NCBI RefSeq assembly: GCF_037975245.1
Contig: NC_092568.1
Coordinates: 35,183,501 to 35,247,500 of the forward strand
DNA: 64,000 bases
Origin: Apostichopus japonicus
Taxonomy: Eukaryota; Echinodermata; Holothuroidea; Aspidochirotida; Stichopodidae
Reading direction: 5' to 3'
Position 1 is the first letter of the stretch. Every line of letters starts with the position of its first letter. Under the pieces are notes generated by a model that did not search any database, was not told the origin of the DNA, and worked only from the letters and a program-made list of their open reading frames with translations. Both the position numbers and the translations under genes were made by a program. This document shows, in pieces, positions 1 through 64,000 of the stretch.

Positions 1-61
1 ATTTGTTTGCGATCGGGTAGCTCACATACAGTCTATGTATTCCTCTTGCCCTTTATAACAG

Positions 62-2353
<2,292 letters not shown>

Positions 2354-2700
2354 CGAAAACAAGGCTTATGTTTAATGAACGGGTGTCGTAGCAGCTAAAT
2401 CCGTCCATCTGACTGTGCAGACTGTCTCAATGGAAAATTCCACCAAGATTTCTATCTTGTTTGGAAACGATTGCTGTGCTGAAGAGAGAGGGCGCAAAAA
2501 GGGGATTGTACATGAACGCAGCAATCCGGATTATACCAGTTGGCAGTCGTGATGTTGAAAGATGTTTTTAATATCTAGGAGATTGCATCCTACATTGAAG
2601 TTTCGCAGTTATAGCATATCCGAAAAGGCTTGTAACAGGCTTAGGTTGTTGCTTGCGCTTTTGTGCTTGAAATGAGAATAAAATAAGAAAAACATTACAG
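2354..2700 (+). other. TRIM9-like 3' UTR with candidate polyadenylation signal
   Basis: The sequence after the TRIM9 stop codon has no ORF. An AATAAA hexamer lies at 2677-2682, about 325 bases after the stop, inside an A-rich tract. It is the first good poly(A) signal downstream. Vertebrate TRIM9 has long alternative 3' UTRs, so transcripts may extend further. Confidence 0.45.
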
Positions 2701-5700
2701 CGTGATTGTGGAAATAGACAAGAAGTAGAAAATTATGTACTGGTCCTAGCCTCTCAAGTGACCATTTCTCCAAGCCTCACAGTTGCCTTATTTTGGCTAC
2801 TTCCTTGTTCAAATATCGTTTCGGTTAGGTTAGGTTTAGCCGACTGGTTGTCTATGTGTGTTTTTGCACTATTGTTTATACTATAGGTTGTCATGGAAAT
2901 GACTTCATTTATAGAAATACCTGCAAAGATCAATGTGTGATTACAATCTGTCTTTAATACTTTCTCCTTGGTCCAAAAACTTGTAGTGACCTATAATAGT
3001 ACAATCTATGATATGGCAATTGTTTTAGTGAAATAATCTCTCTTTATCAAAGTTCTCAAAATCAAAAATTTTCAAATCGTTTTGGATTTACTTCTCATTG
3101 GCACTTTTGTGAAAGCAATTGACCCATGTGAAGAGTGAGCAAGCCTAAAGGCCTGTTCAGGGACTAATTTATCCAGTATGGCATAGGAAAATGGGCAAAA
3201 TGCTATGCAAAACGCTATACAAGTGCAAAGATGCATAGCAGTTTTTTGTACACAGGGAACCATAGTATTTTGTACAGAAACCTTCAGAGTAATCAAAACT
3301 GCTGTACACAAATTTTGAGTTCTAATATTCCCTGCTGTTGTATTAAAATAGAAAAGAAATTATTGTGTCCTGGCAAGTTCTATAAAACCCGAGCCTTCAT
3401 TCTTGTACTCTTACAGTGTATAATGTGTAAATTTGATGACTATATCTTCACATGAACTTTAAAGTAGTGAATAATATCAGAAATCAGACTTAAGCATCTA
3501 ACAAGATTCTCTCATCTAGCCAATCACATGCTTTTATGGTAGTGTAACTTGCATCTGTAACACCAAAATTGATTGTACGTTAAGGGAAAAGATATTCAAG
3601 ATCTATGTATTGGATTTTCAGTTATGCATGGGGAGGCAAGTAGCATATATTTTATGCCTGTCGAGGCAAATACCATATCCCCGAATGAAGTTTGTGATTA
3701 TCGTAGGATACATATTTTGCCTGAAGTTAATCCATCATTTTGATAGCAGTTATTTAGTGTATGTCTGTGTGATGGTGTGATCGCTTTGTCCTAGCATCCC
3801 TCCCCTCTCCCCCGCCTCCAAAAAAGAAAATCCCCTAAAAAGTGGGTCAAATTATGCAGTCACAGAGAGTTTTTTTGAAATTATTTATCATACCATAATT
3901 TTCAGTTTGATAAATGTATTAAACTACTCTATTTTGAAAGTGCCAAGTAATATTTGACCAACTTAGCTTTGCACTGACTGGTTCTTAAATAGCTACATTA
4001 GCAGTTAGCAAGTCCTTAGAAGGAGAGTGTAACATGTAGCAATGAGAAGCATACCTTGATATTATCGAATTTCAATGAAATATTGCCTTTTCCACGTTTA
4101 TAACTCAGCTCACCTACAGCAATATTACGTACACAAGGTTCTTTGTAGGCAATGAATGGAAAATAAGTATTCTTACGATAAACAAAGAATAGCTTCAAAT
4201 TTGTTCTTGTTACTGATGCATTGTGTCCATTTTATAGCATATCTAGCAAGCTTAATTGGGAGGTTATTATTCAGTGACAAAATGACAATATGTATAATTT
4301 ATAATGGTGACTGTTATTGAACGAAAATTCCCTCTTGGGTATAATTATATACTGTATGACTTTGTCTCCTCTTTGAAAATTACGTTTGAATCTTAACAGG
4401 AACCCCCCCCCCCCCCCAATAAAAGGAGGAAATGAAAGTTGTCACAAATAGTAATCTTCCTACATTGACTGTTATAATTCCCGCATGAACGGTGTATCAT
4501 GAATAATTAAACCTAACAGTGTGAGATACCAAGATTGATTCATTAATAAAAGCATTATACGATAAACAAATGATCAGAAAGTTGTTACTTTGATTGTTAC
4601 TGTCCACAAAAAAAATGGCTGATAATATATAGATTCAAGTTCATATTTTCTTTCTCTGGGCACGTCAGATGAGTTACAAAATGACATTAGTCGGTATGTT
4701 GGGGATGTTAAAGCATTTTACACATTATAACAACTAATGTTGACAGTGATGCAGTTTATTTGTTCACAATAAAACTATGATTTGGTTTTAGAAGATTTAT
4801 TTTGAATAAAATCTAATCGTATATCTTTCTTACAAGTCAATCACGGAAAGGTCTTCTTAAGTTCACCGAGATTACTTAGACTACAACTGTTAAAGGTCTA
4901 AAACCAGGAAAAAGCCAACAAGCGTCAACACGTCCTGATAGATTATTTGATATATTTTTGAGTTGCCCTTCTCCACGTATCGACAAGTGCGATCTCGTTT
5001 GGAGAACAAGTTCAGAAATTGACCTGATGGTGGCGAGGGGCCTGCTTCTCTTCGATTTCATCTTTGAAAGATACTTTATAACAGCAGGGCGAACCTTGCT
5101 AATGTTATTTATCTATTCTTATGGAGGCCAAACCTGCCAAATTGACCTCTCCATTACTCTAAAGTATGGAACGGCATCAAACATTGGCCGATTGGAGGCA
5201 CGAGGAAAGGTATCTTATACCCGCTGCATCTTGTTAAGTGAGGTAAAATTGTGCAGATTGTTTGAGATATCATCATCATCATCTTCATCATTGTTTTGTA
5301 AGCTGGAATTGCTGATTTCGTACCTCTAAGGTGTGTTAATACTAGGAATCGCCCTCGACTCAATAATAATAAACATCTTGAGAGTTAAGATCCATCGAAG
5401 GTTTTTGCAGGATAAGGGTTAGCATGCATGTTGAGAGTTAAACAGGGAGAAAGAGGTTTTAGGATTTGAAAAGTAACACAATTTTGATCACAATTAAAGT
5501 TTTGATGGAGTAGGCCCTTTCATGGGTTGTAAAATTCCTTTTATTAGAAATATGGGGGGGGGGGGAGGGTTTTGGGAGTTGCAAGTTGTTAAAAAAAACA
5601 GCCAAATGTTCAAAGCTCTATGCTGCATTGAGAGATTGACTCTGTGTTACTGACAAAGGTTTAGTTTAAGGGGAAAAAACAATGTGAAATCTAAATGTAC

Positions 5701-7090
5701 TAGTACTAACGAGCTGTTGTATTCTTTCTACAAGTCTGCTAATTATGACGTGGCTAATTTCTTGGATCTGACGAAAACAAACAGGTTATGTGTTCTAGTA
5801 CAGTATCTTTACTGTAAGGATAGAGAATGGAACATCCTAATGGAGGCAAAGTCAATGGAATATATCATTTTTAACAGAATTTAGGTTAACCTAGAGTTGG
5901 ATTAGGCCCCGGGAACTACTATGTCACTGGGCCCTTATCCCTGCCCCCCCACCCCTTTTTTGCACTCTAAATTTTTTCCTTAATTATATTATTATATAAG
6001 AATACCATATTCTTTATCCAATATTTTGCCCTGGCCCCCTCCATATTTGCAGAGGCCCCTCCCCCATATTTTCAGGGACCCCCTGATTGTCAAACCTGCT
6101 TTTTAACTTGTGTGAATATGATATGGACTCAATCTCTTTTGATTGAAGAAATTCGAGATTGCAAAATGTGACAGTTATTCTGCAGCTCTCTAAACAATCA
6201 AAGTGATGTCATGTGTGGGGCAGGGGAGGGAGGGGGGGGTGGAACTGACCTTTTTATTAAGAATAAGGATTATTTGGTGGGTATAAGTTCAAGATGTGCT
6301 CTAATGACCTTTGACATGGTATCTATCCTCTTAACGTGATGTAATGTCATCAAATTATGTTTTGCTTTTGTAGAGGCAAATAAGTTGATATTTGTGAGGC
6401 TTTGATCTGTTTTGGGAAAGAAAGGGTTTTCTATACAGAAATATTGAAGTCATGTTCTAAAGGAATAAGCGAATAAGTCTTGTTTGGTAACCCAGTTATG
6501 AGAACTTTCTGTAACATAAAAGCTCTTTCTTCATTTTAGCATGTTTTGTATGTATTAGAAATAGCTTGTCCTTTTGAATGAGGGGCGTGGTCGAACTTAA
6601 ATTATACTTTTTATTTAAATTACCTTTATTGTAAGAAGGCTTTCATGGAATAACATTATTCAAAACTGAAGATAATGTGCCTTGCTGCATATTCAAACAG
6701 AAGGACTATAAATAGATTATGACATCATGAGCTTTATCCTGGCTAATGACACATGTTGCTGAAGTTAAATGTTATTTTTCCTTCTTCTTTTTTTAACAGT
6801 AAATTTATTCACATCTTTAAATAAATGATTTGTGCAATTTGATATTTGATGAGTTTAAATTTTAAGATAACCTATACCCTTTGGTTTTGTTGTTGTTTGT
6901 TTGTTAAGAATAAAAGACCGAATAAAAATTGTTATAATATGTTCATAATGATGGTGCCTAGGTGAATATGTGGTGAAGATATGTTGATTCACATTAAACG
7001 ATCTGTGAATTTTCATTATGTAGTATTTCATTATGTAGTATTCAGTAATTAAGTATATTTTGATCATGGAGGGTACATTCACATCTCACT
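2701..7090. other. Anonymous intergenic DNA
   Basis: AT-rich sequence with no convincing coding region. The longest open frame (4958-5329, plus) begins at TTG, ends in a short TCA/ATC microsatellite (about 5268-5290) and resembles no family I recognise. Homopolymer tracts include a C run near 4403-4417 and a G run near 5555-5567. A C-rich and CCCCT-rich patch at about 5940-6080 may be a TIR-element remnant. Confidence 0.4.
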
Positions 7091-7880
7091 AGATGTGATA
7101 TTTTGTTTTGCAGTTGGGTGGCTACCTGACAAACACATGTTGATGATAATGGTGTTTTCCCATCTCACAATATGCCAAACCAGTATTTCACATTAGTGTG
7201 GGTACCCAACAATCACCTGATGTTGTTGTGTTCGTTCACATGGTCACATGTGAACTTAAAGTAAGGTGGATAACCAATAACTACATGGTGGTGATGTATT
7301 CATTCTAATCTCACCATATGTGAACCCATTATCTGGTGTAAGTGTGAGTACCCAACAATAGTATGGTGTTAATGTGGTCAGTCATCACACCATATGTGAA
7401 CGAAGTAGGGTGGGTTATATGATATTATGTAATATTACACAGTGCTAATATGTTCATTCGAATCTTACCACATGTGAACGCAGTGTTATTGTGGGTACTG
7501 ATTACTGAACATTTACCTGATGCTGTTGTGTTCATTATACATCATCATGTGTAAACCTAGTAAGGTGGGTGTCCAACATTCACACAGTGGTGATACTGAA
7601 TCTTACCACATGTCAACGCAGTGGTTTGGTGTTATTGTCGGAACCCCATCAGTTATGTGTCATTCACCATACCATATGTGAATAATTATGATCAGTAACC
7701 AGCAATAAGAAAGTGCTAATGTGTTCATTCAAATCTTACCACATGTGAACAGAGTGTGTTACATCAGTGTGGGTATCCAATAGTAACATGTTCTTGATGT
7801 ACTCATTCACATTACTGCTATATTACAAATATTAAAGTAGGGTGGGTAAGCAATCATTAGACAATGTTTAATTTGTACCC
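7090..7880. repeat. Degenerate tandem array, unit about 60-80 bp
   Basis: A core reading roughly CACCATATGTGAAC or CACATGTGAAC recurs at about 7243, 7316, 7390, 7463, 7545, 7605, 7672 and 7740. Each core is followed by a GTGGGTACCCAACAAT-like stretch and a GGTGATGTGTTCATTC-like stretch. Spacing runs from about 60 to 82 bp. The units are clearly related but heavily diverged, so this is an old minisatellite-like array of about ten units. Many units carry the palindromic CACATGTG or CATATG. Confidence 0.72.
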
Positions 7881-10800
7881 TCACATTTAACCGATGTTCA
7901 AAATTTTACCATGGAGGAAGCTCATACCTCTTTTTTTATGTTCACATATGCATAGTGCAAGGACCTTGCTGATCAATATGAAGTCAGTAATGGTCAAACC
8001 TTGAATAGTCTGATGGTGTACTATATAATAATTCTAATATAAAAAATATTGGAATCATATCTTAGCCGGTTGGCTTTTGATTAAAACTTTCCACTCAATT
8101 TCAAGATTTTTTTAATATTTTTTTTAGAAATGTTAGTATTGAGTTTTATGGAGTAAGCATGAATCATAGAGGACAATAATCACCTCTCATAATATTCAGT
8201 TGGTTTAGTTAATGTCTCTGTGTGTGTGTGTAAATCTGCTTGTATGGATGCATTATTGTTTGCTCGTCCCAAATTGACGTTTCCGATGAGACGATAGTAA
8301 CCAAGCTGAACGTGAAAGCTTGCGAGATTAAAGTTTAGGCAAGGGCAAGATTACCTGTCGTTAAGGCCTACCACTGAAACTTGTCATAGAAATGATTCTG
8401 TCTAACTTTGAACCAAATATTGCAATATCCTTTTTAGCCACCTTTAAAATTTAAGATGGATGGTCCCAAACATGTTCTGGAGAATTGGGAAGTTAACTGT
8501 TTCCAGTATTTAGGATTCTTTGTCGTTTTTAAGAGGGACACATCGAGAAATCTCCTAGAACCACATAGGTGATGAATGAGCTCCATGAACATTGCATGTT
8601 TACTTATCGAGCCTAGGACCTAATCAAAGGTTGTTTTCAACGAAAATGTGTCACTGGTTTCGAGTAGCGTAGTAGAGATATTTAAGGTATCTATTGTGTT
8701 TGATTTCCGTATGTAAAGGGAAACAATTTTGAACAATTTTTTTTTTCAAGATGCCAACTTATTATTTTTTAATACTGTGTATTGAATTGATGTGAGTAGA
8801 ATCGAGTACAGCACATGCCAAACCAATCATAGCGAACTGTATTCATTTTATTGTCAATATTTATTTTTAGTTTCCACTCAACTAGTTTTTAACACAACAC
8901 ATTTGTCACCTAGTTAGAAGCAGAAGAAGAAGGGGAAAAAAATTGAAAAAAGAAAGTAAAGAAAAACGTCAGGAATATTATTAGCAGTTGAAGATTGAGG
9001 TAGAAAAATAATGTTGCTATAACTAGATTGTTAAAAGATTGCAAAGACAAAAACAATTGTGTAAAGTGTAGATATGAATAGCTAATATTTATATGTGCAA
9101 GGTTTTTAGAGAAATATACTACAAAAAACAATACAAAAAACCAAGATGTTGCACAGTATCAAGTTTACATGTAATATGGTTGCGTTTCTTCTATATATTA
9201 TTATTATGATCATCATTATGAATTTTTTTTTTGCAATAAAGTTTCAAAAATGCACAGTTTATTGTGATTTGTGATGTGATTTGCTTCCATTGTTCGAAAT
9301 CAAGCAGCCAGAAAAAAAAAATGGGTGCATTTTGACTATGGGATTATAATGTGCTTTATTGTACAATAATTTGAACTTTCAGAAAATGGATATCTTATTG
9401 CCCCGTCCCTCCTCTCATGACCAAAAGCAGATGGTTTTTTTTATGTGAATGAAATTACCTTAACAGTTATCCAACTGAAGAATGCAGTGGTCCATATATA
9501 AACGTTCCTTCTATTCTTTTCTACCCCTTTGGGTAGTGGAAAGTCATTTGAGGTCAATAGAGGTCGAAATCAAAAAAACTTCTGAACATGATAACTGCGT
9601 AGAAGTATAGCATAGGAATATTTTTATGAGCATAGGCGGTGGGGGTCAGGTGGACGACCATCCCCCCCCCCTGTCATCCCTATGTTGTGAAGAATCTACA
9701 AGATGCAGCTTTTCATATATTAGAAGTGCCCCTCTTTTCATAATAAATAGTATCCATTTCCATCTGCACTTTGTTGCAAAATCCAAATATCAGAATTTGT
9801 GGTGCTGAATGCACACAGAACTGTGGGTAGCAGTTTGAAGTAAATTTGTCTTTTGCACCACCACCTACCCCCCACCCCCCCTCTCTCTCTCTGTCTATGC
9901 CTTCGATTGAACCATGTGCGAAAGAACTTTTCATGTATATCACGTAGCTAAAGCACCCTAATACCAACCTTGAACCCATGACTAGATACGTTAACCGCGG
10001 TTAAACCCTCTCGCAAGTAATGCATCACGATAAACCGTTCTGGTTCACTTTCCTTTGTATTGACCGTCAAACTTCTTTGTCCGGGAATATACATTCATAC
10101 TTTGTCATCACAAGAAATTATGTCATGAAATTGGTCATGCAGGCAACACTTTTGCGCCCATCGAAAGGCGAACAACTGAGTAATATATTCAGTGACTGTC
10201 CATAGGTTACCGGACCATGACGGTTGCGGTAGGGGAGCCGTGACCGAGACGCTATGTGAGGCAAATTGTTAATTTACATAATTCATCATAAATCCAGTAA
10301 AAGAAAAATCAACTTTATGGATTAAGTAGTGACATTTTCTTGACAGGGTTCGTGATGCATCTTTGTGGGTGATTTTTAAAGGGAATAATATTAGTTTTGG
10401 TCCTCAGTTGCCTAAAGGCATGAAAGATATGTCTGAAAGTGCGAAAAATATTTCTGAAGAAACCATTAAAGTTTCGGTTCATAATAAAGACGGTAAATGT
10501 ATGGAATTAATAACACCATCGAGCATTTTCACACCTGACAGTGACCCGGTTTATTAAAGTAAACATTTACTGAGAAAACTTGAATGAATTCATGGATGTG
10601 TCCGGCATCAGGGGACAATACGCAACCAATACATATAGGGGCCTACTATTCCTGCACCAGGTATGCAGTTACAGTTAAACTTACGGACACATCGCGACAA
10701 AGGAAATTTTTCCTTATTCGTGTATCATGTAAAATAACAGACTAGTAGAAATCTCCCTCTTAAAAAGAAAAGCTCAGTAAAATTGTGGGCAATATATGTA

Positions 10801-13370
10801 GGTCGGTTAATATATAGAATGACTAATAGTCTGTGTATCAGACTAACAGGTCCAGTCACTTTAACTGATGAACCCCGATTGTTCAAAGTGTCATCTCTCA
10901 AAAATTTAAAACTGTGGTATAGTCATCATATCAAAATTAATGAGTGTAGTCACTAGTCATCCTTTGAACTAACAAATTAGTGGTTGGCCCGACTGACCAT
11001 GTAACAAAATCATGCATGCATTCAGGGAAGCATATTCTAGGTATATGTACACAGAACATGTTTCGCTGGAGAAGAGTGTGGGGTGACTGTGGGGGGGGGG
11101 GGGGAGTGGCTGTGGTGGGAATGGACCGAGAAGAAGCGATTCGTGAATGATGCATTTTACCAATTTCATGTTATATTTATGCCCAAATATGTCCTTTGCT
11201 CCAACTCTCTAACCCAGCCCTACCTTCAATCCCGTATGGAACTTTCATATTAGTCATAACGTACTTGACTCCGTAAATTGGTTTAAAGTTCTCAGTATCG
11301 GTTACCAACTTGTAACATGCTAAAAACTGCCAGAAGTTTCCGAAAGTACTTTCCTGGTGGTTCTGTATCTCTGCAGACTTTGAGGAGTGTTAAAAATGGA
11401 CAATAACAAATTATTTCGGTGAAGGGAAAATATTCAAGTTGAGAGTGGTAACGAAATGATTGTTGAAAGTTGAAGCATTTGTGACCATTTTAATATATTC
11501 CTTTATAGCATATTCGGGACTACTACTGATGACCTCTGGAAGGAACACCACCCTACCCCCTCCCCCACCACCCACACCACCACAACCCCTGTGATTCTGA
11601 CATCACTAAGTAACGACTCTCTTTTATATGGTGTAAAGCGCTTTTACTAAATTTGGTGGCGTGGTGCTTCAAACTTCCGCACGGTAATTCTAGCATACCG
11701 CCACTAATTTAGACTGGTATTATGTCTGTGGTTTTCATGTTTTATATGTTATTATTTAAAGGATAATTTTACACATAAATTTAGTTTTGAATTGTAACAG
11801 TCCGTTATAAGAGAAACATTTGAGTGTCTGTATTGTTTCTAGGGCTATTTTGGTTTTCAATATATGCAACTTTTGAAATTCGCTAAATTTCTGGAATGCT
11901 CCTAAATTGACGATGACTTCGGCTAATAAGTGCAGGTCTCAATGTTGTAAATATACAAACTGGACTGTTGGCCGTGGTTTTGAACGATTCACATCTTATC
12001 AAAAATTAATTGTAATTAATAAATCCTTTAAAAAGCTGCTTATTTTGTAGAGTGATGACAATGCATTAAATATAATTAGCCAAAACTCCCCCCCCCCGCC
12101 CCCTCTCATCTCCATGCACCGATCGGAACGAAGACAAATAGGCAGATAGACCCAGGACTACTATGAAAATATAAATTGTATAAATAGGATGTGGTAAGGG
12201 TAACCGAGGGTCAGTGAAAGAGGCCAGAGAGAGGTGGAAAGGGATCCGTGGGCGGGGCGAGATGGGAACGCGGGCAAGGTTTGACTCATAGCTGGAAAGC
12301 AAGACTGGTGTTCCTATAGCCAAGTGGTTTTGTCAAAAATGGATGGAATTTGTCTGGGTAGTTTCATAACGGACCCTTGTTTAAATGAACAACACTAAAC
12401 GTGTCCAAATATAGATAAAGTTTCTCAGTATTAGATATGTACTGGATAATTATCATTTTTAATATTGTGTGCGTATGTGTTTACTCGAATATATTAGGTT
12501 AGACCTCTACTGTAAGTACACGGTCTCTAAACTTGCATAGAGTAATTACTCTAACTTAATTAAGTTATTCCCTGGCTCGTATCAAACACTGTTTCTCTTC
12601 ATTAATGACGCTTCATGTGTTTGCACTTGCCCATGGAAACCGTTTTTGTATCTGCAAAAGCCTTTATAAATGACATACGCTGTTTCAACTCCCCAGCAGG
12701 TCGGAAACGAGAGTTAATGATCCTTTATGTATGAAAATTATATATAGACACATTCGATGCGCTTCCACAATACTTATTACGTCATAATGTAGTCAGTTGA
12801 ATCTAACCCATAGAAATTGAAGTAGGAAGAACGCTGACACAAGTGTATCGCCGTGCGTTTAAACAGTGAAGCATTGACAAATGTGAGGGCGCTTTGCGTT
12901 GTACGACTAAAAGCCAAATCATTTGTACGTGTTCATACATGTATTGCGCATTGGACTTAAAAACTGAATTTGATTGTCAAAAAAGAGTACATTGCACAAT
13001 AGAGATAGGTTATGGCTACCAGAGTGGTAAGTACTATACTCCTGACTTAAGAACCAACTTCGAAAACCTTTTTTTCGCCTCTAATGACTCGAGCAAGTGG
13101 AGTGTTTTATGCAACTTTTAATAAATGTAAAGTGTCATTTCCGGTATCTGAGAGGCACATGGCAATGATTTTTGTTGTTTGTATTATTTTAGTGTTCCAC
13201 TCAGATATTGTCATAGTTTCCCCTGAAAGGCCGTGAAAAGCATCCCTCCACCCCACCCCCCCCCCCCTTCCCACACAGACACATGTACTTTTGTGTAATA
13301 CTTCAATATTCTATAGTCTGTGCATGCACTTCTCAGTTAAATGTCAATGTTGCAGAGTACGGAACGCTTA
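7881..13370. other. Intergenic DNA with single TIR-like ends and poly(G/C) tracts
   Basis: No gene family is recognised. Candidate isolated transposon ends occur at about 9625-9670 (AGCATAGGCGG followed by a C run, like the end of the element at 46,747). Long G/C runs lie at 11,091-11,104 and 12,089-12,096, and a C-rich patch at 11,550-11,585. The only open frame with coding-like composition is at 10,347-10,557, listed separately. Confidence 0.4.
10347..10557 (+). CDS. Orphan open frame, possible terminal exon (unrecognised)
   Basis: An open frame of about 70 codons follows a plausible acceptor (TTTTCTTGACAG ending at 10,346) and stops with TAA at 10,555-10,557. The peptide is hydrophilic and evenly composed (FKGNNISFGPQLPKGMKD, then SVHNKDGKCMELITP) and lacks the low-complexity look of random frames nearby. 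No methionine start, upstream exon or poly(A) signal is evident, and I do not recognise a family. It could be a last exon of a gene whose other exons I cannot see, a retroelement fragment, or chance. Confidence 0.22.
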
Positions 13371-13374
13371 TTTC

Positions 13375-13598
13375 GTTGTCTAAACTAAGTTTGTTGCTGT
13401 CTAAACTAAAGTTGGTGCTGCTATTTTACCATATTGCTGTTGTTCGTTGATGTCCAAACTTACGTTGATATCTAAAGTCACGTTGATGATTAAACGCACC
13501 TTAGTGTCTGAACTCACGATGATTTCTAAATTCACGGTTGATGTCTAAACTCACGTTCATGTCTAAACTCACGTTCATGTCTATCTAAAGACCCGTTG
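13375..13598. repeat. Short-period tandem array, about 20 bp unit (GTCTAAACTCACGTTGAT-like)
   Basis: About ten diverged copies of a unit close to GATGTCTAAACTCACGTT run head to tail from the GTCTAAACTAAG copy to the TTCATGTCTATCTAAAG copy. The last copies (13,535-13,580) are nearly identical to each other and the early ones are diverged. A related GTTTAGACAACGACG stretch occurs at about 16,308. Confidence 0.75.
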
Positions 13599-13959
13599 TT
13601 GTAACACATTGTGAACGAACATCATCATCTTTCTTTTCAAAACATAACAATCAACCGCAAGTTGCTTCCGTGCAGAGCTAACAATATATCTATTACAAAG
13701 ATTTTCATGCGAAAGACAGCCAATGACGTTTTTCCAAATTTCCCGAGATTTGTTTGGCTAATAATTGTCTGCAAACATGTTCAGTGCTCAATGAACGCAA
13801 ATTATATATGATGGTTTAACTATGTGTATAGCATTCATAAAGTACAAGCAGTGATAAGATCGCATCTTTACAACTACACTGGTAAAACTAGGCTATAGGT
13901 CATATAATAAACGCAATTGGTCTTCGATCGGGACGAAAACTTTTGTCTCTAGTAATATT

Positions 13960-14222
13960 ACTGCATTTTGTCTCGACATTCGTTTTACTTGATTGCCGAC
14001 ATTCACAACATATCCAGACATCAAATAAATAAGTTTTAAGTACAGTATTTTATGCTGGCATTTTGTCTCGACACTCGGTTTACTTGATTTCCGACATTCC
14101 CGGATTATCTCTACACATTGTTGAAGGGGCTCAATGAAATCAGATTAAAAGTGCAGTATTTTTAGGCTGGTACTTTGTCTAGACACTCGTTGTACTTGAT
14201 TTCCGACATTCACAGCGTATAT
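13960..14222. repeat. Three-copy tandem repeat, period about 93-109 bp
   Basis: The phrase TTTGTCTCGACAYTCG, followed by TTTACTTGATT and GCCGACATTC or TCCGACATTC, occurs three times, starting near 13,967, 14,060 and 14,168. The TTAAAAGTGCAGTATTTT-type link between units is also conserved. No coding potential is seen. Confidence 0.75.
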
Positions 14223-17200
14223 ACTTAGCCTATAACCTTTTATAAGTTGTTTACCGTGCAGCCAGCCTCCTATGTTCGTATGAGCCAGTGGCGGAGATTC
14301 CTCTCAGGAGTAGAGGGGGGGGGGGGAAATAAAAAGTCATAACTGCTGGCTCACTATCTAAGTGGAGCGTTGTATTTTCATGTTGTATTCTCAACTTGTA
14401 AATAAACGGTCACCATGGATTATATAGCCTATTGGCCGTATCCAATCAACTTTTTCTGAATCGCATGCGCATTGCCCTCTACCAGTGCAACATAAAGGAT
14501 ACAGTAAAATGCATTTCAATGCAGTTTTCCCGCGTGGGGAAAATATTCTGAAGTACCGTATGTTGTTTTTTATATAGTTTTTGATACTCTCAGTCAGTTA
14601 CAGCATAATAGTTCTACACTAACCATATCACAGGTTTACACACAGGAACAAAGTCTCAAACCTAATTTACATTTGAGTTCAGGTGAGTTTTCACATGATT
14701 CAAGTGAAGTTTCCAAACATTTTCTTTCTTGTTTGCGACCTCCCTGCAAATTCCCAAGCTAGTTGAATAATGTCCACTGCATCCAGCTTTTTCTTGTGCA
14801 CGTTCAAAACTTTAGGGAGAAAAGTGTTCAGAATCTTAACACAAATGTTCAAAATTATTTGAACAGCAGATTGCGTGTGTTACATGAGTCATTAATTTTC
14901 TACACGCTGCGTTTTTATAGAGTAGGCCTACCGAAGTGTGACGTCAGTTTTGCATGACTATCATGCCGTGCGGTCTAAGCAAACTTAAAACAAATTAAAC
15001 TTAAACCAATTAACAAGCATAAACAGTAACGCTATAAGCTTTTGAATCGATCATGTTTTGATCATGCTTTCTTTATTTTTGTTTGGAATTTCACTCTTTA
15101 TGACCCACGAACAAGTCTGACATGATTATAGGCCAACATACTTGCATTTGTAGAGTTTCCTTTCGTAAGTATGACTCACTGACGATTAAAAACAGTAGTG
15201 CCCAAATCGTAATTATTTACGTTGACTTTATACGTAAACTGTCAACAAGTTACAGTTCCGCGAAATTGTGTGAGCCGGTGGCCATAGCAAGTTAGCAACG
15301 GGCAGTTATTACAATCTACAGTCATCACATACTCCAAACTTTGCCAAAATAGTCCTAACTCATAAGGTAGTCCCCTACAACACAACCAATGTAATTATCA
15401 ATTCATTCCTAAAAACAATAAGAGTACATTTTTACCAAACGGTGCTGTGTAAGACGTAAGGCACGTGCAGCGAAATCGACCTCGCATTGATAGTGCCAAA
15501 GCGCGCTAGCCTAGCGACAGATTTCGACATTCATATTGCCTACGTACATGTACTTAGAAACACCTCGTTGAAATAGGTAAGTGTATACAATTCCAAAGCT
15601 ATTCAACAGCAACAAAACGTTATTTTGTGTATGTCTGTTGTGGGGTGAGTAAGCGCTATGAGCTACAAGTTCCAATGCGCAAGGTGGGGGAAAGGGGCTA
15701 GAAATAATGTGTGAGTCAATTCTAACTCGTTTTTCGGTCGTTAATTGTTGATGTACCAGGTAAAAGGTTGAAATGACTTTAACAATTTCAAATTTAATAA
15801 TTTGATTTATTATACCATTTGGTGCACATAACATAGGCTATAACAGAACATTACTGGCAAAAACTAGGGTGGGGGGTTGATTGTGTGGGCCAACCCCCCT
15901 CTTCAAAAAGTGGGGGGTTAAAAAAACCAACCCCCCTGTTTCTCCGCCCATGGTATGAGCTGTAACGCACATGTTATCTGATAGGCTGGCGGTGGGAGAT
16001 ACGGTAGCTTATAAAACAAGGTTTAGACAATTTTGCGTCTGTTGACTCCAAATGGACTTGGCCGACCTCCAAGACCCCTATTGTGTGTATAGCCACCTAC
16101 AGCAGACTGACCTGTGTTTATCATGTCATAGTGCTATTGTATCAAAATGGTGGTTCGGGCCATTTCTATAGTAACAGCTAGTTCTGCTTATACTAACAAG
16201 CAGAAGTTTCTAGTGTACTGAAGTCATCGAAACCTCAATGCATTTTGCATTCTGGTTTACATTACGCGGTTGAGCAATCTGAACAGCGCCGATAGCAACA
16301 ACGTAAGTTTAGACAACGACGTATGTTTAGAGGTTAATAGTCTATAAAGTTACTGTCCAGAACATACCTGTCTAGGCTGAGTAGGCTTAGGCCAATCTCA
16401 AAACTCAGATTACTGGCTATGCCTATTCTGCTCTGCCCTATTGCCAAATTTACGTTGTTAGGAATATACCTAGTTTCCTAGTATTGAATTGTTAGTGATA
16501 AGTCCAGGACATCATAACCGTCATCCAATGTTATTCTGGCATGTAGATCTTAATGAGGTGGTGTCCGTGGTGATAATTGTTTTCATTAGGCTTTTGTCAT
16601 ATCGCATCCGAAAGGACAGCCGTAGCTGGTCTAGGGGCCTAGGCTAACTATATCCAGGGTCCAGTGAATAACAATACAGCAGCTGAGCAGATGACACTAC
16701 TAAAGTAATTAGATTTATATGTAACTGCATCTATACTATCGCTTGCTAAGAATAACCTGTGAACTTCAGTCAACTGCCGCATTTTTGGCGATTTTGACCC
16801 CCAAATGTGGCACATGATATCATCATTTCGAGTGATTTATGTCAACTTTATCACTTTTATGTCAAAGACGTAGCGTTTGTATTACGAGCCGGTACTTTCT
16901 TGCCGTACATGCAAAGCGCCACCAGTTGGATGAGTGGCTTCAGTATATATGTCTCAAGACGTCATTCTCACTACTTCAATTTCTATGCCCTAATCACATT
17001 AATGAATTCATGTCAAGCATTTGATGATACAGCAACACATGAACCCAAAAAGAACAAAGACATAGTGCATAACGTTTATAGTCTGAAATGTCGGGACGTA
17101 TAGCTGTCGGTTGAGAAAGGCATGCACATGGAATTACGTTCTGATCTCAAACCTGTTTAGAGGAACAGACGGACTTTGACCAGAGTTGGGTAAATCATTG

Positions 17201-18640
17201 AATATATGAGAATGCAGTTACATTCCTAATTAGTAAACGGTTTGCAAACATTACAGTGTTAATATGCTAGTTTTACTGTATCTCCATGGTGGAGGGAGGA
17301 AAACGGGAAACTATTATCTACATTTCGATGTGTTTGTGTGTGAGGGGAGGTGGGGGGGGGGGTTACAACAATAGGGAGGTTGAAGTATGGAGGGACGTGT
17401 ATGAGGGTGTACATTGGGAGAAAGAGGTACAATGGAATATATCCGTATATGGTTAATTGGCCCTAGTTTCGTTACTTGAAGGTCAATAGACAAGTTAAAT
17501 CGTCAAGATTTTGGGCTGAGGGTTGACAAGAGGTTTTGAGTAAAGAAGGGCTTAAAATGTTGATTTATCTACTAGCTAAGCCTTGCTTAACCGCGATTTA
17601 TACTTCCAGCAATGGCATACAACATCATACACACTGTTCTATATAACATATAGGCTAGTTGAGGTAGCCTGAGCGATGGGAGAGAGATAATGCTATTTTG
17701 CGTATATAGATCTTTGTTCAACGCTATATGTATGTTTACCGATCATACATTACTATATAAGGGCAAGAGTAGTGGCGTATCGAAAGCTGCACATGCGCAC
17801 AATCGCATATACACGGGAAATGTGATAAAATGATGCAAGTGGTAACACCATTTTGCATCTAAGCCCTCATTCTTATCGACATAAACATTTCCCAAATCCC
17901 TGAAACCCGCTCCGAAAACGGACTTCAGTCAAATTTAGAGCCCACATGGTGTCATGAAAAGTCATATCAATGTAAGCGTTAATTAAACATAACTTCTCCT
18001 ACTCTTAAAATGGTGGAAATGATGGACCCCCCCCCCCCACTTCCCCGTCATACCAGGCAGGCTAGCTACGCGCATGGGCAAATGGATATGGTTTTCCAAA
18101 TCAACCTGTTTCTCATTCGACGATTCTCTTCTATCGATATACTAAAAGTTAGTTGGTAAAACCATTTCATTTAACTTTATATATTCAATGATAACTATAT
18201 TCATGCACATAATATTTACAGTGCTTATATGATATAGTACATAGACAGTTAGCTCAATGAAAATGTTACTGCAGATATTGGCCTCAGATATTGTTCTCTT
18301 CAATTTTACGTTCATACTGTAAAAAATTTTTAAAAAAAGTTAGAAAAACAAAAGAAAGGTATATTTCTTAAATATGATTTGACGCAAGTTTAAAGACAGG
18401 TATATGCCTATTGACTTTCAACAACTTCTTGAATACATAATGCCCGGGAGTGGGGCGGTATTTCTGGCCATTAATACATTGAGAGCAAATAGTATAGGTT
18501 TGTTGCTAAAATTACATACAAAGAATTGATTTCCATTCTTTTCAGAGAAAAGTAGCCTGATGTAAGAACATATGGTGTAACGTACGGACTTATAATACCA
18601 TGTCCACTTAAGTATATCTAACAACTTCTACGTAACATTA
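14223..18640. other. Anonymous intergenic DNA
   Basis: No supportable gene. A single CAGTGGCGGAG end at about 14,286 followed by a G run (14,315-14,328) looks like a truncated hAT-type MITE end. A G/C-run inverted patch at 15,868-15,950 (GGGTGGGGGG and CCAACCCCCC twice) looks like a small element remnant. Overlapping frames near 16,807-17,103 show no family resemblance. Confidence 0.4.
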
Positions 18641-19986
18641 CAGGGGCGTATCCAGGATTTTCCAATAGGGGGGGGGGGGCGCCAGGCATGAATGATCGCC
18701 GTCCTGGGGGATGGATCTAAGGGTAGGGGTGTACAATTTTTGCTTTCGAAGAAGGGCTGAAATGCAAAATGGTGTCATATGCATGGGCGGCGATCCGTAC
18801 TTCCGAGTGGGGGGGGGGGGGATATGACCTTGTTGACTATCTAAGCGTAGCGCCACCATGAGTTGGCGCGAAGCGTACAAGAAAATTTTGGGATTAACAA
18901 ACCCTCTAGATGGCCGGAAACGGCACTTCCCGAGGTTTCCAAGCGGCATATACCCAACTTTAAAATAGGGATGTCATGTCCGAAATATCTCATAATCAGG
19001 ATCCAAAATACTTTTTTTTTTAATTTCGGGTGTTATTTTGGGAAAATTGCCCCTCTCAATCTTGTTTCAGGCGCAACGTAAGAATGTTCGAGAGCTCTTT
19101 TATATTATTCGATGAAGAAAATGGCCTCATGCAGGCTATTACAGGCCTATACACATGCAATACACAATTACACATAGTTACATTCCTAGGTACCGATTGC
19201 TAGGGCATCCAGGTGAAACGTGTATTAAGCATTACCCTGGTTACATGAGATTCTCAGCTGTTCGAGGGAACATGTACGTGTGTAGGCCTACTATAGGGCC
19301 TATATGAATACTATGAGGATGCATATATGTACTATATCAATACCGTGGGCGCAATAATACATTTTGTTGTTATAGGGCCAATGAAGCCTACAGTCAACCA
19401 TTTTTGCTTATAAAGACGCTTTATTTGAAAAGATCGCACTGCGTTTATGGTAGGCGAGAAATGAAGCTAAAAAAGAGCCGTACATTAACGAAGATGCATA
19501 AATGTAGGCATGAAAATATTCTTATCCCTGGCATTTGCTGGGGGGGGGGGGATATGGTGCATTACATCCCCTCCACACATTTTCATGGGGGGATATATCC
19601 CCCCTCCACCCAGGATCGCCGCCCATGGCCATATGTGATCCATTTTTCGACCTTAATAATAAGCAACATTTCCAGTAAATATGGACACAAAATGCACAAT
19701 TTAGTATGGCTGGCATGTCACTTAGTGTTTATAGTGATAATACAAACACAATTACCATCTATGTTTCTAAAACTATTATGCCGCCGAACTTCGCCAGAAC
19801 CTTTTTTTGCAAACAAAAAATAAAGCATACGGGAGGGGGGGGGGGGGGGTTGAGCGATCACCGACATCTCACATAAAGGTCGTCATCAATTTTTTTTTTT
19901 TTTTTTTTTTTGCTAAACTTTTTTTTTTTTGGTGACGGCCAATAGGGGGGGCGCGCGCCTGTTGCGCCCCCCTGGATACGCCCCTG
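18641..19986. mobile_element. TIR DNA element (outer), 5-bp target duplication CATTA
   Basis: The left end CAGGGGCGTATCCAGG at 18,641 is mirrored by CCTGGATACGCCCCTG ending at 19,986. The flanks 18,636-18,640 and 19,987-19,991 are both CATTA. Subterminal sequence is G-run rich at both ends. It encodes no recognisable transposase, so it is non-autonomous. A second TIR element is nested inside it (18,782-19,627), which inflates its length; the outer element alone is about 500 bp. It includes a long T run at about 19,889-19,911. Confidence 0.8.
18782..19627. mobile_element. Nested hAT-like non-autonomous TIR element
   Basis: The left end CATGGGCGGCGATCC at 18,782 pairs with GGATCGCCGCCCATG ending at 19,627. 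The eight flanking bases are GTCATATG on the left (18,774-18,781) and GCCATATG on the right (19,628-19,635), a 7/8 match suggesting an 8-bp target duplication as made by hAT-type transposases. It lies within the 18,641-19,986 element and so inserted later. Internal open frames show no transposase. Related GGGCGGCGATCAC stretches occur at about 45,455 and 45,842. Confidence 0.75.
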
Positions 19987-21590
19987 CATTATATATTGCC
20001 ATTAGAGGGGATAGGTAAATATAGCATTTCGAAGAGTCTCGGTCACAAATCTTTTCCCGTACATCGGTTGGAAAAGAAATTTGCATTAATACGGTAGTCG
20101 CTTTGACATAGGAATATGCCCTCGCGTGACATAATTTCTAACTTTCGGTAATAACGTTTCACCGGAGTACGCCGCGGATATACATGGCGGGATTCATGTT
20201 TACTTATCAGTGAATTATAAATCTCTCTTAGTTCACCTCACAGTTGACCTTTAGGATATACATACATTGATAAACAGCCAATTCATGCTAAGTGTTACGC
20301 AATGTTGAATATGCATTGCATGCAAGGTACAGAAGAAGCCACGCTTCCTGCAGACATAACGACTATACATGCATATAACAATATTACTCCATGCAAGAGG
20401 GTTGTGCTTGAATGCATGCGATATTAGAAAGAAGGAAATAAGTCAGAATGCTTCGAGGATCCTTAGCGGTAAGTTGGATATTTATTTGCTTGCTATTACG
20501 TAGAGGGTAAATGTATTGTTTGATTCACATAGGCAACAATTTATACAGATAAGCCATATATACCTACTCAGACATTGTATTGTACAACGTAGAGATACTG
20601 GGTTAGTTTGTTATATACTGCAAAGACATTGTCTATGCAGTATTCTCTAACATTTTCTGTTATATATTAATTTCAATTTCATAAGTTTCATAATATTTCA
20701 TACAAATCGTGTGACTTACTTGTCTGGTATCGTTACTCATGCCTTTTTTGAAGTTTGTTTAAAAGAACCTAACTTTCACTTCAAGGTTAACAGATTAAGT
20801 TGTACTTGTGCTGTATCACTTTTGTCGTTCTTGAAATAAGAAATATTTTTATCTGAAATGCATTTTATTGACTACCGTGAAACTGAAAGGCTATCGTGTT
20901 TTGTGTTGTACGTACGCGGCTGATGTTACCATGATGTATACATGTTATCTTTTGTATTGTCCAGTGACTTTAAAGGTCGGGGATGTCGGGGGGGGGTAGG
21001 GGCTGATCTAGGTGGGGACTTGAATGTTTATGGAAGAACCAAAAGCGAATCAAGGATTTTTGACAACGGGGTGGGGGTGGGGGTGGGGGGGGGGTGACAC
21101 TTGTGTGATTGAAGACGTCTCTCATGTAGGTATGGTGGTCCTGCCCCAAGAAGAATTACCTGAAAAGGTTTCGAAGTGTGCATTCTTGGGCATAGTAAGA
21201 TTATTTCAATTAAGACCATATATTTAGCTCCAAACGAAATGCTGTGCTAATAACTTTTCTTGTTTTATTTTGGTGTGAGAGGGGGGGGGGGGTGTACCCA
21301 TAGCAATGGTATAACTCTTACACGGCTGAATATAAATAAATCCGCCCTCCCCCAAGTTTGCACACGCCAACTATACGCGTAACGTGTTGGTTGTTTTTAG
21401 GTTGTTCATTACACCTATTTGGAAATAGCCTATCACCATGTAAGAGTTATTGATACTATACCACAATCAATGGAGTTCTTATCCCATCACTCCACCCTAC
21501 CCTACCCTACCCCACCCCCATAAGGTTATATTATTTTCGGGAAAGGTATTTAAGTAACATTACCTTACATGAAATGAGGTGTTTTTTTTT
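19987..21590. other. Anonymous intergenic DNA
   Basis: No gene is supported. G-rich tracts lie at 20,985-21,000, 21,070-21,095 (GGGGGT repeats) and 21,282-21,293. A CCCTA-type short repeat lies at about 21,495-21,520. Confidence 0.4.
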
Positions 21591-22395
21591 GGGGGGGGGG
21601 GGGGTATATCTGTAGAAATCATTTTTGGACCAACATGTTATCGGACTCAATGTTTTGAGACCAAAATTTTGTTCACGAAAAAAAAAAAGTCACCAGTAAA
21701 TGTTTGGTACTCAATTTTTTGGGGACCAAAATCGTTTTGAGCCAAATCAATTTCGAATTAAATGTGTTTAGATTAAGACCAAACTATGCTGTAGACCTCC
21801 CATTTTTTTGGGGGGGGGGGGGCAGTGGCCTGCGCAAATGAGGGCAATAGCCATGCCCCGCTCAACCTCGGGCTCAGTCGGGAGATTTGAAAACAAGTTA
21901 AGGAAGTGGTGGGGGAAGGGGAAGGGATGCCAGTCGGGGGAATTGGGTACTTGGCCCCACCACCCATGAAATCGTGCAGACGCCACTGGCCGGAAATCTG
22001 AAAATTGTTACGGTCCTAATTTGTTCCGGATCATAATTTTTAGGGCTGTGTTTTTGGTTTATAGTCTTGTATCATGGTCGTCGATGTAAGTACCTTTTGA
22101 TTTTCTATACCTCCTTCAGTGCAACTTAATATACTGAAACATTTTTCTGGCTTTTTCTCTTATCGTATGTATGTACCTTTTGATTTTCATTTTAATATCT
22201 TTTTCGTGCACCGCGCCGCTTGCAGTATTCTTTTATGGTCCCAAAGTTTGGTCCAAAGAATTTTGGTTCACAAAATTTGGAGTATTCGGGTCACAAGCAA
22301 CTTTTGATCATAAGCACTGTTTTGGTTACAACAACTTTTAGGTCACATTTTCTTTGGGGGGGGGGGGGGTTGGTCCCAAAAATTTGGTCCAAAGC
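21590..22395. repeat. Degenerate short-motif repeat (TTTTGGTCC / GGACCAAAA), interrupted
   Basis: Stretches such as TTTGGACCAAC, GAGACCAAAATTTT, GGGGACCAAAATCG, GGTCCCAAAGTTTGGTCC and GTCCCAAAAATTTGGTCC recur in both orientations across this span, bounded on each side by G runs (about 21,588 and 22,356). It looks like one old element or array, split near 21,823-21,988 by a probable small TIR element. Confidence 0.45.
21823..21988. mobile_element. Probable small CAGTGGC-type TIR element
   Basis: The left end is CAGTGGCCTGCGCA and the right end is TGCAGACGCCACTG, giving imperfect inverted ends of the CAGTGGC class seen at 25,156 and 42,701. The left flank is a G run, so no target duplication can be judged. 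No coding content. Confidence 0.45.
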
Positions 22396-22423
22396 GTTAA
22401 TATAGCTTCATGGCTCATAATGC

Positions 22424-22699
22424 CAGGCGCGTAGCCAGGGGGTGGGGGCGAAGGGGCGACCGCCCCCTTGAGTAATTTTTTTTTTAAATATATTTTTTTT
22501 ATGATATCGCTGGTAATTTCAAAATAGAAAATGCTTAGATGCAACTTACAAAGCCAGGGAAGTGCCATTTCCAGCGATCTGGGAGGCATTTTCGGCCAAA
22601 ATTTTTTTGTGCGCTTCGCGACAGTCATGGTGGCACTACGCTTAGATTGTTTGCATACAGGCTTCGCCCCTCCCTTGGCAATTTCTCGCTACGCGCCTA
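22424..22699. mobile_element. hAT-like MITE with perfect 8-bp target duplication
   Basis: The ends CAGGCGCGTAGC (22,424) and GCTACGCGCCTA (ending 22,699) are inverted repeats with one terminal mismatch. The flanking octamers CATAATGC at 22,416-22,423 and 22,700-22,707 are identical. It is 276 bp long with no coding capacity. The interior phrase GATCTGGGAGGCATTTTCGGCC and the GTGCGCTTCGCG-type stretch recall interior phrases of the 25,156 and 42,701 elements, so these may share an ancestor. Confidence 0.85.
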
Positions 22700-22707
22700 C
22701 ATAATGC

Positions 22708-24290
22708 TGTGTGCAATGTATATTAAGAAACCTTACTGAACTAATCACGCTTTAGACACGCATCCCTTAGTGAAGTGTTCTCTTATAAAGTAGTTTTACA
22801 CACGAAAATGTAGACATTCATTTGGAGTTGAGTAAAGTACATTCAGTGTTTTAATCGACGTCTATTCAACCCTAATGCAATACGGTAAGATAAAGGATTA
22901 ATTATAATTCTGTGGTTACTAAGGTTACAGTGTCGTCTGTATGTAGAAAACAATTATGACGGTGACTTAAGAGTGATGATCTCGATATGTACTACCGAAT
23001 AGGCACTCGGTCACGTGGTCCGAGATTCCCAATAACAATGAGAGACCTGCGCGTTTGAACGATGTTTCCTCTATCGGTATTGTGTGGGGTTGAGAGGGGG
23101 TGGACGGGCTTTGTTCACCCCACTGGACTCGAGCCTGGCATACTATACTGTTATGTATTTGGATCGCATACTACATCAACCTTTTGATTGTGTGTGTATG
23201 GGGGTGGGGGGGGGGGGTTGGCGGGGCGGACAGTGGCCAGGGCAGGGTTGGGAGAGGAACACTGGGCCATCAATATTGTGAAAGTGGATTACATACCCTT
23301 GTTGCTCAGTGTTGCGACAACTGTACCTGGTGATGTTTGGTAACGTTGACATTTACAAGAAATGAAATTACGATAGGAATATTTCCTGGTTCGAGGACGT
23401 CTTGCTAGTTATCTCGCCAATTAATAAAATACGCATATACAGGTACGAGAAAGGACAACGATATACTTTAGACGCTTAGCTCAGATTACGAAGTCATGCG
23501 GTCTGACATTAGTGGCAATGAAACTTAATTCATTCATGTACTTACTTGTCCGGGTAAAGGTTAATAAATACTGTGTATAAACAATTACTTACTTTCATTA
23601 TTGAGTCGTTTTTCAAAGGAACGGGAAATGCATAAGAGCGCGTAATATGTAGGCCTATATGTAAAACGCCACTGAGTTCCGGATATGAATTCACATTATG
23701 GTCATACATTTATAGGCAAATGTAGATACCATCATGTGGCAAATGATGCACCTCCCTGAACTGTTATGACATGTTGTGGAATATTCGTTGGGTCTCAGCT
23801 GTTTGTGTAGAGGGGATGTGGTGTTGTGGGTGGGGCTGGGACGGGGTCAGGTTGGGAGAGCAAAATATACTGGTTCTACTTAATTTGTTTTCCTCTAATG
23901 TGACATATATCCCATTGAATAGATATGGATTTTCATTGTGTTGTGTTCCTGCAATAAGCAATCTCTTCTTTAGTATGCATGTTTGTGAATGTCAACGCAG
24001 ATATATCATTACGCGTTCTGTATACACTCACTCAAAGGACCAACATGTGTTCTATATATATTGTACGTCTTGGTCTGGAAGCCAACATAATTGGTGGTAG
24101 CAGTGGGCCGGTCGTTTCCGCTAGTAGGGGGTGGGGAGGGTTTGGATTGCTCGTTACGTCCGTAAAAGTATTGCCTGTACCTCACACCAGAATGATGAGT
24201 TAAGTGTTCCGTATGCAATCACCTCAGTGACAATAATTGGAAAAAAAGGCTCGGGAAGTTGCATTCCCTCCACAAATGTATGCGTAGACT
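22708..24290. other. Anonymous intergenic DNA
   Basis: No gene is supported. G-rich tracts occur at 23,196-23,230 and 23,800-23,850. Open frames here run through these G-rich tracts and resemble nothing known. Confidence 0.4.
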
Positions 24291-24293
24291 GTG

Positions 24294-24322
24294 TATAGTA
24301 TAGTATAGTATAGTATAGTATA
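24294..24322. repeat. (TATAG)n microsatellite
   Basis: About six head-to-tail copies of the pentamer TATAG. Confidence 0.9.
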
Positions 24323-24484
24323 AAGGTGACTATAATCACACGAACGCAATGAGCGGGGCTGCAAGAGACCTTGTAATCACATCTCCCTATATATACATGT
24401 AAAGTATTGGGAGATGAGATATTGTACTTTACCCCCCTTTACTGTAAGGAAGTATGTGAGTATGTATTTGAGTGAGCAAACCAA

Positions 24485-25055
24485 GAGTGTCGCGAACTCC
24501 TCAGTCCTAGACCCCTAAGTCCGATCACTGTAGTTGGGTGCGTGCCTGACCATGTAAGCTCGTGCCTACGTGATTGATGACGTCATAGGTCATAGGTCAA
24601 AGCTCAAGAAACCTAGAAGGTAGTGTTTAGCAATTTTCTTCTTATCAACATATAGGGAATTGTCACTAAACCACACGATATGTGGAGAATGATGAAATGA
24701 CTTTTAAAATAGGGTCGGGGTCACAGGTCAAATTGGCCTACATTTTGCGACAAATTGTGTCGCAAACTCCTCCTACACGGTAAGTCCGATGAATTTCAAA
24801 CTTAGTGTGGTAGGTAGGTGCCTGACCATGTAAACTCGTGCCTGCGTGATTGGTGATGTCATTGGTCAGATACCTAAAGATTGTTGTTTTGCCATTTTCT
24901 GCTTGTCAACATGTATAGGAAAAAGTCAACAAACCACACGATATGTAGAGAATGGAGAGACAAATGCTAGAATATTTCTTTTTGGCTGTTGAGGGTTAGG
25001 TTGAAAGGACAATGCAGGTCAGAGGTAATATTGGCCCAAATTTGATGCCTTGCAT
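24485..25055. repeat. Two-copy tandem repeat, period about 272 bp
   Basis: TCGCGAACTCCTC at about 24,489 and TCGCAAACTCCTC at about 24,761 begin two diverged copies. Both contain GTGCCTGACCATGTAA, CTCGTGCCTRCGTGATTG, GTCATNGGTCA and ACCACACGATATGT in the same order. No coding potential is seen. Confidence 0.82.
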
Positions 25056-25155
25056 GAAATAACAGTGATAGTCAGGTAATATCGTTTTCTACTAAATTTT
25101 CACTAAATTATACGTTAAAAACAGGATTCCAGCCAATTAACAAAGATGGTACCAA

Positions 25156-25882
25156 CAGTGGCGGAGCGTCCATATAGTCAGGGGGTGGATGCCCCCCCCC
25201 CCCCCGACGGACTCAAATGGACTGCTGGCGCCCTTTTCAGTTTTTACCACTTTTTACTTATTCGCGATTATTGACTTTTTTATTGCGCTCTCATCACCTA
25301 TTGACATTTGTCATATATTGTTGGTGTAATTTTCTGACAAAATGCTCTAACGGCGGTCTTTAATTTATAGGCAATTCCGTTGTACGAAGCTATTACCAAG
25401 AACTGTACAGGATTTTCGATCTATTTTTAGACGATACGCCACGCGCAGTGGCTGAAATAGTAATAAACACCAAATTTTAAGTCGGCATGCAAGTGTACGT
25501 TATACGCCGCTCCATGATCAGTGTGTTGATTAGTGCGCAGTAGGTAGTAGGTTACAACAGGCACAGCAGGCATTGTGTCAGGGCTACGAAAACATGAGCA
25601 CTCACAAAGATACCGCAGGGATTGTGATGAACGCATGTACTTTCAACACCCATATAAACTTCCGAGTTGTCACAAATGGCGATGACACCTATTTATTCTT
25701 CGTTTATCTGCAATTAGCAAGGCCCAGAACGGGTCATTTCCGGCGATCTAGGGATTTTTTTTTTACTCAAGAAATTGTTTACGCTCCGCGCCAACCTATG
25801 GTGGCGCTCCGCTTAGATAGTGTCGAAAGCGCCCCTACAGACCATTCTCGCCCCCTGACCTTTACCCCTAGCTCCGCCACTG
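25156..25882. mobile_element. hAT-like CAGTGGCGGAGC non-autonomous TIR element
   Basis: The left end CAGTGGCGGAGC (25,156) pairs with GCTCCGCCACTG (ending 25,882). The flanks GGTACCAA and GTACCCAA are near-identical if one indel is allowed, in keeping with an 8-bp target duplication. A C run lies just inside the left end. The element is homologous, in reverse orientation, to the shorter copy at 42,701-43,073: both share GCGCCCTTTTCAGTTTTTACC, TTGACATTTGTCA and AGATAGTGTCGAAAGCGCC phrases. The middle, about 25,340-25,700, is extra sequence relative to the short copy. No transposase is recognised. Confidence 0.8.
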
Positions 25883-26523
25883 GTACCCAAGATGCATTCA
25901 GAAGTAAACCAATAATCACTTCCTTCATAGAGTAGATGAGATCTGCAACTCCATGGATTGCCCTCTTGTTAAATCAGGCGATGGACCGAGAGGATATATA
26001 CACAACGCCCGATTATTATAACTATATGTAACTTTGATTGCCTCAGTTTGAAGCGTTTTTTCGTTGTTTTCAATCAAGTATATAGGCCTACCGGTATATA
26101 TTCCAAATTTAACTAGCAATATTGATCAAGCTATAAGAGGTATTTGCTTTACTCAAGGATCGATTAATATCGATCTATAATCATCCAATTTCGGTGTCGT
26201 TTTTTAAAGCACTATTATATCAAACGCATGTACGCCGAAACGAAAAAAAACATTCACAATTTATTTTACCAATTTATTTTATGTGCCCCATAAAAAAGGA
26301 GTGAGATATGGCCTACTCCCCTCCCCCCACCTCCACCTCCACCCCTTCAAATCCGTGACTGGTCTCTCAAACAACAAAGCATATGTAACCGCATATAGTA
26401 TGAACTCACATGAAAGAAATATTCAGATTCCATTTAAAATGCAGCTTCAAGTTCATGTCTTGGATATGACAAAGATTATCGTTCTTCTCTTCCCAAATTT
26501 AGTTTACCACAAAAATCCGCAAG

Positions 26524-29500
26524 ATGGGATCGGATACACCAAACATCTTCTCGTTCTCAGCTGAAGCCCTGGACGGTAGCAAGATTGATTTTGATCAGTA
26601 CAAAGGGAAGGTCCTACTCATAGAAAACGTTGCCTCCTTGTGAGGTACAACCATACGCGATTACCATCAGCTCAATGAGTTAATGGATCGCTTTGGTGAG
26701 AGGGGGCTGCAAGTGTTGGGCTTTCCATGTAACCAATTTGGATATCAGGTTAGTGTAGTTATTTATTTCTCCCTCACCCCCCCTACCCTTCCCCTTTCTT
26801 CTTCTACGTCGCTGTTGGTATTGTTAACTGTCTTTCAGAAGCGTGCAAACAGAGTAGTAGAGAAATGACTAAACAGAAGTCCTATCAATGATGATAGATT
26901 TGGAATAAAAGATCAACATATGTGAAATGAAATGTTCCCAGAATGCCAAATTGGAAGACTCTTTACAAGCGTGGAACCCTACCCTAACCTATACCAGGGA
27001 GTTGTTACATAACAACTCCCTGCCTATATCGTCACCCCGCGGACAATGAGAGTTACAGAAAGTTATAGAAAGTTATAGGAATATAGCCCATAATACACAT
27101 TCACACCAGTAGAATCACTGTGTCTTAGTGATAAGGACTTATAGTTCTGTGATACGAAGTTAGATTCCTACCATCGCCTGATGAGTCCTAAAAGGACGAA
27201 ACCGGTCGTGAAGTGGAATTTTGCTGGTGTGTTGATCTTGAATTATCTATTACTTAATATCTGTCTTGCCATATAGAGAATGAAACAGAAAATGGAACAG
27301 ATTCTGTAGAGGTCATGTGCTTTGTCACTGTACAAAGTGTCTGACTGTCTGTAAACTTGTTTACCGAGAATTCAGGAATTAAATAAAAACCAATGGCTTT
27401 GCATATTTTATCTGATTTAGAAAATCAGATGACAACAGTCACAGAGCTAGACTTTACAAATACCAGTCCTATTATACTTATTGAACAGCCATGGATGAGT
27501 TACGAACTTTAAATGAATCCACCTGGCAGGCTCTACGTATTTCTTTGTCTTTAGATTCTTTGCTTTTTCTATAGATCCTTTGTTTTGTCTTGGCAACTGT
27601 TTTTTATTACAACGTCTGAACCCGCACTACATTTATTGGTGTATATACTACCTCGTTGTTCGCTTTGTACAAAGCCTGGCGTTGCTTTAGTCTCTGCATG
27701 CTAATTTGTAATTCGTTGAGGCGTCAACAATAACAACAAAACATCTTAGATCTGCCGCGGAATTTGTCACGTCATCCTGTCTGGTAAACGTAAACCCTCA
27801 TAAAACTTATAAACACGACCAACATAATACAAGTCTTATGTGTATCTGTTAGTCTAAATTGTGTTTGCCAAATTTTAACTTCGACCTTTCTATTTCAATT
27901 TCTTTATTCTAGTATAAATTATAAAATTTATAAATAGGACGCATAAAAATGAAACATAAAAGACGTAAACATGTACAAAAATGAAAGCATTAACTAAAAC
28001 AAGAAATAAGATAGAAGATTAGAAGTTTTAAAGATTAAAAGGATTTTAACAGAGATTCTAAGAACCCATATTGAATATAAATGGCTGCTCTGTAGATAAA
28101 CGAGTTCTTAAAAAGCATAATTCTAAAAGATGGCAAGATAGTAGGATTACGTAGATTGTACTTGTTGGTTCTATTGCACAGAGAGATCAACTCGGAGTGA
28201 AGTGGGTGATCTTTAGAACTATGTATCTTATGAATTCATTTTTAGCAGCAGTGTTTACTTTACCAACAAGGCTTTCATAGTCGAGATTAAATATATTTGA
28301 GCAGTATTTCAAGAAACTTCGGATTCTTTTCTTGTCCTTTTCAAGTAGAAGGTGTTACCAGACAGGAACTGCATACACTGCCCTAAAAGCTCCGCGAAAA
28401 TAACACGGTTCTATGCAATTTTCTTATTAATAATCAATATTTTATTGAGTTATCTGTCGTTGAGCTGAACTAAATTCGCCAGAGTCCGTATATTCTACAA
28501 ACTTCAAACAAAATGTGCAAGCCCCGCCCAACAGATCATGCGCCAATAAAATCACTTTTTTTTTGTTTACGAAGGTTAGGCCTGGGTCTTACTTTCAATT
28601 TCGTGGCTAGCCTGTGCTAGGTCCATTCTCTTGAAAAGTTTCTATCTTTCGGTCTTCCCGATGTAACTTGCAAATTGAAATTATGCCTTACTCTAGAGAT
28701 CAAGCATGATGCCAACCAACTCGAAATCATTTTTTCCTAGAGCCGGATCTCGAATGAGATACTTTGAACAGACTTTGTTAATGAAAAGGAGGTTAACGAT
28801 AAAGGCAAATGAATATATCTGAACCTCTGGACATACACTCAGCGTCCATAGCCTAGTGGTTAGGGTGTCCGCATATAAAGCGGGAGGTCCACCGTTCACA
28901 CGGTGGAGGCTGGAAGTTTTTACACTGTTCTTGATTTTACAGAAACATGGAGAGCTTTGAAACTTGAACTGCATTTATCTTTCTCATTCAGGAAAACTCT
29001 AAAAACGAAGAAATTCAACACATTCTGGAGCATGTTCGACCTGGGAATGGATTCAAACCAAAGTAAGTGTTGAAACATCCACACATTGTTTCACACAAAC
29101 CCGCTGAAGAACAAGACCCAACGCAACTCCATTGTCCTGACCTAGATTAGTTATAGTTTATTAAACTGGGCAGACAGTTGCAGTCGTGAACCGCCCGTTC
29201 ATGCTATGACCGTCACCGACTGGTACAGTCGTCCGGCTAATTATTGATCAGCCGTATATCCTATACTTGTAAGCACATGTGCGCATGTACGACTATCCAC
29301 GCTTATCGACCGAGTTAAGTCGGTCTGCGAACAGTCTGGCAGTGACAATTGGGTGGGGGGGGGGGGCGGGAAATATTACGAGGTTTATGCCCCGTCCGGA
29401 CCTGCCCCCTTCCCTTCCCCATGGCTACGCCACCCATTTACTACCTCATTCTTAATCAGTAGTAGGAGTAAGCACACGCATGACACTGCCTGAAATGTCC

Positions 29501-30042
29501 ATGATTACCTCCTACCGGTTAAAGACGGCTGAGTTCAATCAGAGAGTTGTTATGTTTAATCGGCTCGTGTTCAGTCGTAAAACTTTTCCCAATGCAGATA
29601 TATTAAGCATATATATCAGCATGTATCTTTAGCATATATTAACATATATCGATCCAAAATGTCTTGGAAAGTTTTCGTTACATTTAGTGGTACATAAATA
29701 CTAATGACCCATAAATATCTGTATCTCTTAATATTGATTAAATATTTTGTTTAATTTCTCTGTGTTAGATTTCCTTTGTTCAAGAAGATCGAGGTGAACG
29801 GCGCAAACACTCATCCCATTTTCAATTTCCTGAAGACTGCATTACCAATGCCTTCGGATGATCCATACCACTTACTAGACGATCCATCCAAAGTTATTTG
29901 GCGTCCACTTCAACGGAATGATCTGAAATGGAACTTTGAGAAATTTCTTGTCGGGCCTGACGGTGTTCCTTTCAAAAGATACGGACCTAGCTTCGAGACC
30001 AAACTAATTGCTCCCGAGATTGAGGCACTTCTTCAGTCATAG
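26524..30042 (+). CDS. GPX: Selenocysteine glutathione peroxidase (GPX1/GPX2 type), three exons
   Basis: Exons 26,524-26,748, 28,992-29,062 and 29,769-30,042 join in frame with GT-AG introns and encode 189 residues plus stop, the usual size for cytosolic GPX1/2. The enzyme reduces hydrogen peroxide and lipid hydroperoxides with glutathione. The in-frame TGA at 26,641-26,643 falls at residue 40 in ENVASL-U-GTT, the selenocysteine position. The other catalytic tetrad members are present in LGFPCNQFG (Gln) and in [12 protein letters not shown] (Trp, Asn). The loop [16 protein letters not shown] matches the tetramer-interface insertion of GPX1/2 and argues against monomeric GPX4. The ATG at 26,524 gives the expected N-terminus. 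No SECIS element could be placed with confidence in the 3' UTR, which is required if TGA is read as Sec. Intron 1 (2.2 kb) contains a hammerhead ribozyme, LINE debris and a tRNA-derived sequence. GPX1 versus GPX2 orthology cannot be decided. Confidence 0.95.
26641..26643 (+). other. In-frame TGA selenocysteine codon of GPx
   Basis: TGA is codon 40 of the GPx reading frame, flanked by the family-typical NVASL and GTT residues. Coding similarity continues without frameshift on both sides and through two later exons, so it is read as Sec and not as a nonsense mutation. Confidence 0.92.
26990..27035. repeat. Hairpin-forming repeat (CCTATACCAGGGAGTTGTTA...), copy 1
   Basis: GGGAGTTGTTA and AACAACTCCC form an inverted repeat with a tiny loop inside CCTATACCAGGG...CCCTGCCTATA. 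A related copy lies at 30,178-30,222 just after the GPx stop. It lies about 130 bases upstream of the hammerhead ribozyme and may belong to the same mobile element. Confidence 0.6.
27161..27222 (+). ncRNA. Type I hammerhead ribozyme
   Basis: All core elements are present in order. CUGAUGA is at 27,178-27,184. Stem II is GUCC/GGAC (27,185-27,188 with 27,194-27,197) closed by UAAAA, followed by GAA at 27,198-27,200. Stem III is the very short ACCGGU (27,201-27,206). The cleavage-site C17 is 27,207 (GUC, cut before 27,208). Stem I pairs UCGC (27,174-27,177) with GUGA (27,208-27,211), including one G-U. An internal loop (UACCA opposite AGU) follows, then an outer helix UAGAUUCC with GGAAUUUUG-type pairing (27,161-27,168 with 27,215-27,222). 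Animal hammerheads of this form, with tiny stem III, are known from Penelope-like elements and retrozymes and usually act as dimers. It lies in sense orientation in GPx intron 1. Activity is inferred from the intact core, not shown. Confidence 0.9.
27885..28430 (-). mobile_element. LINE 3' fragment (decayed RT C-terminal region and tail)
   Basis: On the minus strand, broken frames read [32 protein letters not shown] and [17 protein letters not shown]. These resemble the C-terminal tail of CR1/L2-group LINE proteins, where residues like [13 protein letters not shown] precede the stop. The lower-coordinate end carries the AATAAAGAAATTGAAAT tail seen also at about 1245-1315. It is 5'-truncated with internal stops and sits within GPx intron 1. 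Confidence 0.6.
28848..28920 (+). repeat. tRNA-derived sequence (SINE head or tRNA pseudogene)
   Basis: An A-box-like TAGCCTAGTGGTTAGG and a B-box-like GTTCACAC are correctly spaced. An anticodon-like stem CCGC/GCGG with a 7-base loop and an imperfect acceptor pairing (GCGTCCA with TGGAGGC) are present. The T loop is one base short and the B box is off consensus, so a functional tRNA is unlikely. Confidence 0.6.
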
Positions 30043-30177
30043 CTCTTTGTATTTATCTTTTTTTATAAGGTGATTTGTTAAATCTTCTATCATTATCAGT
30101 GCTGGATTATCCAACAGGCTCAAGATTAAGGCCCCTTAATTGGTCTAGTTGCCCACGTAAACACTTTCAGGGAAACA

Positions 30178-30222
30178 CCTATACCAGGGAGCTGCTACTC
30201 TAACTCCTGCCTATACTATACA
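30178..30222. repeat. CCTATACCAGGGAG repeat, copy 2
   Basis: CCTATACCAGGGAGCTGCTA followed by AACTCCTGCCTATA parallels the hairpin repeat at 26,990-27,035, with the inverted arms partly eroded. Confidence 0.6.
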
Positions 30223-30464
30223 GATTCACCCAATATAGGTTATGGGTATAGGACACCAATATATTGCTTCCACTGAAAACTCTGACAGTCATTGTTGGAT
30301 TTAAAAGATAACTGCCAGCCATTAGTAACTTCCCCAGAGCAACAAACTACAAGCTTGTGAAGAACCAAAAAAAAAAACGATTTGCTATTGTTTCATTGAA
30401 ATATCTCTCCAAAATGAATGACTAATCTAAACCCTTATTGAGAGATATACCAGCAGTAGTTGCA

Positions 30465-30468
<4 letters not shown>

Positions 30469-30544
<76 letters not shown>
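30469..30544. repeat. (AT)n microsatellite
   Basis: About 38 uninterrupted AT dinucleotides downstream of the GPx stop. Confidence 0.97.
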
Positions 30545-30546
<2 letters not shown>

Positions 30547-31000
30547 AGATTTTCTATTTATGCCTTTACTTTGCATATTAATAACATCGACCACATATAA
30601 TTTGCAGTTACTATATACGCTTGACAATTCTACTTGCTGAAAGAACTTGATATTTATCACGTAAATGGACTCCATTGGAGTAAACATCTATGCTTTTGTC
30701 TTATCGCACATGTAAATTGATATTTTCAGTAAGAGGTTATCATGTGAGTAATATACTAACATCGTAAACAGGTAGGATTTAAAGCTTAGGCCTACAGCAA
30801 ATTAAACAACTCAAATAAACATACATGAAGTTAGCAGATGTGAAAATAAAGGTCACCGAAATGTTGTTTTCACTGCGGTATATTAGATATACGGTGACGT
30901 GGCATTCTCTAATTGGCTAACTATGCTTAATACATTAAAACCTTTCAATTTATGAATATTCAAGAAGGTTAACGACAAAGATGTTAGCCTGTGTGAAGTG

Positions 31001-32713
31001 GACTGCGTGGAAATTCCAAACTATACCTCGGGGCATATGTAGATACCGCATTTCTAAGTAATCAAAATATATAGTGTCTAAACTTTCCGATGTTGCCATA
31101 AAACGAGTTCACACATCCACGATGCCTTTTTTTTTAATATTTAAAGAAAGAATTCTTTGAAACAAAAGCAAAACAAAATAGATAACATTTACAGTACTAC
31201 CGTATCTGTACATACAGCAGCTTGTTCAGTATGCTAATTTCCTCCTGGTGAACTTTGACCTATACCCAGTATTTTACCGTATAGAGAGGCTTAACAAAAC
31301 ACACAGTAAAATTTGTTTCTCGTTGTTTAATTTGATCTCGAAATATGGCATCTTTAAGGTTTCCTCAAAATGCAAAGATTCTGTCCTGTAATGTTGCTAC
31401 AATTTATCATTTTGCTGCAAAAGGTTAGAGATGTAATACAAATGATCAAAATTTATTATTTAGCTTCACACTGTTGAAACGATGACTTTCTGAGGGAAAA
31501 ATAATCATTTTGTTGCAAAAATGTCCAATTGGCGAAATTTATTAAGTCAGTCTATTGTTATGCTGTTAATTTTTAAAGAAGTGACATTTGATGATTCATT
31601 ATTTTGTTATCTTGCAGCGAAATTTCAAGGAATTGGTTATGTTGTTGCAAATTGTTCACCTATATTTAGCTTGAAAATTGTTTCTATATTTTACAGATCG
31701 ATTTTTACTACGTCAGTTTAACGTTTCCAATATCACAACATTTCAAGTAGGCCAATCATCGCAGAGGTTTCTTTCTGCATTAACAACAACAAAACCAATA
31801 AACAAACGGAATGGGGGAGAAAAGAAAAGAAAAACAATCCAATAAAATTTACCACTCCTGCAACAATAATCCATTACATGTATGGTTTACATTAGCAGAG
31901 AATAATCCAGAGAATGACACGTGGAATCATTATGTGTCGGTCAAAAATAATCTAAGCGATTAACATATTATTTAGCATATAGCCTAATCAAAATGCATAA
32001 TTTAGCATCATTCCTTAAATTTATCAAAAGCTCCGTATTCTTCCTCAAGATGACTTACCGGTATGTTTAACACTTTACTTTCAGATTCTTCTCTTCTTAC
32101 GAATATAATTCTAAAATTTTCGTTTTAATCTGGAGGCTCTAGGATTCTGTTGTCTTCATTTCAGTATACTTTTATCTATCTATGTACTCTGGTTTCAAAT
32201 GTTTCTCTGTTTTCTGTCACTCCTTTTATTGTCATGAATAGTCATGAGGTGTTACAGTCTATTTTATGATGATGTTACATAAAATACCCATCGGAGAACG
32301 TGTAGTATCGGAAGCTTTCAATAGATGGAAAATGTCATGACTTTTCTTTATACAATAAAAGAGAAGCGATATGTTCACCGATCTGGTTTCCTATTATTTA
32401 CTTTTGATCTTTTTCTTTTCTGGGGATGGGGTGGGGTGGGTGGGGGAAGGGGTGATGGCTGAGGGGGGGTAGTATCACGAGTTTTTCCCGAGATTATTAT
32501 GTTCACCAATCTTACATGTGTTGTCGTAATGAACATATATCTGCGATATACAGAAGACAGAGTTTGTGGAAGGCACATGCATATTCCATGGCCGGAGAGA
32601 CCCATTTTTGAAATTTTACTTAGGCATCTGGTAACGACAGCCTGTTTGCGATACCATTACTATCTATTGAGTGAATTGTATAGTATTCTTACAAACAACT
32701 GATTAACTTCTTG
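31001..32713. other. Anonymous DNA between GPx and duplication copy A
   Basis: AT-rich, no recognised gene. G-rich tract at 32,420-32,470. Confidence 0.4.
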
Positions 32714-33059
32714 TTGCAAGAGCACATTGTCAACCTAAGCATACAATTCAATTGTATCGCATACCGGTATTCTTTTTTGAAACAAAGTTTTTGAAAAACA
32801 CCTGCCATGACGGAATCTCAGACAACCTATACGATGATCCACATCCTGGAGTATAGGGAAGGCTTTATCTCCTAAAAAGAAAATATAGTTTACTTTCAAA
32901 CAACCATATCCAGAGTTATGGTCGAGATTTTGAGAAAAGTTTGTGATTGGTTTTACAGAGTAGCATATATTTCTCTTCCCATATCAGCTTCAACTTTTCG
33001 TTGCCACATAAATAAACATTCATTCATTCATGATTGCATGGGAATAATAATCAAATTGT

Positions 33060-33640
33060 GAATTTTGTCAAAGGGTTAACAATGGGCACCAAAATGGGTC
33101 CATCCATCGCCTGCTTGATCATGGGCCCTTTTACATGGGAACAGACCCATTTTCAACAAACGTTACATCGATGACATACTTAGTGCTGCCATTGGATCCA
33201 GAAATGAACTACAAACCGTTATTAATTGTGTAGGTCTATTAAGTTTCTACTCTTCTTTAAATTTCACCTATGAAATTTCTTCTTCTGTTAACTTCCTAGA
33301 TCTAATGCTATCCATCGATAATTGCGTAATCTCTTCAAATATTTACTTAAAATCTACCGAACTCTCACAAATTATTACTTATTGTACTCATCCAGTCATC
33401 CACCTACTTGTACCAACCCCATTCCCTATTCTCAGATGTTACAAGCTAAAAGAATATGTTCCCGCCATTCTGATTTCGCGTAGGCTTCACACCAGATCAC
33501 CAGATATTTTGAGACGCGTGGTTACCCACCAAAGGTCATTTCAGAAGCGAATGTCAGAATAGAAATGCAAGCTGGATGGAACTACAAAATAAAGAAACAC
33601 ACCTGAGGTAATATCCATTGCAGCAAACCTAACATAATAA
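33060..33640 (+). mobile_element. Decayed Penelope-like RT fragment (copy A)
   Basis: Broken frames give GTKMGPSIACL, then a YIDDI RT catalytic motif, then NFLDLMLSIDN and a distal RGYPPKVI-like phrase. These are signatures of the Penelope-like reverse transcriptase around the YIDD box and the FLD region. Several frameshifts and stops are present. The same fragment lies in copy B, so it predates the duplication. Confidence 0.7.
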
Positions 33641-33691
33641 TTACCGTTTTACCAAAAAGATAATGAACTAGTAAATGTTGACTTTTCCAAA

Positions 33692-35563
33692 TTATCCCTG
33701 CTGGTTAAGCCAATTTGGGAAGGTTGTGCTTACAAAATCCACCATATAATCACGAAGTCTGTCACAAATAGTGTTTGTTAGCTGTGTTTGCCCCTTTGCT
33801 GTTCTGAAAGCTAGCTTAACACCCATCAGAAGCAGAGCTACTTGGTGTCTGTCGCTCTTGTCTGTCAAGCTGTGCTGATGTTTGTCTAAGATTTCTTTAA
33901 TCCACTCTTCAAAGGTTGTATATGCTACTTTTCCTGCTTCTAAGAGCATTTTTGGAACGAGTATCTTCTGAAGTTCAGGTTGTATCTAAATTTCAAGAAA
34001 AAAGGATGAAAGTATACTTAATTTTACAACCTATGAGGTTTACGTTATACGATGTTACCATCACATTATAACAACGCCTTTCATCATTTGACGACAGTCA
34101 TTACTAATACCAATGTACATGTTATTCTGGCAAAGTAAACAATGTTGCAGTTAAAGGTATCTTGCGATTAATCAAAGACTTTTACAAATTGACATTAGTA
34201 ATGGTAAATAAATATATGTCTTGAAACGAATTACAAAGATACTTTTAATTGGTTAAAAAACATTGTGATATGATATTACATTTGTACCTCTAATGTGGGA
34301 ATTACAGATCTCTAATTCATTTTAAAATATCATAACGTTACTCGACCAGACAAGTACGCAGAACGGGGTAGGGGAATGCGACCGTTGCGTACGAACAACC
34401 CCCCCCCCCCAACCCTCCCATTTTCAAAGGTCCACACTTTAGTGGGTAGTGAATGGTCTTTCGTACTACGGGCGTTTTATACTCACTGCATCAAAATTAT
34501 GTCACAAAACAATTTCAATTGGTTGCAAAGTATATATATAGCACAATGCTCCACCAGCTATTCACCTAATATAATGTAAACACTATAGATTCCTTTCCCA
34601 GGACGATGTTCAACAAAAAGGTAGATATCCTCAGTAACTAACACACCACCCCATAGAAAATCAGGCATCAGGGCCTAATCGATATGTAGATATCTTAAAG
34701 ACATCGGAACAAACCTCTTTGTTAAGATTATCTCCTATTTCCTTGAGTCGTTCAGCTATTTCGTGTAATGCTCTCTGGTCAAAGCTCTGGTTATCATCTG
34801 TATTTCATAGCAAGAGAACATAGTCATCGTACAATAGCGTGAACAAAGGGGGAGGGAAGGGCGCGTTCAGTCGAGTTTGTAAGACCCCCTTCATAACAGT
34901 CAGTTTCAACGACCCCTTGGCAACACAACTTACTTTGTAAATCCCTGCAGTGATCTGCTTATGGCCTTCTCATACCCCTACCTAAATCAGTCGGGAAAAT
35001 AATAGACTTTGACTCACACCCACAGTTCAAATCTTGTGCACGCCACTGGTGTTGTGACACCCTCATATCATTCCACACCTCACTCACTCAATCGAACCTC
35101 ACCCCATCCTCATCTCAATTAATGCCCCCACCCCCTTCCCGCACCACCACCACTACAGGCAATATATGTGTCATATAATTTGATTTAAACTAAATGTATG
35201 TCGTCACATAATTACATTCACATCACTCTATATAGGTGACCATAATGCAGCCAAATTATGCAGTTTGTCTACTTTTTGAGTTGTGATTTATACTCTTAAG
35301 CTATGGAAGATACACCTTTGTAAAGTTGCACAACATTGATCTTATTTAGAAACTTATTTCAAGGAAATATCCATCAATAAGCTATGTATATGTATTAACA
35401 TAATACACCGTTCTTTAAAGAATGTGGTACCTTGTTCTTCAGGGGTAACTGGGCCCTGCCCTACCAAAACTGTGGTAAACGGCACTTCGTCATCTTGAAG
35501 CAGTAAGGAGAGTACACATTCGGTATCCCATCGTACTTGTCTGCGAATTGTCACTGACGCCAT
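33692..35563 (-). CDS. BID-like BH3 apoptosis regulator, paralogue A (169 aa)
   Basis: Three exons read on the minus strand: 35,563-35,431, 34,797-34,715 and 33,985-33,692, with GT-AG introns and consistent phases (1, then 0). ATG at 35,563 opens MASVTIRRQVRWDTECVLSL, and the stop lies at 33,692-33,694. Residues 58-72, IAERLKEIGDNLNKE, form a BH3 helix with the invariant Gly-Asp. The last 98 codons (ILVPKMLLEAG..., DRHQVALLLMGVKLAFR, TICDRLRDYMVDFV) resemble the C-terminal helices of vertebrate BID, where a run like LALLLAKKVA precedes the terminal amphipathic helices. There is no BH1 NWGR motif and no clear C-terminal tail anchor, as in BID. BID links death-receptor or granzyme proteolysis to BAX/BAK activation at mitochondria. 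No frame damage is seen, so it appears functional. The gene name rests on motif reading without a database search. Confidence 0.82.
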
Positions 35564-36178
35564 CTTGTGCAGACGATTCTTGTAACAAGAAATTGGGAAT
35601 ACTGATCAGGCATGCAGCTACTGTAGTCAGTTCAGTCACAACTGCCGGAAGACTGTACAGAACAAATTGACAGGCTAGTAAATATGTAAACATTGAAATT
35701 ACTGTCATTTTGAACACTCACTATTAGCTGTTAATTAATGATCTAATATCTCACACTAATTACCATTTTGACGTGCTATTTTTACGCAAAACCTCACAAA
35801 CTTGGAATTTACCCGTTTTTGTAAATTTCACAACATTATTGTCATGAAGTGATATTATGCCTTCCTCTAAGTGCCTACTCCTTCAAGGTCTTTAACCATT
35901 TTCCCTTTGACCGTTAAGTTTCCCCATCGTTAATTCCTACGGTGTCCACTTAAAGAAATACATGAGAAATTTTACGGTTAACTGTTTTCATTTAGGCAAT
36001 TGAGGTGAGTAGATTTTTGTCAGTCAAACAACATCATAACATCCGTCTGCCCTGATCTTACCTTACCTGAGAGTATACAATCCGTGATTATCACAATAGG
36101 CATTACACAAACTAATGTAGCTTAAGATTTGGAATTACGATAGTTCACACAATGCCCTCAGAAAAATGTTCATCACAT

Positions 36179-36425
36179 GGCGGAGTGTATCGCCTAGTGG
36201 TTAACGCCGGCGTCTCCCGGTCATGAGATCCCCGGTTCGATTCCCCGCCGACAGCAATGTGTGTCGTCTGGCAAGGGTGTTGTTCAATAACAACTTCCCG
36301 ACATGGACGTTAAATGGATGTGTGCCGAGAGATTGGCTTCGGTCAGCTTGCGAGTCTATAAGCCTCCATGGCTTCTTTCGCGAGTTCCTGCTTGCGGGAA
36401 GATCACATATACATACATACATTCA
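36179..36425 (+). mobile_element. tRNA-derived SINE
   Basis: It opens with a near-complete tRNA-like head: A box TATCGCCTAGTGGTTAACG and B box GGTTCGATTCC. A tRNA-unrelated body follows (GGCAAGGGTGTTGTTCAATA, GAGAGATTGGCTTCGG) and a (CATA)n-like 3' tail. ATCACAT occurs just before the head (36,172-36,178) and again at 36,402-36,408, a possible target duplication, though its position before the CATA tail is odd. It is transcribed by RNA polymerase III if active, and needs a partner LINE to move. Confidence 0.85.
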
Positions 36426-39400
36426 TCTCTTGATCTGCTATCATGTACAGTTCACCTAATGAAGAAGACACCCACCATTTGACATATCCTTTGACATTTT
36501 ACTTTTCACTTTTATAACTTCATGCACCATTTAAGTAAAAGGTAGTAAACAGTTGACAATTTATTTGCACTTTCATACCTACATGCACCACTCAATTTAT
36601 CTCCAACACTTTCAATATGTATATCATATTTGACAACTTATTTTCACTTTCATATCTTCATGCACCATTCCACTTATCTGTACTACTAAACGTATATCAT
36701 ATTTTCCACTATATTCTTTTCCAAATTGTTAACCTTTGGGACTTCAACACTTTATTACCATCATGTTCTTATTATTAATGTCCACACTGTAATTTCAACC
36801 ACTGTATCTACAACATCACCTCACAAAACTATTATTCTTAACAGCTTCATTTCTTTCGCTACTAATTGCATAACTGGCAAGTGATGTTGTAAACCAACAG
36901 TCAACAGTGTATTGTGTGTGAATTCTAAGCATTTAAGTTTAACAGTTAAGTTTAACAACATTTATCTTAAAGTACATTTAACAGGTATCCCAATATCAGC
37001 CAAGCCAAAACATTTCCAGAACAACCACATGAGACAGCCTACCCTTTCGACAAAGTCTGTACTAAACTTCTCTGTAACTTCTGCATAACACCTACATCCA
37101 AACTTCCCTAACTATAGGTTGCAACCTAAAAATGACTCACCAAGCGTTGGTATTGGGTTGCACACATATATTTCATCGTCAAAAAATGTTAATGAATATT
37201 TGTCGGCAAAATTAACCCATCACTTCACAGCCGACGTTACGCACAGTACGTCACAGCTTTACTGTTGCCATTTACCACAACAAATTTGTGGGAATCTGGG
37301 TTTTGCCACTGTGACATATCTAAAAAATAAATCTACCAATTCATCAGAAACTACTCTTCTTATGAGGTATTGATAGTCACATGTTTACGTAATAGTGTAT
37401 TAGTATGGTTATAGAGTTATATGTGTGTCCACTGATGATACATCTCAAGAAAATAAATTAGAAAAGACTTTCAACTTTGTCGCACAGTTCTAATAATTGT
37501 TACATCATACCATTAGTCAAAGTAAGCAAATTACTGGCAGTGCATACAGGTAACATTCCTTGTAATATCAAGATCAAGTATTCCTTTTAGCATAAAAAAG
37601 AACAGCTAAGACACTCATCATTTGAAACAGTCGAGGTGCGGTTTTAACATCAATACCAGGCAGTATATCTGGGTCTGTTAGCTGTTAGAAAATTATGGAT
37701 CACAGCTACTGTGGGGAAAGCACAACATGGGTCCCGAAGGAAAGAATTGGGAAGCAATGACCAACATTTTAAGGACAACCCCAAATGCTGAGGATCTACT
37801 GACCTGTTTCACCATCACAATCCTTCAAGAAGCACACTACACAACACACTACATCCATGTTGCCAGATTCACCTAACTTATATATTACCAACAAACCTGT
37901 ACACAGTAATACAAACAAAGTATTTCCGTATCGTTTTGTATTTAAGTAACTTCTCTTGAGACTCCATCAATGCCACTTGTCTATATCAACATGGTATTCT
38001 CAAAGTTTAAACCTCATAGGAAATAAATGTTCAAGTCACCTCACATTACAGGACTTTCACCGAGATTCAGAATCCGTCCATTCTCCAGTGCCATAACATC
38101 ACACCGATTATTACTACATGTCAGTGTCATTCATAGTATCAGGTTTCCAAGACTTGCTGTATATATTTATATATTTCTAATTAAGTATTACCAGACCTTC
38201 TGCACCAATGCAAATCCTAAGAACTTTCATGATTTTGTCTTGCCTTGATTTTAACAGCAGCGTATTTTACAACTCTCTTACTTTAAGTGTCATTCATAGT
38301 ATCAGGTTTTTCAAAAATTCAACTTCACTCCACTTCTAACTAGTGTGGACTTGCTGTTTAGATTTATAGATTTTACTATAGTATTATCAGTCTTTTATTT
38401 TCAATACAGTTTCTTTAACACAAGCATCAATTACTTCTTCTTGTCTCATGGTCACAATTCCAAATTGTAGAATATAAAATGTACTTTAAATTATAGCACC
38501 ATTTGGCATCAAGCACGCTTACCCAAACACAAATTTCGCAAAGGCAGGGTGACACCCCCTTACACACCACGACCCTCTCCTTTTTACCCCTCCCCCATGA
38601 CAAACAACTTTTCCACCCCCTCCCTTCCACATATCCTGTACATGCCACTGGATAGAAATGTTTCGAAAACGAGGCTACATAATTTCTCCAGCTCCCTGGT
38701 TTGGCTATCGCATATTATAAGTTCCACATCAGTAGTCTCAATTAGCATTATGAATGTACTGCCTTCCAACTTTTTAGTTGGCAACCATTTGGTCATCTGC
38801 TTCCTTTGCCCACAATTATCAGTAAATCTTGACCACAGTCAACTGGATTCAAACCAAGGTGACCTTGAAAGCTGAAGATCGGGGCCTGTCGTAGCAACTG
38901 AATGAACTTTACTTCCAAAGTACCTAATAACCTACAATGAATCATCCCCATGGCCCATTACGTTCATGTATACACAAAGTAACCACTTCCGGTATCTATT
39001 GCCGAGATCATAACCGCTCAGACATCACAGGAGGCAATGGCCATTTAACTACTGTGATGACGTCCTCCCACTTATCATTCAGCAACCCCTTCATCTATTC
39101 ATTATTCCCTAAATATAGACTCGCATAGGACTTTTACCCACTACTCGCTATCCCCTTCAACCTTGAAAACAGACTCATAAACAGAGTGGATGCGATTTCG
39201 CAACCACATTTTCTAGTTATATCTGTTTTTACCTCCATGCTTATATATTACGTACGCATCTCGAACGTGCGTATACAGCCTACCATGCCCAGTTTGTACG
39301 TGCATTGCATTGTACCATGGAGCTATAAACGGTTCTTCTATAACCCAAACCCATTCTACATAGTTTTCCTCACTCTATTCTGGGTCAGGAATAGATTTTT

Positions 39401-39499
39401 TTTTAAATTTTGTCTCCCTTTTCTTCACGCATCTACACGAATTACAACAACCGAATGTCTGGCACTGAGGCATCGTTCTACACAAAGCCTCTGTTTATA

Positions 39500-39567
39500 G
39501 CTCCATGCTTGAATGTAGTACCGGGAAGCTTAGCTAAGCTTCCCGGTACTACATTCAAGCATGGAGC
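39500..39567. repeat. Perfect 68-bp palindrome, no spacer
   Basis: Two 34-bp arms are exactly complementary about a centre between 39,533 and 39,534. Each arm contains CTCCATGCTTGAATGTAG and CCGGGAAGCTTAG. Outside the arms, ACAAAGCCT on the left and ACGAAGCCT (read inverted) on the right suggest that the symmetry once extended further and was eroded by an 8-base indel. Confidence 0.95.
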
Positions 39568-40149
39568 CTAGGCTTCGTACAACAGTCCGAAAGTAAACTT
39601 TACTGCGGTAGCCTACATGCGAACATTCTTCGCATTGGTGCTGGATAGCGCAATGTAAACAATAAATAGTCTACTGTTCAAACTTATCTTGTGTTACATA
39701 AAGACCACGAAGTCACCGATGAACTACATATATATGACGACTTAACGATGTTTTTTAAACATACCGGTATCTAATTTATAAGAAATTTCACCGAACATTA
39801 AGGAAGAAAATTAATCTGTATTCAAACAAGGTTTTTGTTGTGATTATTGTAGGAACTGTATGCAGCGTACGTGGTTTATATCGCGATCTGAATTCGCCCA
39901 GATGACGGCACGTTCGATACTGAAAGCTTATTTGAAATATCCATCCCGGAAACGATTAAAAAATTGATTCTCTGTTAGAGTAGCAGCTCCCTGATCCAAT
40001 ATTCCTTGGATTTTTGAACTGTCAGATAAAGTAACTCTTTTGAAACACAATGTATCATTTTTATGTCAGAAGGGTAGATTTATGCTGAAGTTCCAGTTTG
40101 AAAGTCTCACGCTCGAGTTAGCCAAATGTAGCAATTAGACCAGGTCTAG

Positions 40150-41500
40150 ACTGCCACTGTGCCAGTGTCGTGGTTTTCTCTTTTATAGTTTAGTTTATAG
40201 TTTAGTTTAGTAGAATCAGGAGGGACACTCAAGTCCGCATCAAGGACCCTATAGGAGAGGGAAAAAACTGAAGACACAAACTCAGACCCGATTACAATGC
40301 TTAAAGTGCTTGTCCAAAGCATTCTTAAACCCATTGACACTAATTGCAAGTACAACTTTCTCAGGCAAACCGTTCCACTCATTCACAACCCTATTAGAAA
40401 AAAGTTATGCCGAATATTAATCCTACTTTGTGACTTTTGGAATTTAAGACAATGACCTCTGGTACAATTGCTATTAGCAAACATGAAAAAGTCGGTCAAG
40501 GATAACTTGTCAAAACCATACACAATCTTGGAAACCTGAATCAATTCCCCACGTAACCTCCTAAGCTCCAGTGTGGTGAGATTCAACAGTTTTAAACGCC
40601 TATAACAAGGAACACTCTTTAAGGAACTAATCATCCTAGTAGCCCTCCTCTGAACCTTTTCAAGTACTTCCTTATCCTTAGCAAAATATGGGTTCCAAGC
40701 CTGCACAGCATACTCCAGATGAGGCCTAACCAAATGCTTATAAAGCCTAACTAATATGTCCTCTTTCAGAAAACTGAAGTTCCTCTTGATCATACCTAAA
40801 ACTCTATTACCTCTTTTAGCAGCTTCAAGACAATGTTTAGAAGGTTGCAGAGATGAGTCAATGTAGATACCTAGTCTCTTTCAACAAAGACCTCCTGTAA
40901 CTCCACACCATTAAGATTGTAGGTATACTTTTGGTTTCTACTACCTATGTGCATTACCTTGCATTTATCAATATTAAAAAGCATATTCGCCATCTCTGAG
41001 ACCAGGAAAAAACCTTATTCAAATCCGTTTGAAACTTCTCAGAATCGCTTTTGGAAGAGACCTCAGAATACAATTTTGTGTCATCAGCAAACTTCTTAGC
41101 TGTACACACAATATCTCCGTCAATGTCATTTATATAGGCAACAAACAACAAGGGACCCAAAACAGACCCTTGTGGAACCCCACTAGTAACATCTTGCCAA
41201 GAAGAATCACAGCCTTTATTTACCACCCTCTGTTTCCTATTACCAAGCCAATACTCGATCCAAGACAGTAAATTCCCATTGACACCCATACTCTTCAACC
41301 TAAGTAAAAGACGCTGGTGGGGCACTTTATCAAAGGCCTTCTGGAAATCCAGAAACACAACATCTACAGACTTATGCCTATTTAGTGAGCTATAGTTACA
41401 TCTTCCATAAACTCAAGGATATTAGTGAGACAAGACCTATTTTGACAAAAGCCATGTTGAGACTGTTCTAATAACTGTATGACAAATGTCGGGGGTACCT
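40150..41500 (-). mobile_element. CR1-like LINE, 5'-truncated
   Basis: Minus-strand frames encode RT motifs in order: FLDFQKAFDKVPHQRLL, SGVPQGSVLGPLLF, FADDTKLYSEV, then the thumb-like HLVRPHLEYAVQAWNP and VQRRATRMI, ending RVVNEWNGLP-like. These are hallmark phrases of the CR1 clade. The frame is interrupted between 40,793 and 40,954 and near the 3' end, and the 5' end (endonuclease) is missing, so the copy is dead. The lower-coordinate end carries an ACTAAACTATAAACTAAACTA tail. The same family tail lies at about 55,990-56,322 on the plus strand. Confidence 0.9.
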
Positions 41501-41547
41501 GTGACATAGACTAAGTTAGATAGTAAGGGAATGATGTATTTCAAACT

Positions 41548-43231
41548 TGGAGGCACAACTTTTCTCTCTATGGCATGAGTTACTCAATTTATCAGCATTG
41601 TTTCTGGTAAAGGCTTACATGTATCACCTGTCAACATTTGTAAAAAAGTAATTATGCCTAGACCTAACATGTTAAACACATTCCAAAACGATGCCTAGCA
41701 AGATCTTGTACTTTTGCCTAAGTCTCTATTACTGCCATAGAATAATGAGTGGTAAGCTAGGCCTAACTTCGAATGCTATTTTCATTACTTGCGAGGCTTG
41801 CGTAGGCTTAATGTTACAGCTGGCTACAGTGTAGGGAATAGGATAGGGCAATTCCTATGCGAATGTTAATCGAGGCCTACAGCCTGTCATGCATGCGTTT
41901 ATCGTAGAATGACTCGAATAAAGCGGTGCACGCTTCCAGCGATAGGGTTATAACCCCGTGACAGTTGGACATGAAAAGAAATTACTAGCTTACCAAGGAC
42001 GTGCCAGCCCGATTTTAAATCCAGACAAACAGAAACACACGTGGAACTGCTAACTTACGTCCAAATCAGTTCATATACGTAGTGTTATAAGCACATGAGC
42101 AGGTTACTTCCTCATAACCTCATGTTTCAGGAACTTGGAAAGTCCCTCGTTAAGGAGGGACTTATATTAGTAGGCAAACGTTTCTAATGCGCATGATTTA
42201 TATAAATCTCTAGCTGGAGCTTTTAGTCCACCTCTTATTTAAAATTGTAACGAAATTTATTTTTTATTCAAATTATAGCACAGAAATTAATTTATGTGGC
42301 ACCTAGCCTCAGAAATGAATCATTTCTGTGCGCCTAGCTCGTAGTTTTGTATTTACCATGCTCTCAAAAATCCGTAATTTGCATAGACCCGAAGTAGGTA
42401 ATATTGAACCAATCATGGATCAGATGCCCCATCACATGTGACCCAAAGCTTTGCAACTTCTGAGCAGTTTTATAGAGGAAAACTAGTTCTGGAAAAGGAA
42501 TCATCCAGTATTCAGGATCAGAATATTGTGGCCAAATAATTTATACCTATTTGTTTTCAATCAGTATCTTGAATCAATGTTTTAATGCGTTTATTTGAAC
42601 TTTAAATTGTATCACAGAGAGAATAAATCATTTTGAAATCAACAGAACATTTTAATCATTTATTTGAGTGGGGCTAAGCTTCCGAAATACCCTACCGAAT
42701 CAGTGGCGGAGCTAGGGGTATTGGTCAAGGGGGGCGAGAATGGTCTGTAGGGGCGCTTCCGACACTATCTAAGCGGAGCGCCACCACGGGTTAGCGCGGA
42801 GCGTACCGAAATTTTTGAGTAAAGATACTCCCTAGATCGCCGGAAATGACCCTTTCCGGGCCTTGCTAATTTGCAGATAAACGTAGTATAAATAGGTGTC
42901 ATCGCCAAAAATATGTGACAAATGTCAATAGGTAGATGAGAGCGCATAAAAAGTCAATAATCGCGAATAAGTAAAAAGTGGTAAAAAGCTGAAAAGGGCG
43001 CCAGCAGTCTATTTGAGTCCGTCAGGGGGGGGGGGGCATCCGCCCCCCTGACTGTATGGACGCTCCGCCACTGTACCGAATGATATTCCCCAGGGCAACG
43101 ATAGTACCATCTCTACCGAGCTACAGACGATATTCGCCACATTACATTATAAGTTCATTAAACATCATACCGGCGAGATATCTGCACAAACCATTATTTT
43201 TTATGATCAAAAATGAAATCCAAAATCAATG
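41548..43231. repeat. Segmental duplication copy A, part 2
   Basis: Collinear with 54,478-54,975 and then 60,830-61,508 in copy B. Shared phrases include CATGAGTTACTCAATTTATC, GCGATAGGGTTATAACCCCG, CTCGTTAAGGAGGGACTTA and CATCATACCGGCGAGATA. Interrupted here by a MITE (42,701-43,073), absent from copy B. Confidence 0.92.
42701..43073. mobile_element. hAT-like MITE with perfect target duplication and an empty site in copy B
   Basis: The ends are CAGTGGCGGAGC and GCTCCGCCACTG. The flanking octamers TACCGAAT at 42,693-42,700 and 43,074-43,081 are identical. The homologous locus in copy B (61,353-61,360) has a single TACCGAAT and no insert. The element is a shorter, reverse-oriented relative of that at 25,156-25,882, with a G run near its right end. 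It has no coding capacity and must be mobilised by a transposase elsewhere. Confidence 0.95.
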
Positions 43232-44389
43232 TTTGTATTACTGTATGTGTATCGCAGTCTATTGATACTTATACTGTTGCTTTTTTTTCTCTTTTCTTTT
43301 TTCGTTTACGACCTGTGTAAGCCGAATTTCCAATTGTTGACAATAAATTCAAATTCAATTCAATTGGGAAAACATTATAAACAATATAAAGGTAGTGCAT
43401 ATTGGTTAATATGACGGGATTTGCAGCAAGGACTAAGAATGGGTTTTGGATCAATACAGGGTCAAGGGAAAGTATGGACTGCCCGGGGAAATATAGTTAA
43501 AGAATAGCGTGTACTCGTTTTCATATAATATACTCCGGGCAAAATAAAGAATGCAGAAAGGGGGCTTGGTGGCATGATCGTCCTCGAAAGGCAACCTGAC
43601 TTACGTGGACAACGGGGAAAGAATGATTCAGTAATAGAATTTTTTTTTTGGACAGTCTTGGCCATATAGTTGGTCGCGATCACATCATTTCCTTACTGAG
43701 TTGCCGGTCACAAGTACCTTGCATACAGTGTAGTACTGTAGTCATGTCCTGCGAAATTGTACTTTTCTGGTTCATGGATTGCAATACCTTTAGAAGGGTT
43801 GACAAAAGACGAGGAAAGTAACACGCAAACACAGGCGTTGTCTTAATGTATGAGAGATCGTTTTCATTCAATTATGTGAAGAATTATGAAAAGCATTTTG
43901 AGTGGATGTTCTTACATGCATAAATAGAAACAGAAACAATCTCTTAACATTAAATTAATTATTCTTAACTCAACAAACCCATTTAAAACATCTGAAGTTA
44001 GCACACTGAATGCTTGTTATTTCCAATAAGCAGGCTGGCCTCATCACATTATGATCTAGCGCCCTCACTTTCATGGCAAGATGACCAAGTTCCCAACATC
44101 ATATCCAAATCTAACCTAGCATCCTTCATTATGCATAACCTAAAGGAGTTCTATGTAAAGCTAACTACAATAACACAAGGTATATAATGAAATCAAATCA
44201 TTACAACTTACTTCTGTGACTGGATGTAACTACAAACCTCTGAACAAAGTTATTGTGGTTCACAGTCACACATGGGTTAGCGGTACAGTCTGATTCAGTA
44301 ATTGGCAGATCCTGTAATAAACAGCATCATAACTATTAAACCAGGGAGCACCGGAACATTTTTTTTATTCCTTGTGCTATTTTTTATTT
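43232..44389. other. Anonymous DNA; possible LINE tail at about 43,300-43,370
   Basis: TGTGTAAGCCGAATTTC followed by GACAATAAATTCAAATTCAA resembles a LINE 3' tail in plus orientation. Nothing else is supported. Confidence 0.35.
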
Positions 44390-44469
44390 GCTATATCTTA
44401 AAAGATAGCCTAGGGTGCCCTGATGAAAATCTGAAATGACTCACTCTCAAATGTTCACACAGCCCCCAC

Positions 44470-45000
44470 CCCTGAGGTGGGGAGGGGTAAAATTGAGATT
44501 ATTTTAAGTATGGCATGGTGAGTATCAAATGAAAGGAAATGATACCAGGAATCCAAATATTTCCCAATACTGAGAGGGGGAACCATAAATGCTCTCATAT
44601 TCCCCATGAACTAGGGGATCCCAGGGAAAGTTCAAAATGGTATTTCATGTAATATTATAGATATTAGATATGACTATCAAATGGAAGGGAAAACCCAGCA
44701 GGAATATTAATCTACATGTTACTATGCTGAAGAGCTGAACCTTTATCAAAAATATTAATCTACACCCACTATTGGCTCGGTTGGGCAACGTGGGTGGGTG
44801 GGGTTGGGAAGGGTAAAAACTAAAAACTGAAGTTTATGAAAGTAAGGCATAATGGGTATCAAATGAAAGGAAATTACATTAGGAATACATTTTCATAAAG
44901 ATAAAAGTGATATTCCCAAACTTTGTCGCATATGCTCACTTTTAGGATGGGGTCGCGGAGGTGGTGGAAAACTCAGCCAGTTTGCAATATATGACGCCTA
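44470..45000. repeat. Degenerate tandem repeat, period about 145-190 bp
   Basis: TATCAAATGAAAGGAAAT or the close variant TATCAAATGGAAGGGAAA occurs near 44,523, 44,668 and 44,855. Each is preceded by a TTTAAGTATGGCATGGTG-like or AAAGTAAGGCATAATGGG-like phrase and followed by an AGGAAT phrase. A GGGGTAAAA-like phrase also recurs. Units are strongly diverged. Confidence 0.6.
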
Positions 45001-46550
45001 ATTTTTGAAGATAAATTGGGTAAGGGAAGCCTGTGTCATGAGAGCCCTCCTGTAGGAGAGCCTCCAATGATATAAGCATAGGTATCTTCAGACAAAATCG
45101 TACCCCAAGTCAGAAAAGATGTTCAGGGCAATTCCAATAAGACAATGTTTCTCCTTCTTTTGGCATATCACATAGTACCTATAATTTGTTACTCCTTCAC
45201 TACAGTTCTGGCTGCACTCTGGAGTTTGCATGGTTGAATTTTTTATTCCTAAAAAGAATGGTATATAAATCTATGAGGCCTAACTGTAGCTGAAGCCAAA
45301 CAGGTAAAGTGGGTATAAACCTGTTTTACCAGTAAAATTCTCTCAGATCAAGGATTCTCCCCATCCCCATCTCTACCAAGCACCACACCACTGGTATCCC
45401 ACATAGGAAGCGGGGATTGTGGGAGTTAATCATTCAAAAGACCTCTCCCCAGGGCGGCGATCACAAGATGATGACCCCCATTTCATAAATTCATGGATCC
45501 TCCCTAGCCCCAGTCAAAAATGTGGAGGGGCCACCAGAACTATTCAAGCCGAAAAAATCTTTTCGTTCTCGCATAAGGGATAATCACCAGATACACAACA
45601 TTCAATCTAGCCTAAGGATCCTTAATTATTGAAAACATTGTCAACTTTTTTATTTGCCTCAATTAAATAGTATAAGACTAACCCCCAAAATAAGAAAATT
45701 CATGAACATAAATTTACTTTGAAGTTGCAAAATATAGCCTAGGCCCTAGCACCAGTATGCATATAAGTAGCCTACCCTTAAATATTGAAAATATTCTGAA
45801 ATGGGGAGGGGGACACACCCTCCTCTCAGACCACTCTCTAGGACGGCGATCACAAGATGATATATATGGCCCCCCTTTCATAGAATCATTGATCCGCCCT
45901 TGCCAGCTTATCAAGTACATCTTACAAGATAGAGCATCTATTTATAAAAAATTTTAATGAGAGGGCACATACCCTCACCCCATCCCCACCTCCCCACCCC
46001 CCCCCGGGTACGTCTTTACGCTCGGCTTCGCCTCGTCATTCAGAACCCCTCCCCCTTCCTTTCTCAAAATCCTGGATCCATGCCTGCTGCCTACATACAT
46101 ACTGTAAGTTATTGCATTTATGCTAGCCAGTAACGTTTAGGCCAATGTTAGGCTAGCCTAACATAGCACAACTGCTACACACACTAATGTATAGGGATAA
46201 TTATTTAGGAAGTTGTTAAATATCATTGATAAAATCAAGTTTTGTCATGAACATTGCATATGTTATTATTTTGAAATGTACAATTATTGATATACCACTT
46301 ATATTCTACAATTCTTAAAGCTAGTTTGGTTAACAACGTCATCAGATGGTGGTCATCCAACGGCTGTTGTTGCCTGTATTGTGGCGGCTGAGGAACGTGC
46401 ATATAGCTTTTACTACAATTGTAGATGACAGCTACCCTTAAGATGACGTCAACTCGGCAGCCTGGTCTTGAAGCCTGTAAGTAAAAATGAGAGTCTACTT
46501 CATGTGTTCCCGCGTCTTGAACTGTTTTCGTTTGGGAAAATTCCAAATTC
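45001..46550. other. Anonymous DNA with transposon-end fragments
   Basis: Two stretches (about 45,450-45,545 and 45,838-45,905) share GCGGCGATCACAAGATGAT or GACGGCGATCACAAGATGAT and a TTCATAGAATCATTGATCC-like end. They are probably remnants of one TIR family related to the 18,782 element. No gene is supported. The open frame at 46,235-46,567 (minus) resembles nothing known. Confidence 0.4.
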
Positions 46551-46554
46551 CATT

Positions 46555-46735
46555 CTGAGTGTTTCACTTACGTATCAAACGCACAGTGATTCAAACACTT
46601 GGTATTGCATTTTGAGTGTTTCACTTACGTATCAAAGGCACAGTGATTCAAACACTTGGTATTGCATTCTGATTTTTTCACTAACCGCTGCACCACCGTA
46701 AGCCAAACACATGGTATTGTATTTTGAGTGTTGTG
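46555..46735. repeat. Three-unit tandem repeat, period 57 bp
   Basis: GTTTCACTTACGTATCAAA starts at 46,561 and 46,618, with a diverged third unit about 57 bases later. Each is followed by GTGATTCAAACACTTGGTAT-like sequence. The first two units differ by only a couple of bases. Confidence 0.85.
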
Positions 46736-46746
46736 GCGACCATGAG

Positions 46747-47141
46747 CATAGGCGTAGGAGGCGGGGGAATGAGGGGGGGGGGGGCTGCAGCCCCCAACCA
46801 AACATTTCTGTGAAAATTCGGGCAATATGCTGAGAATTTTTCGGGCACCTATACCGAAAGAAAAATAATTTGCAATGTGTTTTTCAATGGTTAAACTAAT
46901 ATTATTGTGATCATTATTATTGAAACGACTTCCCCAATAATTCTAATCAATGTGGAAGGGTTATAACATGGCAAATGATTGTATGTTATTGGCATGCGAT
47001 GTAATAACCGATGCATGCTTATATGATATGCACTTAAATTTGTTGAACGCGCGCGGGGCGCGAAAAATTTTGTTTATATTTATCGGGCAAGTCGTTACAG
47101 CCCCTCCCCCCCCCCAATCAAATTGGGCTCCTTCGCCTATG
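46747..47141. mobile_element. Non-autonomous TIR element (CATAGGCGWAGGAG ends)
   Basis: The left end CATAGGCGTAGGAG and right end CTCCTTCGCCTATG are inverted with one mismatch, with G/C runs just inside both ends. TTCGGGCA and TATCGGGCAAG phrases occur near both ends, and the middle is AT-rich. The flanking octamers match at only 5 of 8 positions, so the target duplication is eroded or the true ends are slightly offset. Confidence 0.65.
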
Positions 47142-47363
47142 TCCAAAAGCTTCACAATTTACCACTAAAACGATGTTGAAGAGGATGAAATAAACTAATG
47201 ATGGTCTCAAAAATCTGGATGATTGAAGGTGATTTAAGTCATTTTAGAAAATCTTGGGTGAAACAAGAAGATTCCGCGACGGGAGCTGGCAGATAAGTTG
47301 GGGTGGACTATGTTAAACTTTGAGCTCTTCTAGCTCAAAATCCAAAACGTTGTAGTGGCAAAA

Positions 47364-47513
47364 GTTGAATGTGCTGTGATAGCCCAAGCCATCAGCTATC
47401 ATATGGTGGGTAGGACATGTCAGTTGAAAACTATTATCTACAATTAATTGTGGGCGACACCTGTTGGCAAAGTTGTGATAGCTGATGGCTTGGACTATCA
47501 CAACACATTCAAC
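47364..47513. repeat. 38-bp inverted repeat around a 74-bp spacer
   Basis: Left arm 47,364-47,401 and right arm 47,476-47,513 are inverted copies with two mismatches (core AAGCCATCAGCTATCA). The transcript would fold as a long hairpin. No target duplication is evident, and no family is recognised. Confidence 0.85.
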
Positions 47514-49320
47514 TGGGGAAATAGGCCACTTTCGGACAAAAACGAAGATACAATAGACCAGATCTTAGGCCAAAATCTATGTAAAAAATGTTGATGTAAG
47601 TAAACTTCGGCATGCTTGGCTATTTCAAAATAAAAATCCATCGGGAAAATTCTATGAAACACAGAGATCGTACAAATTTTTGAGTGAGCAGAGTTTACTG
47701 TTGTTCTGGTTGGAAGTTTGTGCGTATATCGTGGCTTGGAAAGGAGGAAGATAAACAAAATACTACTTTTCACATAAGGTTGTAATATACACACGCCGGA
47801 TTAAATAATGAATAGCTGTACGGCCTATATATTAGAGTCCTGCCTACTGAAATATTAGTTCTTCAATTTTGCGCTATTTTTGCCAATCTAGACTACCAAT
47901 TCTTTAGACAACATTTAGGTTAGGCTTTTATGGCCTCACTCACAACATTTCACTCTCCTTCGCACTACGTATCGCCTCCCGTGGCCAGCCAACGCCACAA
48001 ACGTAAAGCCCCTCACAACCCCACCCCCACCCCACCCTTGTGTTTTTTACAAGGTGATGTGCGCTATTGGCTTCAGGCGTAAAGCCTACATGTTTTCATG
48101 GCGGCATTCAAAGTTTTGGTAGTGCTAATGCCGGGCTTAGGATTCCTTAACTTCGGGGTAATTTTTGAACAGACGTATACTGGCAGTCCTGATGCACTGA
48201 CCTACATGACGTACTTTCTTGTACCCGCTGATTCCACTGACCAAACTTGAGCATGCCGATTACCCAAAAATAATATACCAGATCATAAAATCAGCAATAT
48301 AAACTAAAATAAAGCCATTTTGGGTTAAATAAAAAAGTCATGCATGGCTTATTGTCTTCGAAAACAATCGTACAATAACATTTTAAATAGACTTTTTGCC
48401 CAATACCTCATGGCGTAGGCTATTGCCTTCGACAAAAATTGGACAAGACACAATTTAATAGGACATTGGGCATTTTTGGCCGAAAACAGGTCAATCTGGC
48501 AGCCCTGCTACACAGGGGCATCAATGATGGGGTGACAGGGGGATACGTCTCCACTTTCTGAATGGTGGGGGACACAATATCAAATGTCCCCAGGTTTAGT
48601 GACTGACTCGTTTAGGCGATTGTCCCCCCAGGGTTAGTGATTGACTCATGTAGGCGCTAGGCATATCATGCTCATAATGACTCATATAATATATATCATA
48701 ACGGGAGCTGAAACATTGTGCTATGAGATAAGTAATTATTCATATTGAATTCTCATGTGCTCAACCCCGATGATAAAATAGAACTTTTTAACTGGACTGA
48801 AATATGAATACGAATTGCAGTTACAACGTAAATTAAATGAGGAACCACGTCTATACATCGCTGATGCTATCTGCTAAGCCTGGGTGCTAAGCTGCGAGTC
48901 ATGTTGTAGTTATAACAATATTATCCATTTTACCTCAAGTTCTATAATTCAGTAGGACAGAGTTTCACCAAATATTTTATTTGCAATTAATGCCAAGAAC
49001 AGTCCCCCCCCCCTCCCCTCCTCCCCTCCTGAGATTTCCACTTCATAAATGAAAGTTGGTGTACGACAATGTGGTTTTCTGGATATGTGCTATTTCAGTT
49101 AGTTTTAGCGAAATGTTCGTATCATTTCTTCTGATTTCGTTAGTCAGTCGTCTATACAACCTCAAGATTCTAGGCACGAATTCTAGGAATGGCGTTCAAA
49201 CAGAGCATTATTAAGCAAAGTCACACAAGAAATAACCTGGACATGAAAAACCAAAATCCGAACGACTGATCCCCTCTCAGCTCAACCCCAGTCCCCATTG
49301 CTTGTCGACTATGAGGGTGC
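47514..49320. other. Anonymous intergenic DNA
   Basis: No gene is supported. A two-copy direct repeat of about 37 bp (GTCCCCAGGTTTAGTGACTG and a diverged neighbour ending CATGTAGGCG) lies at about 48,587-48,660. A C-run patch lies at 49,003-49,030. Confidence 0.4.
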
Positions 49321-49329
49321 GATCATCGT

Positions 49330-49404
49330 CAGGTGTGTAGCACGATTCCCCTACAAGGGGAACATTATGCTACACATGATCTTAGCCAAAAGGCCGCTCA
49401 TCAC
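49330..49404 (-). ncRNA. U2 snRNA-like 5' domain, probably a pseudogene or chimera
   Basis: On the minus strand GGCCTTTTGGCTAAGATCA, preceded by a TGATGAGC lead-in, matches the conserved 5' stem-loop of U2 snRNA. After it the sequence reads GTGTAGCAT where U2 has GTGTAGTAT, the branchpoint-recognition region. Instead of the U2 stem-loop II and Sm site there is a strong hairpin (49,334-49,376) with arms TGTGTAGCA and TGCTACACA plus an inner TTCCCCT/AGGGGAA. No Sm site or stem-loops III/IV follow. It is a U2-derived pseudogene, a SINE with a U2-like head, or a divergent small RNA. Confidence 0.5.
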
Positions 49405-50924
49405 GTACATGCATGTTCGCGAAGGTGATGACCTTGTGCTTCTCGGTGTTCCTCAACTGCCTTTATAGATTCTACTAAGCCAACGGCCCTGTATCGTTAC
49501 TATATATAGGTATTTACTTTATATAGGTATCTTTACTTTATATAGGTCGTAATGTTCCGATAATGCGAACATGCCCAAATACCTATTGCAACAGTGCTTA
49601 TTAAATACACGTAGGATACCATATGTGTGCATGTTGTAAGCATCTGTATAAAAAGATTATTTTATTCGTGGGTGTAAAGTTTAAGAAAAGTGTCTGTTTG
49701 TGGTTTAAGTTCTAGTTCTATCAATCATGATAAAGGGCCTAGGTAACACCCGGTTGTTAGATATATACGTCTTTTTTAATTTAAGTCTAATCACTTGTCA
49801 GATGTGACTATTGTTAAAGTATGTCATGACTCACATGTCAACTCAGGAACCAAACAGAAGCAAACTTGAAGATTTCTACATGTAAGTCCGTCCCCTGGAC
49901 CCTCGACGGGGATCCCTGGACACCATAAGGGGACCCCACCCGATATAGGCTTCGTGTCAAGTGGGTGGCAGCAATATCCATGTCCAGTCATTTATATCCC
50001 CCCCCCCCAACTTTTTAATTGGGATTGAAGCCACTGCTGTTACAGTCGGCCAGCGAATGGAACCAATTATCATAAAGGGCGTGTCTTAGCAAGGTTTTCG
50101 TGCCTATATCACAGAGATGTATACATTTCTGTAGCTTGTATATGGATCTGGCGCTTTTTATAGAAAGAGCACCCTCTATTTATTCGAACGAAGATATCAA
50201 GTTTCGCTCGAAGCAACATTGTTACACTTTGAAGTCTCACAGTTGACGTTTGGCGGTTATAAGACTTGTTGATGACGCGAAGGGGTCATAAACCACATCT
50301 GAATAAAGTGTTATCCAACTTGTTTAAACTGTACCAAGATGGTGCATAAACTAGTTTATTCAACATTTAAAGTATGTAGTACATGGATCACACTTTGTGG
50401 CATCTTTGTACATTGTTTTTAGAATGAAGGCTATGCAAACTGCTTAACCTTCGAATTTCAAAATTAATTTCATACTTTAAATTGCTTATCGAAAGGTAAT
50501 TGTTAGGTTATGAAGCCAACATCAAATCCTAGTTATACAACCATGAAGCTAGCTCCATGGTACAACACACTATATAAACTTGCCTGTATAAGTTTTCGTT
50601 GTTGGTTCATTTTGACGATGTGTAAACAGCGTACGTGCGACACCTCATGGAATTATTATTATTATGTTATTATGCAAATTCGATGGTCCCTTTAACACCT
50701 CCATACTTTTTTTTACAACACAAGAAAGCATCACTCATTCATGATTAGGAAATAATAATTAATTGTCAAATGATTAACTTATGATATTGTGAACTTTGCA
50801 CTGCTTATCTTGGTATCCCAGTCTATTGTCGATGCAGATATTTCTATCGGTATCCTTTGATGAAAAGTCTTAATCAAATACAGTTGTTGATGATACGAAG
50901 GTTCATGCAGGTGTTGATGTTGCA
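49405..50924. other. Anonymous intergenic DNA
   Basis: No gene is supported. A short TTTATATAGGTATCTTTAC-type direct repeat (two to three copies) lies at about 49,500-49,550. Confidence 0.4.
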
Positions 50925-51269
50925 AGTGGATATTGACAACCTAAGCATACACATTCCAATTGTATCACATGTTCACGATTGAAAACAAAGTTTGAAAAAC
51001 ACCTGTCATGACGGAATCTCAGACAGCCTATACGATGATCCACAGCCCGGAGTATAGGGAAGACTTTATTTCTTAAAAAATAATAGAAATATTTTCAAAC
51101 AACCATATCAAGAGGTACTGAGAAGTTGTTGAGAAAAGTTTGTGATTAGTTTTACAGAGTAGCATATTTTTCTCTCCCCATATCAGTTTCAAATTTTCGT
51201 TATAACATAAGTAAATATTCACTCGTTCATGATTGCATGGGAATTCTAATCAAATTGTGAATTGCAGAT

Positions 51270-51670
51270 GTTGTCAAAGGGGTGCCGGGCCATGGGCATC
51301 AAAATGGGTCCATCTATCGCCTGCTTGGCCATGGGCCCTTTTACATGGAAACAGACCCATTTTCAACAAACGTTACATCGATGACATAGTTAGTGCTGTC
51401 ATTGGATCTAGAAATGAACTACAAACCTTCATTAAGTGTGTATGAAGTTTCTACTCTTCTTTGAACTTTACCTATGAAATTTCTTCTTCTTCTGTTAACT
51501 TCCTAGATCTAAATGCTAGCCATCGATAATTGACTAATCTCTACAAATATTTACTTTAAATCTACCGACTTTCACAAAATATTACTTATTATACTCATCC
51601 AGTCATCCACCTACTTGTACCAACTCCATTCCCTATTCTCAGATGTTACATGTTAAAAGAATATAGTCAT
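51270..51670 (+). mobile_element. Decayed Penelope-like RT fragment (copy B)
   Basis: This is the homologue of 33,060-33,640, with GIKMGPSIACL-like and RYIDDIVSAVIGSRNE phrases and then a broken FLD region. The 3' part is deleted relative to copy A. Confidence 0.7.
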
Positions 51671-51720
51671 TACCGTTTTACCAAATAGATAATGAACTAG
51701 CAAATGTTTACTTTTCCAAA

Positions 51721-53665
51721 TTATCCCTGCTGGTAAATCCAATTTGGGAAGGTTTTGCTCACAAAATCCACCATATAATCACGGAGTCTGTCACAAATAG
51801 TGTTTGTTAGCTGTATTTGCCCCTTTGCTGTTCTGAAAGCTAGCTTAACACCCATCAGAAGAAGAGCTACTTGGTGTCTGTCGCTCTTGTCTGTCAAGCT
51901 GTGCTGATGTTTGTCTAAGATTTCTTTAATCCACTCTTCAAAGGTTGCATATGTTACTTCTCCTGCTTCTAAGAGCATTTTTTGAACGAGTATCTGCTGA
52001 AGTTCAGGTTGTATCTAAATTTCAAGAAAAAAAGTATGAAAGTATAATTATTTTTTCAACCTTTGAGGTTTATGTTATCATTTTAACGCCTTTCATCATT
52101 TGTCGACAGTCATTACCTTACAAATGTATATGTTATTCTGGAAAAGTAGACATTGCCGTGTTTAAAGATACTTTGCGATTAATCTAAGAGATTTACAAAT
52201 TGACATTATTAATGGTAAATAAATATATATCTTGAAACGAATTACAAAAATACTTTTAAATAGGTAAAAAACATTGTGATATGATATTACATTTGTAATT
52301 TGGGAATGAAAGACCTCTAATTGATTTTAAAATATCTTATCGTTATAATCGTCCAGACCAGTATGCAGGACGGGGTAGGAAAATGCGACCGTTGCGTACA
52401 AACAACTCCACCCACCCCCTCCCATTTTCGAAGGTCCACATTTGACTGGGTAGAGAATGGTCTTTCCTACTACAGGCGTTTTATACTCACTGCGTCAAAA
52501 TTATGTCACAAAACAATTTCAAATGGTTGCAAAGCAGATAAAGCACAACGTTGCACCAGCTATTCACCTTTAGTTATATTACTTAAAAACTGTAGATTCC
52601 TTCCCCAGAACGATCTTCAACTAAAAGGTAGACCACCTTACTAGATGACACACCACCCCATAGAAAATCAGGGGTACGGGTATAATCGATATGCAGATAT
52701 CTTATAAAGACAACGGAACAAACCTCTTTGTTAAGATTATCTCCAAGTTCCTTGATTCGTTCAGCCACTTTGTGTATTGCTCTCTCTCGGGCATATATCT
52801 GGTAAAGATCTGGCATTTCTTCTTTTGTAACTGTTTTTGTTATAGTTTCATAGCCTCCAGTTTCTTCGTTTCTCTCAGCCACCTCAACTTCCGGTAACTC
52901 ATCATGCGGTATGTCTTCATATTCTGGGGCTGTATTTCATAGCAAGAGAGCTTAGTTGTCGTACAATGACGTGAAAAAAAAGGTGAGGGAAGGGCGCGTT
53001 CAGTCGAGTTTGTAAGACCTTCTTTATAACAGTCCGTTTCAACGACCCCTTGGCAACACCACTTACTTTGTAAATCCCTTTGGTGATCTGCTTATGGCCT
53101 TCTCATACCCCTACCTAAATCAGTCGGGAGAAATATAAACTTTGAATCCCACCCACCTTCAAATCATGTGCATGCCACTGGTGTTGTGACACCCTCATAT
53201 CATTCTACACCTCATTCAATCAAACTTCACCTCATCCTCATCTCAATTACCCCCCACCACCTTCCCTCACCACCACCACATACAATATATGTGGTATCTA
53301 ATTTGATTTTAAATAAACGTATGACGGCACATAATTACATTCACATCGCTCTAGGTGATATATATGCGGCCAAATTTTGCAGTTTGACTGTAATATATTC
53401 ATAACCTATGGAAGATAGACCTATGTAAAATTGCACAATATCTTATATAGAAAAATATTTCAAGGGAATGTTAGTTTAAAAAGCTATGTGTATGTGCTGA
53501 CACAAGACACTGTTCTTTAAAGAATGTGGTACCTTGTCCTTTAGAGGTTACTTTGCCCCCACCAGACTGCACTATGGTAAACGGCACTTGGTCATCTTGA
53601 AGCAGTAAGAAGAGCACATGGGTGGTATCCTGTCGTACTTGTCTGCGAAGAGTTGCTGAGGCCAT
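51721..53665 (-). CDS. BID-like BH3 apoptosis regulator, paralogue B (210 aa)
   Basis: Three minus-strand exons, 53,665-53,533, 52,929-52,724 and 52,014-51,721, join with GT-AG introns and the same phases as paralogue A. ATG at 53,665 opens MASATLRRQVRQDTTHVLFL. The BH3 helix VAERIKELGDNLNKE falls at residues 99-113. The C-terminal exon (98 codons with stop) has the same length as in A and differs from it by scattered substitutions (for example TFPNWIYQQG against TFPNWLNQQG). Exon 2 is 123 bp longer than in A. It adds an acidic, Thr-rich segment (PEYEDIPHDELPEVEVAE, TITKTVTKEEMPD) in the position of BID's protease-sensitive loop between helix 1 and BH3. Activity as a BAX/BAK activator is inferred from similarity. 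The frame is intact throughout, arguing against a pseudogene. Confidence 0.83.
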
Positions 53666-54083
53666 CGTGCGTAGACGATTCTTGTTACAAGAAATTGGAA
53701 ATATTGATCCAGCATGCAGCTATGGTCAGTTCAGTCACAGCTGCCGGAAGACTGTACAGAACAAATTGACAAGTTACTGACCGTCGCATCCATACTTAAG
53801 ATGTAAACATGAAAATAACTGTCATTTTGTACAGTAACGATTTGTTGATGATCTAATATCTCACGCTAATTACCATTTTGACGTGCTATTTTACGCAAAA
53901 CGTCACAAACTTGGAATTTGCCTGTTTTAGTAAATTTCACAACATTATTGTCATGAAGTGATATTATGCCTTCCTCTAAGTGCCTACTTCTTCAAGGTGT
54001 TTAGCCCTTTCGCCTTTTGACCTTTAAGTTTCCCCATCGTTAATTCCTACGGTTTCAGCTTAAAGAAATACATTAGAAATTTT

Positions 54084-54477
54084 ACGGTCCATTTTCAGAC
54101 GTCTAGTTTAGGAGCCTGTATTTTCAGACAAAGAAAATCATAACGAAAAACCATGATTGGTTCATTCATTGATAGATTTCATGTAATCACAAAGGGGCAG
54201 GTAGCCTATACATACCTAGCATGTCACTTATGAGTTATGATGATTACAAGCCAAAGTGCCACACTTCATGACAATGTGTGTCTTAGGTTCAGAATGAGGA
54301 CCATTGTTCAAATCCACGTCCCATAACCTTAAGATTCCCTTTAACAATACAATTCTTCACAACATGTGGTGATTCAGATTTTCAAACAATGTCTGAGGAC
54401 TTGGGATTTCCTTGGTCAAGTCCTAAAGAGTATTCTTGTTTACGAGGTTTCAGACTTTGACCACTATTGCCCTCAAT
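54084..54477. other. Copy B-specific segment between duplication blocks
   Basis: About 390 bp with no visible match in copy A and no coding potential. It may be the ancestral spacer, with copy A having diverged or gained its 5.5-kb insert here. Confidence 0.4.
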
Positions 54478-54975
54478 AGGAGCCACAACTTCTCTCTATG
54501 TCATGAGTTACTCAATTTATCAGCATTTTTGCTGGTAAAGACTTACATGTATCACCTGTCAACATTTGTAAAAAAGTAATTATGTCTAGTCCTAACATGT
54601 TAAACAAATTCCAAAACGATGCCTAGCAAGATCTTGCACTTTTGCTTAAGTCTCTATTACTGCCATAGAATAATGAGTGGTAAGCTAGGCCTAACTTCGA
54701 ATGCTATTTCCATTACTCGCGCGGCTTGCGTAGGCGTAATGTTACAGCTGGCTACAGTGTAGGGTATAGGATAGGGCAATTTCTGTGCACGCTTCCAGCG
54801 ATAGGGTTATAACCCCGTGACAGTTGGACATGAAAAGAAATTACTAGCTTACCAAGGACGTGCCAGCCCGAGTTTAATTCCAGACAAAAACAAACACACG
54901 TGGAACTGCTAACTTACGTCCAAATCAGTTCATATACGTAGTGTTATGAGCACATGAGCAGGTTACTTCCTCATT
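54478..54975. repeat. Segmental duplication copy B, part 2a
   Basis: Matches 41,548-42,120 with one deletion of about 70 bp after GGGCAATT. Homology stops abruptly at CTTCCTCAT and resumes at about 60,830. Confidence 0.9.
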
Positions 54976-54981
54976 GCAGGA

Positions 54982-55001
54982 TTGGGTCGATATCGACCCA
55001 A
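54982..55001. repeat. 20-bp perfect palindrome
   Basis: TTGGGTCGATATCGACCCAA is its own reverse complement and lies within ten bases of the left breakpoint of the copy B insertion. Confidence 0.95.
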
Positions 55002-55989
55002 ATAATCATTGAGTTTAAAAAAAAATAGTACTCAGCCACCTTATATCCTACAACATTCATTAAGGTATTGAAATGTAGCTAAGACCATACGTTTGTGTAT
55101 AAAACAAATAAAAAGGGGGTATAACTGTGATTTTTTTTAGTGGGTGGGGCTCAAAGGTCAATCTGAAAATGACGTAATTTGGCTAAAAATCGATGTTCGC
55201 TTCATAAAAATCGTGACAGAAAATAAGAGTTGAACAAACCCCCCCCCCCCCATTATATTTGGTATAAACCCTAACATGTTTTGAACATATTCTGAGCATT
55301 TCAGGAATATATCTATAGAGAGTTCTGAGAAAAATGCAAATGTCCTTGAAATTTCCTGTAATTTGACACCAAAATCGTCCAAATCCGTTCATTTTTGAGA
55401 AAATTCTCATTCCCGAACGCTTCAACCTACGTACGTGTTTTTTTTTTTCTTATTTGAGATATTTAGGCCACTGCAACATTTGTAATTGATAGTCAGAGCC
55501 GTATATAGAGAGAGTTTGGCCAACTGGCGATTTGTGACGTCACACGCAAAACATGGGCATCAAAATAGGTCCAGTTGTCGTTACCAGTTGCGCGAAACAC
55601 GAAAAACACCACACACAATATATAGCAGCTTTGCACACTGTGCTCGTTGCGAACAAACGAAGCGACTCAGAATGTCAGATTTTGACAGGCATACGAGGAA
55701 CAAAATGGATATCAGGTAATGAATTAGCGTATGCGTTAGTTAATCACATTTACGTTTATCTTCACACCTGAAATGCATAGAAAACTAGCTGAAAACCTGT
55801 CATTACACTTGTTTTATTTTACTCCTCATACTACTAGTCCTACTTTAGTCATACAAACGAAAAGCACACATCACAGTCCTGGCTAGGCTAGATTACAGAC
55901 GCACAACAATAGCATCAGGCCTACATTAATAGATCCTTCAATTAAATAAAGTAGGCCTACACATAAAATGACAATTTATGCTTCACTGA

Positions 55990-56322
55990 TCTTTTCAGGT
56001 TTGCCAAAAGTAGTTGTACCAGAGGTCATTGTCTTAAACTCCAGAAGTTACATAGTAGGATTAATATTCGGCATAACTTTTTCTCTAAAGTCTAATACAA
56101 CTTATACAAGGGTTGTGAATGGATGGAATGGTTTGCCTGAGAAGGTTGAATTGCAAGTAGTGTGAATGGGTTTAAGAATACTTTGGATGAGTACATTAAG
56201 CATTGTAATTGGGTATGACATTTGATGTCCTCGGTTTTATTCCTCTCATATAGCCTTAGGGTCCTTAATGGGGACTTGAGTGTCTCTCCTGGTCTTTTTT
56301 TCTACTAAACTAAACTATATAC
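55990..56322 (+). mobile_element. CR1-like LINE 3' fragment nested in the P element
   Basis: The plus-strand frame ends RVVNGWNGLPEKVE and is followed by CTTAGGGTCCTTAATGGGGA and CTACTAAACTAAACTATA. These match, inverted, the 3' end of the LINE at about 40,150-41,500. It is 5'-truncated and lies between the P-element TIRs, so it inserted after the P element arrived or was carried by it. Confidence 0.82.
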
Positions 56323-58999
56323 TTGAGTGTAGGAGTTAGCAATAGTTGGGAGTCTGTGGGCAAACCTAAGACTGATATTGTGGTGTTAATTTCTGAGGAA
56401 TGTAGTACTAGGCGATAGTAGGTGTAACAGATTGAATGGGTCTGTCGAGAAAAAAAAAACCTGCAACAACTGAATACTGGTGTATGTTGTAGCTTATTTA
56501 TTTTCCATTAACATATATACTATACGGTCATGTCCTTAATAAGGTTTCATGGATCACACTGACATAGTGTGCCTGCTTGTCAGTGTTGTCAACTGAGCAC
56601 AGGGCTGATGACATCATTCAGTTTGTTATTATGCAGACAGCAAATGGCCATAATGATAATTATTAATTGTTACTTATTCTTCATACTGCCCTTACTGGCC
56701 TTACCTGAACAGTGATGTATAAAAATGCAAGAAGTCGTTAAGATTTTCATTTAAGAATCGTTTCAGCCTGTCCTATTTCAAACATATGATTGGCAGGTTT
56801 CCACGTTACATAGCTTATCAAAATGGAGCTGTTCTGTAAAGCAAGAAAATCACACATATGCATGCATACAAACACACTCATATAACAATTTCTGAATACC
56901 TTTTCAGCTGCCCAAAGGTACTGGAATGCAAGCTCTGTTGGGTGAATTAAAAAACCCTCATTGTACTCTTTTATTATGGTTGGCGTAGCTGGAACCAGCA
57001 ATGATGGTGATGTGGATTTGACAGTACCTAGACAAGAATTCAATAGCTGCTTTGTGTTGAAGTGGGTTCAACTTGCTCAAGGCCATGACAGGATGAGACT
57101 AGACATCAGGATGAATTATCTGTTGCAGAGCTCTATAAACCAGGCAGTTGTTAAAACATCCATTGGGTGACCCTCACAGTCTACCAGGCACTGCATCGCA
57201 GAAGCAAAATGAAGTGTGTGTGATACCTTCATCTTATGAGAGTGGAATGGTATCAGTGTGGCCTCAATCAATTTGGCTTCAAGTCTTTGTTTTCTTGAAA
57301 GCTGAGAAGGTCTTTCAGTGGTTTTACACTGACCTCTGTACTTGACAATTCATGTGTATTTGCCAGCTCAGGAGGAAGCCAGATTTTAATTACATTAACC
57401 AATGCTGACTTTTTTTTGGACATGTGGTACATCTGCAAGGAGGTGAAGGAAGCAGTTGGAGTTGCATGGATGTGGAATCTTGTTGATAGTCTGGCAGTCT
57501 TATCCACAGATTATCCCAAAGCTTCTCCACATTGCCACATTCAGAACTTATTACATTGATAAACTTGAAAATTGCAGGAATCTAACAAAGCACCCATCAA
57601 GGGAATTTGTTTGTATAATTATTGAAAGCTGTGACCTTCTGATGTGACAGACTAATGTGAAATAAAGGGCAGTAGATTACCTTGTAAATGAACCTTGTTA
57701 TTGTTTGATTGTATATAATGTTTGCAAAATTTTAAGTTGCATGCTACCAATTGAAACATAATTCTTTCTCTATTAATGGGATATAAATACTTCTCCTTAA
57801 AGGGTGTGAAGACTCCCCCCACAAAGAAACGTCTCATGCCGGTTATCTGACCTAGTTTCGAATGCGGTGTAACAGAAGTGTTAGACACCACCATTGATCC
57901 CAGAAAATACACACACAGCTTGCTACCATCTGTAAATAGACATTAGTGTACAGTCAATACAAACATCACGGTCAATACCCACAACACAGTGTACATAGCA
58001 GCGTGGACATCTCAGGTCTAGATAAAAGATAACAAGGTATCAGGTTTCATTACTGTCTGCATTTTGTAGCGACACAAAAAAAACTTCACTTGCAAGCAAC
58101 GGAAAGTAACTTTTTCAGAGCGCGGCATGCGGTTTAGGGCGAGTCTTCAATACCTTTAAATATACTGCATCGGTTGTTGTCACTTGATCATTTGCTTGTG
58201 TGTGAGCTAAACAGCTTAAATAATATGTAAAAAAATAATACAAACTTTCAAATTGCCAGATATTTACTTGCTCAAAATCAATATCCAATCATGATTTGTT
58301 GCTGTCATTGAGTCCATTATTCAGATGATGAGGCAGATTCCCTTCAACTCTCCATGATGAAGGTAAAACCTTATATCTTAACCAACTGCCATTGAGTGTC
58401 CATTTGAAAGTTTCAAACACACAAGTGCATTGATTAAAACAAAGACTTTATTGCTGTGGTTGCAGGAACTGGATTTCAGTCCAGTAGTCACTCACCAGGT
58501 TCGTCTTTATCACAGTCTGCTAACTGTGGCTTTTTCTGTTAGGAGTTTTTCTTCAGAGCACATGTCACCTTTGATTTGTAAAAAAAGTCCTGAAATCCAG
58601 GGAGTTAAAATTTACTGTCTAAAGATAATTTAAAAAGATTTTTTTAACTTCAATCATCAATGTGGGTGTCAATTAAGGGAATAAGGAGTTACTGATGCAA
58701 TGACTTTCTGGCATAAGTGCATTTATAATGTGTTAAAACTTGAAAGGTGTATCATACTGCATCCCGCCCCCCCCCCTTCTTAATTTGCACTCCGTTTGAA
58801 TGCACAGACAGTTTTGCTTATTAATGAAATACCAGTTAACACTAAATTTTCAAGTCTTCCTTTAAAACAGTCAAACGAAACCGTGCATTGCCTAAGCTAT
58901 GCCTACGCAATAGTTTGAACATTTCTTTATCAACATTGTGGTGACAGGGCTCTTAAGATAATTCAGTGACCAAGACAAGAGTGTAGGGTAGTCTTTGCA

Positions 59000-59540
59000 A
59001 TAAGCATGACTAAGGCTAGGCTACCAGTACCATAATTAGCCTTGGCCTAGTGGTCTTTGAAATGTAGCCTAGGCCCCTGCTACTTTGATAAATGATAGTT
59101 GACTGCATCCAAATTAAACCAAGGCCTTGGCTATACTTTTGAAGAAGAAAAAATTAGGCTGAATTCATGTTAGCCTAAAAAGGCTAGGCCAATGCTGACA
59201 ATTAACACAAACCAAGATCATTTAACCATTTGTTTATGGCATACTAAAAGGGTCTATATAATTAGGCCTGTATGTGTACACAACCCACAAGTTGCCAATG
59301 AGTATAGACCTAGCCTAATTAGTTTAGGCCTAGGCTACTTTGTTTTCCTTAGGCCTAGTATAATTGGGCCTTATACTGTGCCATATTATGTAATGTGCTA
59401 TAACAGTTGTAGTAATAGCAAGAATGGTCCAGGTCTAACTAAGCCCAGGCTTAACTTATGCTTCGGGCTTAACTAAGGATTAGGGCTTTACGTGATGCCT
59501 AGAGGCTAGCCCACCCTTTTACATTAAACTAAAAGTGATA
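59000..59540. repeat. Cluster of TAGGCCTA / CTAGGC motifs
   Basis: AGGCCTA, CTAGGC, TAGCCTA and their complements recur many times in about 540 bp inside the P element, along with several ATTAGGCCT and AAGGCTAGGCC phrases. Scattered copies occur elsewhere (for example 60,390 and 55,950), but this is the densest cluster in the window. Confidence 0.6.
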
Positions 59541-60829
59541 CTTTTTTAGGCTAGGCATACAATAACTAGGAATTAGGATAACTATATGTGCGACTGAAAC
59601 TGCCATGCCTATGATTAGGAGAGCTGGCATAATGAAATCGAATTTGTGGATCGTAAAACGAGAGAGAATAGCCATGAATGTAATTACAGAAACCAGTCTG
59701 AACGTAAAATTCTCGCATTGCTTGTACATTACTCGTATTACACTATGGCCTATGGCTAGTATGGGCCTAGTCTACACAGACTTTTTTTCATTAGATCTCC
59801 ATCTCGTTCTCTCTACTTCCAAAAAATTCCTCTTCTTTTATGGTCAGTCGGAAAATCAAACAACAATATCCATGTTCTGACCGATTGCAGCATCCCCAGC
59901 ACCATTTCTTTCATAATTTCGTACTTTTTTCGTGTACACAAACGATAGTCTATACACTGTGAGTATGCGTGTCGCCTGCTATAAAGTTTTCAAGTGGACC
60001 TATTTTACCACCCTGTGTGGGCGTTTTCCCTCTCGACCAATCCAAATCGGTTACATGGTTGGCCAAACTCTCTCTATATACGGCTCTGTTGATAGTTATG
60101 GCATAGCGCCCTCGCTTCCTTTGTAAGTCGATAGCAACCGCCGTTCTTGCGCAATATTGTTTCATTGATTGTTTAGTGTACAGTCTCAATGGACTGTTAC
60201 GTACGGGTACACTTTCAAAAAGGCCGTGGCCCAAATTTACGGCCCAATTGGCCCTAAAGATGTGGGACGATTGGTCAGATACCATGATGAGGTCCAGGAC
60301 CTTCTGGTCGAACCAGTTTATCAAGGTTCGGTCCTTTTGAGGACCTAGAAATCGTAAGTCAATAGCGTTGTTTACAAAAAAAAAAGGCTAGGCTAGGCCT
60401 AACGTTATGCCAACGTTAGGCTGTAATTTTCGAAAGTAAACAAAGTAAACAACTTTTGTACTAAATGAAATCAGTCATAACTCTGTCAATCCTCAACAGA
60501 TTTCAGAAAATAAGGTATCATCTGAAAGAGCAGCCCCAGAAAAACCTTTATCATACAATTTGAAGTCAATTTTGAAGTCAGTGATTTTATTGTATTTTGG
60601 TGTTTTCCAATTAAAACAAAAGTATCCTAATTTGCATATTATAATTTGCATATAATTTGCAATTTTTATAAAATTATCAATTCCAAATTTTGTTCTCTAT
60701 TGATCTAAATCAACTTCCTAATAGAGAAGTTGTCCCTAACCTTTATAAGCCAGCCCTAACAAGATAAGTGTCCCAAATCCTATTTGTGTGCCCAACCCCC
60801 CATGTAAAGAAGGGTGCTCATGTTTCAGC

Positions 60830-61508
60830 TGCAGGAACCTGGAAAGTCCCTCGTTAAGGAGGGACTTACATTAGTAGGCAAACGTTTCTAATGTGGATGT
60901 TTTATATAAATCTCTAGCTGGAGCTTTTGGTCCCCTCTGCTACTGGCTTCCTATTGTAACAAAATTTATTTGTTATTTAAATTATAGCACATAATCTAAT
61001 CATTTCTGTGCGCCTAGCTCGTAGTTTTGTATTTACCATGCTCTCAAAAATCCGTAATTTGCATAGACCTGAAGTAGGTAATATTGAACCAACCATGGAT
61101 CATATGCCCCATCACATGTGACTCAAAGCTTTGCAACTTCTGAGCAGTTTTATAGAGGAAAACTAGTTCTGGAAAGGAATTACCCAGTATTCAGGATCAG
61201 TATAATTTATACCTATTTGTTTCCAATCAGTATCTTGAATCAATTTTAATGCGTTTATTTGAAATTTTAATTGTATCACAGAGAGAATAAATCATCTTGA
61301 AATCAACAGAACATTTTAATCATTTATTTGAAGAAGCTTCCGAAATATCATATACCGAATGATATCCCCCAGGGCAACGATAGTATCATCTTTACCAAGC
61401 TACAGAAGACATTCGCCATATTACAAGTTCATTAAACATCATACCGGCGAGATACCTGCGCAAACCATTATTTTTGATGATAAAAAAATGATATCCAAAG
61501 TCGATGTT
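60830..61508. repeat. Segmental duplication copy B, part 2b
   Basis: Matches copy A from about 42,125 to 42,692 and from 43,074 to 43,231. It preserves the empty site (TACCGAAT at 61,353-61,360) of the MITE found in copy A. Confidence 0.92.
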
Positions 61509-61599
61509 TCATTTCTTGGCAGTCGAATGAAAAGTACAAAATTTAACACAATGAAAGTATGGCGCTAGATAAGTGTAAGTTGCAATGATGGAATTAAAA

Positions 61600-64000
61600 C
61601 CAAATAAACCATGACTATACAGGAAGCGGATTAAGGAGCAAAGAACGGATTACATATGCTTGTAGAACTGATAGTTGTTAAGGGGTCCCAAGTCTTTGTT
61701 GAGGCCGGTGATGTGAGACTTAATACGAAAGATCCAATCGATTTCTTTACGGTTACGTTCAGTAGTTGATTTGAAGTTCGAGGCAAGTAAAATACATTTT
61801 AGGTTTTTTAGAGAATGACTATGAAGATTGAAATGTTCGGAAACAGGGAATCCTGCCAAATTATCACGAATAGATTTTTTGTGATTGTTAAAACGTAAGC
61901 GGAACCGGGAGCCTGTTTCACCTACATAATTGCCCTATTTGCAAATAGAAAATGTTAATAACATTAATAGAATCACAAGAGAGGGAAGGGGGTCTTAGAC
62001 TAAAGTCAACATTGGGAATCTTGACCACGGTGCCTGGGGTAATATGGGGGCATATTTGGCATCTATATAAGTTTACCGCAAGGGAAATTGCCTGCGGGGG
62101 TGGAAATTGAGTGGGGGAGTCTGGAGGAAGTGAGAAGAAATTTAAGGTTGGGGGGCTGACGAAATGCTAGCATGGGGGCACCTTAAACGATTCTCCTACA
62201 GACTGATCGTCTTGGAATACAGCCAATTCCTGTTTGATGGAGCGAATGAAGGATTTGATGAGGGGGTTGTAACTGGTAACGAACGGAATGCGTGTGTTGG
62301 GACTTTTAGACTTGTATTTTAATAAGTCCTCACGGCTCAACTTGTCGGCCCTGGAAATACCCTGTCATTATCATCTTCCAAAAGACTGGATTTCAGTGTC
62401 CCACAAGGAAGCCTGTTAGGACCTGTTTTGTACTCGGCATATGCAAGCACATTGCGATACGTCATTCCGGATTCATTCCAATTACATGACTATGCGGATG
62501 ATCATGCAATTAAACAATCGCATAAACCAACCTTCGATGAGGCAAACACAGTCAGAAATGAAATTTCAACAACTATGAGGGATGTGAAAGTTTGGATGGA
62601 CCAAAATAGACTAAAACTGAACGAAACTAAAACTGAATATATACAAGTTGGATCGAAGAAATTATTATCTAAGTGTGCTTTAGACAGTATTTGTATCAAT
62701 AACACTACCGTAAATAGTTCAAATTGTGTAAAATATTTAGGCGCATATCTGGACTCTCATTTAACGTTGAAGACTCACATTGCTGCCAAATGTAGAGCTG
62801 CCATGGCAGGACTTCGACTTGTAAGAAATTTTAGACACTTACTAACCAAGGATGCATGCCATACTATTGTTTTAGGACTAGTGATAAGTCACTTAGATTA
62901 TGCTAACTCCCTCTATACTAATCTACCAAATGTTGTTATTATGATGCTTCAGAGAATTCAAAACATGGCTGCCAAACTTGTTCTGAAAAGGGGAAAGGAG
63001 GATAGTGCTTCTGAAGCTTTAAATGAGTTGCATTGGCTTCCCATCAGACAAAGAATCCTGCACAAAATATTAACGCTGGTATTTAAATGCGTGGTTGATA
63101 AATCTGCTCCTCAATATCTTATATCTAGATTCACTTTAGCACCACAATCTAGTAGGTCTCTACGTTCAAATAATATTCTTTATAAGCTGATTATTCCACG
63201 AACACAGAGGGTCACTTTTGCTTCAAGAGCAATAAGTGCATTTGGCGCCGAGCAATGGAATAAATTACCTAACCATATCAAACAATCTGAGAATCTTGCA
63301 ATTTTTAAAAGAAAACTCAAAACATATTTATTTCCTGGCTAATCACTTTTATACTCAATTTTTCAAAATTTCAATATTTGTATTCATTATATTTCATAGT
63401 TTTGAATTTTCTTTTAGATTTTATATAACATTTGTATTTTTGATTTTGATTTTCATAACAATTGCATATTTTTATACATTCATCTAGTATATTTTTCTAC
63501 GCCATTTTATATCTTATTTTCTTATGAATAGTTTATTCTTTGTATTTTGTTGTAAAGCGCAACCGAAAACTTTGTTGGAGTTGCGCTATATGAAATTCAA
63601 TAAATAATAATAATAATAATATTTAAGTGAAGGGGGTATCCAACGTTCAAGAAATAACCAGTTAATATGGATACTTGGTGTTCAAAATCACATGGGTTGG
63701 AGCAAATGCGTTTAAGTATAAGGCATTGGCTGTGAACAATAGAACTCTTGAGATTATGTGGGTGAAAACTATTAAAGTGTAAATACATATGAATATCAGT
63801 GGGCTTATAATAGACCGAAGTGGTTAAGGAATTGCCATCCAACTTGACCAGAACATCTAGGAATGAAATTTGATGTTGGAAAACTTCGACAGAAAATTTA
63901 AATGCTGTCATGAAAAGAATTAACATGATCAAAGAAAGACTTAAGAGATTCTTCACCATGTGGCCAGACAAAAAATATATCGTCAATATATCTATGATAA
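61600..64000 (-). mobile_element. Penelope-like retroelement (RT and GIY-YIG remnants), truncated at window edge
   Basis: Reading from high to low coordinates, the RT motif YHRYIDDIFFVWPHGEE lies at about 63,935-63,985. It is followed, after a frameshift, by QISFLDVLVKLDG, VYYKPTDIHMYLHFNS and GYFL. After the LINE insertion the frame resumes with ADKLSREDLLKYKSKS and VTSYNPLIKSFIRSI (about 62,210-62,350). A GIY-YIG endonuclease relic then shows NYVGETGSRFRLRF and PVSEHFNLHSHS, and the element ends GLNKDLGP at about 61,680. The RT plus C-terminal GIY-YIG order is diagnostic of Penelope-like elements. Frameshifts and stops show the copy is dead. The 5' part lies beyond the right edge. Confidence 0.88.
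62356..63622 (+). mobile_element. CR1/L2-group LINE 3' portion inserted into the Penelope-like element
   Basis: An open frame from about 62,362 to 63,342 begins inside the RT with FSVPQGSLLGPVLY and HDYADDHAIKQ. It continues with NRLKLNETKTEYI, KYLGAYLDSHLT, LVISHLDYANSLY, LQRIQNMAAKLV and HWLPIRQRI, and ends RKLKTYLFPG. These are typical of CR1/L2-related LINE RT and C-terminal regions. The 3' UTR ends with a small hairpin (AGCGCAAC...GTTGCGCT) and an (AATAAT)n tail near 63,598-63,622. The 5' end is truncated. The coding frame is uninterrupted for 300 codons, so this is the youngest retroelement copy in the window. Confidence 0.9.

Follow-up and report, generated by a model that had tools for sequence, protein, structure and literature searches.

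The closest described systems to the genes considered here are BID, Bfk (BCL2L15), Bcl-G (BCL2L14) and the Trichoplax protein Bcl-2-like 4. Bfk, which belongs to the Bcl-2 family and carries BH3 and BH2 motifs, has been described as BID-like, and it has a pseudo-BH4 (ECIxNxLxxxFL) in common with Bid; the same article gives caspase release of the BH3 of a grooveless protein as the mechanism proposed for both (PMC8814693). A 2022 survey reports Bid to be absent until the cartilaginous fishes; for echinoderms, it describes searching from Bim, Bad and Bmf seeds (PMC8998228). Sea urchin and amphioxus have been credited with numerous members of the Bcl-2 family whose assignment is difficult (PMC2246300). 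Therefore, relatives of the genes described below may already be counted there, unnamed. Searches of open-licence papers gave no recognised report of an echinoderm BID, Bfk or Bcl-G.

The window, a 64,000-nt stretch of DNA from the sea cucumber Apostichopus japonicus, contains two genes, A and B, whose features are collected in the table. Our preferred reading, which we consider probable with its mechanism included, is that they are intact tandem duplicates encoding small BH3 proteins with a Bcl-2-type bundle and the architecture of BID, Bfk and Bcl-G. The first-pass annotation had described an intact tandem pair with three exons each and matching phases, and this is what the models gave: both genes splice without an internal stop through GT-AG introns in phases 1 and 0. 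Exon 1 of gene A has paralogous counterparts in gene B, L001 and gene D. Exon 2 of B exceeds that of A by 123 nt, leaving the loop before the BH3 41 codons shorter in A.

Table. Features of genes A and B and of the duplication that holds them (positions within the window).
Feature	Position	Strand	Basis or remark
Gene A, three exons, product of 169 aa	33692..35563	-	splice model
Gene A exon 1, putative helix 1; residues 1-44 and one base of the next codon	35431..35563	-	start codon 35563; splice model
Gene A exon 2, encoding the BH3 helix IAERLKEIGDNL after a short loop	34715..34797	-	splice model, motif search
Gene A BH3 core ERLKEIGDN	34727..34753	-	motif search
Gene A last exon, encoding the C-terminal half of the Bcl-2 fold; terminus FPNWLNQQG-stop (BH2-like W, without GGW)	33692..33985	-	splice model
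Gene B, three exons, product of 210 aa	51721..53665	-	splice model
Gene B exon 1	53533..53665	-	start codon 53665; splice model
Gene B exon 2, encoding the BH3 helix VAERIKELGDNL after a long loop	52724..52929	-	splice model, motif search
Gene B BH3 core ERIKELGDN	52736..52762	-	motif search
Gene B last exon; terminus FPNWIYQQG-stop	51721..52014	-	splice model
Duplication copy with gene A and duplicated flank	33082..35978		about 18.1 kb from the gene B copy
Duplication copy with gene B	51292..54088		about 18.1 kb from the gene A copy

Both genes sit within copies of a 2.9-kb segmental duplication. The duplicated flank of the A copy also carries an open reading frame with RYIDDI that has the appearance, by eye, of a retroelement piece; against Pfam it had zero matches at E 0.01. 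Five more loci in which the BH3 exon and the last exon are both open lie on another contig, which makes a family of seven. In these five the phases of the BH3 exon, read by eye, are 1 at its start and 0 at its end, as in A and B, and gene D has an open frame and canonical splice sites as they do. A four-sequence profile did not recover a first exon for E, F, G or H (best E 1.3). Searching the genome directly with Pfam BID gave 0 candidates, as it did in 14 control genomes, a search that is uninformative because the genes are split into exons.

Could A and B be decaying copies, or artefacts of gene modelling? A third copy, 35 kb away from gene B, is truncated to exon 1 only, and the first exons of A and B have diverged more than their introns have. 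Taken by themselves, A and B are weakly constrained (overall dN/dS 0.73), a point against our preferred reading. However, the frames are open and the splice sites canonical in A, B and D despite saturated synonymous divergence, and the BH3 and last exons are intact at seven loci. Between A and D, pS in the last exon is 0.79 (saturated) and pN is 0.28; this exon is under long-term constraint. We regard decay or mis-modelling as very improbable. Chance or pseudogene status was rejected on the splice sites, frames and constraint, and the reality of the two genes is independently supported by their E values with Pfam BID (given below), the phases of the five further loci and the constraint on the last exon.

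The BH3 core previously reported is present in both genes (IAERLKEIGDNL in A, VAERIKELGDNL in B). A degenerate BH3 pattern matches the window twice at up to two mismatches, only in A and B, and 0 times in 100 shuffles, although the shuffle result is no independent test since the pattern was written from A and B themselves. Throughout the family (7/7) the hydrophobic positions and the GD of the BH3 are kept, with A59, G66 and D67 invariant. NWGR is absent, as had also been noted: its columns read SDRH in A and B, and the motif is replaced in all seven members, none of which has either NWGR or its W. At the BH1 columns, four multi-motif loci of the same genome (L006, L007, L008 and L010) have S/T/NW-G/V/W-R/K. 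A membrane anchor is absent from A and B, and BH2 is reduced to W..QQG, the chains stopping five residues past the tryptophan. That tryptophan is kept in all seven members and GGW in none; human and mouse BID carry Y there.

How much of this is BID? Several features are the same: the BH3 precedes a helical C-terminal half, NWGR and a tail anchor are absent, and the chain ends near the BH2 position. Mouse BID and gene A even have IGD-x4-IQP-x-L in common. Other features are different. BID has Y where all seven family members have the BH2 tryptophan, and its LQTD|G site before the BH3 is without an equivalent in A and B. K146 of BID is unmatched, as is R110 of Bfk, this basic core-helix column being V in 7/7 members; one column earlier there is K in D, F, G and H and Q in A and B, and the alignment is possibly off by one. 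Finally, the BH3 exon of the family is the second-to-last coding exon, an arrangement attributed to BH3-only genes other than Bid (PMC7022251). The earlier description of the C-terminal half as BID-like is refined by the BH2-type tryptophan, which BID lacks.

Bfk (PDB 7ccl/7ccm) is a similar size, 163 aa as compared with 169 aa in A, and has a BH3 and a C-terminal BH2 position, with BH1 and the anchor absent as in the family. The alignment of gene A with human Bfk starts at helix 1 and extends into the C-terminal part. The helix-1 string of Bfk has TEC..LL.D in common with A and E.T..I.N.LL.D in common with D. When exon 1 was compared with the first 55 Bfk residues to look for the pseudo-BH4, 4 of 1000 shuffles scored as high for A, 5 for D, 80 for C and 483 for B, in 44 comparisons made; exon 1 of B is therefore without likeness to the Bfk N-terminus. 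Bfk also differs in having a complete GQGGW with five further residues after it, whereas the family stops before GGW, and a DEVD|S before the BH3 that is missing from A and B. Bcl-G likewise combines BH3 and BH2 without BH1, and it is the top pairwise partner of paralogue D. However, it has 327 aa, a long N-terminus and a complete HGGW, and falls on the opposite side of the best tree. The Trichoplax protein Bcl-2-like 4 (6wgz) aligns with the family over the entire BH3-to-BH2 stretch, but has NWGR and GGW and is classed as BAK-like.

Profile searches place the family near BID, which pairwise scores do not single out. With Pfam BID (PF06393), A scores 25.1 bits, just above the cut-off of 25 (E 1.5e-5), and B scores 22.7, below it (E 8.3e-5). 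The Pfam Bcl-2 model gives 24.3 bits for A and 24.4 for B, nearly equal to the BID model and below its own cut-off of 31.4 in both cases. When E is relaxed to 1, three of the seven members match the BID model and four the Bcl-2 model. When a seven-member profile was run against the PDB, mouse BID was top (E 1.4e-5) and Trichoplax Bcl-2-like 4 second (8.9e-5), with the first unrelated chain at 0.0018 and human BID weak (0.13). Pairwise z scores with gene A were 12.8 for the sea cucumber's own BAK-like protein, 13.3 for Trichoplax Bcl-2-like 4, 12.2 for Bfk, 9.3 for mouse BID and 3.9 for human BID. With gene D they were 8.7 for Bcl-G, 8.4 for the own BAK, 2.2 for mouse BID and 2.4 for human BID.

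A fold was predicted for the last exon of B alone, from a two-row alignment with A, and has five main helices at low confidence (pLDDT 64). Foldseek found nothing for this model at 0.001 (best E 3.9). VIA gave a BAK chain (9clb) at Z 5.7, ranked 10 of 72 at Z of at least 2, and a Bcl-w chain at Z 4.1, both values being reached by unrelated helical proteins too. Neither search was informative for this weak model, and the matches listed include neither BID nor Bfk.

Another explanation is that the genes derive, in echinoderms only, from a multi-motif gene of the BAK/BAX type, having independently lost BH1 and the tail exon and so converged on a BID-like architecture. Pairwise, the own BAK-like protein and Trichoplax Bcl-2-like 4 rank with the best partners, and the Trichoplax protein also comes second in the PDB search. 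In addition, BH2 exons read by eye have a GT donor after GGW (QW in L011), and the second G of that motif is where A and B terminate. The last exon ends at the conserved post-GGW intron position of this genome's multi-motif genes, which makes loss of the tail exon a simple route. Trees suggest otherwise. The family groups with BID at 80/97, and at 88/98 without the BH1 and BH2 columns; with Bfk added, family, BID and Bfk group at 85/82, and with Bcl-G at 78/85. No star marks any branch that links the family with BID or with Bfk (bootstrap 78-88% overall), and topologies with the family beside the BAKs (p-AU 0.257) or human BAX (0.145) are not rejected. The trees thus join the family to BID and Bfk, though not decisively. 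Since the best trees hold this grouping even without the BH1 and BH2 columns, and since Pfam scores with the general Bcl-2 model are no higher than those with the BID model, we think a convergent BAK/BAX origin a possibility, but the less favoured one.

What, then, of the BID identity first given to these genes? The part that stands is a BH3-bearing protein of Bcl-2 fold, without BH1 or anchor, that is near BID by Pfam, PDB profile and trees. Strict BID is not supported, as B is below the Pfam cut-off, the BH2 tryptophan is present in 7/7 members, and Bfk and, in pairwise scores, the own BAK-like protein are equally close. Because of this tryptophan and the stop before GGW, we file the family under a BH1-less BID/Bfk/Bcl-G type and not under BID proper. 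Orthology to BID is kept as possible.

Under our preferred reading, the BH3 helix would be buried within the helical bundle at rest. With BH1 missing, the A and B proteins would have no canonical groove, and would themselves bind no BH3. Activation may come from cleavage or alteration of the pre-BH3 loop in members that have a site, and otherwise from raised expression or modification. Once exposed, the BH3 would be expected to bind guards of the BCL-2/MCL-1 type and to trigger BAK/BAX; relatives of these proposed partners are encoded in the same genome. Motif inspection of the stretch before the BH3 showed no D with G, S or A next to it on the C-terminal side in A, B or D; in paralogue F, ETD|S and EAD|A are present there (by motif alone). 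For gene A, with its shorter loop, control by expression and not cleavage might be expected. The link from death receptors to mitochondria raised in the first-pass annotation finds no support here, as a BID-like caspase site is missing before the BH3 in A and B.

The missing caspase-type site also suits a different idea, in which these are Bcl-2-fold proteins with little or no killing activity that serve other processes, as suspected for Bcl-G. The role of Bcl-G in apoptosis has been questioned in one account (PMC10244440), and another describes mouse Bcl-G, as well as the BH3 of Bfk, as non-functional (PMC9171138). Nevertheless, the BH3 hydrophobic positions and GD are conserved in all seven members, and we consider a non-killing role unlikely.

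If the family is homologous to BID and Bfk, this type of protein predates vertebrates. If it is convergent, it is a clear instance of the BID architecture arising twice. One tentative scenario, which we doubt more than we believe, has grooveless BH3 donors of the BID/Bfk type already in the deuterostome ancestor, with an expansion to seven in the sea cucumber and a division of labour: some, such as F with its ETD|S, would have a caspase-type site fed by a large set of death-effector-domain genes, and others, such as the loop-less A, controlled by expression. These are concrete echinoderm genes for asking if receptor signals are connected to mitochondria through a folded BH3 protein, and they bear on how the BID/Bfk type lost BH1 and the anchor. 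As for the wider family, 9 of the 15 matches at Bcl-2-family loci of the same genome are above the Pfam cut-off, and BAK-, BOK- and MCL1-like exons, read by eye, are present there.

The sea cucumber Apostichopus japonicus has a family of at least seven BH1-less, BID/Bfk-type Bcl-2 proteins, which is wider than the pair first noted. That pair, A and B, had been described as intact three-exon genes with matching phases, and splice models bear this out. All introns are GT-AG, with phase 1 followed by phase 0 in both genes. Each gene sits in a duplicated segment of roughly 2.9 kb, and the two segments are 18.1 kb apart. Their last exons are identical at 282 of 294 positions (95.9%), compared with 605/699 (86.6%) for intron 2, 519/601 (86.4%) for intron 1, 55/63 (87.3%) for the final 63 nt of exon 2 and 102/133 (76.7%) for exon 1. 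Exon 2 is 83 nt in A vs 206 nt in B, which leaves the pre-BH3 loop of A shorter by 41 codons. Exon 1 (35431-35563 and 53533-53665) has diverged by 23%, more than the introns (13-14%), and the last exon by 4% with few synonymous changes. Perhaps exon 1 changed fast, or the remaining gene was converted.

The A-B comparison by itself would not show constraint. dN/dS is 0.73 across comparable codons and 0.77 in the last exon, the latter resting on just three synonymous changes. Comparing last exons of A and the paralogue D gives a saturated pS of 0.79 and a pN of 0.28; for paralogues G and H, dS is 0.13 and dN 0.04.

When the genome (671,581,487 bases in 35 contigs, the window being C8:35183501-35247500) was searched with B, eleven exons matched with an E of 1 or less. 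Together with fetched loci, these resolve into A, B, an exon-1 copy and five loci on contig C1 (see table). Queries G, D, F, and E added no further locus bearing a last exon among the best-scoring candidates in the genome; as only these were scored, the family has at least seven members. The exon-1 copy is a third, truncated copy of the gene. Below its exon 1 the sequence matches window 49409-49947, the 3' flank of B, so it lacks exons 2 and 3.

Positions of family members (A and B in window coordinates)
Feature	Position	Strand	Content
A	33692-35563	minus	three coding exons, 169 residues
B	51721-53665	minus	three coding exons, 210 residues
D	C1, about 20.015-20.017 Mb		three exons found
E	C1, 20.010-20.011 Mb		BH3 exon and last exon only
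F	C1, 19.997-19.998 Mb		BH3 exon and last exon only
G	C1, 10.053-10.055 Mb		BH3 exon and last exon only
H	C1, 10.124-10.127 Mb		BH3 exon and last exon only
Exon-1 copy	L001 6499-6630, C8:35272031	minus	exon 1 only

What kind of Bcl-2 protein is this? The first-pass annotation favored BID. Against Pfam BID (cut-off 25), A scores just above the threshold (25.1 bits, E 1.5e-5) and B below it (22.7 bits); against Pfam Bcl-2 (cut-off 31.4) both fall short (24.3 and 24.4 bits). Four further Pfam matches of B are to unrelated families (E 0.044 or worse). The top PDB match of B alone is mouse BID, but at an E of only 0.15. Among the best 60 of 108 PDB matches to a seven-member profile, mouse BID leads (E 1.4e-5), followed by Trichoplax Bcl-2-like 4 (8.9e-5), a designed repeat protein (0.0018), a BID peptide (0.0027), an insecticidal protein (0.0061) and, after these, BAK chains; human BID comes out weak (0.13). 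On these scores the Bcl-2-family link is firm and the BID link moderate.

Pairwise local alignment scores (z from 300 shuffles) spread the resemblance more widely. A is closest to Trichoplax Bcl-2-like 4 (13.3), the BAK-like protein of the same genome (12.8) and human Bfk (12.2), then mouse BID (9.3) and human BID (3.9). For B the order is own BAK-like (9.1), mouse BID (7.2) and Bfk (7.0), and for D it is Bcl-G (8.7), own BAK-like (8.4), Bfk (7.1), human BID (2.4) and mouse BID (2.2). In a set of 44 comparisons, exon 1 is like the first helix of Bfk in A (shuffles scored as high in 4/1000 cases) and D (5/1000); C, apparently the exon-1 copy, is hardly alike (80/1000) and B is not (483/1000). 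A 19-row tree joins the family and BID at 80/97, and at 88/98 once the BH1 and BH2 columns are left out. Adding Bfk and Bcl-G, both long branches, gives a 21-row tree grouping BID, Bfk and the family at 85/82, and Bcl-G with them at 78/85. On these 21 rows the test does not reject groupings of the family with just one of BID (p-AU 0.366), Bfk (0.358) or Bcl-G (0.281), nor with the BAKs (0.257) or human BAX (0.145). Therefore, the family belongs to the BID/Bfk/Bcl-G type or has converged on it. The proposed BID identity finds support at this broader level, from profiles and from trees joining BID and Bfk; strict orthology to BID is one of several groupings that the trees allow.

Motifs add another angle. 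The reported absence of NWGR is confirmed, with SDRH in its place in both A and B; the seven aligned members read SDRH, SDRH, SDKY, SERS, EDKY, SDPY, and IDPY. At the BH2 position 7/7 have W and 0/7 GGW, whereas BID has Y, Bfk FIQGQGGW and Bcl-G WIQQHGGW. A and B both end W-x-x-Q-Q-G-stop. In BH2 exons of multi-motif genes of the same genome, read by eye, GGW precedes a GT donor (locus L011 has QW). The reading frames of A and B thus terminate at the second glycine of this motif, immediately ahead of that intron's place, from which we infer that they derive from a multi-motif ancestor whose anchor exon was lost. Another exon, L015 (C1:5414639-5414884, minus), has a complete BH2 (WIDSQGGW) with NPGMEEIS replacing NWGR, and is perhaps from another BH1-less Bcl-2-fold gene.

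According to excerpts of PMC8814693, Bfk and Bid both adopt a Bcl-2 fold that lacks a usable groove, and they stay inactive until the pre-BH3 loop is cleaved by caspases. The shared anatomy suggests that the family may likewise store a BH3. However, a motif scan found no Asp followed by G, S or A ahead of the BH3 in A or B, unlike BID (LQTD/G) and Bfk (DEVD/S). Paralogue F has ETD/S and EAD/A there. Because of these caspase-type motifs, F is the candidate if any member links receptor signals to mitochondria via cleavage, and A and B would need other control. The genome has 15 matches to Bcl-2-family exons (9 above the Pfam cut-off) and 60 to death-effector domains at E up to 0.1 (32 above), so partners and upstream parts are encoded, and the family may make use of them. 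Most death-effector matches are on C16, with a large tandem expansion of such exons at about 10.2-11.1 Mb; one (C1:19956525) is ~40 kb from F.

In the open literature we recognized no paper describing BID-type proteins from echinoderms. PMC8998228 dates the first appearance of Bid to cartilaginous fishes. Its echinoderm BH3-only candidates, for which Bim, Bad and Bmf served as seeds, are predicted to be disordered, unlike this family. Other papers report BH3-only homologues as not detected in bivalves (PMC3634015), numerous Bcl-2-family genes without assignment in sea urchin and amphioxus (PMC2246300) and 'BID-like' as a main clade in BCL2DB (PMC3945527). The interest of the family is moderate and would rise if its origin were pre-vertebrate.

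Elsewhere in the window, a SPRY-domain exon (1832-2353, plus; E 6.6e-20) resembles a TRIM9-type C-terminus. Reverse-transcriptase fragments (Pfam RVT_1) lie between A and B (40954-41412, minus; E 1.6e-19) and at 62326-63342 (plus; E 1.3e-7). A tRNA match at 28842-28911 (plus) scores 29.8 bits, barely above the Rfam gathering score of 29, and a perfect 68-nt palindrome, found by eye, occupies 39500-39567.
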